This document shows, piece by piece, positions 1 to 64,000 of a DNA stretch of 64,000 bases. The notes under the pieces are model-generated. The model saw only the letters and a program-made list of their open reading frames with translations, made no database searches and was not told the origin of the DNA. The stretch's first letter is position 1, and each line of letters begins with the position of its first letter. The DNA lies in NCBI RefSeq assembly GCF_000012325.1, contig NC_003910.7, positions 1,674,001-1,738,000 on the forward strand, given 5' to 3'. Position numbers and translations under genes: made by a program. The DNA is from Colwellia psychrerythraea 34H. GTDB lineage: Bacteria > Pseudomonadota > Gammaproteobacteria > Enterobacterales > Alteromonadaceae.

Positions 1-2397
1 TATAAACTATCTACTTCCGCCATTGATATAGGGTATCAATTTTTAGATAACTCACTTTCTTTTACACTAAGTAATTTGCTTAAAAACCGTGTTAAACAAG
101 CAAACACTGAATTAATTGTGAGCATTGGCTTTTCGTCAACGCTATTTCTTATTGTTCTGTACTTTTTAATAGGATTGTATTTCTCAACAATAAGAAGTAT
201 CAATTATTTAACTAAAGTTACGGGTAAGTTTTACGGTGGTGATCTTGATGCTCGCGTAACGCTTTATACTCGTGATGAGCTCAATAGTATAGCGCTCGGA
301 TTCAATGAGATGGCTTCATCCTTTCAAAATTTACTGATTGAGAAAGAAGAAATAAGCACAAGACTGCTCGCTATTATTGATAATTCACCCATAGGAATTT
401 GGTTTACAGGTACGGATGGTCGTTATCATTTCGTTAATAAGACATTTTGTAATTTAGTGGGAATAGAAGAAGAAGATATGCTTAATACACCTTCATCTAA
501 TTTAGCCGAGTTATTAGGAAGTGAAATAGCACATAATTGCTTAGACTCTGATAGAGCTGCTTTAGGACAAGATTTGGCTCATGTTTCTTATGAAACAATC
601 CCCCGTTTAAATGCAAAACCATACCTTCTTGAAATCACTAAAGTAAAATTGAAAAATACACGAGGTAAGGTTGTTGGCTTGATCGGTATCAGCAAAGATA
701 TAACAAATAAACGTCAACAGGAAGATGATTTAAAGCTTGCAGACATAGTATATCAAAATAGTTCTGAAGCGATGATGATTACCAATATTAATAATGAGAT
801 TATTGCGATTAATCCTGCTTTATCTGATATTACGGGTTATAGCACAAGTGAATTAATCGGGAAAGATCCTAAGATATTTAGTTCTGGTAAACAAAGCCTA
901 CAATTCTATCAGTCAATGTGGGAAGAAATAAAACGAACCGGAACATGGCAGGGGGAAATTTGGAATACCAGAAAAAATGGGGATGAGTATCCTGAATGGC
1001 TTTCAATTAACACCATTTATGATGATGATGGCAAGGTTTTCAGACGAATTGCATTGTTTTCAGATATAACAGAAAAGAAAAAGAAAGATGCACTGATATT
1101 AAGGCAAGCTAATTATGACAGCCTGACTAATCTGCCCAACCGAAGAATGTTTATTGATAGGTTGGAACAAGAAATTAAGGTTTCTCATCGTAAGAAGCAA
1201 AAATTCGCTCTAATTTTCATTGACCTAGATAACTTTAAAAATATAAATGATACTAGGGGTCATGTCTTTGGTGATCAATTACTTACTGAGGCTGGAAAAC
1301 GAATTACTCATTGTGTTCGAGAAGTAGACACAGTTGCACGATTAGGTGGTGATGAATTTACAATTCTTTTGTCTGACTTATCAGAAATATATAATGTTGA
1401 ATCTATTTGTCAGAAAGTATTACTCGCCTTAAGCCAACCTTTTTGTATTTCTAAGTTGTATACATATATATCTGCTAGTTTAGGGGTCACAATCTATCCA
1501 AATGATGCAAGTACCACGTTGGAACTACTAAAAAATGCTGACCAAGCCATGTACCTTGCCAAGGATCTCGGTCGTAATCAATTTTGTTATTTTACCGCAT
1601 CAATGCAGGAGCAAGCTCAAAATAAGTTAGAATTAATGAATGACTTGCGTACAGCAATTAGCTTGAATCAACTCGCCGTGTTTTATCAACCTATTATTGA
1701 ATTACAGACAGGTATTATTCGTAAAGCAGAAGCCCTTTTACGCTGGAAACATCCCGTTCGAGGCATGGTGAGTCCCGCAGAATTTATTCCGCTAGCAGAA
1801 GAATCTGGATTAATCATAGAAATAGGTGATTGGGTATTTAAACAAACCGTTCAGCACATTAAAGAATGTAAAAAACAGCTTGGTTTAGATATACAAATCA
1901 GTATCAACAAATCACCCGTACAATTTAGAGAAACGGTAAGTCAATTAGATTGGTTAACCTACCTTACCGAAAATCAATTATCAGGGAAAAACATTGTTAT
2001 TGAAATAACCGAAGGTCTGTTAATGAATAATAATACCAGCACAATGGAGAAGCTATCTCGGCTTAGAGCTGCTGATATTAAACTGTCTATGGATGATTTT
2101 GGAACAGGGTATTCATCACTTTCGTACTTGAAAAAATTTGAGCTTGATTACCTAAAAATAGATCAGTCATTTACTAAAAACTTAGCGCAGGGTTCAGAGG
2201 ATATGATTTTGTCAGAAGCTATTATCACAATGGCTCAGAAGCTAGGATTAAAAGTGATAGCTGAAGGTATCGAAACAGAGGAGCAAAGGAAATTACTCCT
2301 TGATTCTGGATGTGATTATGGTCAAGGATATTACTTCTCAAGGCCTATACCAGCAGATGATTTTTTACAGCTATTAGCTCGAACTTCTGAGATATAG
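1..2397 (+). CDS. Membrane HAMP-PAS-PAS-GGDEF-EAL regulator of cyclic di-GMP (5' end missing)
   Basis: The reading frame is open from base 1, so the start lies outside the window; 798 residues are visible. Visible order: end of a periplasmic sensor part, one membrane helix (about 37-62), HAMP (about 62-115), two PAS domains (about 118-235 and 243-365), GGDEF (about 372-530) and EAL (about 545-790). The GGDEF active loop is intact and preceded by an RxxD inhibitory site (REVD). The EAL part keeps EALLRW, the Asn of ISINKS, the Glu of EITEG, DDFGTGYSS and the Glu of IAEGIE. Both halves look catalytic, so the protein probably both makes and breaks cyclic di-GMP under control of a membrane signal. 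The signal is unknown. It ends just before the first cassette group and is probably unrelated to it. Confidence 0.9.
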   Translation, partial: YKLSTSAIDIGYQFLDNSLSFTLSNLLKNRVKQANTELIVSIGFSSTLFLIVLYFLIGLYFSTIRSINYLTKVTGKFYGGDLDARVTLYTRDELNSIALGFNEMASSFQNLLIEKEEISTRLLAIIDNSPIGIWFTGTDGRYHFVNKTFCNLVGIEEEDMLNTPSSNLAELLGSEIAHNCLDSDRAALGQDLAHVSYETIPRLNAKPYLLEITKVKLKNTRGKVVGLIGISKDITNKRQQEDDLKLADIVYQNSSEAMMITNINNEIIAINPALSDITGYSTSELIGKDPKIFSSGKQSLQFYQSMWEEIKRTGTWQGEIWNTRKNGDEYPEWLSINTIYDDDGKVFRRIALFSDITEKKKKDALILRQANYDSLTNLPNRRMFIDRLEQEIKVSHRKKQKFALIFIDLDNFKNINDTRGHVFGDQLLTEAGKRITHCVREVDTVARLGGDEFTILLSDLSEIYNVESICQKVLLALSQPFCISKLYTYISASLGVTIYPNDASTTLELLKNADQAMYLAKDLGRNQFCYFTASMQEQAQNKLELMNDLRTAISLNQLAVFYQPIIELQTGIIRKAEALLRWKHPVRGMVSPAEFIPLAEESGLIIEIGDWVFKQTVQHIKECKKQLGLDIQISINKSPVQFRETVSQLDWLTYLTENQLSGKNIVIEITEGLLMNNNTSTMEKLSRLRAADIKLSMDDFGTGYSSLSYLKKFELDYLKIDQSFTKNLAQGSEDMILSEAIITMAQKLGLKVIAEGIETEEQRKLLLDSGCDYGQGYYFSRPIPADDFLQLLARTSEI

Positions 2398-2849
2398 GAT
2401 CTCGCCAAAAGCAAACCTGTAACACATTTTGTTTAACTGCTAATTTAAAATAAAGTCCTTTAATCGCTTTTCGAATGACACTGAAATTATTATGGGCTTA
2501 AGTCTGCTGCGTGGCAGCTAATGACCTTAAAGAATGAGCACTGGTAACTTTCCCCTCACCAAAAGCTAACGTCAAAAAAGTGCGCATTGCTGACATTAAC
2601 TTTAAATATTTTTCCATATGTTTTCTAATGAATTATGTCTGTGATGTAGCTGATTTTATGTATAGTTCCACCAGAGACTACGACTTTTCATGAGAAAAAA
2701 GGTATAGCGCCTTCTTTTCACTTAGGGCATGAAACCTAGTTCTTGTTAATGCATTGAAAATCAGTGAATTAACCGTTATGGTTGAACTCAATAAATTAGA
2801 AAAGCCATGATAGCTTGTTTAAATAAGGTACCATGCCTCCTAACCTGCT
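2398..2849 (+). repeat. Diverged copy of the cassette-punctuating repeat unit
   Basis: About 450 bp without a convincing gene. Bases 2510-2640 closely resemble 15636-15765: both carry a GTGGCAGCTA-TGACCTTA block, CTCACCAAAA-CTAACGTC, GTGCGCATTGCTGACATTA and then CATAT-TTTTCTAATGAATTA. The stretch ends CTG|TTAGGT at 2850, the core site opening the first cassette. The palindromes of the better copies are not recognisable here, so it is a decayed relative. No promoter or terminator could be assigned with confidence. Confidence 0.6.
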
Positions 2850-2887
2850 GTTAGGTGTTTTCTGAGTTAATAGGAAATTTTTGTGTT

Positions 2888-3220
2888 ATGAAGAAATTAA
2901 TTTTATTTGTTAGCTTCATCTTTATCAGCTCTAATTCACTTGCAGGCTTTACATCTGGAAATGAATTACAGCAATGGCTAAGTATTAGTGAAAATAAAAA
3001 ACAACCTGACTTTAATTCCGGTTTGTACAAAGGTTATGTTTCAGGTGTTATTGATGTTGGTAATAAATATGCTTTTTGTTTAAGCACTGGAGTAACCAGA
3101 GGGCAAGCTATTGCTGTTGTGTCTAAGTACATAAAAAACAATCCTGAAAAATGGAATAAAGGTGCGGCATCACTTGTGATAAAAGGACTTAAAAAAGCGT
3201 TCCCATGCACAAAAACCTAA
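2888..3220 (+). CDS. Rap1a/Tai-type immunity-like secreted protein (cassette gene)
   Basis: A 110-residue protein with a clear Sec signal (MKKLILFVSFIFISSNSLAG). The mature part follows the Rap1a/Tai pattern: YKGYVSGVIDV, a Cys shortly after, a GVTRGQ turn, a helix with NNPEKW, and a closing FPC. In that family such proteins neutralise type VI secretion amidase effectors in the periplasm; here function is inferred from the pattern only. I chose ATG 2888, which starts the signal peptide and has AGGA 12 bases upstream; a GTG at 2855 would put 11 residues before the signal. It is the single gene of a cassette running from 2850 to its attC at 3215-3315. No effector or secretion gene lies nearby, as expected for an orphan immunity gene. 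Confidence 0.65.
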   Translation: MKKLILFVSFIFISSNSLAGFTSGNELQQWLSISENKKQPDFNSGLYKGYVSGVIDVGNKYAFCLSTGVTRGQAIAVVSKYIKNNPEKWNKGAASLVIKGLKKAFPCTKT

Positions 3221-3315
3221 AAAGAATTTCAAGCGGGACTGTTAACAGTTTTCTTGGTTTCGCTACGCTACCAATTCTAGCGAACTATTATCAGCCCCTT
3301 AAATAGGCGTTAACT
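3215..3315 (+). other. attC recombination site 1
   Basis: Hairpin-forming site after the Rap1a-like gene. The R'' box ACCTAAA overlaps the stop codon and nearly complements the cassette start GTTAGGT at 2850; the site ends GGCG|TTAACT at 3309. Inner arms pair only roughly (AGCGGGACTG against the later CAGCCCCTT), so it is a diverged but recognisable attC. Confidence 0.65.
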
Positions 3316-3349
3316 TTCTCTCTATGTATGTGCCCAAAATGGAGTATTT

Positions 3350-4288
3350 ATGGCAATCTTTGAACTTTATTCAACGAAAAAAAGAAAAAACAACGGGGAA
3401 ACTCCTGATGTATATCAATACGAAGATATTCCGCAAAAATTAAAGGTTCAAATAGTACATATTATTAAACAAACAGTAGGAACGAACGCTTCATATGGTA
3501 GAGAGGGTTATTCTGAGACTGTCTATCATGATATCCATGAAATCCTTTGTAAGGAATATGGTGTTTTTTCTTTAGCAAAAATATCAAACATAAGTGATTT
3601 TAACGCTGTTTATAACCATTTTCTTGATAGCGGTGATATAGATGAATGTTTAGATGTTATTGAATTAACATTTAAATTTATTGATATTCATGTAAGAAAA
3701 AAACAATACCAATTCTCACGTGAAGAAGGAACTACACAATTAGCTGAAGATGCTGTTATAGAGTTAAATCAAAGATTTAAAGATGAAGGTGTGGGCTATG
3801 AGTTTGTATCTGGTGAAATTATAAAAATCGATTCTCAATTTATTCACAGTGAAGTTGTAAAGCCAGCTTTATATATTTTACAAGGTGATGCCATATTTGC
3901 AGGTGCTAGAAATGAGTTTTTATCAGCACATACTCATTATCGTAGCCAGCGTTATAAAGAAGCTCTTGTAGATTGTTTAAAGTCATTTGAAAGCTTAATG
4001 AAAGCTATATGTGAAAAGCATGATTGGGAATTTGGGAAAAACGATGCGGCAAAAAAATTAATAAATGTATGCTTAACAAATGGGCTTATACCTACGTACA
4101 TGCAAGAACAATTTAGTCAGTTTAGAGCTTTGCTTGAAAGTGGTGTTCCAACGGTTAGAAACAAAGAAGGTGGTCATGGACAAGGATCCGAAATCAAGAG
4201 TGTATCAGAAACTCTTGTGAGCTATACCTTGCATTTAACGGCAACTAACATTGTATTTTTGGGTGAGTGCGAAAAGAAAGTCAATTAA
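3350..4288 (+). CDS. STM4504/CBY_0614-like protein with AbiJ-type N-terminus and HEPN-like C-terminus (cassette gene)
   Basis: 312 residues. The opening (IFELYSTKKRK, then PDVYQYEDIPQKLKVQIVHI) is the signature of the STM4504/CBY_0614 group, which carries an AbiJ N-terminal domain. The C-terminal part (about 200-300) is helical and ends in a region with VPTVRNKEGGHGQG, whose R-N-x4-H spacing matches a HEPN ribonuclease active site. AbiJ-like HEPN proteins are known from abortive-infection phage defence, so an RNA-cleaving defence role is plausible but inferred. It is the only gene of its cassette (3309-4369); GGAG lies about 9 bases before ATG 3350. No partner antitoxin gene is visible. Confidence 0.6.
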   Translation: MAIFELYSTKKRKNNGETPDVYQYEDIPQKLKVQIVHIIKQTVGTNASYGREGYSETVYHDIHEILCKEYGVFSLAKISNISDFNAVYNHFLDSGDIDECLDVIELTFKFIDIHVRKKQYQFSREEGTTQLAEDAVIELNQRFKDEGVGYEFVSGEIIKIDSQFIHSEVVKPALYILQGDAIFAGARNEFLSAHTHYRSQRYKEALVDCLKSFESLMKAICEKHDWEFGKNDAAKKLINVCLTNGLIPTYMQEQFSQFRALLESGVPTVRNKEGGHGQGSEIKSVSETLVSYTLHLTATNIVFLGECEKKVN

Positions 4289-4375
4289 TTAAACAAGAAT
4301 AAAAAGCAATTGGCTTTTGCTTCTTAGTCGCTTGCTTTAGCCAACAACTTCTTGCCTGTTAATTGGGCGTTATCG
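4283..4375 (+). other. attC recombination site 2
   Basis: Follows the AbiJ-like gene. Stem arms CAATTGGCT and AGCCAACAA are visible, with a G+T-rich loop between, and the site ends GGGCG|TTATCGA at 4369. The R'' box (TTAATTAAAC) is degenerate. Confidence 0.75.
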
Positions 4376-4862
4376 ATATGAAAACTAATCCGAATTCAAT
4401 TCTAGTAGATTGTTGCTAATGTCTCGAATGTGGCAAAAGAAGTCATGTCTCCAATATGGATATCAGCTGTTCTCCTATTACGGTGCACGAACTGAACGTT
4501 CTACAGATAACTCATTACACTTTTTGTTGGTAAAACCCATTCTGCTCAACGTACTTATAAGCTAAGTCAATCGATCCAAAGTAATAACAAAGTGTGTACG
4601 AGCGTTCGATCACGATAGCATTCGGCATGTTTTGCTGTGTATTACGTTAAGCCAAGTTGCTATTAGTGCTGGTGGTGGAAATTGTTGAGGCATTTCATTC
4701 AATCCTTGAAAGTTAACTGCTACTTTCAACTTTAGTTCACGGTTGATAATATTCAAGGTGGTGATAGTTTGTTTACGCTTGGTTAAGCCAGTAGAGAGCT
4801 TATTAGTTATCTTATGGCGATGATTTAAATGTGAAATAACCTTTTATCTAATTACCAGAAAC
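4369..4862 (+). repeat. Start of a punctuating repeat unit, then unexplained sequence
   Basis: Begins G|TTATCGATATGAAAACTAAT, a close variant of the unit start seen at 15573, 18507, 20121 and 24370, and contains ATGTCTCGAATGTGGCAA at 4419-4436, repeated at 5804-5821. After about 4450 the similarity to the unit is lost. Bases 4640-4820 keep a stop-poor frame on the minus strand, but I recognise no family. The matching end of the unit is at about 14600-14900, suggesting that roughly 10 kb was inserted into it. Confidence 0.5.
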
Positions 4863-4895
4863 AAAAAAAACACCAATCATTACAATTGATGTTTT
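4863..4895 (-). terminator. Rho-independent terminator of the PEP-CTERM gene
   Basis: On the minus strand ACATCAAT and ATTGGTGT form an 8-bp stem (one G-T pair) followed by a run of eight T, about 25 bases after the stop of the PEP-CTERM gene. Confidence 0.7.
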
Positions 4896-4920
4896 ATAGA
4901 AAAAATTTAAATGATTAAGA

Positions 4921-5571
4921 CTATTTCTTAAAGCGACGTGACGCTAAACCAATCATTCCTAATGCAAAAATAGCAAGTGTAGATGGCTCAGGTACTGAGA
5001 CACTACATACTTGGCCAACATCATCATTACATCTTCCAGCAGTCGAAAAGTCGCCACTTGCGTGTAAAAAAGTAGATGTTTCCCAGCTGCTACCTAAGTT
5101 ATTATCAAGCGATATTGATGTTAGTGCCATAGAGGCACCAGTAGGGTCAGGAAATACTGGACCACCATCCCACTCTACACGGTCAATTTCATTCAATACA
5201 TCATCAAATAAAACTAATTCGTCAGCGCCATTTGCCAAGAATACTGCACTGTATTGGTAATCTACAGATATACCACCATTGGTTAAGGTATCGGCGTTTC
5301 TACCTAAAACCAAAAAGCCACCAGATGAAATGATTAATGAACCACCATTATTAACGACCTGACTATCAATATCATTATCACCAAATGTCCATCCATTTAT
5401 ATCGATATCAGTTAAACCTGAATTGAATAGCTCAAACCATTCACCATTAGAATCAGTAACCACAGATGGGTTTTGAAATATTTCGTTGATGATGATGCCT
5501 GCATTGGCAGGTATTGATAAAGTTAAACCAATTACTGCTGTTAGCGCCATCTGAGTTATTATTTTTAACAT
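4921..5571 (-). CDS. Lamin-tail-domain protein with PEP-CTERM sorting signal
   Basis: 216 residues from the chosen ATG at 5571, which opens a signal peptide (MLKIITQMALTAVIG to SIPANA) and has AGGAAT 5 bases upstream; the frame can be extended 15 residues but that would bury the signal. The mature part begins GIIINEIFQNPS and carries EWFELFNSG and INGWTFGD, the pattern of a lamin-tail domain. It ends VPEPSTLAIFALGMIGLASR plus basic residues, a PEP-CTERM tripartite signal recognised by exosortase, so the product is exported and probably processed at the membrane. No exosortase is in the window. It has its own terminator and lies beside, not inside, the Tn7-like operon; whether it is transposon cargo is unclear. 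Confidence 0.8.
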   Translation of the reverse strand: MLKIITQMALTAVIGLTLSIPANAGIIINEIFQNPSVVTDSNGEWFELFNSGLTDIDINGWTFGDNDIDSQVVNNGGSLIISSGGFLVLGRNADTLTNGGISVDYQYSAVFLANGADELVLFDDVLNEIDRVEWDGGPVFPDPTGASMALTSISLDNNLGSSWETSTFLHASGDFSTAGRCNDDVGQVCSVSVPEPSTLAIFALGMIGLASRRFKK

Positions 5572-5616
5572 TTTATTCCTTAATGTATCAATTTTAGAGC
5601 GTAGCCTATTATCCAT

Positions 5617-5889
5617 GTGTTAAAGATCAGCAAAAAGTATACCGTCTAGGCAATATCTAATGATATCAATAGCGTGATAATCAACGATAATTTCCGCAGA
5701 GTAATACTGTAAAACAACCTGACACTAAAATTATCAACATAATAATTATGAATTTGTCTGATGTTAACTGGTGAATTAGGTCGGCTTTGTGGTGAAAGTA
5801 ATTATGTCTCGAATGTGGCAACAGCAGTAATTCTCTGGCGTTATATATTTTAAGTCAGATTTATTCTCTTAGCTTAAGCAAGTTGCCAG
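5617..5889. repeat. Intergenic stretch with a dispersed repeat fragment
   Basis: Between the PEP-CTERM gene and the end of tniQ. Bases 5775-5825 (AATTAGGTCGG, TTTGTGGTGAAAGT, ATGTCTCGAATGTGGCAA) resemble 46551-46598 and partly 4419-4436, so it is a short dispersed repeat. A terminal end of the Tn7-like element could lie here, but I see no set of repeated transposase-binding sites that would fix it. Confidence 0.35.
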
Positions 5890-7266
5890 TCAGTTTTTGA
5901 AAGTTAATTTGTGGAGGTAATTAGGTAAGACGATAGCTTTCAGCTTGGACAGTTTAACAGGCTTATTGATGTCGGCGGTTGCATTGAAAAGCTCACTAAT
6001 ATCATTAGAATTTAATTCAAAAAGAGAGATGAATTCCCTAATCGTCATGCAGGTTTCTTTATGAGCTAATAACCATTCTCTAGCAAACTCTGTTATTTCA
6101 CCCTCATCAACAAAGAGCGAACACAGTAGCGTTCTATTAGTGTAATAGTGATAACTTAGCCTACCACTTAGCATTGCATAAATAATGGCGAATATAGGCG
6201 TGTGATAGGCCTTAGTGTTGATGATTACCTCTGAGTAACTAAGAAAGCGCTTTTGCATTTCAGTTGGGGTTGACTGTAATGCGCTGAACAAACCAGACAA
6301 CTCCAAAATTGAACTGTTATTGATGAAGTGAGCACCAGTTTTAGATTTAAAGTGTTTTGTTTTATATAGGTGCTTGATGTCTTCCCTTGATAGCTCCAAT
6401 ACTTCAGATATGTCTTGTACTTTCATCCATACATCAGGAAAGGTTTCATTATTTCCTAGGTTTCTTGTACCTGTTTGAATATAAGCCTTCAGCCAAAGAA
6501 GCACAGACCAGTCCTCCTTTAAGTGTTTTATTATAAAACTCAATGGGAGGACTTTTATGCTTATAGGGTAAGCAGAGGTGCAGAGGTCGCTTGATAGTAC
6601 AGGCTTGATTACCTGATTATAAAATAAGTCCTTATCATTTAGGCGCTGACAATTTTGGTATAGGGCTTTATTTATATCTTTCACATCGCAGTAGACTCGC
6701 TTTTGAGTTAAGCACTTGGCCTGAGTTGTAGTTATTAAATCAACCAATAGACAGTCGTCAATTTGTTTAGCGGATAACGAGGGTAGTGCGGTATCTTCCA
6801 AGATTAAGTGTTCGTTACATGCCTTATTTGCGCACCTTCCGCCAAGTAATGCGGTGTCCCACTCTAGTGGAGCCTTGCAGGTATGGCATGTTGAAATCAG
6901 CAGGGTTTCATGTATCTCGCACACTAAGTGGTGGGCATGCTGCCAGTTATCTTTATGGATACCATTTTCTTTTAAGCAGAATATGCATACTTTAGGTTTT
7001 AGCAGGCGGTGAGAAACATAAAGTTGATTGCTTTTTAGTGGAGGTATCTCACTCTCAAAGGTGGTTTCTCTACCTAAAATTTGATTCAACCAAAGTGAGT
7101 CACTAATAGATAACTTTGCCTGCACTAAACGGCTAAGTTGGACTGTAGATATTAAATCATAGACGGTAGATAACCCATTAGCATGCGCAAGCCTAATGAA
7201 ATAACCTATCAGCGACTCTCTTTTCTGAGGGATGAGTCTTATTGTGAGTGAAGTAAATTCTTTCAA
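5890..7266 (-). CDS. tniQ: TniQ/TnsD-family target-site selector
   Basis: About 458 residues, close to the length of Tn7 TnsD. The N-terminal TniQ signature is clear (LTIRLIPQKRESLIGYFIRLAHANG), followed by zinc-binding cysteines and histidines: CIFC, then H..H...C, CHTC and CANKAC. Such proteins bind the attachment site and recruit TnsC. The start is uncertain: no ATG lies near the domain, and I chose TTG 7266 because AGG precedes it by about 9 bases; a longer frame reaches an ATG at 7410 but would add basic, non-homologous residues encoded inside tnsC. The gene overlaps the 3' end of tnsC by about 74 bases, consistent with translational coupling. The attachment site it recognises is unknown; no glmS gene is nearby. 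Confidence 0.8.
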   Translation of the reverse strand: MKEFTSLTIRLIPQKRESLIGYFIRLAHANGLSTVYDLISTVQLSRLVQAKLSISDSLWLNQILGRETTFESEIPPLKSNQLYVSHRLLKPKVCIFCLKENGIHKDNWQHAHHLVCEIHETLLISTCHTCKAPLEWDTALLGGRCANKACNEHLILEDTALPSLSAKQIDDCLLVDLITTTQAKCLTQKRVYCDVKDINKALYQNCQRLNDKDLFYNQVIKPVLSSDLCTSAYPISIKVLPLSFIIKHLKEDWSVLLWLKAYIQTGTRNLGNNETFPDVWMKVQDISEVLELSREDIKHLYKTKHFKSKTGAHFINNSSILELSGLFSALQSTPTEMQKRFLSYSEVIINTKAYHTPIFAIIYAMLSGRLSYHYYTNRTLLCSLFVDEGEITEFAREWLLAHKETCMTIREFISLFELNSNDISELFNATADINKPVKLSKLKAIVLPNYLHKLTFKN

Positions 7267-8137
7267 TGTTTTCTGCCTTTTTAATGATGGCAGCGTAGGT
7301 GTAGTCCTGTTGATTAAATGGGTTTGCTTCTCCCGTGGTATCAACAAGTTCATACGCGTCGTAGAAAGTAGCTTGTAAGTCTGATGTTTCATTGAGTTGT
7401 GTAAAGGCAAAAAGCTTTTTAATTAGGCCGATACGGCCATAAGTTGCTACATATAATCTATCTAAGATGTCAGCATCTTTGGTGTTCAGATTTCTTAGTC
7501 CTTTTGTTTTACCGAAAAAATTAATGACATTTACCCAGGCATCACAATGGCTAAGGAATATATTTAACTGGCACGGAGCAATGAATCGACGAGATAGCTG
7601 CTCCTCTCGGGAAATGTTTTTAACATCAGCGAGGTATTTTAGTTTGAGTAATCGCTTAAGCGCTGGCGTACCTATAAGGATGAGGGGGACGTTGCACTTA
7701 TCGATAATTGCAACAAATGCCTTCGCCATTGATTGAGCTTTTATACCATCGGAATCTGGGAGGCACTCTTGTGCCTCATCCAATATGATTAGCTCTGTCT
7801 GGCATGCTTCTAATAAACACTTTAGTTGATGGAGCAGTTTGTTTAACGTTCTTCGCCTAGGTATATACGAAGTCCCCATTGCATTGATTATCTGCTCAAG
7901 TAGATTGATAGGGCTATTGGGTTTAGTTAGGTGAACACAAATGACTCTTTTAAGTGTTACCTCTGGCGTATATTCAACGGGATATTGTTGTTCATACCAA
8001 TCCACTAATGTTGATTTACCTGTTCCTGACATGCCTGTAATTAAAAGGCTAAGCTTAGCCGTATCGTCTTGGTGGTGAATTAATCTCATTTTATTCACCA
8101 CCGAGGTAAATAAGCTATGTTTTAATATCTTCATCAT
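7193..8137 (-). CDS. tnsC: TnsC-like AAA ATPase transposition regulator
   Basis: 314 residues. Walker A is GMSGTGKST (about 35-43) and Walker B is LIILDEAQE (about 115-123), typical of TnsC/TniB ATPases that bridge the target selector and the transposase and hold target immunity. Further family marks are PLILIGTP and the arginine-rich QLSRRF box. Its start overlaps the end of tnsB by 23 bases, and its end overlaps tniQ. It is shorter than Tn7 TnsC (555 residues) and nearer TniB-like size, which is usual for elements with a single TniQ. Confidence 0.88.
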   Translation of the reverse strand: MMKILKHSLFTSVVNKMRLIHHQDDTAKLSLLITGMSGTGKSTLVDWYEQQYPVEYTPEVTLKRVICVHLTKPNSPINLLEQIINAMGTSYIPRRRTLNKLLHQLKCLLEACQTELIILDEAQECLPDSDGIKAQSMAKAFVAIIDKCNVPLILIGTPALKRLLKLKYLADVKNISREEQLSRRFIAPCQLNIFLSHCDAWVNVINFFGKTKGLRNLNTKDADILDRLYVATYGRIGLIKKLFAFTQLNETSDLQATFYDAYELVDTTGEANPFNQQDYTYAAIIKKAENIERIYFTHNKTHPSEKRVADRLFH

Positions 8138-10172
8138 AACCCCACTTATTCAAGTCTGACTCTGTAGGAGGGTTTTCATGCTCATCAAACAATTTACTTT
8201 GAAGGTCATTCTCGATGTTGTGTTCTTTCCTTTTATTACGCCTTTTCATAAAGAAGTTTGCAGTAGAGTTAACAGGAACAGACGTGTTAAATATCGCATT
8301 GCTTGCCTGAATCATTGCACTTAAGCTCGGTACTATCTGATTGTCTAAGTCAAATGCTTCTACTTTACGCTTTTGAAAATCTTCTTCTTTAGTCTCTTCA
8401 GCTTTATTTTTCTTTTCCTTTTTCTTTTTATCTAACGGCGCATCAGTTTCAGTAGGAGGAAAGTAAGGCTTCTCAACCTTAACTGGTTTATCCGTTCCAA
8501 ATGGTATTTCAGAGTCCATTTCTAGATGAGTAATACGCTCTGGATAAATAACTACAGTACCTTGGCCTGTCGGGTTTTGACCAACCACTTTGATTGTCCT
8601 AACATCCCAGCGACTATGATAAACGTTTACAATTATCTCTTTGTGGCCCTTGGTACTTAACTCGTTATGAAGATCTTTCAGTTCCTCATGCTGATAAAAT
8701 GCATTATCAAAATAGACGGTGCCTGTCTCATAAAGCGTTCTATCAACAGAAGTAGACGACAACATAAACGCATAATTTAAATCATTCACTGTCAATTTAG
8801 GAGGGTTTTGCTCAGCAATACCTTCATTCCATACTTGCTGAGGAGTTCTACCACCAAGTTCAGGTTGCGTGGTGTTTATATATTGGCTTAAATAGATATT
8901 TAAACACCTTAAGAACTCACTCTTCTTCATGACAGCTCGGTCTTTCTGCGTTTTATGAACTCGATAATCCTCAGAATCAGGTAAGTAACCAGGTATGCCT
9001 GTTACTTGAACCTTATTTCCTTTGGTATCAGTATACACATGTGAAAAATTACGAAAAAAATTCTTTTCCCAAATATTGAATAAACCCTCAATATGACCTT
9101 TACCCCATGGGGTATGTGGTGACAACGTGTGATATTTAACTTTGCTGTTATGATAAACTTCGCGAGTATTTGTAGCTCTTGCGCCACCACTATTATCACC
9201 CACGATACAATAGGGGATACCATTCGCATTTAAAGTTGGGCAAGTTCCTGTGATTATCTCCCTAAATAATCTTTGGTAATCTTCCGAGCTCTCGCCTTTG
9301 CCAAACTTTACATAAACGCCCATTGGGTAGTTGGATTTACAATCTACTGCTGCAAAAAGTTGCACTCCTTCTGTTGTCTTGCCGTTATCGTCTAATAGCG
9401 AAAGGTTATAGGGAGAGGCATCTTGTTCAACACGCTCTAAGACCCTTTCAACTTTCATTTTTCCTTTATATCTATAGGCTTTACGTCGTTTTTCAGCATC
9501 ACTTCCTGTAGCAAACACCTTTATTACATCGAGTATTTCGTTTCGTCTTCGAATAAATGTTGAGTAAGAGACAGGTTCTTCGTCAGAATTTTCAAAATAT
9601 TCATCTTTAGAGTAACTACTATGTGCTTCGCTTACACTATCGCTAAAGGTATCCTTTGTTAAGAATACAGTTTCTAAATGTTTAAAAATCAGCTCTTCTT
9701 GTCGTTCTGAAATTCGCTTTCTTACTACAGGGTCTTGACCAACAGACTTGGCAATATTTTTTGTTTTCTTGTACTCACGCCACCACTCACAAACTGTTGA
9801 GTGGGCCCAGATTGTTTCAGTTTCACCATATAGCTTGAGTAGTTGTTGTTTAAGTAGTTCATAAGTTATTTCAGAGGTCGCTTTATGACCATTAATGACC
9901 AATTCTTCCAAGATATTTAAGGTATGCTTCCTTTTTTCAACGTGACGCTTAATGCGGTTTGTAAGGATAACCTCATCATTAGCAGCGGGCGCTGCCGTTA
10001 TCACATCGTCATTCAAGTTACTGGTAAAATAATCACGAGAAACATAGTAAGCATTTTGTGTGTTAGCGACCTCTTCGAACCCAATTTTTTCATTTTTATC
10101 TTGGATAACTCGACACAGCCCATGATTGGGAATATTGAATTCACGATACTTGAACGAAGGTCTGGAGCTCAT
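8115..10172 (-). CDS. tnsB: TnsB-like DDE transposase
   Basis: 685 residues, close to Tn7 TnsB (702). Helix-turn-helix regions at about 75-210 should bind the transposon ends. The catalytic integrase-like core follows, with D251 (EQDASPYNL), D326 (VGDNSGG) and E362 (GHIEGLF); the 35-residue spacing between the last two is typical. A beta-barrel-like region follows, and the C-terminal tail (about 575-685) is charged, with a KKKKEKKNK block, where TnsB proteins contact TnsC. The start ATG overlaps the tnsA stop (TAATG), so the two subunits of the transposase are translationally coupled. All catalytic residues are present, so it looks functional. Confidence 0.9.
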   Translation of the reverse strand: MSSRPSFKYREFNIPNHGLCRVIQDKNEKIGFEEVANTQNAYYVSRDYFTSNLNDDVITAAPAANDEVILTNRIKRHVEKRKHTLNILEELVINGHKATSEITYELLKQQLLKLYGETETIWAHSTVCEWWREYKKTKNIAKSVGQDPVVRKRISERQEELIFKHLETVFLTKDTFSDSVSEAHSSYSKDEYFENSDEEPVSYSTFIRRRNEILDVIKVFATGSDAEKRRKAYRYKGKMKVERVLERVEQDASPYNLSLLDDNGKTTEGVQLFAAVDCKSNYPMGVYVKFGKGESSEDYQRLFREIITGTCPTLNANGIPYCIVGDNSGGARATNTREVYHNSKVKYHTLSPHTPWGKGHIEGLFNIWEKNFFRNFSHVYTDTKGNKVQVTGIPGYLPDSEDYRVHKTQKDRAVMKKSEFLRCLNIYLSQYINTTQPELGGRTPQQVWNEGIAEQNPPKLTVNDLNYAFMLSSTSVDRTLYETGTVYFDNAFYQHEELKDLHNELSTKGHKEIIVNVYHSRWDVRTIKVVGQNPTGQGTVVIYPERITHLEMDSEIPFGTDKPVKVEKPYFPPTETDAPLDKKKKEKKNKAEETKEEDFQKRKVEAFDLDNQIVPSLSAMIQASNAIFNTSVPVNSTANFFMKRRNKRKEHNIENDLQSKLFDEHENPPTESDLNKWGYDEDIKT

Positions 10173-10777
10173 TATACTGTCGCTCTCGTTAAGGGGGTGT
10201 TTGCATTGATTTTTGTATACCAGTCAAAATCATATAAGCGTAACCACATTAAAACCCTCATAGAAAACCCTAATCCGAGCTGTTGCTTTAAGTGGTGTTC
10301 AGCTTCACCTAAAGTGATGTTTTGAGGAAAAAACCAGGCGACGCGTAATATATTATCAATGTCAGTGTCGGTCATACGGTTGTATTGAGATAAGTGCTCA
10401 ATATTTCTGATGTATTGAAAGTCTATCTCGTCGTTATATTTACACGTAAGTTCAGCACCAAGTTTCTCCTTAAAGCCCTCGGTAAATAGGGCAATTCGCG
10501 CTTTAAACTTCTCGCTTTTGTCTTCTCTAGAGTGTACTTCGATGAACTCGAATCTTCCATCTGTGTATTCAACTAAGAAGTCTGGCTGAAAATTTTTGCC
10601 CTTGTAGGCATATTTCCCTGGCTGCGAAGAGAAAGACTTAACTTTTGGGTCATTATCAAGCATCAAAACAAAGGCAGCTTCATGCGACGTTTGTGTCCAT
10701 AATTTTATTCCAAGCTTATGGCAATAAACATCGATTCTGCCTTTGTTTGCACAATAGAGATATTTTTTATCACCCAT
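10172..10777 (-). CDS. tnsA: TnsA-like endonuclease subunit
   Basis: 201 residues, shorter than Tn7 TnsA (273). TnsA cuts the 5' ends of the transposon so that movement is cut-and-paste. The N-terminal endonuclease fold is visible: E33 in SHEAAF and D66 in QPDFLVEYTDG align with Glu63 and Asp114 of Tn7 TnsA. The position of Lys132 (VKP) appears here as His82 (IEVHSRED), an odd substitution at a catalytic residue. A helical C-terminal part (about 115-190) should contact TnsC or TnsB. It is the first gene of the operon. Confidence 0.82.
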   Translation of the reverse strand: MGDKKYLYCANKGRIDVYCHKLGIKLWTQTSHEAAFVLMLDNDPKVKSFSSQPGKYAYKGKNFQPDFLVEYTDGRFEFIEVHSREDKSEKFKARIALFTEGFKEKLGAELTCKYNDEIDFQYIRNIEHLSQYNRMTDTDIDNILRVAWFFPQNITLGEAEHHLKQQLGLGFSMRVLMWLRLYDFDWYTKINANTPLTRATV

Positions 10778-11226
10778 CTTATTACCCTCTTTAGTTAGTG
10801 GCTTTTTTATACAATTACATTTTTCCTAAAACAAAAGTAAGTCCAATAAGTGTAGCTTTATTGCGTTACGTTTAAAGGTTGCCCCAGTGAGTCTCGGTTC
10901 GAGCTTTGACTGTAAAGGGCACTTTCTGTGTTTTAAAACTACAGTTGAAAAGGGAGTAAATCGTTAAAAATTGGATTTGTAAAGCTGGGTGAAAAATAGA
11001 CGGAAAATGGCTACGATTGAGTTTGTATATATATATCAAACGGTAATGCTTTTAAGTTTTAATTAATTAAGTATTTTTTAAAACGTGTTAGACTCTGCTT
11101 TTAAAAAAAATATTTTAAAATATACCTCTTTATATTCATGTTCTTACATAGCTATTAGGAATAAAGAACAAATTTTTTAATCTGAAATATTCTATATACC
11201 TAAAGGTATATGTTGGTGGTTAGGTA
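10778..11226. other. Gene-free region upstream of tnsA
   Basis: About 450 bp between divergent tnsA and the gene at 11227. In Tn7 the right end lies beside tnsA, so an element end is expected here, but I could not pick out repeated 20-bp transposase sites or a TGT terminus. The sequence is AT-rich with long A and T runs at 11060-11130. A palindrome near 11200 is listed separately. Confidence 0.4.
11194..11211. promoter_or_regulatory. Palindromic operator-like site
   Basis: ATATACC-TAAA-GGTATAT, an inverted repeat ending 15 bases before the start codon at 11227. It is placed to act as an operator for that gene; the binding protein is unknown. Confidence 0.45.
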
Positions 11227-11697
11227 ATGAACAAAGTTTGTACATTCAGAGTCCATTCAAAATTAGTAGAAGACTTTAATACCTTAACTAAACAATATGG
11301 CTTGGTTAAGAAAGTGTGGTTTTGCTTATTTTTAGACAAAGAACTGACTCATGTTAAGAGAGAATTTAAGCACAAAGGTAAAAACTACCCTGAAGCAGTT
11401 AAGCATCAATTTGATACACGTAAATTATTCTCATCTAAGCATAAACAATTAAAAATCTCCGGCGATGAAGAGTTATTCGAAAGGCTAGACTTGTTTTGTG
11501 AAGATAAAAACATTGTTCGTGAAGTTTTTGTTGAGCACGTCTTAAAAATCATCTGTTACGGTAGTAGTGATTTTCATACAGGGCTTACTCGTAATTCCCC
11601 TTTGCATGCATTAGACGGTTTTCTTAATAGTTATGATAAAACGTTGAAAGAGTCTGAAACACGATTTGATAGATTATTTGTTCGGTATAAGAGGTAA
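11227..11697 (+). CDS. Unknown small basic protein beside the Tn7-like operon
   Basis: 156 residues, rich in Lys, Phe and Leu, with no family I recognise. The opening NKVCTFRVHSKLVEDFNTLTK resembles the strand-plus-helix start of ribbon-helix-helix repressors and a second similar stretch (KQLKISGDEELFERLDLF) follows, so two such modules are possible; this is speculative. It is divergent from tnsA across 450 bp, has a palindrome directly upstream and a hairpin terminator downstream. A transposon regulator is one reading; an unrelated accessory gene is another. Confidence 0.5.
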   Translation: MNKVCTFRVHSKLVEDFNTLTKQYGLVKKVWFCLFLDKELTHVKREFKHKGKNYPEAVKHQFDTRKLFSSKHKQLKISGDEELFERLDLFCEDKNIVREVFVEHVLKIICYGSSDFHTGLTRNSPLHALDGFLNSYDKTLKESETRFDRLFVRYKR

Positions 11698-11709
11698 ATA
11701 TACCGCAGG

Positions 11710-11736
11710 AGAGCTCAAATTTATTGAGCTCTATAA
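11710..11736 (+). terminator. Hairpin terminator
   Basis: AGAGCTCAA and TTGAGCTCT form a perfect 9-bp stem with a 5-base loop, 13 bases after the stop of the preceding gene. The following sequence (ATAAAAAC) is not a T run on this strand, so termination may be weak. Confidence 0.45.
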
Positions 11737-11774
11737 AAACAGCCTTATGTAAAAGTAGGGCGATGTAAGTCTCA

Positions 11775-12503
11775 TTAGTGACAGTGTTGCTTCATTATTT
11801 TATCGTAAATCACTTGCTCTTTGTTGCTCAGCTCTAAGTTGTATGCCTTATAAACCCTGATAAATCGAGATATATACTGGCACTGATTCGCTGGCGGTAA
11901 CCACGCATTTAACCCCTTAGATCCCTTTTGCCTATTTAACCTAGCTTCTACACTCAAAAGATTTGCAGGGTCATTTGCAAATTTCACTCGCTTGGCTTTA
12001 GTCCAGTGATTTGCACCGTGAACCCACGCCCACTTCAGCGATACAATATGGTCAATATCTATCTCAGAGGCTGCATATATAGTCTTCCCTGAAAAGGGTG
12101 AAATCCACTTTCCCGATACTACCTCACATTCCTTTGTTGTTTTAAACCGAACAGGCGACAAGGAATAAGCGATGAGTGTTTCCATTCTTGAATTCTGACA
12201 GTCTTTGTTACTGTCAGCCCAGCCATGCCCAAACATCTTTCGTGAATAATTTGACGATATAGTTGATTGTTTCTGAGTGTTAGCGGGAGTAGAGGAAGAA
12301 TTTTTAGGTAGTCGACCACCAGATTCGATACACGACGCTAAACTAATAAACGAAGTAAAATTCTTGGTACGTTTGTAATATGGGCTTTTTAGGTCGTGGC
12401 ATATACCTGATTTGGATTTTTTAATTGTTTCAGCGTTAGCTTCAGGTAAGAGTAAAATAAGGCTGAGCAGTACACAGGGGAATAATAAGTTTTTGAGTGT
12501 CAT
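11775..12503 (-). CDS. Secreted HNH-family nuclease (DUF1524-like)
   Basis: 242 residues from ATG 12503, which opens a hydrophobic signal (LKNLLFPCVLLSLILLLPEANA). The frame extends 30 residues further to ATG 12593, but that part is charged and would precede the signal. The C-terminal half carries IDIDHIVSLKWAW, NDPANLLSVEARLNRQKGSK and a final helix, the His/Asn arrangement of secreted HNH endonucleases of the DUF1524 (GmrSD C-terminal) type. Two Cys near the N-terminus (GICHDL, LASCIES) fit a periplasmic location. It faces away from umuD and toward the unknown gene. Likely role is extracellular or periplasmic DNA degradation. Confidence 0.75.
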   Translation of the reverse strand: MTLKNLLFPCVLLSLILLLPEANAETIKKSKSGICHDLKSPYYKRTKNFTSFISLASCIESGGRLPKNSSSTPANTQKQSTISSNYSRKMFGHGWADSNKDCQNSRMETLIAYSLSPVRFKTTKECEVVSGKWISPFSGKTIYAASEIDIDHIVSLKWAWVHGANHWTKAKRVKFANDPANLLSVEARLNRQKGSKGLNAWLPPANQCQYISRFIRVYKAYNLELSNKEQVIYDKIMKQHCH

Positions 12504-12593
12504 GTTATAAGTACCGAATAAATGTTTTGGTTTGGCAGTAATGTTTAGAGAGATATCTTTGGCTTCTAGGTCTTCTCTTGCTAATAAGTTCAT

Positions 12594-12770
12594 AGAAACT
12601 CACGTTGAAAACCCACAGGAACTAAAACCAACCTAATAACGCCCAACTTACCTTAATACTATTTAACATCAAAGTATTAAGTCTAATTCACCAGCAATAC
12701 TTTACTGCGCTATTGTTTTTAGTAATACCTAATTGATGATCGCACTTCAAAATATAGCCAAAAAACACTA
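12594..12770. other. Short intergenic region with a hairpin
   Basis: Between the divergent nuclease and umuD. It contains CTTAATACT and AGTATTAAG (9-bp arms, 12-base loop) at about 12654-12683. On the minus strand 12631-12644 reads GGGCGTTATTAGG, like the last bases of an attC, but without the stem expected of one. Confidence 0.4.
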
Positions 12771-12790
12771 TACTGTATTTATGTACAGTA
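12771..12790 (+). promoter_or_regulatory. LexA (SOS) box of umuDC
   Basis: CTGT-ATTTATGT-ACAG flanked by TA on each side, a near-consensus gammaproteobacterial LexA box, 15 bases before the umuD start. It predicts DNA-damage-induced expression of umuDC. Confidence 0.92.
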
Positions 12791-12805
12791 TAGCGTTGGT
12801 TTTTT

Positions 12806-13219
12806 ATGAAAGTAATACCCGTTTACATTGAAGCAGGAATATCCGGCTTTGAATCACCCGCAGCAGAATATCGAGAACTAAATCTCTCATTAGAGGAGTT
12901 ACTTCTTCAGCACCCTAATGCGACTTTCTTTGGTCTCGCTAATGGACGCTCAATGGAAGGCAGAGGGATTTTTAATGGCGATGTGCTTGTTGTTGATAGG
13001 GTGGAGCATATTAGTAATGGCTCTGTCATTGTAGCAAATTTTAATGGGTGCTTTGTGTGCAAAATAATTGATACCGATAATGCATTATTGTTATCTGCCT
13101 CTGACGAACACAAGCCCATTAAAATAAGCGAAAGCGATGACTTTCAAATAGAAGGAGTAGTAAATGTTTCCTTCAGGTTGCACAAAAAACTCCCCGTACT
13201 GCTGTCATGTTTGGGTTAG
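12806..13219 (+). CDS. umuD: UmuD-like SOS mutagenesis peptidase
   Basis: 137 residues, S24 family. After RecA-stimulated self-cleavage UmuD' joins UmuC to form polymerase V. The catalytic Ser is S49 in GRSMEG and the Lys is K86 in FVCKII. The cleavage motif GFESPAAEY matches GFPSPAADY of E. coli UmuD, but the residue before the scissile Gly is Ser (S13-G14) in place of Cys or Ala. The N-terminal arm removed by cleavage would be only 13 residues, against 24 in E. coli. The gene overlaps umuC by 13 bases and is preceded by an SOS box. Confidence 0.92.
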   Translation: MKVIPVYIEAGISGFESPAAEYRELNLSLEELLLQHPNATFFGLANGRSMEGRGIFNGDVLVVDRVEHISNGSVIVANFNGCFVCKIIDTDNALLLSASDEHKPIKISESDDFQIEGVVNVSFRLHKKLPVLLSCLG

Positions 13220-14460
13220 TTGATGCTGTTTCTTTCTATGCACGTGCAGAGAAGGTTTTTGACCCAAGCATTAGGCATAAACCTGTTGTCGTTTTAACGA
13301 ATAACGACGGCTGTATTTGTGCTGTCTGTCCTATTGCGAGGCAGCTAGGTGTACCTAAATTTGTCCCCTATTTTAAGGTTAAGTCTTTTCTAGCAAAGCA
13401 CGGTGTCGTTGTTCGTTCTTCAAACTATGAACTGTATGCAGACCTAAGTGAAAGAATGATGAATGTTATTGCGCGTTACTCAGATAACCATTATGTCTAT
13501 TCTATTGATGAATCATTCTTACATTTCAAAAACTTTAGCTGTGTTGATAACTGGCACGAATACGGCCATGTAATACGTAAGGCGGTGTGGCGAGAAACAC
13601 GTTTACCCGTTGGTGTTGGTTTCGGTGCAACCTTAACATTAGCCAAAGCAGCGAATCATGCCTCTAAAAAGCTGTCAGGTTTTGATGGTGTCGCTGTGAT
13701 AGATGATAAAGCCTCTCGTAAAGAAATCCTCTCTAGAATGTCGCTCACTGAGGTTTGGGGTATTGGCTCCAAGTTGGGTAAACGGCTAAGTATATTAGGG
13801 CTTAAAAATGGCTGGGATTTAGCTAATCAATCACCTAAAGCAATGCGAGGTCAGTTCGGTGTGGTCGTTGAACGTACAGTGAATGAACTGAACGGCATGC
13901 CGTGCTTACAATGGGATGAAATAGGGCAAGACAAACAAGAGATATTTTCTACACGTAGTTTTGGGCAACGAGTAACCGACGGTCATGCACTCAAAGCTGC
14001 ACTATCAAGTCACGCCAGTATTGTAGGGGCAAAAGTTAGACGACAAGGCTCTTTGATTAAACGCTTAGTTATTTTTGCATCAAGTTCGCCACATGATGAC
14101 AGTTACTATAAAAAATCGGTCATTTATGAGTTTCCCATTGCGACTGACAATATCTTAAAGCTAGTCGGTGCTATTTCTTACGTATTTGATAATATTTATA
14201 GACAAGGTGTTAGCTTTTATCGCTGTGGAGTAGGTGGCGTTGAATTAGAGAATAGTCAATTTCAGCAACAAGATATGTTTAGTCTTAGTGTGAATAACCC
14301 GCCTTTAATGAAATGCTATGACCAAATAAATCATCGTTATGGTCGTGGGGCTGTTGAAGTGGCTATCGCTGAAAAAAATGAAAAGTGGGCCATGAGGCGA
14401 AACTTCTTATCACCTCGCTCTACGAGTAACTGGTCAGAAATACCTAAGATAAACTGTTGA
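13207..14460 (+). CDS. umuC: UmuC, catalytic subunit of DNA polymerase V
   Basis: 417 residues, similar in length to E. coli UmuC (422). A Y-family polymerase for error-prone translesion synthesis. Catalytic acidic residues are D6 (LVDAVSF) and D101-E102 (YSIDESF). Family blocks VVVLTNNDGC, SSNYELYADLSERM, VGVGFGATLTLAKAANHASKK, VWGIG and the C-terminal MRRNFLSPRSTS are all present. Translation is coupled to umuD by overlap. It is followed after 7 bases by the beginning of a SRAP gene that stops abruptly, so the operon was probably longer. The operon may have arrived with the transposon block. Confidence 0.95.
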   Translation: MFGLVDAVSFYARAEKVFDPSIRHKPVVVLTNNDGCICAVCPIARQLGVPKFVPYFKVKSFLAKHGVVVRSSNYELYADLSERMMNVIARYSDNHYVYSIDESFLHFKNFSCVDNWHEYGHVIRKAVWRETRLPVGVGFGATLTLAKAANHASKKLSGFDGVAVIDDKASRKEILSRMSLTEVWGIGSKLGKRLSILGLKNGWDLANQSPKAMRGQFGVVVERTVNELNGMPCLQWDEIGQDKQEIFSTRSFGQRVTDGHALKAALSSHASIVGAKVRRQGSLIKRLVIFASSSPHDDSYYKKSVIYEFPIATDNILKLVGAISYVFDNIYRQGVSFYRCGVGGVELENSQFQQQDMFSLSVNNPPLMKCYDQINHRYGRGAVEVAIAEKNEKWAMRRNFLSPRSTSNWSEIPKINC

Positions 14461-14467
14461 GCTTAAT

Positions 14468-14503
14468 ATGTGTGGTCGATTTATGGTTGGATTATATTTA
14501 TAA
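14468..14503 (+). pseudogene. Truncated start of a SRAP (YedK/HMCES-like) gene
   Basis: Seven bases after umuC, ATG at 14468 starts MCGRFMV, the hallmark N-terminus of SRAP proteins whose Cys2 crosslinks abasic sites in single-stranded DNA. The frame then leaves the family and stops after 11 residues. SRAP genes are often neighbours of SOS polymerases, so this looks like a three-gene SOS operon cut by a rearrangement close to 14490. The short match means it could be chance, but MCGRF directly after umuC makes that unlikely. Confidence 0.6.
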
Positions 14504-14589
14504 CGAATGTATATGCAGGCACGATAGTATGATCCAGTTATCAGGTATTTCTCTTTAGAAAACGTCCTACAATCTCATTTTATAAACTT

Positions 14590-14900
14590 CTCAAAAGTGC
14601 GCTAAGCGGAAGTTAGCTTCAAAATATTTGCGATATATTTTCTAATGAATTGACTGTGTCATATTACTGAGAAGTCTCAGTAATAAATAAAAATCAACAT
14701 TTCTAAACCCTAACTAATTGATATTATTTGAAATAGGCTTTAATTCTATGTTGGATATTACTGAGAAGTATCAGTAATATCCAAGACCTAACAAAAATAA
14801 AATATTTTTAGTTTATAAGGCACTGAAAATATGGGATATTAATACGAATTAAATTAAAGTTATGGGATGGACATTACTGAGAAGTCTCCATAATAAGCTG
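14590..14900 (+). repeat. 3' part of a punctuating repeat unit with three palindromes
   Basis: Begins near AGTGCGCTAAG and GATATATTTTCTAATGAATT, then carries palindromes at 14662-14685 (core TTACTGAGA-AGTCTCAGTAA), 14751-14784 (same core with TTGGATA/TATCCAA arms) and 14860-14895 (TTATGG...CCATAA arms), ending AATAAGCTG|TTATAAGG. The last junction opens the next cassette. It closely matches 21020-21316. Its 5' partner is probably at 4369. Confidence 0.8.
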
Positions 14901-14924
14901 TTATAAGGTCAATCGAGTTTGCAT

Positions 14925-15485
14925 ATGAATCCAATTAAAAGTTTAGCGACAGAACGTTTGATCTTAAGACAGTGGAAGAGCGAAGATAATATTCCGTTTG
15001 CAGAGTTAAACGCATGTAAAGATGTAATGGAATACTTTCCAAACACTTTAACTGAGATTGAAAGTACCAATTTAGCTTTAAAACTTTCGCAATTAATATC
15101 TGAACGTGGTTGGGGACTTTGGGCTGTAGAAGAAAAGCAATCGAATAAATTTATGGGTTTTGTTGGTTTACATAATTCACCCGCAGAACTTGAAATAAGT
15201 CCAGCAACAGAAATTGGCTGGCGTTTATCAAAAAAATTTTGGGGTAAAGGTTATGCTACAGAAGCTGCTGAGAAAGTTTTAGAGTTTGCATTTAGTGACT
15301 TAAATATTGCTAGTGTTGTTTCATTTACAGCAGTTGTGAATAAACCTTCGGTGAAAGTTATGGAGCGTATAAAAATGACCAATACAGAGCAAAACTTCCA
15401 ACACCCATTAGTTAATAATATTAAATTGAAAGAGCACGTTCTTTATAAAATAACAAAAGAAGAGTGGCTATCCAAAACCTTATAA
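14925..15485 (+). CDS. GNAT N-acetyltransferase, RimJ/RimL type (cassette gene)
   Basis: 186 residues. Opening TERLILRQWKSED and the acetyl-CoA loop region GWRLSKKFWGKGYATEAAEKVLEFAF are diagnostic of the RimJ/RimL-like group that acetylates protein N-termini or small amines. The substrate is unknown; cassette GNATs are often resistance-type enzymes, but nothing here shows that. ATG 14925 was chosen over TTG 14919. Cassette limits are 14900 to 15573, shown by the complementary ends GTTATAA and TTATAAC. Confidence 0.85.
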   Translation: MNPIKSLATERLILRQWKSEDNIPFAELNACKDVMEYFPNTLTEIESTNLALKLSQLISERGWGLWAVEEKQSNKFMGFVGLHNSPAELEISPATEIGWRLSKKFWGKGYATEAAEKVLEFAFSDLNIASVVSFTAVVNKPSVKVMERIKMTNTEQNFQHPLVNNIKLKEHVLYKITKEEWLSKTL

Positions 15486-15579
15486 CAAGGCATTTAAACG
15501 GAACTAAAACAGTTGGTTAGGTTCCGCTTCGCTCCACATTATAACCAACAATTTTAGTCCGCTTAATGCGGCGTTATCG
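15480..15579 (+). other. attC recombination site 3
   Basis: R'' TTATAAC exactly complements the cassette start GTTATAA at 14900. Long arms GGAACTAAAACAGTTGGTTA and TAACCAACAATTTTAGTCC pair with one bulge. It ends GGCG|TTATCGA, joining directly to a punctuating unit. Confidence 0.92.
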
Positions 15580-16071
15580 ATACAAAATCTAATCCAAAGT
15601 GCTGTTCGACGCTAGTAACCTAATGACCGCTTTGTGGCAGCTAGTGACCTTAGGACAATGAACACTGGTAGTTTTGCCCTCACCAAAATCTAACGTCAAA
15701 AAAGTGCGCATTGCTGACATTACAGCTAAAAATATTGCCATATATTTTCTAATGAATTAACTACTAGTGTAAACGATGTAATTCCCTTTCTATGGAAGTC
15801 TGTATGATTTTTCATGGTGTGTTACTGAGACGTCTTAGTAACACACCATTTATTATGATAAATACTCAATACAGTCACTTAACCACCTGAATTTATGATG
15901 TTTTGTTTGTTTTGTGCTTAAGGCGTGTTACTGAGACGTCTTAGTAACACGCCTTAATACACATGTGATTTAACATTACTAGTTTCTAATGCTTTGAAAA
16001 TATGGGATATTAATGTAAATTAAATGTTATTTATGGTGCGTGTGTTACTAAGACGTATACATAATAAGCTG
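15573..16071 (+). repeat. Reference copy of the punctuating repeat unit (gene-free)
   Basis: About 498 bp from G|TTATCGATACAAAATCTAA to AATAAGCTG|TTAGGC, with no credible gene. It holds the TTTGTGGCAGCTAGTGACC block, GTGCGCATTGCTGACATTA, the CATATATTTTCTAATGAATT block, and two nearly perfect long palindromes (15814-15849 and 15918-15957) sharing the core TTACTGAGACGTCTTAGTAA but with different, self-complementary arms (ATGGTGTG and TTAAGGCGTG). A diverged third copy of the core lies at 16043-16062. It behaves as a unit placed exactly between two cassettes. Confidence 0.85.
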
Positions 16072-16108
16072 TTAGGCATTTAGCCAAGGATTGGAGTAAA
16101 TTTAAAGT

Positions 16109-16723
16109 ATGAATCAAGAACAAGAGTATATTTCAGGTTTAGGAAAAGATTCTGTCGTACCTCCAGAACTAAAGGGATGGAATTGGGGATCATTTCTACT
16201 TAATTGGATATGGGGAATAGGCAATAGCACTTATATAGCTTTTTTAATGTTTGTTCCTTTGGTTAATATCGTAATGCTTTTTATGCTTGGTGCCAAAGGA
16301 AATGAATGGGCATGGAGAAATAGAACATGGAGAGATATTGAGCACTTTAAACAAACACAAAGAAAATGGCGTAATGCTGGTTTAATCTTATTATTTGTTG
16401 TTTTCCCCTTATTTTTTACTCTTATCGGAAGCATGCTTAAAGGTGAAGCCTTTGATCAATCAATGGTTTCTATATCTCAAAACACTGAGGTCATTGAGGT
16501 TGTCGGCGAACCAATTGAAGCTGGTTACTTTGTTATGGGGAGTATTCAGACTTCAGGAGCTAAAGGAGAGGCATCTTTACAATATTCTATTTCGGGGCCT
16601 AAAGGAGAAGCTGATGTTTATGTCCTGGCATATAAGGAAATGGAAGCATGGTCATTACATAACGTAATTGTGCATATCCCTGAGACAGATAAAAAAATAC
16701 AGATTGTAACTCCGGTAGAATAA
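16109..16723 (+). CDS. Membrane protein with Coa1-like domain (cassette gene)
   Basis: 204 residues. The N-terminal part (LKGWNWGSFLLNWIWGIGN, then one or two membrane helices and GAKGNEWAWRNRTW) is a small membrane module common in bacterial hypothetical proteins. A third helix (about 91-111) is followed by a Coa1/Tim21-like domain: GEPIEAGYFVMGSIQTSGAKG, then GPKGEADVYVLA. Bacterial members have no established role; the name comes from a cytochrome oxidase assembly factor in mitochondria. Sole gene of cassette 16071-16820, with GGAG 15 bases upstream. Confidence 0.65.
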   Translation: MNQEQEYISGLGKDSVVPPELKGWNWGSFLLNWIWGIGNSTYIAFLMFVPLVNIVMLFMLGAKGNEWAWRNRTWRDIEHFKQTQRKWRNAGLILLFVVFPLFFTLIGSMLKGEAFDQSMVSISQNTEVIEVVGEPIEAGYFVMGSIQTSGAKGEASLQYSISGPKGEADVYVLAYKEMEAWSLHNVIVHIPETDKKIQIVTPVE

Positions 16724-16725
16724 AT

Positions 16726-16826
16726 GCCTAACAAGCTGTTAAACAAGGACAAAAAACAGTTGGTTTTTGCTCCTTCGTCGCTTATTTTAACCAACTATTT
16801 TATTGCCTGTTAACAGGGCGTTAAAC
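16726..16826 (+). other. attC recombination site 4
   Basis: R'' GCCTAAC complements the cassette start GTTAGGC at 16071. Arms AAGGACAAAAAACAGTTGGTT and AACCAACTATTTTATTGCC pair; outer arms AGCTGTTAA and TTAACAGGG pair too. Ends GGGCG|TTAAAC at 16820. One of the best-formed sites in the window. Confidence 0.93.
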
Positions 16827-16842
16827 CTACTCGGAGATTTCA

Positions 16843-17295
16843 GTGGTAATTGTTAGAGAAGCGACACTATCGGATATTGGTATTGTGCATGATTTGATTA
16901 TTGCTATCGCAAAGCATCATGACCAAGAGCAATACGTAGTAACTACTAAAGATGAATTAATCAATTCTGGATTTGGAGATAGCCCATCATTTGGCGTGCT
17001 GTTAGCGGAAATTGATGGTGAGGTTGCAGGATATTGCTCTTACACGTGGAATTATTCAATTTGGCTTGGTTCAACTTATATGAATATTGATGATGTATTC
17101 GTATGGGAAAAGTTCAGAGGTAAGCAGATAGGCGAATTATTAATGCTTAAAGCTAAAGAAGTATGTTTAGCTAAAGGTGCTAGTCGAATCAAGTGGGAAG
17201 TTGAACAAGACAATCACGGTGCAATCAAGTTTTATGAGCGTTTAGGTGCCAACCTCGATATTAAAGGTCTTTTCCGATGGGATGTTGCATCGTAG
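16843..17295 (+). CDS. GNAT N-acetyltransferase, Spd/diamine-acetyltransferase-like (cassette gene)
   Basis: 150 residues starting at GTG 16843 with GGAG 7 bases upstream. The family pattern is clear: IVREATLSDIGIVHDLI at the start, IDDVFVWEKFRGKQIGELLMLKAK for the acetyl-CoA loop, and NHGAIKFYERLGA at the end. This resembles small polyamine or amino-acid acetyltransferases; the substrate cannot be read from sequence. Cassette limits are 16820-17387. Confidence 0.85.
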   Translation: MVIVREATLSDIGIVHDLIIAIAKHHDQEQYVVTTKDELINSGFGDSPSFGVLLAEIDGEVAGYCSYTWNYSIWLGSTYMNIDDVFVWEKFRGKQIGELLMLKAKEVCLAKGASRIKWEVEQDNHGAIKFYERLGANLDIKGLFRWDVAS

Positions 17296-17393
17296 GCTTA
17301 ACAAGCAAATCAACAAGGACACGTAACAGTTGGCTACGTTTCGCTACACAATTTTAGCCAACCATTACTTAGCCTGTTATTTGGGCGTTATGT
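17296..17393 (+). other. attC recombination site 5
   Basis: R'' GCTTAAC differs by one base from the complement of its cassette start (GTTAAAC). Stem arms ACAGTTGGCTA and TTAGCCAACCA are visible. Ends GGGCG|TTATGT at 17387. Nearly identical in its stem to the next site. Confidence 0.9.
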
Positions 17394-17492
17394 AGCTAAA
17401 TCGAGACGTGTCGTGCCACTGTCAGGTTGATTTCGTAACCGCCAATGATATTTTCAAGTTAGATTTTCCTCACAGATGGACGAGGGTATTTT

Positions 17493-17906
17493 ATGATAGT
17501 TAAAAAATTAAGAGAGAAACGGAATTGGTCTCAAGAGCAACTTGCAATAATGGCTGGATTAAGTACGAGAACAATCCAGCGAATTGAAAGTGGTAATAAA
17601 GCTAGTATTGAATCTCTAAAATCACTCGCCTCTGTTTTTGAAATAGATATTTCTAAACTAAAAGAGGAAATCATTGTGATAGATAAAAGTTCGGAATCAT
17701 GGAAATCAGAATCATTTTTAGTGAAATTTTTTTTCTGGGGTGTTAAAGCGAGAAAGCAGGTTTTAACTATGGAGTTTCTTTGTTTGGCATTGGGCATTTT
17801 AACTTGGATTGTAAAGCCAGATATATTTGCTACTCCAGCATTCTTTCTCTTGGCTTATATATTTGCAACAATGAAATATTATATTGATCGTAAAAAGCAT
17901 TGGTAA
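17493..17906 (+). CDS. HTH (Xre-type) membrane-anchored protein (cassette gene)
   Basis: 137 residues. An N-terminal Xre helix-turn-helix (about 1-58: REKRNWSQEQLAIMAGLSTRTIQRIE) is followed by a linker and two membrane helices (about 91-108 and 110-126) with a basic tail. This HTH-plus-2TM layout is a known class of small membrane-bound regulators. GAGGG lies 6 bases before ATG 17493. About 100 bases separate the cassette start at 17387 from the gene, enough for a promoter, but I see no strong one. Confidence 0.75.
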   Translation: MIVKKLREKRNWSQEQLAIMAGLSTRTIQRIESGNKASIESLKSLASVFEIDISKLKEEIIVIDKSSESWKSESFLVKFFFWGVKARKQVLTMEFLCLALGILTWIVKPDIFATPAFFLLAYIFATMKYYIDRKKHW

Positions 17907-17913
17907 CTAGTAG

Positions 17914-18018
17914 CTACATAAAAAGAAAATAAACAAGGACACGTAACAGTTGGCTACGTTTCGCTTCGCTACACAATTTTAGCCAACCATTACTTAGCCT
18001 GTTATTTGGGCGTTAGGT
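17914..18018 (+). other. attC recombination site 6
   Basis: R'' box TACATAA within TAGCTACATAA, the complement of cassette start TTATGTAGCTA at 17388, lacking only the final C. Arms ACAGTTGGCTA and TTAGCCAACCA. Ends GGGCG|TTAGGT at 18012. Confidence 0.88.
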
Positions 18019-18045
18019 AGATATGAATAACGGAGGTTGCATCAT

Positions 18046-18393
18046 ATGAAATACATCTTAATTTTTGTAATGATTACTTTTACTAATTTAGTTATCGCTA
18101 AGGATACATATGATCCCTACGATTGTCTTAATGATGTTGCTCGAATAGATCCGAAAATAACAAATGGGTTAGCAACTGAACTTTGCTCTGCCGCTTGGTC
18201 ACCTGAACCTGCAAAGTGTTATGCTGGAGCATCTAAAATAGATGACGAAATTCCTCGAGGGACTGCTGTTGAATTATGTGCAGGCTCCGTAAACGCAAAG
18301 AATACTCTAGCATGTTACGGCAACAGCGGTAGCTGGGAGTTGAATCGTGGGTTAGCAACAACTCTATGTGGTGTAAACAAAATAAAGAACTAG
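18046..18393 (+). CDS. Secreted protein with three Cys-containing repeats (cassette gene)
   Basis: 115 residues with a signal peptide (MKYILIFVMITFTNLVIA). The mature part is a threefold repeat of about 29 residues, each with a pattern like K-C-Y-A-G-A then a short helix and RG-A-x-ELC: compare ITNGLATELCSAA, IPRGTAVELCAGS and LNRGLATTLCG. Paired Cys suggest disulfides in the periplasm or outside the cell. I do not recognise a named family. ATG 18046 has GGAGG 9 bases upstream. Cassette 18012-18507. Confidence 0.7.
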   Translation: MKYILIFVMITFTNLVIAKDTYDPYDCLNDVARIDPKITNGLATELCSAAWSPEPAKCYAGASKIDDEIPRGTAVELCAGSVNAKNTLACYGNSGSWELNRGLATTLCGVNKIKN

Positions 18394-18413
18394 CTCTAGT
18401 AGTTATAAAATCT

Positions 18414-18513
18414 GCCTAACAAGGCAATAAAGCAGGACTAAAAAAAGTTGGCTGTCGTTCGGTGCCTCACTATTTTAGTCAACCATTTTTAGCCTCTTAT
18501 TGGGGCGTTATCG
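18414..18513 (+). other. attC recombination site 7
   Basis: R'' GCCTAAC matches the complement of the cassette start (GTTAGGT) with one mismatch. Arms GCAGGACTAAAAAAAGTTGGCT and AGTCAACCATTTTTAGCCTC pair imperfectly. Ends GGGGCG|TTATCG at 18507, joining a punctuating unit. Confidence 0.88.
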
Positions 18514-18800
18514 ATACAAAATCTAATCTAAGCGCATCAATTCAAGTTCACGCATAATGTCGGCTTTTGTGGTATTAGTTAGCCTTAAAAAATGATTCAA
18601 ACATATCATAAAATGATTGGGTGTTAACTTCTTCTTGGTGCGCATTCCTGACATTAGCCTAAAACTTTTAGCCATATATTTTCTAATGCATTATTCGTGA
18701 CCTATTACTGATACTTTTCACTATTATCCTATATGACAAAAAATAAAAACTTATAGTATCTAAGTGGTTGAAATTATGGGATGTTAACCACAATAATCTG
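18507..18800 (+). repeat. Shortened, diverged punctuating repeat unit
   Basis: Starts G|TTATCGATACAAAATCTAA and keeps TTTTGTGG-ATTAGTTAGCCTTA, GTGCGCATTCCTGACATTAGC, CATATATTTTCTAATGCATT, a worn palindrome core (TATTACTGATA) and the end CAATAATCTG|TTACAT. It is about 200 bp shorter than the copy at 15573 because the second palindrome is missing. Confidence 0.75.
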
Positions 18801-18843
18801 TTACATCCCCTTGGCTTTTCAAACATGAGAGAATCTTTTGAAT

Positions 18844-20016
18844 ATGAGAGAATCATTAAGTGATCTAATCGATGCAGTCATAGAAACAACTGTTCCTGTG
18901 ATGCAGAGCCCTATTGAAAGAGCAAGACAAGGACCATGTTGGGCGCTAACTGATGCGGGTAAGTCTTTAGTCGATCGTATAAGTTCTGATCCAAAATTTG
19001 TAGAGTTTGACAAACACCTTCAATTGCTTGGAAATGGAGCATCGGTCACTGATTTATCCCAATTAGCTGATTGGCTGGTTGAACGAGCTAAGGTGGTAGG
19101 GGGTAAGGGAGCTGAACGTGACCTTTTGCAATATTTAGATTCTGATGAAATTGAAGTTTATGCAATAATGCTACTCGCAGATGTTTATCTCAATGCTGAA
19201 TATAAATTTTGTAACAATGTTGAAATTATTAATTCTACCAGTCTTCCAAATAAGTCTTTTGCTGATACAATTCTGAATGACTCATTTTCGAGCAGGCTCC
19301 CACTGCCTCGTGTTTACAGCTTATTAGTTTCCCCATATTCACAGAAAAGATTTCATTGGCCAAATACAGAAAGTGAAACAAAGATGCCAATGACAGAGTA
19401 CCCGAGTAATGCCTTGGAAGAAACTAAATTGTGTTTAGTCTTAGCGCGTAGTAGAAGTATCCAAGTTATAGCTAGTGGTACTATTGCTCCAGATCACTTG
19501 CCTTTCATCCGATCATGTACTGGCTGGTCAATGCATTCATTCAAACTCCCTGGTATGGCGCCATCTATATTAGAAATCGAGATGAAAATTGCTGACGAGT
19601 TACTTTTGAAGTTACGTAAATTGCCAGAAAGTTTTAAAATTAAGCTTGCCACTTCCATTGAGAGATTTAATGGTTATTGTTCTGGTGCCTCTATGGTTGA
19701 AAAATCCATTGATTTGCGCATTTGCCTTGAATCCATTTTTCTAAGCGATGGGAATAAGGAGCAACTTCGGTACACTTTGGCGCTTCGTTCAGCATTGTTT
19801 GTAGGGGATTCACTAGAAGAAAAAAAGGAAATCATGAATATAATGAAAAAATCTTACGATGTGACTTCTACTGCTGTTCATGAAGGGAAAATGCCTACCA
19901 AAAATGTAGATTTGCTACCCCAAGCTGCTAAGATTGCCCGTAATAGCATATTGAAACTTTTAGATGTTGGTCCGGTAGATTGGCAAACAATTGAACTTCA
20001 AGCATCAATTGACTAA
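18844..20016 (+). CDS. Large unknown protein with Apea-like HEPN C-terminus (cassette gene)
   Basis: About 390 residues, one of the two largest cassette products here. The N-terminal 240 residues match no family I know. The C-terminal part (about 270-380) follows the Apea-like HEPN pattern: EKSIDLRICLESIFL, RYTLALRSALFVG, then a helix with SYDVTSTAVHEGK and a last helix LLPQAAKIARNSILKLL. The family usually has an Arg ahead of the His (RS..VH); here it is Thr, so the ribonuclease site looks degraded. A defence or RNA-binding role is only inference. ATG 18844 was chosen; TTG 18838 is two codons upstream. Cassette 18800-20121, with a poorly formed attC. Confidence 0.6.
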   Translation: MRESLSDLIDAVIETTVPVMQSPIERARQGPCWALTDAGKSLVDRISSDPKFVEFDKHLQLLGNGASVTDLSQLADWLVERAKVVGGKGAERDLLQYLDSDEIEVYAIMLLADVYLNAEYKFCNNVEIINSTSLPNKSFADTILNDSFSSRLPLPRVYSLLVSPYSQKRFHWPNTESETKMPMTEYPSNALEETKLCLVLARSRSIQVIASGTIAPDHLPFIRSCTGWSMHSFKLPGMAPSILEIEMKIADELLLKLRKLPESFKIKLATSIERFNGYCSGASMVEKSIDLRICLESIFLSDGNKEQLRYTLALRSALFVGDSLEEKKEIMNIMKKSYDVTSTAVHEGKMPTKNVDLLPQAAKIARNSILKLLDVGPVDWQTIELQASID

Positions 20017-20029
20017 TGGCATGGACATG

Positions 20030-20127
20030 TTGCCGCACTCTGACTCGGTAGAATTAACGCAGTCTTTGCTAAAACACAAACAGGGAAAATCACATCAACT
20101 TACTAACAGATAAGCAAGGCGTTATCG
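20030..20127 (+). other. Degenerate attC-like end (site 8)
   Basis: The cassette ends GCAAGGCG|TTATCGATAC at 20121, exactly like other attC-unit junctions, but a standard R'' box and paired stem are not recognisable between the stop codon at 20016 and this point. Either a decayed attC or a cassette that lost its site. Confidence 0.4.
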
Positions 20128-21316
20128 ATACAAAACCTAATCCGATGTATTGATTATTTTTAAAAGCTAAAGTCCGTTTTGTGGCAAATAGTGTCGTAAC
20201 ACGGATAATTTGGCTAGTGCATTAGAAGCTTGAAGTGGAAGTGTGAGTAGCTAAGCGCATTAAAAGGGATTTTTTAAGCATATGAATATCAGAACCAGAG
20301 CTGCTCAAATTAGATCTAGATGGCTAAGAACGGGCTTTCAATGTGAGTTGTCACTCGATGAATTAGAGCCTCTATTTTCAGTATATGCTGAGAGTCCAAG
20401 AGGAAAGCTTGTGATTATTGATAAGAAGCAGGCAATCACCTTAAAAAACCTCCTAAGCTTATCTGCTGATGAATATAATATTTATAAGCTAGACATCAAA
20501 GCTCGTAATCAAGCTACATTGCTTCATACAACGTTAAGCCGTTTTAACCAGCCAGTCTTCGTTAGCATTGATGATATTTATCAAATTATTCGAGATAAGG
20601 TTGATATCAAGAAAAAGTATTTCATACTAAAAAACGAAAACTCACCAGTAACCATCGAAAACCTTATTTTATCCCCCGTGACAAGAACGGAATATTATCT
20701 AAAGCTGAAAAGGAATGCTGACCAAAAAATGATATTTTGGCGAAAAAAAGGGCTTGAACCTAAATTTACTCTCACTCAATTAACCGAACAAATGGAATCC
20801 GTAGGATATAGAATGATTAGTTCTAAAAAAGGGGTTCCTATACGTGACCGAATTAGGATTATCGACAACGAAGAGTCTTTGACGTTAAATAATATAGAAA
20901 TATTAGTTAGTATTGATGATGAATCGAGAGTCAGATTAAGCGTTTAAGTAGCCTTAAAGTAGCTATCCCAAGCGGTTAAGTTTTGGGGACTAACCTAGTG
21001 GCAATGTTCCCTTAGTGCATTGAAGACATTAGCCTAAAATATTTTGCCATATATTTTCTAATGAATAATTCATGTCGTATTACTGAGAAGACTTAGTAAT
21101 AACCTAAAAACATCCGTATAAAACCCTAATGTATTGATTTTATGGGTAATAACCCATTATTCTATGTTGGATATTACTGAGACTTCTCAGTAATATCCAA
21201 GTTACGATAAAAATAAAACATTTATCGTTTCTAAAGCTTTGAAATTATGGGATATTAATACGAATTAATTAAAGGTTATGGGATGGAAATTACTGAGAAG
21301 TCTCCATAATAAGCTG
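20121..21316 (+). repeat. Punctuating repeat unit that contains a gene
   Basis: Begins G|TTATCGATACAAAACCTAA with the TTTTGTGGCAAATAGTG block at 20176-20192, then about 770 bases absent from other copies (including the 221-residue gene), then the shared middle and 3' parts: CTAACCTAGTGGCAATGTTC, GACATTAGCC, CATATATTTTCTAATGAAT, palindromes at 21078-21101, 21167-21200 and about 21275-21311, ending AATAAGCTG|TTAGAA. The 24370 copy shows the same flanks joined without the gene. Confidence 0.75.
20282..20947 (+). CDS. Unknown protein with internal duplication, encoded inside a repeat unit
   Basis: 221 residues, basic, with no recognised family. Two related halves are visible: RTGFQCELSLDELEPLF followed by KLVIIDKKQAITLKNLLSLS, and KKGLEPKFTLTQLTEQM followed by RIRIIDNEESLTLNNIEIL. 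Each looks like a helix-turn-strand module; the middle part (FVSIDDIYQIIRDKVDIKKK, then VTIENLILSP) may be a third, weaker copy. Such repeats suggest DNA binding or a viral or mobile-element protein, but this is inference. The gene lies within a punctuating unit and not in a cassette with its own attC, so it may be the unit's own gene, lost from the other copies. Confidence 0.55.
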   Translation: MNIRTRAAQIRSRWLRTGFQCELSLDELEPLFSVYAESPRGKLVIIDKKQAITLKNLLSLSADEYNIYKLDIKARNQATLLHTTLSRFNQPVFVSIDDIYQIIRDKVDIKKKYFILKNENSPVTIENLILSPVTRTEYYLKLKRNADQKMIFWRKKGLEPKFTLTQLTEQMESVGYRMISSKKGVPIRDRIRIIDNEESLTLNNIEILVSIDDESRVRLSV

Positions 21317-21342
21317 TTAGAAAACTCACAAGGAATATATCG

Positions 21343-21633
21343 ATGAGCAAGTGTACAAAAATTTTTGATAACCTCTATCTTAACCTTAAGCAAATTGTGA
21401 CTTTTGAAGTTGTAGCTGATGAGCAGCTTAAAATTATTACTAGTGCTCACCCAGAAACTAATGAAAGTATAATGTTAATAACTTTTTCATCAGATGCCGA
21501 TACTGTGTTAGGTAGAGCTACAGAAGGTTTTATCTATGTAGAGCTTCAAGAGTTGCACAGAATCAAACGTGAAATTAGTAAGTTTATGGGCATTAAAGAA
21601 CCAAAAATAAAACAAGCGCCTGTCGCGGCCTAG
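21343..21633 (+). CDS. Small unknown protein (cassette gene)
   Basis: 96 residues, predicted soluble, with no family I recognise. It begins KCTKIFDNLYLNLKQIVTFEV and has a long helix near the end (VELQELHRIKREISKFMG). AAGGAAT sits 7 bases before ATG 21343. Its cassette (21316-21723) has exactly complementary ends, GTTAGAA and TTCTAAC, so it is a genuine cassette gene even though its function is unknown. Confidence 0.65.
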   Translation: MSKCTKIFDNLYLNLKQIVTFEVVADEQLKIITSAHPETNESIMLITFSSDADTVLGRATEGFIYVELQELHRIKREISKFMGIKEPKIKQAPVAA

Positions 21634-21635
21634 TT

Positions 21636-21729
21636 TTCTAACAAGGCGCTTAAACGGAAAAATTACAGTTGGCTCGCGCTTCGCGCAGTTTAGCCAAACT
21701 GTATTCTTCCACTTAGCTTAGCGTTATAT
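21636..21729 (+). other. attC recombination site 9
   Basis: R'' TTCTAAC is the exact complement of the cassette start GTTAGAA at 21316. Arms TACAGTTGGCT and TAGCCAAACTGTA pair, with the GC-rich loop CGCGCTTCGCG. Ends TAGCG|TTATAT at 21723. Confidence 0.92.
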
Positions 21730-21743
21730 ACCTTGGAGGCTGC

Positions 21744-22031
21744 ATGGAATTTTCGACCATATTAATCTTATTCTTTGCTGCCCATGGTTTAGTCGCTTTT
21801 GTAGTTTCAATATCAATTTTGAGTTGTCCATTCAGGTTTGGTAATGAGAAGTTAGGTTTGTTTTTGCTAACTTGGTTAATTCCACTTATTGGTGCAATAT
21901 TTTCACATCATCGTATTGGGACGTTAGGTTCAATTAAAGGTGATAGCTCAAATAGCGGCACTACTTCCGTTGATATTCCCCCATCCAGCGGAGGTTGTGA
22001 TGGTGGTACAGGAGGCGGTGACTGTGATTAG
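21744..22031 (+). CDS. Small membrane protein with Gly/Cys-rich tail (cassette gene)
   Basis: 95 residues: two membrane helices (about 4-25 and 36-54), then a Ser-rich linker and a short tail with CDGGTGGGDCD. Unknown family; small two-helix proteins are common among cassette products. TTGGAGG lies 6 bases before the ATG, a strong ribosome-binding site. Cassette 21723-22134. Confidence 0.65.
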   Translation: MEFSTILILFFAAHGLVAFVVSISILSCPFRFGNEKLGLFLLTWLIPLIGAIFSHHRIGTLGSIKGDSSNSGTTSVDIPPSSGGCDGGTGGGDCD

Positions 22032-22041
22032 AGTAAAAGGT

Positions 22042-22140
22042 ATATAACAAGCTGTTAAACAAGGACAAAAAACAGTTGGTTTTGCTTCTTCGTCGCTAAT
22101 TTTAACCAACTATTTTTTGCCTGTTAACAGGGCGTTATGT
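22042..22140 (+). other. attC recombination site 10
   Basis: R'' ATATAAC, inside AGGTATATAAC, complements the cassette start GTTATATACCT at 21723 over 11 bases. Stem arms match attC site 4 almost base for base (ACAAAAAACAGTTGGTTTT and TAACCAACTATTTTTTGCC). Ends GGGCG|TTATGT at 22134. Confidence 0.93.
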
Positions 22141-22157
22141 TTTCGATGAGTGTGCAT

Positions 22158-22982
22158 ATGTTAATTTACCATTACACAACTGTAGATACCTTTTTAAAGA
22201 TTCTAGATAGCAAAGCAATCTGGGCTTCTGATCTTTCAAAAATGAATGATCCCCAAGAGTTTACAATTGGTATTGAGCTAATTAAAAAATTCTATCAGAA
22301 AAAATTTCCAGATTTATTACATTGGTTTGAAAACGATCGATTCGTTGGCTTAGATAATGAGCAACTCCTTTTAGGATGTTCTTTTTCTGAAAATCCTGAC
22401 GACTTAAGCCAATGGAGAGCTTATGGTGACGATGGGAAAGGCGTAGTTATTGGGATTAACAGAAGAATTTTAAGTGCAAGTAACACATTAACGATACCCG
22501 CATTTTATAAAAAAGACGAAAGAACAGCTAGTTTCGTACATTTCCATAAAGTGATTTATGATAAACAAGAATTTGAAAATTCGGTTAAAGAACTATTAGA
22601 TAATATTGGTGATTTTATTAATGACACAGTTGAGAGCTTTAAGTTATCCATTGGATTATCAAGGTTAGCTTGTTCTTTCAAATCTGACTTCTATAAAACT
22701 GAGCAGGAAATTAGGGCAATTCTAGAGCATTCAAAGCGTTCAGATATTTATTTAGATGAATCGCTTAAAAAGCATAAATTATTTGATGTGAAATTTCGTT
22801 TGTCACAATTCGGATTAGTGCCTTACTGTAAAGTAAATCTAAGCAACGCAGATGCTTCTTCAATCCAAACCGTTAAGCTTGGTCCTAAGTGTAATATTTC
22901 AAAAAAAGATTTGGAGTTTATGCTTTTAGCTACTGGGAACAAAGATATTCTTGTTAGCACTTCTGCGGGGCAGTATAGGTAA
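22158..22982 (+). CDS. DUF2971-family protein (cassette gene)
   Basis: About 274 residues. The start LIYHYTTVDTFLKIL followed by AIWASDLSKMNDPQEF, then GCSFSENPDDLSQWRAYGDDGKGVVIG, is the DUF2971 signature. The function of the family is not established; members are frequent in phage-defence and accessory regions. I place the start at ATG 22158, which gives the family's usual N-terminus; in-frame ATGs at 22137 (inside the attC core) and 22146 are alternatives. The gene therefore begins almost at the recombination point and must rely on an upstream promoter or read-through. Cassette 22134-23078. Confidence 0.8.
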   Translation: MLIYHYTTVDTFLKILDSKAIWASDLSKMNDPQEFTIGIELIKKFYQKKFPDLLHWFENDRFVGLDNEQLLLGCSFSENPDDLSQWRAYGDDGKGVVIGINRRILSASNTLTIPAFYKKDERTASFVHFHKVIYDKQEFENSVKELLDNIGDFINDTVESFKLSIGLSRLACSFKSDFYKTEQEIRAILEHSKRSDIYLDESLKKHKLFDVKFRLSQFGLVPYCKVNLSNADASSIQTVKLGPKCNISKKDLEFMLLATGNKDILVSTSAGQYR

Positions 22983-22984
22983 AA

Positions 22985-23084
22985 ACATAACAAGCGCTTT
23001 AAACGGAACAAAAACAGTTGGTTAAGTTCCGCTTCGCTACACATTTTAACCAACTATTTTTGTCCGCTTAAGTGGGCGTTATGT
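22985..23084 (+). other. attC recombination site 11
   Basis: R'' ACATAAC, inside AAAACATAAC, complements the cassette start GTTATGTTTT at 22134. Arms CGGAACAAAAACAGTTGGTTAA and TTAACCAACTATTTTTGTCCG pair nearly throughout. Ends GGGCG|TTATGT at 23078. Confidence 0.93.
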
Positions 23085-23106
23085 AGTTATGGATATTTCA
23101 GGGTGA

Positions 23107-24321
23107 ATGGATATGTCAAAAAAGAATGATGCGGTATTTGATGGCTTTGATAAAGCGCGTTCAAATATAAGGAACGCAGTAATTGTAATGCTGACGCTAT
23201 CTGCTCTGTTTTTAACCGCAATAGAAAACTCTAAAGATACCCTTGTGGAATATTCAATTGCTGCAGAGTCATTAGATAGGCAACCTGAAGTTCTTAATGA
23301 ATATAAATCTTGGGTAAAAGAAAAGCTCTCAACATACTCAGCGAGTGAGTACGAGAAAATCTTTTCAAATGTGGAGAAGTCTACAAAGTTTAAGCTGGTA
23401 GAGCTTCCTACTTCAGGAAAGTCAAACCTCCCTGTAACAATAGCCAGAAAAGAAATTTCTACGGTTGAGGGGCTAAGATATGCAACTATGCCCATTCTTC
23501 CTAGAGAAATTACATATTGGTTAAATGAGTTACCTTTCAAGATTAAACAAAACGCTGAAATAAGCCTCTTCGAGGTTAATTCATTAAGTAATGCACTAGA
23601 AAATGGTAGCTTTAATTGCAGTTCAAATAAAAGGTTTTGGACATTCTGTGACGAGAAGGAAAGTATGGATCCTTCGAATTACCCATCGGGGGCTCAATAT
23701 TTTAAACTTGATACGACGCAAGGGCTGTGTATCGATAGCGAAGCTATAAATACAGGTAGTCTAGCAGTAGCGTGCAAGGTGATTAGTGTTCCAAATTCAT
23801 CAATATCTGCATTTCTATCAGAAAAAAAAGAAAAACTACCACTGCCTATTTCAAGCCCTCCTAGCTACCAGCAGGTTTCTGAGATTCTTGGAGATGTAAA
23901 AACCATTGATGATTTTCGAGAAAAAATACATAGATATAAGAGCGACGCTCAAAAATTACAGTTTAGTAGTTTTGATTTTTCAAGTAATTTCATTGTTCCT
24001 GGATCCATCCTAGTTGTTTCGTTGATCTTCTTACAGATGTTGTCCAATTTGAAATTCTGCAATAACAATCTCACCAATGAAAACAGCTTCTTTAGTTTAT
24101 CTCTTATTCATAATGATTTAATAATAGCTATAATATCTTGGGTTGTGGTTGTAATCTTGATGCTGTTCTACCTTACTTCTGGTTTCGTGTATATTGATAA
24201 GAATGCATTTCAAGTAATAGCATTTATCATTGCATCATGCGTCCTGTGCGTTGCAGTAATTGTGAGTGCCAAGTTATGTTTTTTAATTAGAATCAAAGCA
24301 TGCAAACTGACAAATACATAA
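23107..24321 (+). CDS. Membrane protein with large extracytoplasmic region (cassette gene)
   Basis: 404 residues. One membrane helix near the N-terminus (about 20-37), a long extracytoplasmic part with several Cys (about 38-295), then three helices near the C-terminus (about 296-315, 335-355, 362-390). I recognise no family. The two Cys in GSFNCSSNKRFWTFCDEKE and two further on suggest disulfides. ATG 23113 is an alternative start two codons in. It occupies one of the two longest cassettes (23078-24370, 1.3 kb) and ends in an unusually short attC. Confidence 0.6.
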   Translation: MDMSKKNDAVFDGFDKARSNIRNAVIVMLTLSALFLTAIENSKDTLVEYSIAAESLDRQPEVLNEYKSWVKEKLSTYSASEYEKIFSNVEKSTKFKLVELPTSGKSNLPVTIARKEISTVEGLRYATMPILPREITYWLNELPFKIKQNAEISLFEVNSLSNALENGSFNCSSNKRFWTFCDEKESMDPSNYPSGAQYFKLDTTQGLCIDSEAINTGSLAVACKVISVPNSSISAFLSEKKEKLPLPISSPPSYQQVSEILGDVKTIDDFREKIHRYKSDAQKLQFSSFDFSSNFIVPGSILVVSLIFLQMLSNLKFCNNNLTNENSFFSLSLIHNDLIIAIISWVVVVILMLFYLTSGFVYIDKNAFQVIAFIIASCVLCVAVIVSAKLCFLIRIKACKLTNT

Positions 24322-24376
24322 CAATTGCGTCAATTGGGACGCTCGCAAGCTCGCGCCTATTACGCAGGCGTTATCG
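24316..24376 (+). other. Short attC recombination site 12
   Basis: Only 61 bases: R'' ACATAAC complements the cassette start GTTATGT at 23078 and overlaps the stop codon. The stem is ATTGCGTCAATTGGGACGC against GCGCCTATTACGCAGGCG, differing in sequence from all other sites here and of the short 60-bp class. Ends AGGCG|TTATCGA at 24370. Confidence 0.85.
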
Positions 24377-24540
24377 ATACAAAATCTAATCCAACCTGCC
24401 CAAATTACCGTTATTGCTAACGTCTTCTTTGTGGTAATAGTGATCATAAACCGACTACCCAAAGCAGTTTGATTTTTGGCACTAATCCTAAGCTAGTGCC
24501 AATGTTTACTTAGTGGTAAAAATTGACTCCCAGACCCCAC
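24370..24540 (+). repeat. 5' part of a punctuating repeat unit closing the second cassette group
   Basis: G|TTATCGATACAAAATCTAA, then TTCTTTGTGGTAATAGTGATC, CTACCCAAAGCAGTTTGATTT and CTAGTGCCAATGTTTACTTAG, matching 20121-20192 joined to 20965-21020. The palindromic 3' part is absent; chromosomal genes begin after it. The rest to 24680 is AT-rich with no gene. Confidence 0.75.
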
Positions 24541-24681
24541 TTCATAGTTTGTAGTTCAGAAATAGCTTTTACAAAAATCACTCGTGACACATATTATGTG
24601 GATGAAAGAAAATGCACATGTACATTTTAGTTACAAATGTATTGACAATAATTACACTTGTTATATGATGACGAAACGTCA

Positions 24682-24696
24682 GTGACGATTCGTCAC
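24682..24696. promoter_or_regulatory. TetR-family operator upstream of the regulator gene
   Basis: GTGACGATTCGTCAC, a 15-base palindrome 19 bases before the TetR-type gene, preceded by a related half (GACGAAACGTC at 24670-24680). The same palindrome occurs upstream of the export operon at 25534, which argues that one regulator binds both. Confidence 0.75.
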
Positions 24697-24715
24697 ATTT
24701 ATAAAAGTAGACATT

Positions 24716-25483
24716 ATGACACCACCTAAGTTACTCGATAAAACAGCGCTTAAAGAAAGAGAGTTATTGATAATTAACTCAGCTGTGCTTCTTATCCAAC
24801 AAAATGGTATTGAAAACCTCACCATGGATAAAGTGGTTGCCCAAGTGCCATTTTCAAAAGGTACCGTCTATAAACACTTTATTGGTAAAGAAGATTTATT
24901 GTTAGCTATCAGTAATTACTCAATCAAAGTACTTGGCGATCTTTTTCATCGCGCATATCAATTTAAAGGTTGTTCACGTTCGCGAATGCTTTTATTAAAT
25001 TTCTCTTACCTTATTTATGCAATGTTATATCCTGCATTATTTCAAACGGTGCTTTGCTCAAAATCGCCTAACGTAGTGGGAAAATCAAGTGAAAAGCACA
25101 TTAATGATGGAGAGCAATTAGAAATTAAATTAATGACCTCTATTCACGGCATAGTAGAAGACGGTTTAAACGATAATAGTCTCTCACTTCTTATGAATAT
25201 GGATATACAGCAACTATGTTTTAGTAACTGGTCTATGGCGTATGGTGCTATCACTTTGCTTTCAGGTGAAGTTGAGCAGTGCAGTGGCAGAACCAGTTTA
25301 ATTGTTGAACGTGAGCTTTTTAACCTGAGTAACATGTTATTTGACGGTATGGGATGGAAACCTTTTACAAAAGACAGAAGTCATTGTGCAGAACTAAAAA
25401 TTGCATTGGCTGAATTATTTCCAGAAGAATTAGCGCTTATTAGTGCAAAAGGACGAGAGCTAAACTTTGATAGTTTTAGCTAA
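24716..25483 (+). CDS. TetR/AcrR-family regulator of the adjacent MMPL operon
   Basis: 255 residues. The N-terminal TetR DNA-binding domain (about 12-60: INSAVLLIQQNGIENLTMDKVVAQVPFSKGTVYKHFIGKEDLL) is well conserved; the helical ligand-binding part has no clear subfamily. An operator-like palindrome precedes the gene and a second copy precedes the following operon, so it probably represses itself and the exporter until a ligand binds. The ligand is unknown. A terminator at 25500-25523 separates it from the operon. Confidence 0.88.
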   Translation: MTPPKLLDKTALKERELLIINSAVLLIQQNGIENLTMDKVVAQVPFSKGTVYKHFIGKEDLLLAISNYSIKVLGDLFHRAYQFKGCSRSRMLLLNFSYLIYAMLYPALFQTVLCSKSPNVVGKSSEKHINDGEQLEIKLMTSIHGIVEDGLNDNSLSLLMNMDIQQLCFSNWSMAYGAITLLSGEVEQCSGRTSLIVERELFNLSNMLFDGMGWKPFTKDRSHCAELKIALAELFPEELALISAKGRELNFDSFS

Positions 25484-25499
25484 ATAAATACAAAGGAAG

Positions 25500-25523
25500 T
25501 GCGGTGTATAGCCGCATTTTTTT
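25500..25523 (+). terminator. Rho-independent terminator
   Basis: TGCGG-TGTATAG-CCGCA followed by a run of T residues, 17 bases after the TetR gene stop. Confidence 0.85.
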
Positions 25524-25533
25524 GACCTATAAG

Positions 25534-25548
25534 GTGACGATTCGTCAT
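25534..25548. promoter_or_regulatory. TetR-family operator upstream of the MMPL operon
   Basis: GTGACGATTCGTCAT, 14 of 15 bases identical to the palindrome at 24682, about 43 bases before the transporter start. Confidence 0.75.
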
Positions 25549-25590
25549 CGATAAAACACTTCTTTTATAAAGATAAATAAGGACTTAACA

Positions 25591-27930
25591 ATGAGAGACA
25601 AACTTTACAATTTTGTCGGAAAAAATCCATATTGGGTAATACTTGTTTGTATTACGTTTATGGTGCTGGCAGGAACGGGGGCACAAAAGTTAGAGTTTAA
25701 AAATGACTATCGTGTGTTCTTTAGTGAAGAAAACCCACAATTAACGGCTTTTGAATCCATGCAAAAGGTCTATAACAAAAGCGATAATGTTTCTTTTGTT
25801 GTTGTACCTAAAGATGGCAATGTTTTTACTGCTGAGCATCTAGCTGCGTTAAAAGTGTTAACTAAAGAGAGTTGGCAAGTACCATATTCAACCCGAGTTG
25901 ATTCAGTTACTAACTTCCAATATACCTATGCTGAAGAAGATGACATGATCGTTGAAGATCTTGTTATGTCGACTAAAAACTTAACCAGCGATAAGCTCGA
26001 AAAGATAAAACAAATAGCTATCAGTGAACCGCTGTTAGTGAATAAAATTATCTCTCAAACGGGCCATGTTTCAATTGTTAATGTGACAGTGCAATTCCCT
26101 GGTATTAACCCAATGGCCGAAACGCCAGAGGTTGCAGCCAGCGTTCGCGCTATTAAAACTCAATTTCTAGCGGAACACCCTGAGCTTGATGTTTACCTTT
26201 CAGGCATGGCGATGATGAACACTTCATTTGGTGAATCTTCAATCAGTGATAGTTCAACCCTCATTCCTCTGATGTTTCTTGTTGTTATCGTTACTATCGG
26301 TTTATTACTAAGAACCATTACAGGTACCATTTCTACCGTACTTATTATTATTATGAGTATTGTGACAACCATGGGGCTTGCTGGTTGGTTAGGATTTTAT
26401 TTAACGGGACCTTCTTCATCTGCACCTACCATGATTATGACGCTCGCTGTAGCAGATTGTATTCACATTTTAACCTCTATGTTTTATGAGATGCGTCAAG
26501 GCGCTGATAAGCGTACTGCGATTGCACGCAGTATAAAAATTAATTTACAGCCAATATTCTTAACCAGTATTACCACTGCTATTGGTTTCTTAAGTATGAA
26601 CTTCTCTGATTCACCACCGTTTAGAGACTTAGGTAACTTAGTTGCCATTGGCGTAATGTTGGCGTTTGTTTTTTCAATTACAATATTCCCGGCATTGCTA
26701 ACCGTATTACCTGTACGCGTTAAAGTGCAGCCAGAAAATAAAAAAGATATTATGGCAAAACTGGCCGATTTTGTTATTGCCAAGCGTAAAGTCTTATTGC
26801 CTTTAACCAGTGTGTTTATCATCGCCTCTGTTATGTTTATTCCTAACAATCAGCTCAATGATGATTTTGTGAAGTACTTTGATAAAACAGTGCCGTATCG
26901 CGTGGCGACTGATTTTATGCAAGAGAACTTATCAGGCATGATGATGGTTGAGATTTCGGTTAAAACCGGTGAACCAAGCGGTATAAACAATCCTAAATAT
27001 TTGAACAGTGTGTCAGATTTTAGTGATTGGTTGCGTGCTCGCCCTGAAACTGATCACGTAAATACAATTACAGATACATTAAAACGTTTAAATAAAAATA
27101 TGCATGGTGACGATCCTAGTTGGTATAAATTACCGGACAGTCAGGAAATGTCAGCCCAGTATCTTTTATTGTATGAAATGTCTTTACCTTACGGCTTAGA
27201 TTTAAATAATCAATTAGATGTCGATAAATCATCATCAAGAATTGTTGCTACCTTTAAAAATATGACCAGTAATGAATTGATTAATGTTGAACGTGACATG
27301 ATCCAGTGGTTTAGAAAACATGCGCCGCAGTATGAAGTTGATTTCGCTAGCCCTAGTTTAATGTTTGCCCATATTGGTCAACGTAACATTACCAGTATGC
27401 TAATTGGCACAACACTGGCGTTAATACTCATTTCTATTTTATTAGGTGTGGCGTTAAAAAGTTGGCGCTTTGGTCTTATCAGTTTATTGCCAAACTTGGC
27501 ACCAGCAGCTATAGGATTCGGTATTTGGGGATTATACAGTGGGCAAGTCGGTCTAGGTTTATCGGTTGTTATTGGTATGACGTTAGGGATTGTTGTTGAT
27601 GATACCGTTCACTTTTTGAGTAAATACCTTCATGCAAGACGTGACAAAAATGCCAATACCAAAGAAGCCGTACATTATGCTTTTGATAATGTTGGTAGAG
27701 CGCTTTGGGTGACTACTTTTGTGCTCGTTGCAGGCTTTACTGTACTGGCACAGTCATCATTTAAAATGAATGCCGATATGGGATTCTTAACTGCATTAAC
27801 TATCTTTGTAGCGCTTGTGGTTGACTTTTTATTCCTGCCTCCGTTATTGATGTTATTAGACAAGAACAAAAGTGAAACAAAAGAGAGTGCTGCAGTGACC
27901 ACTGAAGCACCAACAATTAAAGCGGTTTAA
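25591..27930 (+). CDS. MMPL/RND-type membrane exporter
   Basis: 779 residues with twelve predicted membrane helices in two MMPL blocks, each preceded by a large periplasmic loop (about 35-210 and 425-590). Conserved features include the first helix VILVCITFMVLAGTG, KNDYRVFFSEENPQL, the sterol-sensing-like block TMIMTLAVADCIHIL, and its second-half counterpart GMTLGIVVDDTVHFLSKY with acidic residues in the proton path. RND pumps of this half-size class move lipids or hydrophobic compounds out of the inner membrane. The downstream LolA-like and beta-barrel genes suggest a lipid or lipid-like substrate carried toward the outer membrane. Confidence 0.9.
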   Translation: MRDKLYNFVGKNPYWVILVCITFMVLAGTGAQKLEFKNDYRVFFSEENPQLTAFESMQKVYNKSDNVSFVVVPKDGNVFTAEHLAALKVLTKESWQVPYSTRVDSVTNFQYTYAEEDDMIVEDLVMSTKNLTSDKLEKIKQIAISEPLLVNKIISQTGHVSIVNVTVQFPGINPMAETPEVAASVRAIKTQFLAEHPELDVYLSGMAMMNTSFGESSISDSSTLIPLMFLVVIVTIGLLLRTITGTISTVLIIIMSIVTTMGLAGWLGFYLTGPSSSAPTMIMTLAVADCIHILTSMFYEMRQGADKRTAIARSIKINLQPIFLTSITTAIGFLSMNFSDSPPFRDLGNLVAIGVMLAFVFSITIFPALLTVLPVRVKVQPENKKDIMAKLADFVIAKRKVLLPLTSVFIIASVMFIPNNQLNDDFVKYFDKTVPYRVATDFMQENLSGMMMVEISVKTGEPSGINNPKYLNSVSDFSDWLRARPETDHVNTITDTLKRLNKNMHGDDPSWYKLPDSQEMSAQYLLLYEMSLPYGLDLNNQLDVDKSSSRIVATFKNMTSNELINVERDMIQWFRKHAPQYEVDFASPSLMFAHIGQRNITSMLIGTTLALILISILLGVALKSWRFGLISLLPNLAPAAIGFGIWGLYSGQVGLGLSVVIGMTLGIVVDDTVHFLSKYLHARRDKNANTKEAVHYAFDNVGRALWVTTFVLVAGFTVLAQSSFKMNADMGFLTALTIFVALVVDFLFLPPLLMLLDKNKSETKESAAVTTEAPTIKAV

Positions 27931-27994
27931 TAGAGCCGCTGTTTACCAAACAATTTTACCAATTTTTGATGATAAATTTTTATAAGGATTTTAC

Positions 27995-28795
27995 ATGTTA
28001 ACTAAAAAAATACTGATCAGTACTTTGTCTGCACTCAGTTTGCTGCTTGTTTCAAATGTTTCTTTTGCCTTGAGTACCGAAGAGCAAAAGGGCTTAGATA
28101 TTTCTTTAGAAGCTAAAAAACGTGATTTAGGCTGGCAAGATAGTACTGCTGATATGTTGATGTTATTGCGTAATAAGCAGGGCCAAGAAAGTATTCGCGA
28201 AATTAAGATGAAGTCACTAGAAGTTCTTGATGATGGGGATAAAAGCTTAACAATATTTAATAAACCACGTGATGTAAAAGGTACCGCATTTTTGAGTTTT
28301 TCTCATCCAATTGCATCCGATGAACAATGGTTATTTTTACCGGCATTAAAGCGTGTTAAACGTATATCATCACGTAACAAATCGGGACCTTTTATGGGCT
28401 CTGAATTTGCCTTTGAAGACTTAAGTTCTTTTGAAGTGGAAAAGTACACTTATAAGTTTTTAGGTGAAGAAGAATTAAATGGCTTAAAAACCTTTAAAGT
28501 TGAGCAATACCCAGCAGATGAGAACTCAGGTTATACCCGTCGAATAGTATGGATTGATACCGAAGAGTACCGCGTTCATAAAATTGATTTTTATGACCGT
28601 AAAGATTCATTACTAAAGACTCTATCGTTTAAAGGTTATAAGCAGTATTTAGCAAAGCATTGGCGTGCTGATATCCAAGAAATGATTAATCACCAAAATG
28701 GTAAAAGCACTGAGCTTAAATGGACTAACTACGCTTTTAAAACAGGTTTATCAGACAGTGATTTTAACCGTAACTCATTAAAACGAGCGCGCTAA
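27995..28795 (+). CDS. Outer membrane lipoprotein-sorting (LolA-like) periplasmic protein
   Basis: 266 residues with a signal peptide (LISTLSALSLLLVSNVSFA). The mature sequence follows the LolA-like domain often paired with MMPL exporters: DMLMLLRNKQGQESIREIKMK, DEQWLFLPALKRVKRISS, SGPFMGSEFAFEDLSS, and TRRIVWIDTEEYRVHKIDFYD. These proteins are thought to take a hydrophobic cargo from the exporter across the periplasm. It lies 64 bases after the exporter and 4 bases before the next gene, in one operon. Confidence 0.9.
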   Translation: MLTKKILISTLSALSLLLVSNVSFALSTEEQKGLDISLEAKKRDLGWQDSTADMLMLLRNKQGQESIREIKMKSLEVLDDGDKSLTIFNKPRDVKGTAFLSFSHPIASDEQWLFLPALKRVKRISSRNKSGPFMGSEFAFEDLSSFEVEKYTYKFLGEEELNGLKTFKVEQYPADENSGYTRRIVWIDTEEYRVHKIDFYDRKDSLLKTLSFKGYKQYLAKHWRADIQEMINHQNGKSTELKWTNYAFKTGLSDSDFNRNSLKRAR

Positions 28796-28799
28796 GCTG

Positions 28800-30113
28800 A
28801 TGTACCTTTCTTTAAATGAGTCCTTAAGTCAGGCTTTAGATAAGCCTTTAACTAAAGCCCTAAGTAATATGTTAGGTAATACACTAAAATTGTCTGTTAC
28901 TGCCCTGGCAGTATGCGCAAGTTTAGTGCTTAGTAGCCCTCTATCTGCCAGTGAAGTCGCTAGTGATGTTGAATTTGAGGCATCGGGTAATCTAGCTATT
29001 GAACAGCGTTACTTTTTTAAAGATGCACTTTATTCTGAGCAATTGAGTCATAGCCAAACCTCTTTCTCGGTCGAACCTGAGCTTTATTGGCAGTGGAATG
29101 ATGGCAGTGACAGCCTTGTCTTTACGCCTTTTTATCGCGTTGATAGCCATGATGACCAGCGAACTCATGGTGACATTCGTGAACTCGCTTATATTCATGC
29201 CAGTGATGATTGGGAATTGCGGGTTGGTATTCGTAAAGAATTCTGGGGCGTTACCGAATTTCAACACTTGGTTGACGTGATTAACCAAACGGATGGTGTG
29301 GAAGATTTTGATGGCGAAGATAAACTCGGTCAGCAAATGGTTAACTTATCACTAGTGAATGACTGGGGAATTGTTGATGTATTTTTACTACCAGGTTTTC
29401 GAGAAAGAACTTATGCTGGCGAAGAAGGGCGTTTACGTGGACCTTTAGTCGTCGATGAGGATAATGTCAGTTATGAATCGTCTGCGGGTCAACAGCATTT
29501 AGATTTTGCCCTTCGTTGGGCGCACAGTGTCGGTGATTTTGATTTAGGCGCTTACTGGTTTCATGGTACCAATAGAGAGGCTTATTTAAGTCCATCACCC
29601 CAAGCGCCATCGTCGAGTTTAGTGCAATACTATTCTCAAATGGACCAGTTAGGCGTTGATGTTCAAGCAACCTTAGGTGATTGGTTATGGAAGTTTGAAA
29701 GTATCTATCGTAGCACTAGCCTTGAAGATTTTTGGGCAACGCAAGCAGGATTTGAATACAGCTTTATTGGTGTGTTTGATTCGAACCTCGACTTAGGTTT
29801 ATTGATGGAACATAGCTGGGATTCTCGTGGTGAAGTTGCTCTTGGCGCGCAAGGCTCGTTAATGCAAAATGATTTGTTTTTTGGGGCTCGATTAGCCTTT
29901 AACGACATGCAGAGTAGCGAGGTATTGATGGGCTTTGGCAGTGATTTAGATCACGACGCTTTTAGTTTCCTTATTGAAGCTAGTCGTCGTTTTGGTGATA
30001 ACTTTATTGCGAGTTTTGATGTGCGGTTATTACAAAGTAACGAATCGAATGACTTATTGTACACCTTAAGCAGTGATGATCATGCACAGTTGTCTCTCGC
30101 TTGGTATTTCTAG
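28800..30113 (+). CDS. Predicted outer membrane beta-barrel partner of the MMPL exporter
   Basis: 437 residues: a signal peptide (hydrophobic segment VTALAVCASLVLSSPLSAS) followed by many alternating amphipathic strands with aromatic girdles, ending in the barrel-type C-terminus ending WYF. It resembles the beta-barrel genes that regularly accompany MMPL plus LolA-like pairs in Alteromonadales. It could be the outer membrane exit or a receptor for the exported compound. ATG 28800 lies 4 bases after the upstream stop, so translation is probably coupled; an in-frame ATG at 28869 directly precedes the signal and is an alternative. Confidence 0.75.
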   Translation: MYLSLNESLSQALDKPLTKALSNMLGNTLKLSVTALAVCASLVLSSPLSASEVASDVEFEASGNLAIEQRYFFKDALYSEQLSHSQTSFSVEPELYWQWNDGSDSLVFTPFYRVDSHDDQRTHGDIRELAYIHASDDWELRVGIRKEFWGVTEFQHLVDVINQTDGVEDFDGEDKLGQQMVNLSLVNDWGIVDVFLLPGFRERTYAGEEGRLRGPLVVDEDNVSYESSAGQQHLDFALRWAHSVGDFDLGAYWFHGTNREAYLSPSPQAPSSSLVQYYSQMDQLGVDVQATLGDWLWKFESIYRSTSLEDFWATQAGFEYSFIGVFDSNLDLGLLMEHSWDSRGEVALGAQGSLMQNDLFFGARLAFNDMQSSEVLMGFGSDLDHDAFSFLIEASRRFGDNFIASFDVRLLQSNESNDLLYTLSSDDHAQLSLAWYF

Positions 30114-30160
30114 TAAATTAGAATTTTTACTTAATCTGTTAATGAACAATACTTCAAAAT

Positions 30161-30196
30161 AAAAGCCAATAAGTGACATAACTGATTGGCTTTTTT
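30161..30196. terminator. Bidirectional terminator
   Basis: AAAAGCCAAT and ATTGGCTTTTTT form a 10-bp stem between convergent genes, with T runs on both strands. Confidence 0.88.
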
Positions 30197-30234
30197 ATTG
30201 CAAGAAACCTTAAAGAATGACAGTTGAAAGGAAA

Positions 30235-31188
30235 TTAATTACCAATCAAACCATTAACATGAGCAACGACACTTCTTCCTAACGCACTGGGTGCATAACC
30301 GCCTTCAAGCACAGAAACAATTCTGCCTTTACCATATTCTTCAGCGATGATTTTAAGTTCATCGGTGATCCAACGATAATCTGCCTCTGTTAAGCTAACG
30401 TGTGACATCTCATCTTCAATATGGGCGTCAAAACCAGCCGAGATAAGGATCAGTTCAGGTTTGAATTTATGCAAGGCAGGTAACCAGTGTGCAGTTAATT
30501 TTTCACGGAACTGCTCTCCCTTAGTGGTTGCGGCTAATGGTGTATTGATAATCGGCGGAGTATCACTCTCCTGAATTTCAAACGGGTAGAGCGGATATTG
30601 ATAGCTTGAGCAAAATAGATAACCTTTGTCATCTTCAGGGGTGGCATTAAAATGATTGGTTATAATATCTTCAGTGCCGTTACCGTGGTGAACATCAAAA
30701 TCCACGATTGCGACGCGTTTTAAACCATACTTTTGTTTGGCATACGCGGCAGCTACAGCGACGTTATTAAAAAAGCAGAAACCCATGCCTTTATCGTGTT
30801 CTGCGTGATGACCAGGGGGCCTTGTGGCACAAAATGCAGCACCTAAGGTGCCTTCCATCACTAAATCTACAGCATCAACAGCAGCGCCTGCTGAATACAT
30901 AATAGAAGTGAGGGTTTTTTCATTCATCACAGAATCTTCACCCACGGTAAAATTTTCTTCACCTTCATTTGGGGCATTATCAAAAACAAAATCGATATGT
31001 TCTTGCGTATGCGCTAAGGCTAGCAAGCTTTTATCGATAGGTTTAGAATCAAATTGACGCACCACATAATCTAAACCGCTTCGAATTAATTGGTCTGAAA
31101 TAGCCGTTAAGCGCTTACCATTTTCCGGGTGATGCTCACCCATATTATGTTCGCCACATCGATAGTGGCCTATTATTCCTACTGGCAT
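30235..31188 (-). CDS. Histone-deacetylase-family amide hydrolase
   Basis: 317 residues. All catalytic blocks of the class II HDAC / acetoin-utilisation family are present: RPPGHHAEHDKGMGFCFFNN (the His-His dyad), VDFDVHHGNGTED (zinc Asp and His), SAGFDAH (second Asp) and LEGGY. Bacterial members hydrolyse acetylated polyamines, lysines or related amides. It lies 17 bases after the upstream acetyl-CoA hydrolase-GNAT fusion, so the two are probably one operon joining acetyl addition and removal. No signal peptide; cytoplasmic. Confidence 0.92.
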   Translation of the reverse strand: MPVGIIGHYRCGEHNMGEHHPENGKRLTAISDQLIRSGLDYVVRQFDSKPIDKSLLALAHTQEHIDFVFDNAPNEGEENFTVGEDSVMNEKTLTSIMYSAGAAVDAVDLVMEGTLGAAFCATRPPGHHAEHDKGMGFCFFNNVAVAAAYAKQKYGLKRVAIVDFDVHHGNGTEDIITNHFNATPEDDKGYLFCSSYQYPLYPFEIQESDTPPIINTPLAATTKGEQFREKLTAHWLPALHKFKPELILISAGFDAHIEDEMSHVSLTEADYRWITDELKIIAEEYGKGRIVSVLEGGYAPSALGRSVVAHVNGLIGN

Positions 31189-31205
31189 AATTATCCCTTA
31201 TAATT

Positions 31206-33074
31206 TTAGTGTTTTTCAGTATCACCCGTTTCCGGTGTCGTTAACGTTAGCTCTAAGCTAACTTCATCAAAATCTTCACTTGGCTGGCGCACAAAACCTG
31301 CACGTTCGAAGACTTTTAACATAGAGCCATTATCTCGTCGCACACAGGCAACTAAACTATCAAGCTTACGAATTTTAGCTATGGCGATCATCTCACCCAA
31401 TAGGGTACTTGCCATGCCTCGACCACGTAGACTTTCTTTAATAACAAAAGCCACCTCACCGCTATTCATACTTTCAATATAATAATATCGAGCAACGGCT
31501 TGTATCGATTCACCTAAAGAGTTTTTCTTGGTAAAACAAAGAGCAAGGTCTGTGTGTTGATTTACGCTGACCAAATTACAGGACTTTTCACGCGTCATCT
31601 GGGTAATATGATGGTTATAACGCATGATTAACGTTTCTTTATTATGAGAATAAAAGAACTCTTGTAATTTACGTTCATCAGCCGGCGCTAATGCCCTTAA
31701 TGTGTAATTAATATCGGCAAAATTAAAGCGTTTCATTTCTATGGTGCCTAATTCAGGCACCGAGCTAGGAGAGCTTTCTTGATACTCAGGCACCCAATAA
31801 TGTTTACGAACATCGTTAAGCAATTTATCTCTAAATTTAGGATGAGCGATACGAATCAGCTCTAGTGCGCGTTCGCGAATACTTTTACCTTGCAACGAGG
31901 CGATACCAAACTCGGTAACGACGAAAGCAACATGACCGCGAGAAGTCACTACGCCACCGCCTTCAGTTATATGGGCAACGATACGAGAAGTTGTACCATC
32001 TTTGGTTGTGGAAGGTAGAGCTATAATTGCCTTACCGCCTTTACTTAAAGAAGCGCCACGAACAAAATCTACTTGTCCACCAATGCCACTATAGAATTGA
32101 TAACCAATAGAGTCAGAAACTACTTGTCCGGTTAAATCAACTTCAATGGCGCTATTGATTGACACCATGTTGTCATTTTTGGCAATTTTTACGGGTGAGT
32201 TAACATGTTCTGAAGGATAAAACTCAATATGAGGATTACCATCAACAAAGTCATATAATTTTTGGCTGCCAATACAGAAGGTTACTACGGCTTTGCCTTT
32301 GTGGTAGGTTTTTCTACGGTTATTGATAACCCCTTTTAGCATGAGATCAATCACACCATCTGAGATCATTTCACTGTGAATGCCTAAATCTTTATGATTA
32401 CCTAAATAGGTTAATACCGCTTCTGGGATCTTACCGATACCAATTTGTAAAGTAGCACCATTGTCTATTAGCATAGAAACGTATTGACCAATTTGTTCAG
32501 TACGTCTATCCATTTCAGGGGCAAAAATTTGTGGTAAATCTTGCTCTGCATTTATCCAACTATGAATTTGATTTACATGAACAAAGCTATGACCATTGGT
32601 ACGTGGCATTTTAGGGTTTATTTGGGCGATGACATATTTGGCAGCTTTTACTGCTGCAGAAACAATATCTACACTCACGCCTAATGAACAGTAACCGTAT
32701 TCATCAGGTGGACTCACCATGATCAGTGCTGCATCAAGCGGTAAACTATTTTCATTAAATAAACGTGGAACATCAGAAATAAAGCAAGGTGTATAATCAC
32801 CACGCCCTTCGGCGATAGCTTCACGAATATTCTTACCGCCAATGAACAAACTATTTACTTTAAATAAGTCTTTATGTTCAGATTTCGCCCAAACATTCTC
32901 AGACAAAGTTAAAATATGAACGGTTTCAATATCATGTAGCCCTTTGCTATTGGCTATCAAATCATCTATTAAGGCATTAGGTACGGCGGCATTAGAGCCG
33001 ATAAAAATACGATTACCTGATTTTAAGTAATCACCCCATTTGACACTATCACGTTGCTCGTCTTGTGCTGTCAT
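31206..33074 (-). CDS. Acetyl-CoA hydrolase/transferase fused to a GNAT domain
   Basis: 622 residues. The first 430 form a class I CoA-transferase: SNAAVPNALIDDLI at the start, NSAIEVDLTGQV with the likely catalytic Glu, the GGQVDFVRGA block, and the C-terminal domain with GVVTSRGHVAFVVTEFGIA. Residues about 460-610 are a GNAT acetyltransferase (VAFVIKESLRGRGMASTLLGEMI, VFERAGF). Such fusions are annotated as bifunctional; the acetyl acceptor is unknown. It may exchange CoA between acetate-like acids and acetyl-CoA and use the CoA-activated group for acetylation. First gene of the pair with the deacetylase. Confidence 0.9.
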   Translation of the reverse strand: MTAQDEQRDSVKWGDYLKSGNRIFIGSNAAVPNALIDDLIANSKGLHDIETVHILTLSENVWAKSEHKDLFKVNSLFIGGKNIREAIAEGRGDYTPCFISDVPRLFNENSLPLDAALIMVSPPDEYGYCSLGVSVDIVSAAVKAAKYVIAQINPKMPRTNGHSFVHVNQIHSWINAEQDLPQIFAPEMDRRTEQIGQYVSMLIDNGATLQIGIGKIPEAVLTYLGNHKDLGIHSEMISDGVIDLMLKGVINNRRKTYHKGKAVVTFCIGSQKLYDFVDGNPHIEFYPSEHVNSPVKIAKNDNMVSINSAIEVDLTGQVVSDSIGYQFYSGIGGQVDFVRGASLSKGGKAIIALPSTTKDGTTSRIVAHITEGGGVVTSRGHVAFVVTEFGIASLQGKSIRERALELIRIAHPKFRDKLLNDVRKHYWVPEYQESSPSSVPELGTIEMKRFNFADINYTLRALAPADERKLQEFFYSHNKETLIMRYNHHITQMTREKSCNLVSVNQHTDLALCFTKKNSLGESIQAVARYYYIESMNSGEVAFVIKESLRGRGMASTLLGEMIAIAKIRKLDSLVACVRRDNGSMLKVFERAGFVRQPSEDFDEVSLELTLTTPETGDTEKH

Positions 33075-33127
33075 GAAATTTCCTTGACTAATATTTACTC
33101 GTTATGTGCTAGATATGTACTAGGTAT

Positions 33128-33388
33128 ATACCCGTTACCAATCAAAGTGCTGAATTTCAGTGGGAATTAAAACCACTTTAGGCTAGGTAAATAATTTAAG
33201 CATAGTCATTCTATGGTTTGATTATTTAACGCCGAATAAAGTGATTTTAAACCCATCAAAGAAGTACTTGAGCAATACCACTTCATCGTTGCTGTGAATT
33301 ATAATGGAACAACCATTATTTCATCACAGCGCCTTGAATTGAAATTGCTCAAGCACTCTGAAAACTGCATCTTGAATGATAACGGGTA
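33128..33388. repeat. Diverged miniature inverted-repeat element
   Basis: 261 bp with imperfect ends: TACCCGTTACCAATCAAAG at the left and, reversed, TACCCGTTATCATTCAAG at the right (16 of 22 end bases agree). It has the same TACCCGTT start as the element at 34410 and no coding capacity. The remaining bases 33389-33665 hold no recognisable feature. Confidence 0.65.
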
Positions 33389-33665
33389 AATTCAGTATGC
33401 TCTCATAAATAAGGCATTTATTGATCACTGTCAATTGGACGTTTGTTATATAGATATTTGTCGATATTTATGCTGTCAATTATCTATTTTTAATACAAAC
33501 TGACGTTCGTATTTCTTAAGGTACGTTCTAAAGGCACTTAATTGAACCAACTTTGCACATCAAAATTCAACAGCGCCAAACAAATAAGTTATAATCGCAT
33601 GTTTTTAACGTGATTTCAGAGTGTTTTACTGCAATCAACTTTTACTTTTAAAGGGTTTAGCTTAA

Positions 33666-34301
33666 GTGTCGACAGAGAAAATTTTTATTATTGGTTTACC
33701 GAGAACGGCAACCACCAGCGTGTGTTTAGCAATGTTAGAGCAAGGTTATAAAACGGCTCATAATGCGTATACACAGGATTCATTTTCTCAAGCACAAGTG
33801 TTAGCTGATACGCCAATATTTTGTGACTATCAAACACTTGATAAAGACTTCCCTAATAGTCGGTTCATTCACTTAACGCGTGCTCCAGAGCTTTGGCTTC
33901 CTTCAATTAAGCAACTTTTACAACGCATGTTAGTTAACTTACAACGTACTGATGGAGGGTTTAATCCCCATATAAAGCGTTGTTACAGTGAAACCTTCTC
34001 TCCATTAACCGAAGAGAATATTAACAGTGATGAGTTCTTGCTAGATTGTTACACCCGTCATCAGCAAGGGATTACTGAACACTTTCAAGACAGACCTCAA
34101 GATCTGCTTACCATAGATGTAGGTGACGAAGGGAGTTACTTAGCCATGTTGTCTTTCCTTAATATTGAAAAAGAAAAAGCAAGAGAGGGCGGTTTTAAAC
34201 AAATAAATATTGGCGGTAAAGTGAGAGCCTGGCAGCACCTTAATAATCCGCTAAAAGTAGAGTCGACTAATAAGGGCCGCATTGATAAGGTGCTTTATTA
34301 G
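33666..34301 (+). CDS. Sulfotransferase-family protein
   Basis: 211 residues starting at GTG 33666. The phosphosulfate-binding loop is FIIGLPRTATTSVCLAM near the N-terminus, followed by HNAYTQDSF, a DTPIFCDYQTLD block and SRFIHLTRAPELWLPS, the 3'-phosphate-binding part. This is the pattern of the short sulfotransferase/P-loop group whose members move sulfate from PAPS to small molecules or glycans. The acceptor is unknown. The gene stands alone between two miniature inverted-repeat elements. Confidence 0.8.
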   Translation: MSTEKIFIIGLPRTATTSVCLAMLEQGYKTAHNAYTQDSFSQAQVLADTPIFCDYQTLDKDFPNSRFIHLTRAPELWLPSIKQLLQRMLVNLQRTDGGFNPHIKRCYSETFSPLTEENINSDEFLLDCYTRHQQGITEHFQDRPQDLLTIDVGDEGSYLAMLSFLNIEKEKAREGGFKQINIGGKVRAWQHLNNPLKVESTNKGRIDKVLY

Positions 34302-34409
34302 CTGCGATAAAAGTAATTATTAAACCCCTCAGTGGTTAGCTATTGTAGAGTGAAAAGTTCACAGGTAAAATCATGCCAATTTCGTCAATTAAATTTCATT
34401 AAATAAATA

Positions 34410-34677
34410 TATACCCGTTCCACTTGAAGATGCATGATTCAGCTGGAATTAGAAACGCCTTTAGGCATGGCATTGATTGAAGAGAATAGTTATTCTATTG
34501 TCGAAATCAATAACGTAGCGTAAAGCGTTTCTAAACCAGCCCCTTGGGGGAAGGCTGAGCAAATCATACTCAGCGTTACATTTATTTTTAAGGGAATGAC
34601 CCTTAATAAAAAAATGCGCCTTGATTATGAATCGCTCAGACTTCCTGAAACGAGCATCTTCAAGTGGAACGGGTATA
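34410..34677. repeat. Miniature inverted-repeat element with perfect 24-bp ends
   Basis: 268 bp. The first 24 bases (34410-34433, starting TATACCCGTTCCACTTGAAG) are the exact reverse complement of the last 24 (34654-34677). No gene inside. The element sits between the sulfotransferase and miaE and ends 19 bases before the miaE start, so it could carry part of the miaE promoter. Perfect ends suggest recent movement, with the transposase supplied from elsewhere. Confidence 0.85.
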
Positions 34678-34696
34678 GTCTTAGAGAGTAGTAACT

Positions 34697-35269
34697 ATGT
34701 TTGAATTAAAACACCACACTGGTCAAGATTGGGTTGATGCTGTAATGGCTGATTTTAACCGTTTTTTACAAGACCATGCGGCAGCGGAAAAGAAAGCCTC
34801 AGGTATGGCAATGGCAATGTTATCTCATTATCCAGACAAAGCTAAACTTGTCCGTGCTATGACTGATTTAGCTATTGAAGAGCTTATTCATTTCAAACAA
34901 GTACTAAAGTTACTTGTGGCTCGCGATGTTACCTTAGGTCAAGATAAAAAAGACCCATACATTACTCAAATTCGTGCCTTATTTCGTAACGGTACTAGCT
35001 TCTTTTTAATGGATAGATTGCTTGTTGCAGCAGTTATTGAAGCCCGTGGTTATGAGAAGTTCTGGTTGGTTTCACAAGCACTGCCTGAAGGTAAAGACAA
35101 AGACCTTTATGAAGCGATTGCTAAATCAGAAGAGAAGCATAAAAACTTATTTGTTGAGCTTGCATACGAGTATTGCGATAAAGCAGAAGTTGATCAGCGT
35201 TTAGAAGAAATATTAATCGCTGAAGCAGAAATATGTGCAGGTCTCCCTATCCGCGCAGTACTTCACTAG
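34697..35269 (+). CDS. miaE: tRNA-(ms2io6A)-hydroxylase MiaE
   Basis: 190 residues. MiaE is a di-iron monooxygenase that hydroxylates the isopentenyl group of ms2i6A37 in tRNA. The iron ligands are visible: Glu in AAAEKKASGMAMA, E-x-x-H in EELIHFKQV, Glu in VIEARGYEKF, and E-x-x-H in SEEKHKNLF. Conserved family segments FLQDHAAAEKKAS and DPYITQIRALFRNG are present. It is a single-gene unit closed by a terminator at 35312-35357. Confidence 0.95.
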   Translation: MFELKHHTGQDWVDAVMADFNRFLQDHAAAEKKASGMAMAMLSHYPDKAKLVRAMTDLAIEELIHFKQVLKLLVARDVTLGQDKKDPYITQIRALFRNGTSFFLMDRLLVAAVIEARGYEKFWLVSQALPEGKDKDLYEAIAKSEEKHKNLFVELAYEYCDKAEVDQRLEEILIAEAEICAGLPIRAVLH

Positions 35270-35311
35270 TAGTTATTCATCATAGTAGTGTATTGCATCA
35301 TTAATACGTCT

Positions 35312-35357
35312 AAAGTGCTCATTGACTAACATCGAATGTTTGAACAATGAGTGCTTT
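35312..35357 (+). terminator. Rho-independent terminator of miaE
   Basis: AAAGTGCTCATTG and CAATGAGTGCTTT form a perfect 13-bp stem 42 bases after the miaE stop, followed by a T-rich stretch. Confidence 0.8.
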
Positions 35358-35633
35358 CATTTTATATTTTCGCAGCACATCTTTAAACTGAAAACCTCTC
35401 TTTCTTTCTGAATTACTTATTAAACATCTCAAATATTACTCTACCGTATTCCCCTTATTTTGGTCAAAATCACCATATAATTGTATATGTATCACTCGAA
35501 TATTTCTTTGTGTTCATAACTTTTTGTATTTAAAGATAAATATTTTTGGCATTGTCGTTGCTTCTTTATTTGTTAGAGTGTTACTCATTTGTAAATAAGT
35601 AATCACGAAACTTAAAAAAACAAGGAAAGTAAA

Positions 35634-36299
35634 ATGACCGTTACCCTAAAAGATAGACCTATTGAAACAGTACGTAGTGAAGTGATTGACCAATTGATCA
35701 TGAATTATAGTCATGCTGAATTATCTTATGAGGCTTTTGAACGTCGTTTAGACCAAGCTATGGAATTGGCTAACCATCAAGACTTAGTTGATCTAACCAG
35801 CGACTTACCCTTAGCTGTTGACAAAGCTTTTGTCGAAAGTAAAAAACAAGATTTAGCCCCTAATTATGTAGGAGGTGAAACAGAAGAACTGGACTACATG
35901 GTAAATATTTTTAGCGGCAGCACACGTGGAGGTGTATGGCGAGTAGCAAAAGAAACTCGCTATCTAAGCATATTTAGTGGTACGGATATTGATTTTACTG
36001 ATGCTCAATTTAGCCAAGAAGTTGTGCGTATTAAAATGTTTAGCTTATTTAGCGGCGATACAATTTATGTCCCAGAGAATGTCAATGTAATATCAAAAGC
36101 ATTTTGTATCTTTGGTGGCATTGATAATATAGCGCCAAGCCAATCAAGGTCTTCAGGCGCTAATCAGAGTAGTTTGAATAAACCGACTATTATAATTGAA
36201 GGACTCTCTATTTTCAGCGGTGTTAGTATTAAAGTAAGACGAAGTATGAAAGAGCGCTTTGTTGAGCTGGCAGATAGTTTGAAAAATATATTTTCGTAA
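35634..36299 (+). CDS. DUF1707 plus cell-wall-active antibiotics response (LiaF-like) protein
   Basis: 221 residues. The N-terminal 55 residues (RSEVIDQLIMNYSHAELSYEAFERRLDQAMEL) are a DUF1707 helical domain. The rest (about 90-210) is a beta-rich LiaF-like domain with repeating IFSG and FGG motifs: MVNIFSGSTRGGVW, LSIFSGTDIDFT, LFSGDTIYVPENV and SIFSGVSIKVRR. In Gram-positives such domains inhibit envelope-stress signalling; the role here is unknown. No membrane helix is evident, unlike LiaF. AAGGAAAG lies 4 bases before the ATG. Confidence 0.8.
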   Translation: MTVTLKDRPIETVRSEVIDQLIMNYSHAELSYEAFERRLDQAMELANHQDLVDLTSDLPLAVDKAFVESKKQDLAPNYVGGETEELDYMVNIFSGSTRGGVWRVAKETRYLSIFSGTDIDFTDAQFSQEVVRIKMFSLFSGDTIYVPENVNVISKAFCIFGGIDNIAPSQSRSSGANQSSLNKPTIIIEGLSIFSGVSIKVRRSMKERFVELADSLKNIFS

Positions 36300-36346
36300 T
36301 AAGAGTTCAGTTTATCTCACATCAAACGTAAGACTTCTATATAGTT

Positions 36347-36375
36347 AAAAGGTGCTACTTTTAGTAGGGCCTTTT
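36347..36375. terminator. Bidirectional terminator
   Basis: AAAAGG-TGCTAC and GTAG-GGCCTTTT form a hairpin between convergent genes; its right arm reaches the stop codon of the DUF1697 gene. Confidence 0.75.
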
Positions 36376-36892
36376 ACATTTTTTTTAACATAGCACTGAC
36401 TTTATTGGTGGTATTTAAATTGCGACCTGAAGCTGGCTGGCCTAGACAAGCTTCTATATTAGTGACTAGTTTAGAGCGGCCGATACCATGTGGGGCATGT
36501 AAATAAAATACCTTGTCTTTTACAAGGTAGACTTCTGATTCAGCGAGGTATTTAGTCATTTTTTCTTGGTTTAACTCGATGGCATTATGGCAAAAATAAA
36601 AGTGCACGAACTTACCTTCGAATGTTTGATAGGGGTTATTTGTCATAGCGCTACTAAATTCTGCTTCATTCAAAATGAAGAGTTCAGGAGAAAAGCCAAA
36701 ATTGTCCATTACAAGTTTATGAATGACATCGGCTGGATTAGTTGAGCTTTTTAAAACCACATTACCACTTTGAATATAAGAAGATATCTCTTCAAATTCA
36801 GCTTCTTCTAACAGAGGAACAAGCGCTTTCATAGGTAATAAATTTTTACCCCCAACATTAATTCCTCTAAAAAGTATTACATATTTTTCCAT
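36374..36892 (-). CDS. DUF1697-family protein
   Basis: 172 residues. The start KYVILFRGINVGGKNLLPMKAL followed by YIQSGNVVLKSS, and the end ATNNP-like NNPYQTFEGKFVHFYF and a NLNTTNKV box are the DUF1697 signature. Function is unknown; the family is widespread in soil and marine bacteria. It is monocistronic, convergent with the DUF1707 gene and followed by a shared terminator. Confidence 0.88.
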   Translation of the reverse strand: MEKYVILFRGINVGGKNLLPMKALVPLLEEAEFEEISSYIQSGNVVLKSSTNPADVIHKLVMDNFGFSPELFILNEAEFSSAMTNNPYQTFEGKFVHFYFCHNAIELNQEKMTKYLAESEVYLVKDKVFYLHAPHGIGRSKLVTNIEACLGQPASGRNLNTTNKVSAMLKKM

Positions 36893-37011
36893 GTCAGTAC
36901 CTTAAGTGTTTATGAATGCTCATAGGTATGAGCATTCATATGTATGAAATCTACAGTATTATTATCTCTTAACATATCTTAAAGTATTTAATTTTCAAAT
37001 CGTACTTATAG

Positions 37012-38190
37012 TTAGCATAATTTGTCGTTGGATCTATTCAGCAAGCTTTGAGTCATTAAGGTTATTGAGCCGGCGATTAATCCCCATAATACAGAGCTAA
37101 TATCCCATAGTGACAAGTTAGACGCTGTCACGAGAAAGGTAATGATTGCCGCTTCAGACATTTTATCGTCAGAGAGCGCTTGCTGAATACTACTATTGAT
37201 AGTGGTAAATAAAGCCATACCCGCTAATGAATAAATTAGTGCATTAGGTAATGATGCGAAAGCTTGCATCAGGTATCCAGCAGAAATGGCCATTAATATA
37301 TAAAAGCCACCACCAGAGATTCCAGCCCAATAACGCTTTTTAGGATCTTTATCCACGTCTTTAGTCATACATATCGCTGCTGTTATTGCCGCTAGGTTTA
37401 TGGCATAACCACCAAAGGGAGCGGCAAGCATATTCACAAAGCCGGTAACACTTAATATCGACGATACCGGGGCTTTATAATTATGAGCTTTTAATACCGC
37501 AATGCCTGGCAGATTTTGTGCTGCCATCGTGACAAGAAATAAGGGAATGCCAATACCAAGTACCGCGGACATATTAAATTCAGGTGAAATATAGGTAAAT
37601 TCACTTAGCTGCCAAGAAAATGCAGTAAACGTCATTAACTTAAGTTGCCACGCAAGCACTACACTAATGATCAACACGAATAACATGGTGAATTTTGGCA
37701 TCAATTGTCTACAAACTAAATAGGTAAAAAACATGACGATCACCAGCAGTGGCGCCTTATTCATTTGATTAAAAACATCAATGCCAAAATTAACCAAAAT
37801 TCCACCCAGCATTGCAGAAGCAAGTTGAAAGGGCAGTTTGTTTATTAATTTTTCAAACCAACCGGTAATACCGCACAAGAAAATTAGCAATGCTGAGAAC
37901 ATGAAGCCAGCTATCGCTTCGTTGAGGTTAAAATTTTGAGTATTTGCAATAAGTAATGCTGCGCCTGGTGTTGACCAAGCAATCAGTATTGGAACACGGT
38001 AATAAAATGAGAGGGCAATCGACGTTATGCCCATTGATAATCCTAACGTTAATATCCAACTTGATGCGAGACTTGCATCACCGCCTAAGTTAATAACTGT
38101 TTGATAGATCAAAGCTACGGAGCTGGCAAAACCAATAACAACGGCAACCAATCCAGCAACAGTCGCGCTTATTATGCGATTGACTAACAT
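37012..38190 (-). CDS. BenE-family (benzoate/H+ symporter type) transporter
   Basis: 392 residues with about eleven membrane helices. Family blocks: STPGAALLIANTQNFNLNEAIAGFMFSALLIFLCG, MLGGILVNFGIDVF and MAAQNLPGIAVLKAHNYKAPVSS. BenE imports benzoate in Acinetobacter; relatives may take other aromatic acids. ATG 38190 was chosen: it has GAGGG 8 bases upstream and gives the family's N-terminus, whereas the longer frame would run through the operator region. It is divergent from the Xre-cupin gene, and two palindromic operators lie between them. No catabolic genes for benzoate are adjacent. Confidence 0.88.
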   Translation of the reverse strand: MLVNRIISATVAGLVAVVIGFASSVALIYQTVINLGGDASLASSWILTLGLSMGITSIALSFYYRVPILIAWSTPGAALLIANTQNFNLNEAIAGFMFSALLIFLCGITGWFEKLINKLPFQLASAMLGGILVNFGIDVFNQMNKAPLLVIVMFFTYLVCRQLMPKFTMLFVLIISVVLAWQLKLMTFTAFSWQLSEFTYISPEFNMSAVLGIGIPLFLVTMAAQNLPGIAVLKAHNYKAPVSSILSVTGFVNMLAAPFGGYAINLAAITAAICMTKDVDKDPKKRYWAGISGGGFYILMAISAGYLMQAFASLPNALIYSLAGMALFTTINSSIQQALSDDKMSEAAIITFLVTASNLSLWDISSVLWGLIAGSITLMTQSLLNRSNDKLC

Positions 38191-38217
38191 ACCTATTTCC
38201 CTCACAATGATTTTAAT

Positions 38218-38233
38218 GTGCGTTATAGCGCAC
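38218..38233. promoter_or_regulatory. Operator-like palindrome 1, transporter/regulator intergenic
   Basis: GTGCGTTATAGCGCAC, near-perfect palindrome in the divergent promoter region; its core GCGTTATA is shared with the second palindrome 28 bases away. Confidence 0.7.
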
Positions 38234-38245
38234 AATGTACCACTA

Positions 38246-38259
38246 TGCGTTATAACGCA
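38246..38259. promoter_or_regulatory. Operator-like palindrome 2, transporter/regulator intergenic
   Basis: TGCGTTATAACGCA, a perfect 14-base palindrome 11 bases before the Xre-cupin start. The pair, one near each gene, predicts binding by the Xre-cupin protein and control of both genes. Confidence 0.7.
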
Positions 38260-38270
38260 CAAGGGAAGTA

Positions 38271-38828
38271 ATGAGTATAAATTTCAACAATGCCATAGGT
38301 AGTCAACTAAAATTGGCGAGAACCAATAAAGGTTGGAGTCTTGATATTGCAAGTAAGAACACTAACGTTTCAAAGGCAATGTTAGGGCAAATTGAGCGAG
38401 GCGAATCAAGCCCAACTGTTGCGCGTTTGTGGGATATAGCCACTGGTTTTCATTTACCGTTAAGCTATTTTTTTCTAGCGATAGAGGACGATGACGTATC
38501 TAAAAATATGTTAAATAGTGAGGCAGGTATATCTATCTCTACTTTATTTCCCTTCGATGTTGAAACAAAGAGTGAGGTTTTTTCCCTAACCTTAGCGTCG
38601 TTACACCAGCAAATTTCTGCTCCCCATAATGATGGAGTGATAGAGCATATTTTGGTGATAGAAGGAGATATGGAATATCTTCTCAATGGGCAGTGGCACC
38701 ATTTAAGCAAAGGTGACGTGGTAAAGTTCAATGCCAATCAAAAGCACGGTTATCGCAATGTGTCAGAACATCAGGCTGTATTTCATAATATTATTTGTTA
38801 TACAAACGAAGATAAAACCACAAGATAA
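38271..38828 (+). CDS. Xre-family regulator with cupin sensor domain
   Basis: 185 residues. N-terminal HTH (about 8-65: IGSQLKLARTNKGWSLDIASKNTNVSKAMLGQIERGESSPT) and a C-terminal cupin (about 105-175: HILVIEGDMEYLLNGQWHHLSKGDVVKFNANQKHGYRN). This layout is common for regulators that sense small metabolites. It is divergent from the BenE-type transporter, with two palindromes between them, so it most likely controls uptake of that substrate. AGGGAAG precedes the ATG by 2-8 bases. Confidence 0.9.
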   Translation: MSINFNNAIGSQLKLARTNKGWSLDIASKNTNVSKAMLGQIERGESSPTVARLWDIATGFHLPLSYFFLAIEDDDVSKNMLNSEAGISISTLFPFDVETKSEVFSLTLASLHQQISAPHNDGVIEHILVIEGDMEYLLNGQWHHLSKGDVVKFNANQKHGYRNVSEHQAVFHNIICYTNEDKTTR

Positions 38829-38997
38829 GTGAAAGTCCCCATTAATATGCGTTTCTTTTAGTGTCAATTGGATAATCATTTATCTCTTACTGCTTTTGGC
38901 ACAAAGTGGCTGAAAAATCTCCCTAATTTACCATTGAATTTGGCAGAAGAGGTGATTAAACCTATACCCTTATAAGTCGGAGTATTAGCGCTAAAAA

Positions 38998-39900
38998 TTA
39001 AGTACCGTAATAACTGATCAAACTCAATGCAATACCGTGTTCCCTTCTAAAATTTCTAATTTGGTTAAACTCAATAAAAGGTTCAACTTCAAAATATAGC
39101 CATGATTTATAGAACAAGTTTCTATATCGTAATGATAAATAATAGGTTTCATTTGATATATCTTCTTTGTTATTACTTTTATTATATTGAATACCACTTA
39201 CTAGTAATTGATTTTTTTCTAACTTAAAAACATGAAATAACCCTACCTTTCTTCTAGATCTAGCCTCATGTTCGAGCTTTTGCCAACTTGCTGAAAAAGA
39301 GACAGTACTACCTTCGAGGTAATAGGCAATCGCTCCTTTTAAACCTGGACCCCAACCATCTTTATAAAAATAGTCAACTCGTGGGAGTAGCTCAAACTTA
39401 AACGTTTCACTTTCCCAATTTAAGCTCGCTTCGGTTCTTACATATAATTGCTTACGACTAACGCCGACTCTGGTTTTTATATTGTTATTTTTGTTAAATT
39501 CTTTTGCATACTGAACTGCTAAGTTCACACTTTCTTGGCTGTCTTGAAAAGGGTCTGACTCATAATCAAGTAAAAGCTCATCTTCATTGTCGTTATCAAT
39601 AATTAAGGCAAGTCTTTCATCCAAGTTAGGTAAATTAAAGGCAACTTTAAATTTGGCATCAAACTCATCTAAATCTGCTGTACGTGGTAACCAACCTAAC
39701 TGTAAATACCCTTTTGCAGACGCGCCGCCCTCAGTAGAGCCATCAATATCATCTAACCAAGAAGCGGTATCTTGCATCATATTATTAAGTTTACTTTGAA
39801 AGAGGTCGGCTCTAGGTCGTACTTTATCCTCAAGATCTTTTGCACAGCAAAAAGTACAAAATACAAATAAAATTAAGCCTACCGTAGTTTTTAACAGCAT
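38998..39900 (-). CDS. Unknown exported protein, predicted outer membrane beta-barrel
   Basis: 300 residues with a signal peptide ending at CCAKD; the Cys there could be a lipobox, but the spacing is not clearly right. The mature part begins with a charged helix (VRPRADLFQSKLNNMMQDTASWLDDI) and then shows repeated amphipathic strands (KGYLQLGWLPR, TRVGVSRKQLYVRTEASLNW, KFELLPRVDYFYKDGW) typical of a small barrel, ending ALSLISYYGT. I recognise no family. It stands alone. Confidence 0.6.
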   Translation of the reverse strand: MLLKTTVGLILFVFCTFCCAKDLEDKVRPRADLFQSKLNNMMQDTASWLDDIDGSTEGGASAKGYLQLGWLPRTADLDEFDAKFKVAFNLPNLDERLALIIDNDNEDELLLDYESDPFQDSQESVNLAVQYAKEFNKNNNIKTRVGVSRKQLYVRTEASLNWESETFKFELLPRVDYFYKDGWGPGLKGAIAYYLEGSTVSFSASWQKLEHEARSRRKVGLFHVFKLEKNQLLVSGIQYNKSNNKEDISNETYYLSLRYRNLFYKSWLYFEVEPFIEFNQIRNFRREHGIALSLISYYGT

Positions 39901-40282
39901 TGATTTATTCCAATTTAATCGAAATTATACTCACAATTAATTGTTCTTTTTTTTGAGTAAATAAAAAAATACAAGGAGGTGGATATCTCGAAAATGTCAT
40001 TATTTAGCAAATATAACGTTAGTTGGAATCTAACACATTTCGGTCTACTCGTTAGTTTTGCCATCCAATAATTCGCTCCCATGTAATTAGGCGTATTCAG
40101 TTGCTTGTTTTTCGACTTCTAAGTTAACTCAATATAGAGAAAAGGTTGTTGGAGTTTTATAAGCTAGAAATAGTGTGTTTTGGTAGGTTATAGATTCAGC
40201 GGTGGCTATGAACCATCCGCTGAAACTATTTATTAACTACCAGTAATGGGCAGTACTCACACTAGAAATGTACGATGAAAAG
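39901..40282. other. Gene-free region, nothing recognised
   Basis: About 380 bp between two minus-strand genes. It has A and T runs near 39940-39975 and no open frame, hairpin terminator or repeat I can identify. It probably contains the promoter of the 38998-39900 gene. Confidence 0.4.
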
Positions 40283-42325
40283 CTATTTAGCACTAGGCAA
40301 GGTGCCAGGTATCAATTCAAAATCTATACTGAAAGTAGTCAACATGTTTTTCAGTTCGTCATAAGGCTTTTTATTGCCTTTTAACTTTGCTTTACCTGCC
40401 TTAATTTTATCATCAAGGGTTGCCATGCCCATCATCACATCATTAAGTTCAGTGCGATTCATGGTTATGGTTAGGTCAGCTTTTGGCGACTGAATACCTT
40501 CAATATTGGTTAGAGCAGAATTGCTGAGTTCAACCAAGTATTTCTCATCATTATCTGGAGTAACAAAGTTAATGGTGAAATGCTTACCTTCCGTTTTACT
40601 AACGTCTAAACGTACGGCTAAAAAGTCCAACCATAACGCGGTAGACATACCACGAATTACATCAGGTCCAGCCGCTGAGGGGGATGCACCGCTTGGCATA
40701 CCATGGCGTAATTCGTAAGCTGCAGCTAGGAAGCTGTTGCGAACGCTCGGGCTCTCTTTTTGATAACCTATTTGTTCATATACGTCGGCCAGTAAATCTT
40801 TTGCAGGCTGGTTGTTAGGTTCGGCATAAACTAACTTATTTAGAATTTCGATGGCGTGAAAATATTTCCCCTGATCATGCAGCTCTTTACCTTTCTTCAT
40901 TATTTTCTTAGCACCACCCATCATTTCAACATACAAGGGAGATGAGTCTTCAGGAGACAAAGGCATCAATGTCGCAGGATTAGCATCCCAATAGCCTAAG
41001 TAACGGTTAATAACCGCACGGCTATTATGTTCTTCAGAGCCATGGTAGCTATGTGCTGACCATTGGTTACGTAAGCTATCAGGCAATTTATAAACATTGT
41101 GAACTTGGTTAACCGTTACACCTTCGTTAGCCAAATGCAAAACTTGGTTATTTAGGTGGGCATAAGTATCACGTTGGGTACGCATAACTTCCTGAATACG
41201 CTCATTTCCCCAGCGTGGCCAACTGTGTGATGCAAACATAACATCAGCATCTTGGCCAAACTTGTATAGTGCTACATTGATTTGTTTTGACCATTCCAGT
41301 GCATCACGCACTAATGCCCCACGTAGAGTATAAATATTATGAATGGTGCCTGTGATGTTTTCGGCTGCCCAGAACGCTTTCATCTCTGGGAACCAGGTAT
41401 TCATTTCGGCTGGTGCTTCGGTGCCAGGGGTATTTTGGAAGACCATTTTGATACCATCAACGGTCATGGTCTCAAAGTCTTTTTCAATAATGACATTCGG
41501 CGCAAGCAAGCCAGCATTGCCGCTTGCAATGTTTTTACCAATGGATTGATCAACATGACCAAATGGACTGCGGGGCAGAAGAGCACCATATTGAAAGAAT
41601 AATCGTCGAGTCATGGCATTACCGGCCATTACGTTCTCGGAAACTGCATGATGCATAAAACCTGTTGATGCAATAACTTTTACCTTACCGCTTTTAACAT
41701 CGGCTTCATCAACAACACCACGAGCGCCACCAAAATGGTCTCCATGAGAGTGAGAATAAACAACGGCAACAACAGGTCTTTCGCCAAGTTGTTCATTAAT
41801 GAATTTAAGCGCGGCTGAAGCCGTTTCTTTAGTCGTTAGTGGATCAAAAATAATCCAGCCGGTATCACCTTTAATAAAACTAATATTGGCTAGATCATAA
41901 CCACGTACTTGGTATATTTTCCCAGGCAATACTTCATACAAGCCATAGGCCATATTAAGCGTAGCTTGACGCTGTAGTGAAGGGTGCATGCTGTCGAAGT
42001 TCTGGCCCTCTTTAAGTAGAAACTCATAACTTCCCATGTCCCATGCTACGTGACCAGCTTCTGCCATAATCTGTTTATATTTTGGCGCAGCAATAAAGCC
42101 TCTTTTTGCTTCTTCAAAATCACGTTTGTCTTCAAAGGGTAGACTTTTACGCTGTCCCTCTTGTAATTCAATGGTGAATTTTGATGGCATTTTACCTTTT
42201 ACATCAAAATGCTTACTTGGATCGCTTGTTTTTATTTCTCCGCTACTGCTTGCGGCAAAGGCGGTGGAAAACGTTCCACTAATAAAGACGGAAGTCATTG
42301 TTATACAAACTAATTTTCTAATCAT
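40283..42325 (-). CDS. Alkyl sulfatase (BDS1/SdsA-type metallo-hydrolase)
   Basis: 680 residues with a signal peptide (ITMTSVFISGTFSTAFA). The metallo-beta-lactamase core has VVYSHSHGDHFGGARG, the metal-binding motif, and further ligands in ASTGFMHHAVSENVMAGNAM and MFASHSWPRWG. The dimerisation region (NRYLGYWDANPATLMPLSPE) and the C-terminal SCP2-like domain (DLTITMNRTELNDVMMGM) are both present. It cleaves primary alkyl sulfates such as SDS to alcohol and sulfate in the periplasm. The genes that follow on the same strand are also detoxification-type enzymes, but spacing of 275 bp suggests separate promoters. Confidence 0.92.
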   Translation of the reverse strand: MIRKLVCITMTSVFISGTFSTAFAASSSGEIKTSDPSKHFDVKGKMPSKFTIELQEGQRKSLPFEDKRDFEEAKRGFIAAPKYKQIMAEAGHVAWDMGSYEFLLKEGQNFDSMHPSLQRQATLNMAYGLYEVLPGKIYQVRGYDLANISFIKGDTGWIIFDPLTTKETASAALKFINEQLGERPVVAVVYSHSHGDHFGGARGVVDEADVKSGKVKVIASTGFMHHAVSENVMAGNAMTRRLFFQYGALLPRSPFGHVDQSIGKNIASGNAGLLAPNVIIEKDFETMTVDGIKMVFQNTPGTEAPAEMNTWFPEMKAFWAAENITGTIHNIYTLRGALVRDALEWSKQINVALYKFGQDADVMFASHSWPRWGNERIQEVMRTQRDTYAHLNNQVLHLANEGVTVNQVHNVYKLPDSLRNQWSAHSYHGSEEHNSRAVINRYLGYWDANPATLMPLSPEDSSPLYVEMMGGAKKIMKKGKELHDQGKYFHAIEILNKLVYAEPNNQPAKDLLADVYEQIGYQKESPSVRNSFLAAAYELRHGMPSGASPSAAGPDVIRGMSTALWLDFLAVRLDVSKTEGKHFTINFVTPDNDEKYLVELSNSALTNIEGIQSPKADLTITMNRTELNDVMMGMATLDDKIKAGKAKLKGNKKPYDELKNMLTTFSIDFELIPGTLPSAK

Positions 42326-42599
42326 GTATTTATCTCCATATTGATGACTAAATTCAGTTAATACTTAAAGACAGGTAAAAACTGTTTGCTAAAATTTTGG
42401 TGTCGTGAACAAATAATTCTTTTAAAATCCTTATATATCAGTTTGTAGCGATCATTTTTAATGTGTTATTTACATAGTAATACTCTAACACTGGTGAATT
42501 TATATAGATGATAATTACTGTCCAATCAATAGATTTCAAAGTCTTCTTTGATTTAAAATAATAAAGACACACTATTTAATAAGACAAAAATGCTTAGCA

Positions 42600-43502
42600 T
42601 TACCAGCCCATATGATAAAAAGCCCATATGCGTTCAATATTCATTGGTAGCCATTGTTGGTAATATTGCCAGTTTTCGTACTTAGGTAATTTAACCTGTT
42701 TTCTTAAGGCATCAGGACTGTGGACTCCAGCATCCATTGCTTTTTTAACTGCAGTCATTAAGTCTTCTATGTAAACGCGTTGCTCTTTTATTACGGAGGC
42801 AGGGTCAATGGCGGGTTCACTTTCTGGGCCATGAGCAGAGATAACATAATCAACATCCATTCTTTCAATTTCTTTTAAAGAACGAACCCACTCGTCAGGC
42901 CAAAAATCTGGCATGCCTCTAAAGGCAACTCTGCGTGGCGTTACAATATCTGTGACAAAAAGAATTTTTTCTTCAGGGAATCGCATCACAATAAGGCTAT
43001 CACCATGATTAGGTCCAAAGTAAGATAGCTCAATGGTACGTTTACCTAACTTCACTGTGTAGTTATCGTCAAAAACAATATCAGGAGTTGGCAATACAGG
43101 ACTAGGGTGGTCTTCAAGCTGCTTTAACATATTTTTGTGGCCAATATATTTTGCGCCTTCTGCTTTAAATACATTACCACCAGAGACATGGTCATGATGA
43201 TTATGGCTATAAATAACAAACTTAACTGGCTTATCTGTTATCTTTCGAATTTCACTCTGCATTAACTTCGCAGCCTTCGGGTTTAGGGGATCTGAAATAA
43301 TCACGCCATCATCAGTTACCACAAAAAAATTACGATAAACCCACCAACGAAATACGTATATGCCGTTACCGACATGCTTAACACTGTGGCCAAATGTTTT
43401 ACCCCCCATAGGCTCTTGTGTTGGAAATGTTGACGATGCCATGACAAGTGAAGAGATGAGCAAGCCAACGATTAACGTGACCTTTTGCAATATTGTTCTC
43501 AT
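42600..43502 (-). CDS. Periplasmic metallo-beta-lactamase-fold hydrolase
   Basis: 300 residues with a signal peptide (KVTLIVGLLISSLVMAS). Metal motif VIYSHNHHDHVSGG, further ligands GPNHGDSLI, and VTDIVTPRRVAFR, then SAHGPES. Resembles the quinoprotein-relay/SoxH-like group of secreted MBL hydrolases; the substrate is unknown. It lies 31 bases after the GST gene on the same strand, so the two are probably co-transcribed. Confidence 0.85.
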   Translation of the reverse strand: MRTILQKVTLIVGLLISSLVMASSTFPTQEPMGGKTFGHSVKHVGNGIYVFRWWVYRNFFVVTDDGVIISDPLNPKAAKLMQSEIRKITDKPVKFVIYSHNHHDHVSGGNVFKAEGAKYIGHKNMLKQLEDHPSPVLPTPDIVFDDNYTVKLGKRTIELSYFGPNHGDSLIVMRFPEEKILFVTDIVTPRRVAFRGMPDFWPDEWVRSLKEIERMDVDYVISAHGPESEPAIDPASVIKEQRVYIEDLMTAVKKAMDAGVHSPDALRKQVKLPKYENWQYYQQWLPMNIERIWAFYHMGW

Positions 43503-43533
43503 AAACTATTCCTTTAAAAATTAATGTAGATCT

Positions 43534-44301
43534 TTATTTGCTCCACCAGTGACTCTGAACTTGAGCAAGTGTGTAACTTTTTCGTTGTTGCATTCTTAAG
43601 TAGTAGGATGCGAGGCGTGGAAATATATTTTTATCTAACCAGCTGCTATAACCCAATAAATCAAACCTTGAGAGTGCTACCGTCCAAATAACATCAGCTA
43701 CGGTGTAGGTATTACCCAGCAGAAAATCATTATCTTGCAATTGTTTTTCAACAAAGATAATTGCTTCTAATGCGTTGTTTTCAACTGTTTCGATATATTG
43801 TTTATCAACTCGAAATTTCTTAGTCTTTTCTGAGCGATTAGCACATACAACATAGTTAGCGCTAAGTTTAGGATGTTTTTCAGACATCAATAATGTTTTT
43901 TGTATTCTTTCATTCAATATTTCTTCAGATTTTTCCATCGATGGATGTCGGGCATAACTGAGAATATGCAGATCAATATCATCAGCTAAATCAATTAATT
44001 GATCCATTAATGGCCTATCACTTTCATCTTTGGGGAGCAAAGCGTTTCCTTCGGATAACGAAGCAATTGCCCGAATAATATGAGCAGAGTCAGTCAATAC
44101 TTTTGTGGTTCCGTTTCTAAACTCTACTGTGGGAATTACTCCTTTTGGATTAAGTTTCAAATACCAAGGTTCAAGCTGCTCTTGCTTTTGTACAATATCG
44201 ATAACACGTCCCGACCAAGCAAGTCCCTTTTCTTCGAGTGCCAGTCTCACTTTCATTGAGCATACCGATAAAGGATGATGGTAAAGCATGAATGATGTCA
44301 T
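43534..44301 (-). CDS. Glutathione S-transferase family protein
   Basis: 255 residues. The N-terminal thioredoxin-like domain is typical: LYHHPLSVCSMKVRLALEEKGL, KLNPKGVIPTVE and VLTDSAHIIRAIAS. The C-terminal helical domain (FLLGNTYTVADVIWTVALSRFDLLG) is also complete. Zeta- or maleylacetoacetate-type relatives use glutathione to detoxify electrophiles. First gene of a pair with the downstream MBL hydrolase; divergent from the LysR gene at 44675, which may regulate it. Confidence 0.88.
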   Translation of the reverse strand: MTSFMLYHHPLSVCSMKVRLALEEKGLAWSGRVIDIVQKQEQLEPWYLKLNPKGVIPTVEFRNGTTKVLTDSAHIIRAIASLSEGNALLPKDESDRPLMDQLIDLADDIDLHILSYARHPSMEKSEEILNERIQKTLLMSEKHPKLSANYVVCANRSEKTKKFRVDKQYIETVENNALEAIIFVEKQLQDNDFLLGNTYTVADVIWTVALSRFDLLGYSSWLDKNIFPRLASYYLRMQQRKSYTLAQVQSHWWSK

Positions 44302-44370
44302 TGTGTTAGCTCCCGTAGAGTTAAATTTGAATAACCGTTAATAGTCTAATTAAACAACGATAAACTGCTT

Positions 44371-44520
44371 TTATACGCGTGTCGGCAACATACGTGGCAA
44401 TACATCGGCTTCAGGCTTATCTAGAAAACGATGTTTTAGTGCGCCGGTAACATGCGCAAATAATGCTGCAATAAGTTTATAAACCAGTAAAAAATGCGCT
44501 TTTTTGGCTAATAGTCCCAT
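44371..44520 (-). pseudogene. Remnant of a cytochrome b561 gene (C-terminal part)
   Basis: A 49-codon minus-strand frame reads AHFLLVYKLIAALFAHVTG, then ALKHRFLDKPEADVLPRMLP, the conserved last helix and heme-ligand region of prokaryotic cytochrome b561 (YceJ-like). A full gene is about 180 codons and no upstream part is present between 44521 and 44675, so this is a 3' remnant. The short frame begins with ATG at 44520 but has no ribosome-binding site. Confidence 0.75.
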
Positions 44521-44674
44521 TTCTAGTGTTCATCACTACCTTTTTAATCATATTACTGACAATTAATGTCGTCTCTAACGAGTTGTACCTAATTTCTTAA
44601 CCACAGCTTATTGTAATTTTTGATAGTGATATATATGCTGGTGGTCAACTTATTGTTTACTCACAGGTTCTAAT

Positions 44675-45562
44675 GTGAATATTTTAACATTGATGGAAAC
44701 TTTCTCTGCGGTTGTAGAGGCAGGAAGTTTTACTGGGGCAGCTGAAAAGCTTGGACTCTCTAAATCATTTGTCAGCAAACAAGTCTCAACATTAGAAGTA
44801 GAGCTAGGGTGCCGTTTGCTTTATCGCACCACGCGAACATTGAGCTTGTCTGATGAAGGTAGCCAATTCTATAACCACTGTAAGATAATTATGGCTGAAG
44901 CAGAGAATGCTCGTGCTGAAGTTATGGATAGACAAGGAGCACCTCGGGGGAAAATTAGAATGACAATCCCACAGAGTCTTATCATTTCAGGTTTTGGTCA
45001 GCTACTAATCGACTTTCAACTTCAATACCCTGAAATAAAACTAGAGGTCATTGCTAGTGGCCGTATTGAAGATTTAGTAAAAGAAGGGATAGATATTGCG
45101 CTAAGAGTAGGGCAACTTGAAGACTCAAGTCTTATATCTCGTCGATTAATGGACTGCACCTTTCAGGTTGTTGCTTCATCTGACTATATCAAAAAGTGGG
45201 GAGAACCTTTTCAACCGGCAGATTTGATGCAGCACAACTGTTTAATTTATGGCGATTCTAAAATAAATAAAGGTTGGCCATTTCGTTCTCCTAGCGGTGA
45301 ATCAATTACTGTTAAAGCCAAAGGAAATTTTATAAGTAATGATGGTGGTTTGGTTGTTGAGGGCATGCTCAATGGGTTAGGTATTGGTTTTGGGCCAAGC
45401 TTTTTGTTCAATGAGCACGTAGAAAAAGGTCGATTAAAATTATTACTTAGCGATTACTATCAACCCCCCACTGCTATTTCTGCCCTATACCCGCTAAATC
45501 GAAACCTATCACGAAGGATTAGACTATTAATCGATTATTTATCTGAGCGATTATCTGTATAA
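44675..45562 (+). CDS. LysR-family transcriptional regulator
   Basis: 295 residues. N-terminal HTH: METFSAVVEAGSFTGAAEKLGLSKSFVSKQVSTLEVELGCRLLYRTTRTLSLSD in shortened form; then the substrate-binding domain with the TIPQSLIISGFGQLL and GIDIALRVGQLEDSSL blocks. It is divergent from the GST/MBL pair, with the b561 remnant between, so it probably controls that pair. A decayed copy of its 5' end lies at 46230-46420. Confidence 0.92.
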   Translation: MNILTLMETFSAVVEAGSFTGAAEKLGLSKSFVSKQVSTLEVELGCRLLYRTTRTLSLSDEGSQFYNHCKIIMAEAENARAEVMDRQGAPRGKIRMTIPQSLIISGFGQLLIDFQLQYPEIKLEVIASGRIEDLVKEGIDIALRVGQLEDSSLISRRLMDCTFQVVASSDYIKKWGEPFQPADLMQHNCLIYGDSKINKGWPFRSPSGESITVKAKGNFISNDGGLVVEGMLNGLGIGFGPSFLFNEHVEKGRLKLLLSDYYQPPTAISALYPLNRNLSRRIRLLIDYLSERLSV

Positions 45563-45787
45563 TTTTATGTATGAAGTTCTCTAAGGATACCTATTATTTA
45601 TAGTGCCCAACTTCATTTTTATCGCACTTTTTAGTGCCGAACGTTGGCGGCTAATCCTAAAAACATTTTTTACCTAAAGTATCAATGACAGTCGGAGAAT
45701 AAAAGAGAGGGATATAAGCCACCATTAACGCAATTTATTAATGGCGGCAAAACACGAAATAAGCCTTGAGGCTATCCTAACCTTAGA

Positions 45788-46180
45788 TTAATACTGCTTT
45801 AACCAAAGTACGCCAGCTAGTCTTAATTGGTAGCTTGCTACGTTATTTTTAACTAAAGGCATTGTATCTAGCACGCTTTTAGCTTCTTCCTCAGTTTTAG
45901 CTTTGATAAAGAACATCACTTTGCCTACATCGCCTTTATGAACACTAACTTCGTCTTTTTTGTTATCTAGGTAGACGTTTTCTAATATGCCTTCGCCCCA
46001 TAACTTTAACATTTTAGTCATTTGTTCGTTAATCGTATGCTGAAAAAGTCTAGTATCATTCGTTTCAATCGTCCATGTGACAGCATAGGTATTACGCATA
46101 TCAGCTTCGCTTGCGTGTATTGATGTCATTGAAAAAAGACTCAATAAAACAAGTGAATAAGTAAGTAGTAGTTTTTTCAT
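45788..46180 (-). CDS. Secreted YciI/muconolactone-isomerase-like protein
   Basis: 130 residues with a signal peptide (LLLTYSLVLLSLFSMTSIHA). The mature part is a ferredoxin-like dimeric barrel: RNTYAVTWTIETNDTRLFQH, GEGILENVYLD, GKVMFFIKAKTEEEAKSVLDTMPLV. Related cytoplasmic domains are muconolactone isomerase and YciI; a periplasmic version has no assigned role. It is flanked by LysR gene 44675 and a decayed LysR copy, suggesting a duplicated regulator-target block. Confidence 0.7.
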   Translation of the reverse strand: MKKLLLTYSLVLLSLFSMTSIHASEADMRNTYAVTWTIETNDTRLFQHTINEQMTKMLKLWGEGILENVYLDNKKDEVSVHKGDVGKVMFFIKAKTEEEAKSVLDTMPLVKNNVASYQLRLAGVLWLKQY

Positions 46181-46229
46181 AAAAAATGTCCTTAGATAAA
46201 AATTAATGGTGATTGCTCTCCTTACTAAT

Positions 46230-46420
46230 TTTATTGTATTTTAAGTAGCTGATATATACGCTAATCGTCAACTCATTGTTCACTCACAGGGGGGAATGTG
46301 AGTATTTTTTAACTCTTATGGAAAACTTTATCGACGTTGTCGGGATTGGGAATCTACTACTGCGGCATGGAGTGTCGGGGGGAACTAAATCATTTCCTAG
46401 ATCTAGTGGCTAAGTGGTTC
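46230..46420 (+). pseudogene. Decayed 5' fragment of a LysR gene
   Basis: Matches the region 44610-44780 around the start of the intact LysR gene: GATATATACGCTAAT-GTCAACT-ATTGTT-ACTCACAGG, AATGTGAGTATTTT, ATGGAAAACTTTATCGACGTTGT and CTAAATCATTT. Frameshifts and stops destroy the frame after about 20 codons and the rest of the gene is gone. It lies beside the YciI-like gene as the intact copy lies beside GST. Confidence 0.7.
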
Positions 46421-46904
46421 GGGTCATTGGTTTATATATCCTACCTCGCAATAGGTGGGAAAGCGCTTTAGAGGTAATACTCTTTTTTATAACTATTGAT
46501 AAAAACTTGGTGGCAGTGCGGAGTATATATTAAGATGAATTCAGGTCTAAATTAGGTCGTTTTTGTGGCAAAAGTGATCATGTTTCGATAGTGCTCTTTG
46601 CAAACAGTTTGACTCTCCTTAGGGTTTGGCTAACTCTCAGCAATAGAGCTGGAATAAATTTCAAATTCTTGTGGAATTATGAGTCACAAAGCACATTAAA
46701 AAATATGCTCACTTTGTGCGAACGAAAGAGGTTATCCTCAATTGTTCTATTTTCTAATGTAATGGTTAGCCATGATGCTCATAAGTATTAATAACATTCC
46801 TTGAGCATATTTTATGTGTTTTTGATTAAGTTAAAAATCTACTATCCTGATGTTTTACTTAATAATTCAGTGCAGTAATTTCATCGTGATTTATGATATT
46901 AAAT
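46421..46904. other. Gene-free region with a short dispersed repeat
   Basis: No gene I can support. Bases 46551-46598 (AATTAGGTCG, TTTGTGGCAAAAGTGATCATG, TTCGATAGTG) resemble 5775-5825 and the middle of the punctuating units (24425-24460), a fragment of that repeat far from any cassette. A 66-codon frame in this stretch has no ribosome-binding site or family likeness. Confidence 0.4.
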
Positions 46905-47801
46905 TCATAAATTATGGAAATGATTGCAAAGTAATTGATGAAACCTAGTTAAATGAACCGGCTTTTCTCTTTGATATGCGTGTAATGTATGTACAGGCCA
47001 CACAGGGCCGGTAAATTGCTCCATTATGTGAACCAGTTCTCCTGACTTTATAAGAGGTTTTGCTACGTTGTCAGGTAAGAGCACGAGACCCAAATGCCGA
47101 AGTGCCATAGCTAGTGCAGTAGAAAAAGTGTTTACCTTTGAAAATTGTGTAAGCTCAATCGTTACTTTCTCTTTATTCGTACTATTGTAAACTGACATTT
47201 TTTGTTTTTGCCAGCTGGTAGAAATCCATTTTAATTGTGCTAAATCTGATAATTTTTGAGGCGTAAAGTTTTTATTTAAATACAGTGGAGTAGCGCAAAA
47301 TATTTCAGTGATAGTACCTATAGGTAGGGCGCGATAACTACTATCAGGTAAATCGCCGGCATGAATAGCAACATCTAAATTATTTTCAACTAAATCTAAG
47401 CTACTATCACTCACAATAATCTCAGGCTCAATTCCTGGGTATTCAATACATAATTGTTCAATGGCCGGCATCACCACGTTACTTTCTAAAGAATGTGGCA
47501 AGGTAATAGCAAATCGACCTCTTGGGTTCTCTTCAGCATTCACTATATCTTTGAAAATCAAATCTACCTGATCTTTTAATACCTGACATCTAGATAACAA
47601 TTTTTGTCCTAAAGCCGTAGTTGATACTCCTCTGGTAGTACGGTTTAACACACGAATATCCATATCAGCTTCGAGTGATTTTATTTGTTGGCTTACGGCT
47701 GATTTCGTAATGCCTAATTGTTTTGCAGCGCCAGTAAATGAACCTTGTTGCACTACTTCAGCAAATATTATTAATCGAGATAGCTGTTTTATATTGTCCA
47801 T
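46905..47801 (-). CDS. LysR-family transcriptional regulator
   Basis: 298 residues. HTH: IFAEVVQQGSFTGAAKQLGITKSAVSQQIKSLE with VLNRTTRGVSTT, then a substrate-binding domain (FAITLPHSLESNVVMPAIEQL, LDVAIHAGDLPDSSYRA). Similar in style to regulators of oxidative-stress or quinone-response genes. Divergent from the DUF1330-CMD pair at 47919 across 117 bases, which it most likely controls. Confidence 0.9.
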   Translation of the reverse strand: MDNIKQLSRLIIFAEVVQQGSFTGAAKQLGITKSAVSQQIKSLEADMDIRVLNRTTRGVSTTALGQKLLSRCQVLKDQVDLIFKDIVNAEENPRGRFAITLPHSLESNVVMPAIEQLCIEYPGIEPEIIVSDSSLDLVENNLDVAIHAGDLPDSSYRALPIGTITEIFCATPLYLNKNFTPQKLSDLAQLKWISTSWQKQKMSVYNSTNKEKVTIELTQFSKVNTFSTALAMALRHLGLVLLPDNVAKPLIKSGELVHIMEQFTGPVWPVHTLHAYQREKPVHLTRFHQLLCNHFHNL

Positions 47802-47918
47802 AAATACTACACAGTGAGTTCATTGTTTCGGTATTGTATAGATTGGTTTGCCTCCATACAATGAACTTATCAACTGAATCACACCGGTTTAGTTAAAAAT
47901 TAACCAAAGGACAAAATC

Positions 47919-48197
47919 ATGACTGCTTATATTATTGTTGGATTAACACCAAAAGATGCGGAAAAATTACAGCAATATGGTGCAAGGGTAGCCTCTACAC
48001 TTGCCAAGTATTCTGGTGAAGTTTTAGTTAAAGGAAGCGTTGAGCAATTACACGGGAAATTTGAGCATAAAGCACAGGTGATTTTAGAGTTTCCTTCAAG
48101 AGAGGATGCTTATAACTGGTATCACTCAGAGGAGTATCAGGCACTTATTTCAACACGAGATCTAGGGATGGACTCGCAATTTCAATTAATTGGCTAA
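47919..48197 (+). CDS. DUF1330-family protein
   Basis: 92 residues, a complete single-domain DUF1330: TAYIIVGLTPKDAEKLQQY, then VLVKGSVEQLHGKFEHKAQVILEFPSREDAYNWYHSEEYQALI, shown here in shortened blocks (GEVLVKG, FPSREDAYNWYHSEEY). A dimeric alpha-beta barrel fold; function unknown, often beside oxidoreductases. AAAGGA lies 7 bases before the ATG. In an operon with the CMD gene 55 bases on. Confidence 0.88.
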   Translation: MTAYIIVGLTPKDAEKLQQYGARVASTLAKYSGEVLVKGSVEQLHGKFEHKAQVILEFPSREDAYNWYHSEEYQALISTRDLGMDSQFQLIG

Positions 48198-48252
48198 GTT
48201 TATTTAAGCATTATTATTTTCCATAAATTAACCCTCTACAGGAATTATTAGC

Positions 48253-48798
48253 ATGAATTTTAAATTACATACGCAAGAATCATCCCCAGAAGAAAGTAAA
48301 GCACAGTTAGACTCTTCATTAAAATCCTTTGGCATGATACCTAATTTACATGCGGTAATGGCAGAAGCACCGAACGTTTTGAAAGCATACAAATTACTGC
48401 ATGATTTGTTTCAAAAGACGAGTTTTGATAATGAAGAACTAACCGTTATTTGGCAAACGATTAACGTAGAAAATGATTGTCATTATTGTGTGCCTGCACA
48501 CACAGGCATTGCAAAAATGATGGGTATTGATGATGAAATTACTGAGGCATTAAGAAATAGCACTACATTGCCGACTCAAAAATTACAGGTACTACATGAA
48601 ACCACGCTAGCTTTAGTGCGCGATAGGGGGCGTCCAGATCCCACGATAATCTCTTCATTTTATCAAGTAGGCTATGAAAACCGTCAATTGTTAGAAATAG
48701 TGCTAGGCATTTCTCAAAAAATAATGAGTAACTATATAAATCATTTATCCGAAACGCCTATAGATGAAGCTTTTAAAGAGTTCGCTTGGTCAAAGTGA
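48253..48798 (+). CDS. Carboxymuconolactone decarboxylase / AhpD-like protein
   Basis: 181 residues. The CMD/AhpD redox motif is present: NVENDCHYCVPAHTGIAKMMG with the C-x-x-C pair and downstream His. The N-terminus (SSLKSFGMIPNLHAVMAEAPNVLKAY) is the typical helical arm. AhpD-like proteins pass electrons to peroxidases or reduce hydroperoxides; this suggests a thiol-redox role. Co-transcribed with the DUF1330 gene, both probably under the divergent LysR. Confidence 0.88.
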   Translation: MNFKLHTQESSPEESKAQLDSSLKSFGMIPNLHAVMAEAPNVLKAYKLLHDLFQKTSFDNEELTVIWQTINVENDCHYCVPAHTGIAKMMGIDDEITEALRNSTTLPTQKLQVLHETTLALVRDRGRPDPTIISSFYQVGYENRQLLEIVLGISQKIMSNYINHLSETPIDEAFKEFAWSK

Positions 48799-49063
48799 TT
48801 TATTAGCGTTAGCGATATAAGCTCTATTTCGAATCAAGATTAACTTTAAGGTGCTCAATTCTGCTCTGTGGCAAAAGAGAGCACCTTAAAAACATGACTC
48901 AAGCACTCTACATTAGTGACCAAAATTACTGCACCACTACAGTTGAACTCCTGAATTATTTTGTTAAAAAAATAAAGCAAGCACTGCGCGCAAGGCCATA
49001 AATTGTAGGTGAAAATACTTTGATAAAGTGAGTATATTTTGGGGTAATATTAAGTCTAGATTG

Positions 49064-49963
49064 TTAGGGTTTATCATTTTGTTCAACTATCAATTCTTGA
49101 GAAACCGCATCAATACCTGCTTTGATAAAAGAGCTTAATTGAAATTCAGGGTAATTCGCCATCATCAATTGCTCGAATGATTGCTTTTGTGTGTCATTTA
49201 ATAATTGGTTACCCCTAATTATTGCAAGAAGATTAGATCTATAATGACTAATGTAGTCAATTTGTCTTTGAACTAATTGATGTGTGTCTCCTGGATCACC
49301 ATGACCAGTAAACAGCAGCTTAACATCAGCTATTTCGGTTAGTAACTTCTGCAATACCTTCAACCATTGTGCACTATTACCATCATTCATAAATCCGTGC
49401 ATGTTGTTGAAAACTACGTCTCCTACAAAAATAACCGACCGTTTTTCACCCAATGTAAAAAATAAGTCACTGCTAGATTCCGCAGCTCCCAGATCTCTGA
49501 AACTATAATCTAGGCCATCTAAATTGACTACTTCACTATCTATAACTAATTGGTTCGGTAGTATTTTATGCTCCGGCCAATCTTGACCAAAATATGGCTT
49601 CCACTTTACTTCTTTTGAATCAACGGTGTCTTGGATGCAGTCCCTTATTCCCTTGGTACTAATGATTGGAACTTCTTTAAAACCAGTAATAATCTCGGTG
49701 CCATTATAATGATCAGGATGCCCGTGAGTAATAATAACCGCAATTAATGGTTTATTAATGTTATCCATATATTGTCGCAATAATATAGCATCAGAATTAA
49801 CCATTAGAGTATCAACAACAACGATGGAATTCTTCGTTTCTATAATATATGCATTAGTAAAAAATGTACGCTCGTTTGATGTCAGCATATGAATAACATA
49901 CCCTTCATCATCATAAGCATAGTGGCAGTATTTCAATTTACTTTTTAGTTTTATAACGCTCAT
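49064..49963 (-). CDS. Metallo-beta-lactamase-fold hydrolase
   Basis: 299 residues without a signal peptide. Metal motif VIITHGHPDHYNGTE, then FVGDVVFNNMHGFMN and LFTGHGDPGD provide the remaining ligands. A glyoxalase II/quinolone-lactonase-like hydrolase of unknown substrate. ATG 49963 has AGGAAA 5 bases upstream; a TTG lies one codon earlier. It lies 178 bases after the DOPA dioxygenase gene on the same strand. Confidence 0.85.
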   Translation of the reverse strand: MSVIKLKSKLKYCHYAYDDEGYVIHMLTSNERTFFTNAYIIETKNSIVVVDTLMVNSDAILLRQYMDNINKPLIAVIITHGHPDHYNGTEIITGFKEVPIISTKGIRDCIQDTVDSKEVKWKPYFGQDWPEHKILPNQLVIDSEVVNLDGLDYSFRDLGAAESSSDLFFTLGEKRSVIFVGDVVFNNMHGFMNDGNSAQWLKVLQKLLTEIADVKLLFTGHGDPGDTHQLVQRQIDYISHYRSNLLAIIRGNQLLNDTQKQSFEQLMMANYPEFQLSSFIKAGIDAVSQELIVEQNDKP

Positions 49964-50141
49964 CAAATTTCCTATTATTCATGCACGTTGGCACTGTCTT
50001 GGTTAATAAAATGTTCAATAAATACCGCCTACAACAATGTGATTGTCCAATAACTAACACTGATTAATAGAGCAATAAAAATCATTACTACGAACTATAC
50101 AAATTTAGACACATGCCTTTATTGAATAATCTACGAGTTAG

Positions 50142-50495
50142 CTAAGGTTGAAACATAGCTAAACTTAACTCAACATCACTCCCAAGCCAATATGCATACT
50201 CAGTATGATCTTGGAGGTTGTCACCGGTTAACCCATGCACTAATACACTTAACCCTTGACGGTTATCTTCAAGCCATGGAATAAGTTGATCAAAATTATT
50301 TGATGAAAAAGTTATTTGGCAACTCCACTTAGGGTGAGGGCCTATAGGCTTTTGATGCACCCTACCAACTTTCAAGGAAAACAAATCACCGGCCTTGATA
50401 CATAAATCTTTAGCAAATTCTAAAGTTTCTTGGTCAAAATAAACATGAGCATGGTAATAGTCATGAATATTAACTGGAGTTTTCTGATTGTTCAT
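50142..50495 (-). CDS. DOPA 4,5-dioxygenase-family protein
   Basis: 117 residues, full length for the family. The markers are IHDYYHAHVYFDQET at the start, RVHQKPIGPHPKWSCQITF, LVHGLTGDNLQDHTEYAYWLG. Plant and fungal members cleave DOPA; bacterial ones are small cytoplasmic proteins whose activity is rarely tested. The His residues that would bind iron are conserved. Fits with neighbours acting on quinone or catechol compounds. Confidence 0.88.
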   Translation of the reverse strand: MNNQKTPVNIHDYYHAHVYFDQETLEFAKDLCIKAGDLFSLKVGRVHQKPIGPHPKWSCQITFSSNNFDQLIPWLEDNRQGLSVLVHGLTGDNLQDHTEYAYWLGSDVELSLAMFQP

Positions 50496-50595
50496 TTATT
50501 TAATTCCTTATTAATATCAGTACAGCAAGCAATTTGAATTAATACCTAACCGCAGGCGAACGAACTGAAATTAGCGTTATCAATGTATTTACTGT

Positions 50596-51174
50596 TTAAA
50601 CACGTTCAATGGCTTTATGTGCATGAGCTAAAGTTTGAGATTCATCTCGCCCAAGACCACTACTGTCAATAAAGGTGACATCGGTAATGCCAATAAAGCC
50701 TAATATATGCCGTAAATAGTCAGAAATAAAATCAATTTCAGTGCCTAATTTTGTGCCACCAGAAGCAATAATGATATATGCCTTTTTATTCTCTACTAAA
50801 CCAACTGGCCCATTATCACCGTAACGAAAGGTTAATTTAGATCTAACAACTTGGTCAATCCATGCCTTAAAGGCTGCCGGTACACCAAAATTATAAATAG
50901 GAAGACCGATTACAATATGTTCTGCTTTATATAGTTCATCAACTAATATATCAGACGCGACCAAACACACTTTTTGCTCACAAGTTCGCTCATCAACATC
51001 AGTAAAATTAGCCTTAATCCAATTTTCATCAATCAACGGAATACCATCAGCCAAGTCCCTAATTGTTACTTCGTTATTTTTTCCACTTGTAAGTTGTTCA
51101 ATTAACTTATCAGTTAAAATTCGGCTATATGAGCCTGTTTTTCTCATGCTTGCATCAAGCCTTAAAATGTTCAT
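50596..51174 (-). CDS. azoR: FMN-dependent NADH-azoreductase
   Basis: 192 residues from ATG 51174, with GAGGAAG 8 bases upstream; the longer frame adds 14 residues that do not fit the family. Flavodoxin-like fold: NILRLDASMRKTGSYSR, IVIGLPIYNFGVPAAFKAWIDQVVR, AYIIIASGG. AzoR reduces quinones and azo compounds with NADH. An operator-like site at 51214-51239 in its promoter shares a motif with the TetR/SDR intergenic region, which suggests regulation by that TetR protein. Confidence 0.88.
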   Translation of the reverse strand: MNILRLDASMRKTGSYSRILTDKLIEQLTSGKNNEVTIRDLADGIPLIDENWIKANFTDVDERTCEQKVCLVASDILVDELYKAEHIVIGLPIYNFGVPAAFKAWIDQVVRSKLTFRYGDNGPVGLVENKKAYIIIASGGTKLGTEIDFISDYLRHILGFIGITDVTFIDSSGLGRDESQTLAHAHKAIERV

Positions 51175-51213
51175 AATCATACTTCCTCTCGTTGTAATAT
51201 TGAATAATATAAA

Positions 51214-51239
51214 CACCTACCGTTCAGTTTAAGTAGGTG
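51214..51239. promoter_or_regulatory. Operator-like site upstream of azoR
   Basis: Contains TACCGTTCAGTT (51218-51229), identical to a 12-base motif at 52053-52064 beside the TetR gene, within a hairpin with arms CACCTAC and GTAGGTG. Probably bound by the TetR protein at 52129. Confidence 0.6.
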
Positions 51240-51261
51240 AAAAATATTTACATTGATTTCA

Positions 51262-52017
51262 TTAAGACAAAATGGGGTTTATATTAATGCCGCCATCTAT
51301 ATTATATTCTCCACCTGTAATGAATGAAGCATCGTCAGAAGCTAAGAAGGTAACGAGTTTTGCAATATCTTCCGGTTGTCCAAAACGTTTTAATGGAATC
51401 CTATTCTGCATAGCAGCTGCAAACTCATTTAACTGTTCTTCTTGCATACCTGTTTTACCAAAAATAGGGGTATATGTTGGGCCTGGGTTTACTGAATTTA
51501 CACGTATTTTTCTTGGCGCAAGTTCAGTTGCTGCTGTTCTAGTATATGAATTTAGTGCCGCTTTAGAGGCAGCATAAATAGCCGTATTTGGCATACCGGT
51601 ATAAGCATTAATAGAAGAAAGGTTAATAATAGATCCGCCATCATTAATTATCGGTAAAAACTTTTCAGTGGTAAATACTGCACCTTTGAAGTTAATTCCC
51701 ATTTGAGTATCAAACATTTCTTCAGTATTTTCCCCTATAGAAGCTGGACTGAAAATACCGGCATTAACAAATAACACGTCAACAGTGCCAAACTCATTTT
51801 TTACTTGCTCTACAAGGGCATCAATTGCAGATAAATCTATAACATCAGCAACAATACCTCTAACACCTAATGTAGCCGCCGCAGTAGAGATTTTATCTGC
51901 TGAACGACCTGTAATAATTACATTCGCGCCAGCTTCTTTAAAATATTTTGCAGTTTCATAACCAATACCACTGTTACCACCCGTTACTACCGCGACTTTT
52001 CCTGTTAGATCATTCAT
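51262..52017 (-). CDS. Short-chain dehydrogenase/reductase
   Basis: 251 residues. Classical SDR: nucleotide-binding VVTGGNSGIGYETAKYF, NAG in FVNAGIFSPAS, catalytic Ser in IINLSSINAYTG, Y-x-x-x-K in YAASKAALN, and PGPTYTPIF. The acidic residues that choose NAD over NADP are unclear, with R39-like GRSADK suggesting NADP. Divergent from the TetR gene across a region with palindromes; the azoR gene follows 88 bases later on the same strand. Confidence 0.92.
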   Translation of the reverse strand: MNDLTGKVAVVTGGNSGIGYETAKYFKEAGANVIITGRSADKISTAAATLGVRGIVADVIDLSAIDALVEQVKNEFGTVDVLFVNAGIFSPASIGENTEEMFDTQMGINFKGAVFTTEKFLPIINDGGSIINLSSINAYTGMPNTAIYAASKAALNSYTRTAATELAPRKIRVNSVNPGPTYTPIFGKTGMQEEQLNEFAAAMQNRIPLKRFGQPEDIAKLVTFLASDDASFITGGEYNIDGGININPILS

Positions 52018-52052
52018 TCGTGTATTCCCTTTATAAGTTTAAAATAATTCTG

Positions 52053-52096
52053 TACCGTTCAGTTCAGATGTTGACAATTTAAACCGAACGGTTCAG
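52053..52096. promoter_or_regulatory. Operator-like sites between SDR and TetR genes
   Basis: Two related sites: TACCGTTCAGTTCAG (52053-52067) and, in the opposite sense, ACCGAACGGTTCAG (52083-52096), around a possible -35 TTGACA at 52071. The first is repeated upstream of azoR. Placed for control of both divergent genes by the TetR protein. Confidence 0.65.
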
Positions 52097-52128
52097 AATT
52101 GCAAGCATGAATTTTATAAAATGAGAAA

Positions 52129-52728
52129 ATGATGATGACAGCAGGCCGACATCGCAGCTTTGATAAAGACAAAACACTTGAAAAAGCCATGTTGGTTTTT
52201 TGGAAAAATGGCTATCCAGGCACCTCGTTAACAGATCTAACAAATGCAATGGGTATTAACAAGTCGAGCCTGTATGCTGCTTTTGGCAATAAAGAAAATT
52301 TATTCAATCAAGCTATTGAGTATTATTTAAATAAACATGGTGTAGTGCACTTAGCTGAGCTTTTTAAAACAGAACTAAGCTTAAAGGAACGAGTCAAAAA
52401 CTACTTATTCTCGATAGCGAACATGTTAACAAACCCAGACTTACCTAAAGGTTGCCTGATTAGTCAATCTACTTCAGAAATAGCGGGCTGTTGTTTACCT
52501 GAAAATTCGGCAATGAATATTAATGGCATTAATCAGCAAACCCTATTGACGTTGACTGAGTTTTTTGAAGAACAACAGGCAGGGAGGGGGATAGATGAAA
52601 ACTCGCCAAAAGCAATAGCAAATTATCTTTTAACACTGCAATTCGGTTTAGCTATTTCTGCGAGAAATGGGAGTAACTTAGAAGATCTGAAAGAGACTAT
52701 AAATGTGTCTCTCAGTCTTTTTAATTAA
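52129..52728 (+). CDS. TetR-family regulator of the SDR/azoreductase genes
   Basis: 199 residues. HTH: TLEKAMLVFWKNGYPGTSLTDLTNAMGINKSSLYAAFGNKENLF, the AcrR-like group that responds to quinones, biocides or other electrophiles. C-terminal helical ligand domain with GCLISQSTSEIAGC, including several Cys that could sense oxidation. Three successive ATG codons begin the frame; the third (52135) is also possible. Divergent from the SDR gene, with shared operator motifs. Confidence 0.9.
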   Translation: MMMTAGRHRSFDKDKTLEKAMLVFWKNGYPGTSLTDLTNAMGINKSSLYAAFGNKENLFNQAIEYYLNKHGVVHLAELFKTELSLKERVKNYLFSIANMLTNPDLPKGCLISQSTSEIAGCCLPENSAMNINGINQQTLLTLTEFFEEQQAGRGIDENSPKAIANYLLTLQFGLAISARNGSNLEDLKETINVSLSLFN

Positions 52729-53031
52729 TAGTTAAATACACAGACTAATAATAAAAAGTGAATGTTGCGTGTGATAGTCATAGAGTCATAGAGTCATAAG
52801 ATTTGTAAGGAATTCGACTAATTGCTCTTGCAACTTTATTATTTATTCTAGTTAGTTTCTTTTCTGGTTCATAGGGAGTAAATAGATTAGTTCATCTGTA
52901 AAGGTTGGATATCTAGTACTATAAACAACTCTATGTAACCGTGTGTTTAACAGATTGAATTTATGATGTCTTCTGTTATGTTATTAAACTTTGAAGTGGG
53001 CGTTATTACTGAGACATATACATAATAAGCT
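52729..53031. repeat. Gene-free region ending in a shortened punctuating unit
   Basis: Bases 52738-52940 show nothing I recognise. Bases 52975-53031 hold the end of a punctuating unit: GTGGGCG|TTATTACTGAGAC, then ATACATAATAAGCTG|TTATGA at 53032, opening the third cassette group. The palindromes are largely missing. Confidence 0.6.
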
Positions 53032-53084
53032 GTTATGAGTCTAGTTCAAAACGGTGGTGCAGCTATCACAAAGGAAATCATTAA

Positions 53085-53333
53085 ATGAATAAATCTCAAG
53101 AAAGTGTAGAAATTAATAAGCTAGGAGATTTATCATATCCTCTTGTTTCAACAGCTATGCTAATGCTCTTACTTCAGGTTGGTTTAGTTAGTGTGAACTA
53201 TGATATTAGTGGAGACTCAATAATGAGTTTGTATTTACCTGCAATGGTTATTCTTGCTGGAATTTGGGTGCCAACATTGAAAGTTAGGCGTTTTGTAAAG
53301 CGACACAAGAACTCTAGTGCAAGCGATTTATAA
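53085..53333 (+). CDS. Small two-helix membrane protein (cassette gene)
   Basis: 82 residues: a charged N-terminus, two membrane helices (about 20-36 and 45-63) and a basic C-terminus (VRRFVKRHKNSS). No family recognised. AAAGGAAAT lies 6 bases before ATG 53085. First gene of the third cassette group, cassette 53032-53421. Confidence 0.6.
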   Translation: MNKSQESVEINKLGDLSYPLVSTAMLMLLLQVGLVSVNYDISGDSIMSLYLPAMVILAGIWVPTLKVRRFVKRHKNSSASDL

Positions 53334-53427
53334 CGAGTCAATAAAGCAGGACTAAAAACAGTTGGCCATGCTCGTGCCTCGCTGATTTTAGCCAACAACT
53401 TTTTAGCCCCTTATTGGGGCGTTAGGA
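53328..53427 (+). other. attC recombination site 13
   Basis: R'' TTATAAC overlaps the stop codon. Arms GCAGGACTAAAAACAGTTGGCC and TTTTAGCCAACAACTTTTTAGCC pair imperfectly and resemble attC site 7. Ends GGGGCG|TTAGGA at 53421. Confidence 0.85.
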
Positions 53428-53439
53428 GCAAAGTAAACT

Positions 53440-53799
53440 ATGGAGAATCCATCAACGTTATTAGTCGTTCATAACCTTAATATTTCAAAAGAGTTTTATG
53501 TGAATGTTTTAGGACTTGAATTGATGGAAGAGCATAACGACTGTTTAAAATTAAATATTGGTCATCATATAGTGTTTATGTTCCAGAGCGGGATGGAATC
53601 AATCGAATATGAGCATGGTTATAATGCTAATTCCACCTTGGTTTTTACTGTTCAAAATTTGGATGAAAAAATTAGAGATTTGAAGTCAAAAGGTGTTGTT
53701 TTTGTGCATGAATCACCAAACCAAAATAGATGGGGACGTTATTCGGCTTTTAAAGATCCATCTGGCATTGTTCATGAACTAATGGAGTTTTTCAGCTAA
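53440..53799 (+). CDS. VOC-family (glyoxalase/bleomycin-resistance-like) protein (cassette gene)
   Basis: 119 residues, one VOC domain: LLVVHNLNISKEFYVNVLGLEL, HHIVFMF, FTVQNLDEKIRDLKSKGV, and GRYSAFKDPSGIVHELMEF with the last Glu as likely metal ligand. VOC proteins bind metals or sequester antibiotics and toxins; the substrate is unknown. It is a cassette gene (53421-55171) whose attC has been split by an insertion sequence. Confidence 0.85.
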   Translation: MENPSTLLVVHNLNISKEFYVNVLGLELMEEHNDCLKLNIGHHIVFMFQSGMESIEYEHGYNANSTLVFTVQNLDEKIRDLKSKGVVFVHESPNQNRWGRYSAFKDPSGIVHELMEFFS

Positions 53800-53872
53800 C
53801 AAGAATTTAAAGCGGGACTGTGAAGTTCCCCCGTTTTAGTGGACACCTCCTCATAACATTGAGGAGGCTAAA

Positions 53873-54247
53873 ATGCCTAGATATACCCAACCTAAAAAGA
53901 CGTGGTTTTACCCTGTTAATTTCAAAATTAAAGCTGTCGAGCTAAGCTTACGAAACGACATGTTATCTAAGGATGTTGCTCAAGCGTTGGATATTCACCC
54001 GTTAATGCTAAGCCGTTGGCGTAAAGAATACCGAGAAGGGAAGTTTAAAAAAAACCAACACTATCAGAGCAATAGTGAACTCATGAGTAAAATCCCCACA
54101 AAGAAAGAACTAAATAAAATTAAACAGCTGCAAAAAGAAAACGACCGTTTAAAAATGGAAAATGATTTACTAAAAAAGTGGCAACGGTATCTGGCGGAAG
54201 TCCATCAGAGCGATTTGGATTCATCGAAAAACACAAAGAAGCCTTAG
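53873..54247 (+). CDS. IS3-family transposase OrfA
   Basis: 124 residues. Helix-turn-helix (VNFKIKAVELSLRNDM, VAQALDIHPLMLSRWRKEYREG) for binding the element ends, then a leucine-zipper-like coiled coil (NKIKQLQKENDRLKMENDLLKK) that dimerises with OrfAB. GGAGG lies 4-8 bases before the ATG. The slippery A6G at 54172-54178 lets ribosomes shift -1 into OrfB. Confidence 0.92.
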   Translation: MPRYTQPKKTWFYPVNFKIKAVELSLRNDMLSKDVAQALDIHPLMLSRWRKEYREGKFKKNQHYQSNSELMSKIPTKKELNKIKQLQKENDRLKMENDLLKKWQRYLAEVHQSDLDSSKNTKKP

Positions 54248-55065
54248 GTGTTAAATACCTTTGCTCATGGCTTGATGTCTCTCGTAGTGGCTTTTATGCA
54301 TGGCGACGACGTCCACGTTCAATGCGTGCTATTAATGATGCGGATTTACTTTTAAATATCAAACAAGTCTTTAATAACAATCATCAAACCTACGGCAGCC
54401 CACGCGTATTTCATGCATTAAAGCGTGAAGGTATTACAACGAGTGAGAAGCGTGTTGCACGGTTGATGCGAGAAAATGGCTTACGCGCTAGAGCGCTCAA
54501 GACTTATAGCAGGCCAGCTAAGGTGAAGTTCTTTTATAAAGCGATCAAAAACAATCGTAAAAACATAAGTAAGCCTGATGCTATCAATCAGCAATGGTCG
54601 GGAGATATTACGTACCTGAAAGTAGGATCGCGCTGGTATTACTTAGCCGTTGTATTAGATTTATTTTCACGTCGTATCATTGGTTGGGCTTTTGGTCAGA
54701 ACAAATCAACAGCGCTGACACTGAAAGCGCTGCAGCTAGCAATAAAGAAGCGTAAACCGACACAACCCTTGTTATTTCATACTGACAGAGGCGCTGAATA
54801 TCGAGCACATGTAGTGCAGCAGTTCTTAGTTAAACATAACATTACGGCGAGTATGAACCGTCCAGGTTGTTGTACTGATAATGCTGAAGTTGAATCATTT
54901 TTTCATTCATTAAAAGCTGATTTAATCAGAGGGAATGTCTTCGCGACTACTGATAAATTACATTCAAAATTAAAAGGTTACATGAACTATTTTTACAATA
55001 GACAACGATTGCATTCAAGTTTAGGATATAAAACACCTGCTGAGTTTGAATTGGCGGTGAATTAA
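54178..55065 (+). CDS. IS3-family transposase OrfB (made as OrfAB by -1 frameshift)
   Basis: 295 residues; the integrase-like catalytic domain with D in QQWSGDITYLKVG, D in LLFHTDRGAEY and E in NAEVESFFHSLKADL. An HTH_21-type region (QTYGSPRVFHALKREG) precedes it. The frame overlaps OrfA by 70 bases and begins at the slippery site, so the working enzyme is the fusion. Ends 34 bases before the right inverted end. Confidence 0.92.
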   Translation: MATVSGGSPSERFGFIEKHKEALGVKYLCSWLDVSRSGFYAWRRRPRSMRAINDADLLLNIKQVFNNNHQTYGSPRVFHALKREGITTSEKRVARLMRENGLRARALKTYSRPAKVKFFYKAIKNNRKNISKPDAINQQWSGDITYLKVGSRWYYLAVVLDLFSRRIIGWAFGQNKSTALTLKALQLAIKKRKPTQPLLFHTDRGAEYRAHVVQQFLVKHNITASMNRPGCCTDNAEVESFFHSLKADLIRGNVFATTDKLHSKLKGYMNYFYNRQRLHSSLGYKTPAEFELAVN

Positions 55066-55191
55066 AGTGGATGGTGTCCACTTTATCGGGGGAAGATCAC
55101 TGCTAACAGTTTGCTCAGTTTCGCTTCGATCAACAATTTGAGAAAATTAATAACAAAACCTTATTTGGGCGTTATAAACCATGGATAGTGT

Positions 55192-55488
55192 ATGAGTCAT
55201 AGCAAGGTCATTCTTTCTACTATTGATGTTACTACTAGAGGATTGGCAGCATTAATATTATTGAGAGCTTTTCCTTATCTATTTCAAAAAATCCTCTTTG
55301 GCACGTGGGATTATTTAATTTGGTTTTATCCAATTGTTTGGTTAGCATTATTATTATTATCCGTTCACCCTAATTTTATTGTGAATAAAATAAACCTACC
55401 AAAAATGACTTCATGGTTTATAGCAAGGATTCCTGCATTCTTTATTATTATTGTTGCTGCCTGGTTCTTTTTAAAGTCGGGGAGTTAG
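55192..55488 (+). CDS. Small three-helix membrane protein (cassette gene)
   Basis: 98 residues with three predicted membrane helices (about 12-32, 40-58 and 72-93). No family recognised. The region 55171-55191 upstream has no clear ribosome-binding site. Cassette 55171-55593. Confidence 0.6.
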   Translation: MSHSKVILSTIDVTTRGLAALILLRAFPYLFQKILFGTWDYLIWFYPIVWLALLLLSVHPNFIVNKINLPKMTSWFIARIPAFFIIIVAAWFFLKSGS

Positions 55489-55497
55489 AGTAAAATG

Positions 55498-55599
55498 AAT
55501 TATCACTAGCTGTTAAACAGGGACAAAATACAGTTGGCTTTTCTCCTTAGTCACTCATTTAAACTAACTATATTATTGTCTGTTAACAGGGCGTTATGT
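55498..55599 (+). other. attC recombination site 15
   Basis: Outer arms AGCTGTTAAACAGGGACAAAA and TTGTCTGTTAACAGGG pair, as do ACAGTTGGCTT and AACTAACTAT less well. The R'' box (ATTATCAC) is worn. Ends GGGCG|TTATGT at 55593. Confidence 0.75.
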
Positions 55600-55624
55600 G
55601 CTTATTCAACTTTAGGAGATTGTT

Positions 55625-56065
55625 ATGGTTAATATAAATCACCGAATTGGTATTAAGGCTTCACCTGAAAAAATATATCAAGCATTGACTACAGATGATG
55701 GACTAAAAAAATGGTGGACTAACGATATATCTGGAGCAGGAGTTGTGGGCTCAACGATTAAGTTTCGTTTTAACGGTGGAGGTCCCGATTTTAAGGTTAC
55801 AAAACTCATTCCAAATAAAACTGTATGTTGGCAACATGCTGGGAATATGCCCGAATCATGGATGGGTACAGAGATTTCATTTCAGTTAGAAACTGTAGAG
55901 AATCAAACATTTGTAAGGTTTACTCATTCTAACTGGCATGAAACAACTGATTTTATGGCTCATTGTAATACTAAATGGGCAGTATTCTTACTTAGCCTCA
56001 AGGATGCGCTTGAAATTGGTAAGGGAACCCCCTTTCCAAATGATATACAAATTGATCATTCTTGA
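55625..56065 (+). CDS. SRPBCC (AHSA1-like) domain protein (cassette gene)
   Basis: 146 residues. The START-like fold opens NHRIGIKASPEKIYQALTTDDGLKKWWTND, with GSTIKFRFNGGG and a C-terminal helix (NTKWAVFLLSLKDALEIGKG). Members bind hydrophobic ligands or act as enzymes on small molecules; function here is unknown. TAGGAG lies 8 bases before the ATG. Cassette starts at 55593; its attC is damaged. Confidence 0.8.
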   Translation: MVNINHRIGIKASPEKIYQALTTDDGLKKWWTNDISGAGVVGSTIKFRFNGGGPDFKVTKLIPNKTVCWQHAGNMPESWMGTEISFQLETVENQTFVRFTHSNWHETTDFMAHCNTKWAVFLLSLKDALEIGKGTPFPNDIQIDHS

Positions 56066-56071
56066 TAAAAA

Positions 56072-56156
56072 ATCACATAATAAGAACTTCGAACGGAACA
56101 AAAGCAGTTGGTTAGGTTCCGCTTAGATCTTGTGCCACTTTGGAGAACAGTTATGT
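56072..56156 (+). other. Damaged attC site 16 with retained core
   Basis: The left half is normal: CACATAATAAGAACTTCG (R'' CACATAAT matches the cassette start GTTATGTG), GAACAAAAGCAGTTGGTTAG and GTTCCGCTT. The right half is replaced by unrelated sequence, but a core ACAG|TTATGTG follows at 56150 and opens the next cassette. A deletion or a faulty recombination event is likely. Confidence 0.65.
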
Positions 56157-56171
56157 GTCATGGAGACTGCG

Positions 56172-56546
56172 ATGTCTAAAAATACTGCAACATATTGGAA
56201 TACTTTATCCGCAGGTAATGCCCATAAATGGGAATCTATAGAAGGTAGTGATGGAATGCTAGAACAGCTAACCGTTGCTATGGATTCAATTACAGGCGAT
56301 TACACTAGGTTGACACGATTCAAAGCTGGAGCCGATACAAAATTATTTGGTGGTAAATCACATGCTTATCCTGAGGAAATATATATAATTTCTGGCCGAC
56401 TTTATGATGTGGCATTTGATCAATGGTTAGAGGCTGGTCATTTTGCTAGTCGTCCCCCAGGTGAAATTCATGGGCCATTCATTTGTGAGCAAGACTGTTT
56501 AGTTTTGGAAGTTTCATTTCCAAGTCAGAGTGTATCTGCCACATAA
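56172..56546 (+). CDS. Cupin-domain protein, ChrR-like (cassette gene)
   Basis: 124 residues from ATG 56172; ATG 56160 four codons upstream is possible. A single cupin: RFKAGADTKLFGGKSHAYPEEIYIISGRLYD and HFASRPPGEIHGPFICEQDC, the two conserved motifs with metal-binding His and Glu. It resembles the anti-sigma-type ChrR cupins in layout, but no sigma factor is nearby. Cassette 56150-56634. Confidence 0.75.
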   Translation: MSKNTATYWNTLSAGNAHKWESIEGSDGMLEQLTVAMDSITGDYTRLTRFKAGADTKLFGGKSHAYPEEIYIISGRLYDVAFDQWLEAGHFASRPPGEIHGPFICEQDCLVLEVSFPSQSVSAT

Positions 56547-56640
56547 TAAGTTACTAAAGCAGGACAAATAAAGCTTGGCTTTTGTCAATGCATGCCAGAT
56601 TTTTCCAAGTATTTATTTGCCTCTTAGTAGGGCGTTAGTG
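56539..56640 (+). other. attC recombination site 17
   Basis: R'' box CACATAAT nearly complements the cassette start GTTATGTG at 56150. Arms GCAGGACAAATAAAGCTTGGCTT and TTTCCAAGTATTTATTTGCCTC pair well. Ends AGGGCG|TTAGTG at 56634. Confidence 0.87.
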
Positions 56641-56752
56641 CCTATCAACACTTGGTTCACCAGAACTATAAAATCTTAAATCAATTACTTTAAAGCGTTA
56701 AAACTTTTGCTATGATGAGGCTTGTTATATTTAATAATAGTCAGAGAGCAAT

Positions 56753-57355
56753 ATGCGTTATTGGTTAGTGGGATTTTTTTGTGTGGGCCTGATCTCTGGC
56801 TGTGGTGGTGATGATGGATCATCTAGTGACAACCAGGGATCTGATGAAACTGTCTCTAATGATGAAAGCCCTGATGAGAGTACCGACTCGAGCAGTGACA
56901 CAGAAAGTGATACCAATTATAGCAAAATCAGCTGTAACGATGACTTGATTGCCGTTTTGACTTTGATTAATGAAAAGCGTGCACAGGAACAAACTTGTGG
57001 CAGTGAAAGTTATGGCCCTGTAGCTGAACTAAACTGGAATGCTGTATTAACTTTGGCTGCACAAGAGCACTCGGATAATATGGCTAACTATGATTTTTTC
57101 AGCCATACAGGCCTTGACGGAAGTACAGTCTCGACCCGGGTTACAGCTCAAGGTTACACGTGGTCTTATGTGGCAGAAAATATTGCTGGGGGTCAACCTA
57201 ATGCGCAGTCTGTAGTTGATGCGTGGATGGGTAGTGTCGGACATTGTAAGAATATTATGAGCGAAAACCCAACGGAAATGGGCTTAGCGTGTAGTGAAAA
57301 CAGCAATGTAACTTATACCTATTACTGGACACAAGTATTTGCTAAACCTCGTTAA
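56753..57355 (+). CDS. CAP-superfamily (SCP-like) lipoprotein (cassette gene)
   Basis: 200 residues. A lipobox (LISGC, about 13-17) starts the mature lipoprotein, followed by a Ser/Asp-rich linker (about 18-55) and a CAP domain: LIAVLTLINEKRAQEQTC, LNWNAVLTLAAQEHSDNMANYDFFSHTG, VAENIAGGQPNAQSVVDAWM, SVGHCKNIMS, NPTEMGLACSEN and TYYWTQVFA. The His, Glu and second His of the CAP cavity are present. Bacterial CAP proteins are secreted and often of unknown role. The 113 bases before the gene may carry a promoter (TATGAT at 56711), unusual for a cassette. Confidence 0.85.
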   Translation: MRYWLVGFFCVGLISGCGGDDGSSSDNQGSDETVSNDESPDESTDSSSDTESDTNYSKISCNDDLIAVLTLINEKRAQEQTCGSESYGPVAELNWNAVLTLAAQEHSDNMANYDFFSHTGLDGSTVSTRVTAQGYTWSYVAENIAGGQPNAQSVVDAWMGSVGHCKNIMSENPTEMGLACSENSNVTYTYYWTQVFAKPR

Positions 57356-57506
57356 TCGTAAACAGTGAAGAGCCTTTGATATTGCAGAAAAACACGGATA
57401 ACTTATTAGAATAATTACTTGTGGTTTTTATAAATAGTAACGATTTCCACGATCATTACTGTTTACTAGATGAGATGAAATCTCACAGAGAGAATATGTA
57501 TAAAGG

Positions 57507-57602
57507 CACTTAGCAGGTCAGTCAAAAGGACAAAACAGTTGTTTTTGCTCCGTCGTCTAATATTTAACCAACTATTTTTAGCCTTTAAATGAGGCGTTAT
57601 CG
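57507..57602 (+). other. attC recombination site 18
   Basis: R'' region GCACTTAGC resembles the complement of the cassette start GTTAGTGCC at 56634. Arms AAAAGGACAAAACAGTTG and CAACTATTTTTAGCCTTT pair. Ends GAGGCG|TTATCGA at 57596, joining a punctuating-unit start. About 150 bases between the CAP gene and this site hold no gene. Confidence 0.8.
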
Positions 57603-57800
57603 AGACAAAAATAATCCGAATTCACTTTATACAGAGCAGATATTTATCTGGATGTTATAAACATATTTCTGATATTAAAAATAATTAATAAGTCTTTATT
57701 TAGGTTGTGGCGACTAATATACGCTGCTACTTTATTACCTGACTATCAACGAGAGTATGAAAAACTATTGAGTAGCTTTTCATGTTGCGGAACGTAAATT
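57596..57800 (+). repeat. Start of a punctuating unit closing the third cassette group
   Basis: G|TTATCGAGACAAAAATAATCC, a variant of the usual unit start, followed by AT-rich sequence. A unit-end motif AATAAGCTGTT at 58722-58732 lies beyond the next gene and is followed by CTTCTGTGGCAATAG, like the front of another unit. So this unit too may contain a gene. Confidence 0.5.
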
Positions 57801-57824
57801 TTGACTAAATATATAATCAATGTA

Positions 57825-58595
57825 ATGAATTTTAAGCTGATTTTTCTCTTTTTAATCAGCTGGCAATTAGCCTTTATGCCTATAGTTTGGGCATCTATCG
57901 ACGATACCAAAGAACCTATAAAAATAGGAAGCTATTTGATGCCAGGCTTACTTAAAGCAGATGGCACAGGCATATTTAATAAATTGAATAATGCTATATT
58001 CATGGAAATGAGTAAAGATGCCGAATTAACGCTAACATCTTTAAATAGGACGAGAAAAGGTATCAAAGATGGAACGTTTGATGTTTATTTTCCTGAATTG
58101 TGGGAGAACCTACCTGGAGAAAAGCATCAATATGTTGTTTCAAGACCCATTTTTTATAAACGCATAATATTGTTCACATTAGAAGGTTCTGGTTTGCTTG
58201 AACTCTCCGATTTTGAAAATGAACTTTTAGGTGTTGTTCAGGGGTTTTCTTACGGAAGAGAAATCAAATCAAATCCACGCTTACATTTCACCTCCCAAGA
58301 GGATGATATTGTAAATATTAAATTGTTGTTAAATAAGCGTATAGGTGGTGTTTTGGGGGGTTATCCAGGAACTGTGATAGCAGTAAAAAAGAATGATGCG
58401 GCCAATAAAATCCATTACAATCTAGATAAACCCGTAGCTGTTCTAGAAAGTTTTTATGTTTGTAAAAATGATGCCGATGGCATTAAGTTATGCAATGGTA
58501 TTAATAAAGCCGTTGAATCGTTATTGCGAAAGGGAATATTAGAGCTGAATGATGACACTGGATTTAGTCGATTCAATCCTCAAGAGCATAACTAG
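57825..58595 (+). CDS. Periplasmic solute-binding protein, family 3-like
   Basis: 256 residues from ATG 57825, which opens a signal peptide (MNFKLIFLFLISWQLAF, then WAS); a TTG at 57801 would extend it by 8 residues. The mature part has the type 2 periplasmic-binding fold: PIKIGSYLMPGLLKADGTG, LTSLNRTRKGIKDGTFDVYFPELWEN, VVSRPIFYKRIILFT, and GVLGGYPGTVIAV. Such proteins bind amino acids or similar solutes or act as sensors; there is no transporter nearby. It sits between two punctuating-unit motifs. Confidence 0.7.
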   Translation: MNFKLIFLFLISWQLAFMPIVWASIDDTKEPIKIGSYLMPGLLKADGTGIFNKLNNAIFMEMSKDAELTLTSLNRTRKGIKDGTFDVYFPELWENLPGEKHQYVVSRPIFYKRIILFTLEGSGLLELSDFENELLGVVQGFSYGREIKSNPRLHFTSQEDDIVNIKLLLNKRIGGVLGGYPGTVIAVKKNDAANKIHYNLDKPVAVLESFYVCKNDADGIKLCNGINKAVESLLRKGILELNDDTGFSRFNPQEHN

Positions 58596-59224
58596 TTGAT
58601 GTGAAACGCTATGAGGTATTAGTCATTACAAGTTCACCAAGCTTATCCTTTAAATTATCACAGCGGGGGTACAAAACTTTGAAGTCCATTGTTGTTACAT
58701 GGAGAAAGAAATTGAATTAAAAATAAGCTGTTCCTAGTCTTCTGTGGCAATAGTTACGGTTAGCCCCAATCTTACTCTTGGGCACAATACATCATATAGA
58801 TCGTATCCCTTCACGTCATAAATCTTCCATTTAACGTTTGTTATTCTTTATTCATAATTGCTTTAATTTTATTTCAACTTACCCTCGTTAAAGCTAAATA
58901 CAACTTGTATAGAGCTGTTTTGCATACGTATTCACATGTAATCAATTGTTACATTTTGTCTGATTTTTATTCTGATTTCTCACTGTTATGTATACATCCT
59001 CAACATCAATGTTAATGGGCTATTGGCTTATTATTAACCATGTAACGGTTACGGTTTTTATGTCTGTTTTAGTCTTTTTGTTATTACTCACGTATTTTTG
59101 AATACGTATGCAAAACATATCTAAAGAAAAACTCGCCCCTTATATTAAGTTGAAATTATAAAAACGAAGTCAGTTAGAAAACTGATGATAATAATATTTC
59201 AAGGATGAATATGAGGGAAAAATT
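58596..59224. promoter_or_regulatory. Regulatory region of the TonB receptor with two LacI-like operators
   Basis: About 630 bp without a gene. It contains the palindromes TGCATACGTATTCA (58921-58934) and TGAATACGTATGCA (59099-59112), identical in inverted orientation, 165 bases apart. A third motif TGTAATCAATTGTTACA lies at 58937-58953. The receptor start codon is 112 bases after the second site. LacI-family sugar regulators bind this style of palindrome, so control by a maltodextrin-type repressor encoded elsewhere is likely. Confidence 0.6.
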
Positions 59225-62200
59225 ATGCGTACATTTAAACCGAGTAAGCTCTCTATAGCCTTACTTTCCTGTGGTTTTATGGTGTCTTCTGGCGGGCTTT
59301 ATGCTCAAGAAGCGGTGAAAGCCACACCCGAACCAGAAAACGTTGCCGCAAAAAAGAGTGATGAACAAGAGGTTGACGCAATCGAAGTGATTGAAGTGAC
59401 TGGCTTTAGACGTTCACTTATTAAATCTATTAATCAGAAACGTTTTGCGGATACGGTATCAGAGCAAATAACTGCTGATGATTTAGGCGCATTGCCTGAT
59501 GTTTCAATGGCTGATGCGTTAACACGTTTACCGGGTATTTCTGCCGTAAGAACAGGTGGGCAGGCCGCTGAGATTAATATTCGTGGTATGTCAGGCGGTT
59601 TTGTATCGACAACATTAAATGGTCGCGAGCAAGTATCAACCAGCGGTCAGCGTAGCGTTGAATTTGACCAATATCCATCAGAACTTATATCACAAGCCTC
59701 AGTATTCAAATCACCCAAAGTATCGCTTATTGAAGGTGGTGTGGCAGGTACGGTTGAATTAAAAACTGCCAGCCCTTTAAAAAATGAAGACAAGCATTCT
59801 TTTAATGTAAATGCTCGTGGGATGTATAACGATTTGGCAAGTGACGTACCTGATGCCACATCAACTGGTCATCGTTTTAGTGTTTCCTACCAAGGTAAAT
59901 TTGCTGATGACACCTTTGGTGTCGCTCTAGGTTACGCGCGTTTATTTCAACCAAGTGCCACCACACAATTTGTTGGCCTTAACTACAGTAAATTAAGAGA
60001 TGTAGACGGCTTAGCTGATGATACCAATGGACCAACCAAGGAAGAGGGGATTCACCTAGCTAAAGAATATGTTGGTGAAGGTTTTGAGTTGCAACACAAA
60101 GGAGGGGAAGAAACCCGAGATGGTTTTGTAGCGACCCTTGAGTGGCAGCCCGCTGATAACTTTAGTCTAAAATTTGATAGTTTCTATTCGAAATTTGATT
60201 CGGAAGAGTTTGCCCGTGGTTATCGAGTGAAATTTGATGGCAGCCAAGCGGCAATAGGTAATGCCACCATTATAGACAATTCAGTCATAGGCGGGACGTT
60301 CAATCGAACGTCTAACAGTTCAACGCGTGTTGAAATTGTTAATGATGACAACAGTGATTCTGATGAAGTACAAAGTTTTGGGATAAATGCCGACTGGCAA
60401 ATCACTGATAATTTTAATATGGCGGTAGATTTATCGTATTCATCAGCCACCAGTGATTTTAGAAATGGCTTGATTTGGTCATTAGTTGCTGATGATGCTA
60501 ATGCTGCGCAACCTGAATTTGATAATAATGTTTCAATTAATTACTTATTAAACGGCTTAGATTTACCTGATGTCAGTTTAAATCAAGCTGATGCTTTAAC
60601 TGATTTAAGTCGCGTTATGGTAACTAAATACGGTATTTATCCTTATGTGAATTCTGATGAAGTTATTGCAGCTCGTGTTGATTTTCAGTACTCCCTTGAT
60701 TCAGATTATATTTCGTCTGTAGAATTTGGCGCACGTTATTCTGAAAGAGAGTACAGCAGCGATCGTTCAGTATATGAATTTGGTAGTGATAGTGGCTTTA
60801 ATTCGAAAGAAAAACCCTTAAATATCACTGAAGATATGGCGACCGTGGTTGACTGGAAGGGCGATTTTTCTTCTTTTCCAAGTTACTTAGCACTTGATCA
60901 AAACAAAGTATTAAATGCTTGGTTTCCTCAGGGCATTCCTCAACCGGTGCAAACATGGGGCGGCTCTGCAAGCGGTGTAATTAATGGCGATCCATTAGGT
61001 AAAGATACAGCTTGGACCGTGAAAGAAAGTGGTCAAGTTTTTGAAGATATCTTTGCGGCCTATATCATGGCAAATATTGATGTAGAAATTGGTGATATTC
61101 CGGTAACTGGTAACTTTGGTGTTCGTGTTGTTAGAACTAAACAAGCGTCTACTTCATTGCAAGATGTTGGTGAAACAAGGGTAAAAGATGCGTACGGACA
61201 AGACGCTATTGACGAAAATGGCGATGTTATTGTTCAAGCGAATGCAGATTTAGGTGCGCAGTTTATTACAGATGATGCTGGCCTAATCAATCAAAAATAT
61301 GCACCGGGTATTATCGAAAATACTTACACCGATTACCTGCCTCAAATGAATTTAAATTTTCATATAACGCCGAACGACCAAATACGTTTTGCTGCGGCTA
61401 AAGTAATGAGTCGTCCTAATATTGACCGACTTGCTTCTAACAGCAGTGTGAGCATCAACAAAGTAACAACTGACAGTGGCACTTATGCTGAAATCAGTGG
61501 TAACGCGAAAAACAGCCCACATTTAAAACCGTTTTATGCCAATCAGTATGATATTTCCTATGAACGATATTTTTCAGAATCTGATGGTAGTTTCGTTTTT
61601 GCGATTTTTTATAAAGACATAGAATCGGCTGGTATTGTTACGCAAACAATCAGTGAATATGACTTTGCTGGTAATGGCTTAATAGTGCCAGACGAATTTA
61701 TCGATCCGTTAAGTGGTGTGCCATTAGAAATTCGTAACGGTAATTTTGAAACCGCGTTTAATGATGATAAAGGCGGTTATATAAAAGGGCTTGAAGTGAG
61801 TTACACCCAAATCTTTTCATTCTTACCTGATTTTTGGTCTGGCTTAGGACTTAGTACAAGTTACTCACATACCAAAAGTGAAATTCAACAAATTTCACAA
61901 TTAGGACAGCAAGACTTACCTATTACACTGCCCGGCTTATCTGAAAATGTTTTACAAACGACACTTTTCTGGGGTTATGAGGGTTTTGAAACCCGCATTA
62001 GTGCGCGTTATCGAGATGAGTTTGTATCAGAGCAAGTAGCGGTTGAAGCACAAACGGTTAATTACGATGACGAACTAGTCATCGATTATCAGGCTTCTTA
62101 TCAGTTTAATGACAATTTAGGTGTGGTTTTTCAGGTGAACAACGTAACCGACGAACCGACTAAAAGTTACTTTGGCGTACAAAGCCAAACGGGCACCATT

Positions 62201-62248
62201 CAGTACTTTGGTCGTCAATTCTTTTTAGGCATGACCTACGCGTTATAG
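59225..62248 (+). CDS. TonB-dependent receptor, Xanthomonas/Caulobacter oligosaccharide type
   Basis: 1007 residues with a signal peptide (LSIALLSCGFMVSSGGLYAQ). The plug domain follows (about 50-190): IEVIEVTGFRRSLIKSINQKR, DALTRLPGISAVRTGGQAAEINIRG, and GGVAGTVELKTASPL. The barrel ends QYFGRQFFLGMTYAL with a C-terminal aromatic strand. This subfamily imports oligosaccharides, and the pullulanase lipoprotein directly downstream points to maltodextrins or pullulan fragments. The EVIEVTG stretch may be the TonB box. AGG-AAAA lies before the ATG. Regulation: see the two operators upstream. Confidence 0.92.
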   Translation: MRTFKPSKLSIALLSCGFMVSSGGLYAQEAVKATPEPENVAAKKSDEQEVDAIEVIEVTGFRRSLIKSINQKRFADTVSEQITADDLGALPDVSMADALTRLPGISAVRTGGQAAEINIRGMSGGFVSTTLNGREQVSTSGQRSVEFDQYPSELISQASVFKSPKVSLIEGGVAGTVELKTASPLKNEDKHSFNVNARGMYNDLASDVPDATSTGHRFSVSYQGKFADDTFGVALGYARLFQPSATTQFVGLNYSKLRDVDGLADDTNGPTKEEGIHLAKEYVGEGFELQHKGGEETRDGFVATLEWQPADNFSLKFDSFYSKFDSEEFARGYRVKFDGSQAAIGNATIIDNSVIGGTFNRTSNSSTRVEIVNDDNSDSDEVQSFGINADWQITDNFNMAVDLSYSSATSDFRNGLIWSLVADDANAAQPEFDNNVSINYLLNGLDLPDVSLNQADALTDLSRVMVTKYGIYPYVNSDEVIAARVDFQYSLDSDYISSVEFGARYSEREYSSDRSVYEFGSDSGFNSKEKPLNITEDMATVVDWKGDFSSFPSYLALDQNKVLNAWFPQGIPQPVQTWGGSASGVINGDPLGKDTAWTVKESGQVFEDIFAAYIMANIDVEIGDIPVTGNFGVRVVRTKQASTSLQDVGETRVKDAYGQDAIDENGDVIVQANADLGAQFITDDAGLINQKYAPGIIENTYTDYLPQMNLNFHITPNDQIRFAAAKVMSRPNIDRLASNSSVSINKVTTDSGTYAEISGNAKNSPHLKPFYANQYDISYERYFSESDGSFVFAIFYKDIESAGIVTQTISEYDFAGNGLIVPDEFIDPLSGVPLEIRNGNFETAFNDDKGGYIKGLEVSYTQIFSFLPDFWSGLGLSTSYSHTKSEIQQISQLGQQDLPITLPGLSENVLQTTLFWGYEGFETRISARYRDEFVSEQVAVEAQTVNYDDELVIDYQASYQFNDNLGVVFQVNNVTDEPTKSYFGVQSQTGTIQYFGRQFFLGMTYAL

Positions 62249-62302
62249 CGGCAGTTAGTTTTGAGTTATTAACCAGTATTTATTAGTCAGGAGTTATTCA
62301 AA

Positions 62303-62404
62303 ATGAATGAAATTAACTATTCAAATAAAAAAAATCTAATAATTTCCGTCTTAATTCCGGTATTAACTCGCCAATTATTCATTTGGAGTAAAAGTTATGT
62401 TTAG
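62303..62404 (+). CDS. Possible 33-residue small ORF overlapping the pullulanase start
   Basis: ATG 62303 has AGGAG 9 bases upstream, a stronger site than that of many genes here. The product has a hydrophobic middle (NLIISVLIPVLTRQLFIW). Its stop (62402-62404) overlaps the pullulanase start at 62397 by 8 bases, so translation could be coupled. It may be a leader or small membrane protein, or an accident of sequence. Confidence 0.35.
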   Translation: MNEINYSNKKNLIISVLIPVLTRQLFIWSKSYV

Positions 62405-64000
62405 TCAAAAATCGGTGTTAAGAGTTATTGTCTTAGCATCAGTATCAATGGTACTTGTCGCGTGTGGTGGCTCAGAGTCTACCGAGCCAGGTGAAGTACT
62501 ACTTAGTTGTGATGTGCCAATGGTTTCTGATGCTGCTGGCACAAGTTGTGTTGCGCCAGAGCCTATTGAATGTCCCGTTCCAACGGTGCCTGATGCATTA
62601 AATGAAAGTTGTGTTGTTGGTATAGATCCCAAGGCACCTGAGCCTATTATTTTTGCAGGCGAAAATCAGGCGTTGCTATTTTATAACCGTGCAGACGGTG
62701 AATACAGTGACTACAAAATGCATAATTGGAACAGTGCTGAATGTGATGCGTATGCGGCAGATTCTTTGGCGCCTTCTTGGGATAATGGCTTAGCGCATAC
62801 CGGGGTTGATCCTGTGTACGGTGCGTATTGGTTATTAAATCTTAAAGACGATCATAACGAATGTGGTCACTTTATTATTCACAAAGGCACTGATGACGCA
62901 GGAAAAGAGTTTGGTGGTGGTGATTTTAAAATGCCACTGTTTCAGGATGATGAAACATACCAACGTATGAATTTCACCTTTTCAGGTGTCGCTTCTATTT
63001 TTGAATATCCTGTTGTAACTTTGGGTAAACAAGCATTAGCAATTAGTGGTTTTTCAGCACATTGGATTGATAGCAATACCTTTACATGGAATGTTAATTT
63101 TGATCTGGTTACATCGGTAAAATTACACCATTCAGCGACTGCAGGTATTGGTGCCGATGAAGCTAACGAAGACGTTATCACAGGGACGGTTGTTGAGTTG
63201 TCGGAAGTTGATTTAACTGACGAACAAAAAGCTGCGGCGCCTTTAGTTGCAGACTGGCCTGCTTTTTCGGGTAATTGGTCAATTGAAGAAGCAAAAGCGA
63301 TTGCTAAAAATCAATTGGTTTTAGTTGGTTATAACGCAGAAGGGCTAGCGGTTGCTGCCACTAATGTGCAAGCTGATTTAGTATTAGATGATCTTTATAC
63401 CAAAGGCGAAATGGATGCTAATGAAGCAACGTTAGGTGTTGTTTATGACAATGGAACCGTTAAAGTTTCTGTGTGGTCTCCAACCGCTCAACAGCTTAAA
63501 TTGAATGTCTATAACGCGGATAAAGAAATGGTTTCAAGTCATGATATGACTGAAGACTCAATGACTGGTGTTTGGAGTTATACGGGTGATGCAAGTCTTG
63601 ACCGTCAATTTTATCGTTTCGCGTTAACGCTTTATCATCCAGAAAATAAAGCGATTGAAGAAATAGAGAGCACAGACCCATATTCGTTAAGTTTATCAAC
63701 CAATGGTGAATATTCTCAGTTTGTAAATTTATCTGATGAAGATCTACAACCTGAAGGCTGGGATGGCCATGCAGTATCTACCATTGAAAACTACGAAGAT
63801 GCGGTAATTTACGAAGGGCATATACGTGATTTTAGTGCACAAGATGAAAGTACTTCAGTTGAAAATAGAGGTAAATTCTTAGCGTTTACTGAAATTAACT
63901 CTGCACCTATGCAGCATTTACAAAAGCTAGTCGCTAACGGTTTAACGCATTTTCATATGTTACCTGCGAATGATATAGCAACTATTGATGAAGATGCAGA
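62397..64000 (+). CDS. Type I pullulanase lipoprotein (3' end outside the window)
   Basis: At least 534 residues, open to the window edge. A lipobox (MVLVAC) follows the signal. Order visible: a Cys-rich spacer, a PUD/CBM41-like carbohydrate-binding domain (about 80-180: ALLFYNRADGEYSDYKMHNW, FIIHKGTDDAGKEFG), an N2-like linker, a CBM48-like domain (about 345-450: GTVKVSVWSPTAQQLKLNVYN), then the start of the GH13 catalytic barrel (IYEGHIRDFSAQDES, NGLTHFHMLP). Hydrolyses alpha-1,6 links in pullulan or starch on the outer surface or in the periplasm, feeding the TonB receptor upstream. GGAG lies 8 bases before the ATG; 149 bp after the receptor, probably one operon. Confidence 0.92.
   Translation, partial: MFSQKSVLRVIVLASVSMVLVACGGSESTEPGEVLLSCDVPMVSDAAGTSCVAPEPIECPVPTVPDALNESCVVGIDPKAPEPIIFAGENQALLFYNRADGEYSDYKMHNWNSAECDAYAADSLAPSWDNGLAHTGVDPVYGAYWLLNLKDDHNECGHFIIHKGTDDAGKEFGGGDFKMPLFQDDETYQRMNFTFSGVASIFEYPVVTLGKQALAISGFSAHWIDSNTFTWNVNFDLVTSVKLHHSATAGIGADEANEDVITGTVVELSEVDLTDEQKAAAPLVADWPAFSGNWSIEEAKAIAKNQLVLVGYNAEGLAVAATNVQADLVLDDLYTKGEMDANEATLGVVYDNGTVKVSVWSPTAQQLKLNVYNADKEMVSSHDMTEDSMTGVWSYTGDASLDRQFYRFALTLYHPENKAIEEIESTDPYSLSLSTNGEYSQFVNLSDEDLQPEGWDGHAVSTIENYEDAVIYEGHIRDFSAQDESTSVENRGKFLAFTEINSAPMQHLQKLVANGLTHFHMLPANDIATIDEDA

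Follow-up and report, generated by a model that had tools for sequence, protein, structure and literature searches.

The window, the 64,000 nucleotides of the Colwellia psychrerythraea 34H chromosome that were analyzed (G000:C1:1674001-1738000, from a genome that is a single contig of 5,373,180 bases), contains arrays of integron cassettes between repeated sequences. Two motif halves mark the borders of an array: the attI-END AATAAGCTG stands before the cassettes and the START TTATCGATAC after them. The attC sites were identified with a covariance model derived from 12 local attC, including two at START junctions, and the outer ends with profiles trained on 59 left and 68 right copies. The arrays with their ends were designated elements A to F and have the following parts.

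2565..2631 (+), left end of element A, GTGCGC at 2580; left-end profile, 74 bits
3216..3312 (+), attC of element A; covariance model
4277..4372 (+), last attC of element A, ending at G|TTATCGA; covariance model
4369..4433 (+), right end of element A, from START to GTGG; end profile
14582..14648 (+), left end of element B, GTGCGC at 14597; profile, 65 bits
14649..14888 (+), leader of element B, palindromes TTACTGAG..CTCAGTAA at 14664 and 14758, an altered one at 14874 running into attI
14889..14903 (+), attI of element B, CATAATAAGCTG|TTA; motif
15481..15576 (+), attC of the single cassette of element B; covariance model
15573..15637 (+), right end of element B; end profile
15638..15703 (+), spacer of 66 bp between elements B and C; from the end positions
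15689..15755 (+), left end of element C, the outer arm overlapping the spacer; profile, 63 bits
16060..16074 (+), attI of element C; motif
16727..18510 (+), cassettes of element C, attC at 16727-16823, 17297-17390, 17917-18015, and 18415-18510
18507..18572 (+), right end of element C; end pattern
18573..18637 (+), spacer of 65 bp between elements C and D; from the end positions
18623..18689 (+), left end of element D, the outer arm overlapping the spacer; profile, 76 bits
18789..18803 (+), attI of element D, CACAATAATCTG|TTA; motif
20121..20184 (+), right end of element D, no model attC before it; end profile
20998..21064 (+), left end of element E; profile, 51 bits
21305..21319 (+), attI of element E; motif
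21637..24373 (+), cassettes of element E, attC at 21637-21726, 22043-22137, 22986-23081, and 24317-24373 (short, 33 bits)
24370..24434 (+), right end of element E; end profile
53006..53035 (+), attI of element F, last palindrome altered, no left end by profile; motif
53329..57599 (+), cassettes of element F, attC at 53329-53424, 55501-55596, 56542-56637, and 57509-57599, degenerate START at 57596

The attC sites listed are those of the + strand; weaker matches, most of which are reverse-strand counterparts of these sites, and a match at 55082 (E-value 0.35) are omitted. A cluster of attC sites lacking an integrase gene is termed a CALIN (PMC8618304, PMC9229058). Elements A, C, E, and F qualify as such, with at least two attC sites each and no intI gene nearby, and element B has one attC only.

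The cassette ORF of element B (14919-15485) is acetyltransferase-like by eye, and a cassette ORF at 3350-4288 with AbiJ N-terminal and DUF7014 domains may be a phage-defence cassette. Between elements A and B, the minus strand carries TniQ, TniB/AAA, and TnsA-like genes (5890-10777) and, at the position of tnsB, a 685-aa gene that matched no Pfam or NCBIfam model; beside this cluster are umuDC (12806-14460) and an ORF with a GmrSD C domain. These Tn7-like genes were considered as a mover of the elements and set aside: the 685-aa gene is single copy in the genome, and the cluster is located between elements, not inside them. A two-ORF transposase pair, IS3-like by eye over the first 60 residues, sits within two different cassette arrays, at 53873-55065 of the window and at L038 10665-11857 (minus strand). 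At 48808-48887, GTTAGCGATATAAGC and a subsequent site resembling a right end (18 bits) may represent a decayed right end.

Composition of the intervals between the arrays

All six G|TTATCGA junctions (4369, 15573, 18507, 20121, 24370, and 57596) and all five AATAA(G/T)CTG|TTA points (14900, 16071, 18800, 21316, and 53032) that had been reported in a sequence-only reading of the window were found. This reading had also described an attC as ending at each of the six START junctions, and the covariance model placed one exactly there at five of them and none at 20121. It had furthermore assumed 300 to 500 bp of conserved, noncoding sequence between the motifs, which applies to two of the five intervals between a START and the END that follows it, 15573-16071 (499 bp) and 18507-18800 (294 bp), and not to the other three. 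One of these is 1.2 kb long and contains a 221-aa ORF, one is 10.5 kb long and contains Tn7-like (TnsA-like, TniB-, and TniQ-type) and umuDC genes, and the third consists of ordinary chromosome over 28.7 kb. Truly conserved are about 66 bp on one side and roughly 160 to 370 bp on the other side, and the middle varies between copies. Because the lengths and contents of the START-END intervals vary this widely, END-cassettes-START is the repeating thing, and copies elsewhere in the genome keep the same order. The presumed unit spans two neighboring cassette-bearing elements, taking in the right end of the first and the left end of the second.

The stretch from START to END had been interpreted as a gene-poor cassette with a new type of recombination site. 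Two of the intervals, 15573-16071 and 18507-18800, are indeed flanked by G|TTA and located between cassettes, but the other three are occupied by the 1.2, 10.5, or 28.7 kb mentioned, and the halves are also found alone at other loci. With halves that can be separated by up to 28.7 kb of chromosome, such a cassette is hardly conceivable and was dismissed. The suggestion of a repeated landing site with its opening at AATAAGCTG|TTATCGATAC was essentially right in that the cassettes are located between these halves, but the unit had been cut inside out. The joined AATAAGCTG|TTATCGATAC form free of cassettes, which had been proposed for a check, was not found in the 39 genomes of the genus with up to 3 mismatches allowed: of 13 pattern matches at 3 mismatches, two were inspected and neither was an element, and the remaining 11 resemble by eye attC ends in front of a START. 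An 18-base joined pattern gave 16 exact matches in records of unrelated taxa, which were taken as chance.

The connection of the junctions to attC sites was evaluated in 51 stretches from the window, the remaining own genome, and relatives, picked for carrying the motifs. The following counts and those of the 46 copies below consequently describe a motif-selected sample and not genome-wide rates. An attC ended within 3 bp of the junction in 37 of 63 right-end copies, compared to 27 of 20000 random positions. The other 26 of the 63 had no model attC at the junction, half of them (13/26) still reading GC|GTTA. When an attI copy had a left end upstream, an attC followed within 2.5 kb in 28 of 32 cases.

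Structure and distribution of the elements

An element is composed of a left end, a palindromic leader of about 270 bp, the putative attI (AATAAGCTG|TTA), which was assigned by sequence only, the cassettes, and G|TTATCGATAC with the right end of about 66 bp. The left end reads GTGCGCAnnGnnGACATTAGC and then GCCATATATTTTCTAATG, from where the distance to attI is most often 272 to 275 bp. Complete leaders contain the palindromes TTACTGAGnnnnCTCAGTAA, the last of which is altered and merges into attI. In a scan for a cassette promoter Pc, no sigma-70-like site was found in the region of the element B leader (14590-15000), compared to a mean of 2.3 in shuffled sequences. The right end consists of G|TTATCGATACAAAATCTAATCC, about 22 variable bases, and GCTAATGTCnGCnnTGTGG, and the copies diverge beyond. 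In the 59 left and 68 right copies the ends are inverted to each other, the left one reading ...GTGCGCATTGCGGACGTTAGC and the right one, reversed, ...TTACCACAAAGCGGACATTAGC. The resulting terminal inverted repeats comprise about 35 bp with inner parts that mirror each other, which is a hallmark of MITEs. The outer boundaries are formed by a GTG core, usually at a distance from the G|TTA points of about 300 bp on the left side and about 66 bp on the right, and conservation in the end profiles extends about 13 to 15 bases past this GTG on both sides. GTG was present at 92 to 96% of the ends, a figure that is not independent evidence because the search anchors contain GTG. The profiles were counted in the same stretches that were used for training, the G015 and G052 copies included, and some of the tallied ends may be artefacts of the fuzzy patterns.

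The left part was matched in at least 24 of 25 genomes of the genus and in none of 16 genomes from other families of the order, among the matches listed, and the START pattern in 23 of 39 genomes of the genus, with no match of the reversed-pattern control. From 50 left-right spans, those of 70, 6, and 4 bp and one at the edge of a stretch were removed, leaving 46 spans, all longer than 400 bp, with a range from 0.64 to 6.8 kb. A recognizable attI was present in 26 of these copies (20 without) and at least one model attC in 34 (12 without): 0 attC in 12 spans, 1 in 10, 2 in 9, 3 in 8, 4 in 3, 5 in 3, and 8 in 1. The own genome contributed 11 spans, five of them within the window, with a model attC in eight and an attI-like site in seven. 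Tandem right-left junctions were found 17 times with spacers of 46 to 88 bp and once with 361 bp. At L241 5314-5381, a right end is joined to a left end without a spacer and reads like a circle or tandem junction. The element B leader had no match at an E-value of 0.001 among plasmids and phages, and one IMG/VR contig carries a copy.

Integrase lineages and origin of the leader

A match to the integron integrase was present in 36 of the 39 genus genomes at an E-value of 1e-30, 31 of them above the family cutoff. The common lineage, IntI-A, adjoins serS in at least six genomes. A second clade, IntI-B, is 41 to 43% identical to the reference used and has four open members, one each in G004 and G047 and two in G015. 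When the 600 bases upstream of the intI genes were scanned (fewer for some IntI-A genes), the leader palindromes were found at three of the four open IntI-B genes and at none of the 28 open IntI-A genes. A close AATAAGCTG|TTA match at the place of attI occurred upstream of 24/28 open IntI-A and 3/4 IntI-B genes, and AATAAGCTGTTA with up to two mismatches upstream of 24/28 open IntI-A genes. The leader thus belongs to the second integrase lineage, IntI-B.

One IntI-B integron is enclosed by the ends. At G015:C55, the order is left end, intI-B (open, 320 aa, 414 bits to integrase_gron), a LexA-like box, two palindromes, attI, three attC sites, and right end, with a second right-end copy 334 bp further on, and the G015 leader is among the matches of the left-part search. 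A remnant of intI-B is located beside a weak left end at G052:C41. Among the open IntI-B loci, only this one in G015 has a left end, which is absent from G004, G047, and the second G015 locus.

In the own genome, no whole intI was found: one integrase fragment at 4.198 Mb (131 of 315 positions, one stop) is distant from the elements, and two further weak matches cover 70 and 49 positions. An intI gene beside attI occurs in the G015 copy and not here. Because only a fragment is kept, cassette traffic in this genome would need an integrase from outside, and its arrays are probably frozen today. Downstream of serS at L037 (G000 2864.8-2867.4 kb), cassettes follow a leader like that of the mini-elements without an integrase.

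CALINs are described as originating from off-target insertion, loss of intI, or rearrangement (PMC8618304). Off-target insertion, in this case of cassettes by the integrase into repeats merely resembling attI, is a route stated there, but the left side of the elements is the leader common to IntI-B integrons, including its palindromes, which makes this origin very improbable. The simplest history starts instead from a parent IntI-B integron between two inverted-repeat ends, with left end, intI-B, LexA-like box, leader, attI, cassettes, and right end. If intI-B was lost, the left end and the leader that it had separated would have come to lie side by side, and the derivative would then have spread through the genus. 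Copies with an attI would take up cassettes between AATAAGCTG and TTATCGATAC by action of an integron integrase in trans.

Possible movement of whole elements

Two copies in the own genome, at 375-378 kb and 3.10 Mb and hence 2.7 Mb apart, are 93% identical over 238 positions of the leader and 98% over 64 of the right end. Their 600-bp flanks have no significant match to each other (best E-value 0.15), and their cassette regions have only pieces of 56 to 97 bases in common. The right ends of element C and copy m208 are 97% identical. When six joined flanks were compared with the genus, most of the strong matches, among those listed, ended at the join or a few bases from it. A match in G045 crossed the join by 15 bases (75% over 87) and one in G016 by 8 bases (82% over 55). 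At both sites a module of the flank type abuts other sequence at GTGG with no mini-integron between, so that both look empty and can be assigned to the same family of sites, with orthology not proven. At one locus the G045 flanks are 18 bp apart with differences also in the neighboring bases, and G046 has the right flank there without an element, only this flank being readable. An orthologous and fully clean empty site was not found for the six joined flanks in the genus genomes. The evidence from G045 and G046 supports insertion and leaves the reaction unfixed. At L362 2295-2432 (G045:C18), a chain of short modules joined at GTGG and then GTGCGC has no array between and resembles flanks of elements elsewhere.

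These flanks also bear on the possibility that rearrangements broke up former chromosomal integrons and that the repeats are static relics of attI and end. The own genome lacks a whole intI, many copies are without attI or attC, no clean orthologous empty site was found among those inspected, and the own genome has cassettes and no integrase at serS, where at least six relatives carry intI-A. Such debris is nevertheless improbable: the same pair of ends recurs around different cassettes with unrelated flanks, copies occur in tandem, and the ends are present in 23 to 24 genomes, among the matches listed.

A MITE-like transposon, with inverted ends for a DDE transposase acting in trans, GTG as target preference, and attI as passive cargo, would agree with the inverted ends of about 35 bp, the many copies, and the one copy with intI. 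IS110-family edges at end-like sites point in the same direction and recall IS1111 elements targeting the inverted repeats of the Tn21 family, as worded in a reference title in PMC11187229. No variable target duplication was detected in 46 pairs, however (best 5-base window, mean z of 1.36), only the constant GTG. Moreover, the flanking arms are conserved, and such arms are also joined at GTGG where no element is present, which is not expected of random targets. A MITE-like transposon is therefore rather unlikely. For an ordinary transposable repeat, the sequence-only reading had expected copies mainly away from cassettes, target duplications, and boundaries other than G|TTA. The attC in 34 of the 46 copies and the missing variable duplication contradict this, but the outer boundaries are indeed not at G|TTA.

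IS110-family transposase genes adjoin two elements of the own genome, by eye with edges at end-like sites. IS110-family elements with edges on sites like the ends of the mini-integrons were noted at L042 ~4249-5746 and L035 ~10330-11680, and the L035 element has by eye subterminal repeats of the IS1111 type.

Alternatively, the system may have two levels, with genes as integron cassettes and arrays plus attI as "super-cassettes" of a second site-specific system, its recombinase acting in trans and possibly being IntI-B itself. Arrays, spacer modules of 46 to 88 bp, and chromosomal sites would be joined via a two-armed site of about 36 bp with a GTG core. Still unlikely, this explanation gained weight from modules joined at GTGG with no array present, which is how an emptied site would look. 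A two-armed site pattern matched the own genome 45 times, compared to 22 times for the reversed control, which is too weak for mapping of sites. In 400 kb near the turn of the GC skew, five sites scored at least 16 on the right-end profile, compared to 0.4 on average for 10 simulated sequences, and two of the five are by eye further right ends. Lone two-armed sites like AATTAGGTCGGCTTTGTGGCAAAAGTGATC occur at G000:C1 2514272, 2748120, and 2771469 and in the window at 5773-5831 and 46540-46600. Lone sites are above chance in the 400 kb and perhaps targets of the elements. The best match to a dif consensus was 19/28 in the 400 kb around the skew turn, and nothing was found that relates the ends to dif. 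A second end family (LJ/RJ) was traced without reaching a recombinase. In the partly annotated contents of the 46 copies, no genes between the ends were noticed as candidates other than intI-B in G015.

Taken together, the arrays are probably contained in copies of a mini-integron that is, or once was, mobile and that derived from an IntI-B integron. The weight of this explanation is slightly lowered because just 26 of 46 copies keep a recognizable attI. For the copies that keep the leader, there is good support for an IntI-B integron with fixed ends that is dispersed in copies without intI and has the arrays at its attI. It is likely that whole arrays move as blocks. A recombinase or transposase acting on the ends would then move the complete element with its cassettes in trans and join the ends to flanking sites at the GTG core. 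Candidates for this end mechanism are a DDE transposase with a preference for GTG and a second site-specific system.

Relation to known systems and biological meaning

Integrons of the Tn402 type are marked by tni genes and Tn402 ends. The p-dif modules of Acinetobacter plasmids are arranged in tandem, and each of their boundaries has a short two-armed site; the elements share these two features, with a relation of their ends to dif not established. Compared to the Tn402 lineage, the elements have other ends with a GTG core, are chromosomal, and were found here in one genus, and no transposition gene was noticed when the sequence of the G015 copy was read. As in mobile class 1 integrons of this lineage (PMC8618304), the G015 copy has intI, attI, and cassettes between inverted-repeat ends, and as in derivatives of Tn402 without tni genes, the copies would need help in trans.

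Integron mobilization units and MITE-flanked class 1 integrons (PMC13367494, PMC3934969; Gillings 2009, by its cited title) likewise are small inverted-repeat elements tied to cassette movement. In those, miniature elements are at both ends of an integron, whereas here one element holds attI with the cassettes inside. IS1111/IS110 elements are reported to target attC, REP sequences, or transposon ends (PMC11187229). The IS110-family edges at end-like sites fit this, but these insertion sequences are guests at the ends and not carriers of arrays.

Like CALINs, the arrays are attC clusters far from intI, several per genome. Unlike CALINs, many are bordered on the left by an attI and leader and on the right by a fixed end, both repeated throughout the genome and neither of them part of the definition as worded in the cited passages, where chromosomal integrons are described as sedentary (PMC8618304). 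In a full-text literature search, no title or abstract opening described such intI-less, attI-bearing elements with fixed ends. The closest counterparts in kind are CALINs and defective mobile integrons, from both of which the elements differ by the combination of an attI, fixed repeated ends, and no integrase gene.

Mini-integrons that bear an attI and have fixed ends mean that cassette arrays can grow at many places of the chromosome and may move as blocks. This provides a concrete origin of CALINs that can be tested, and the attI sites without intI form a natural collection for asking which integrases act in trans.
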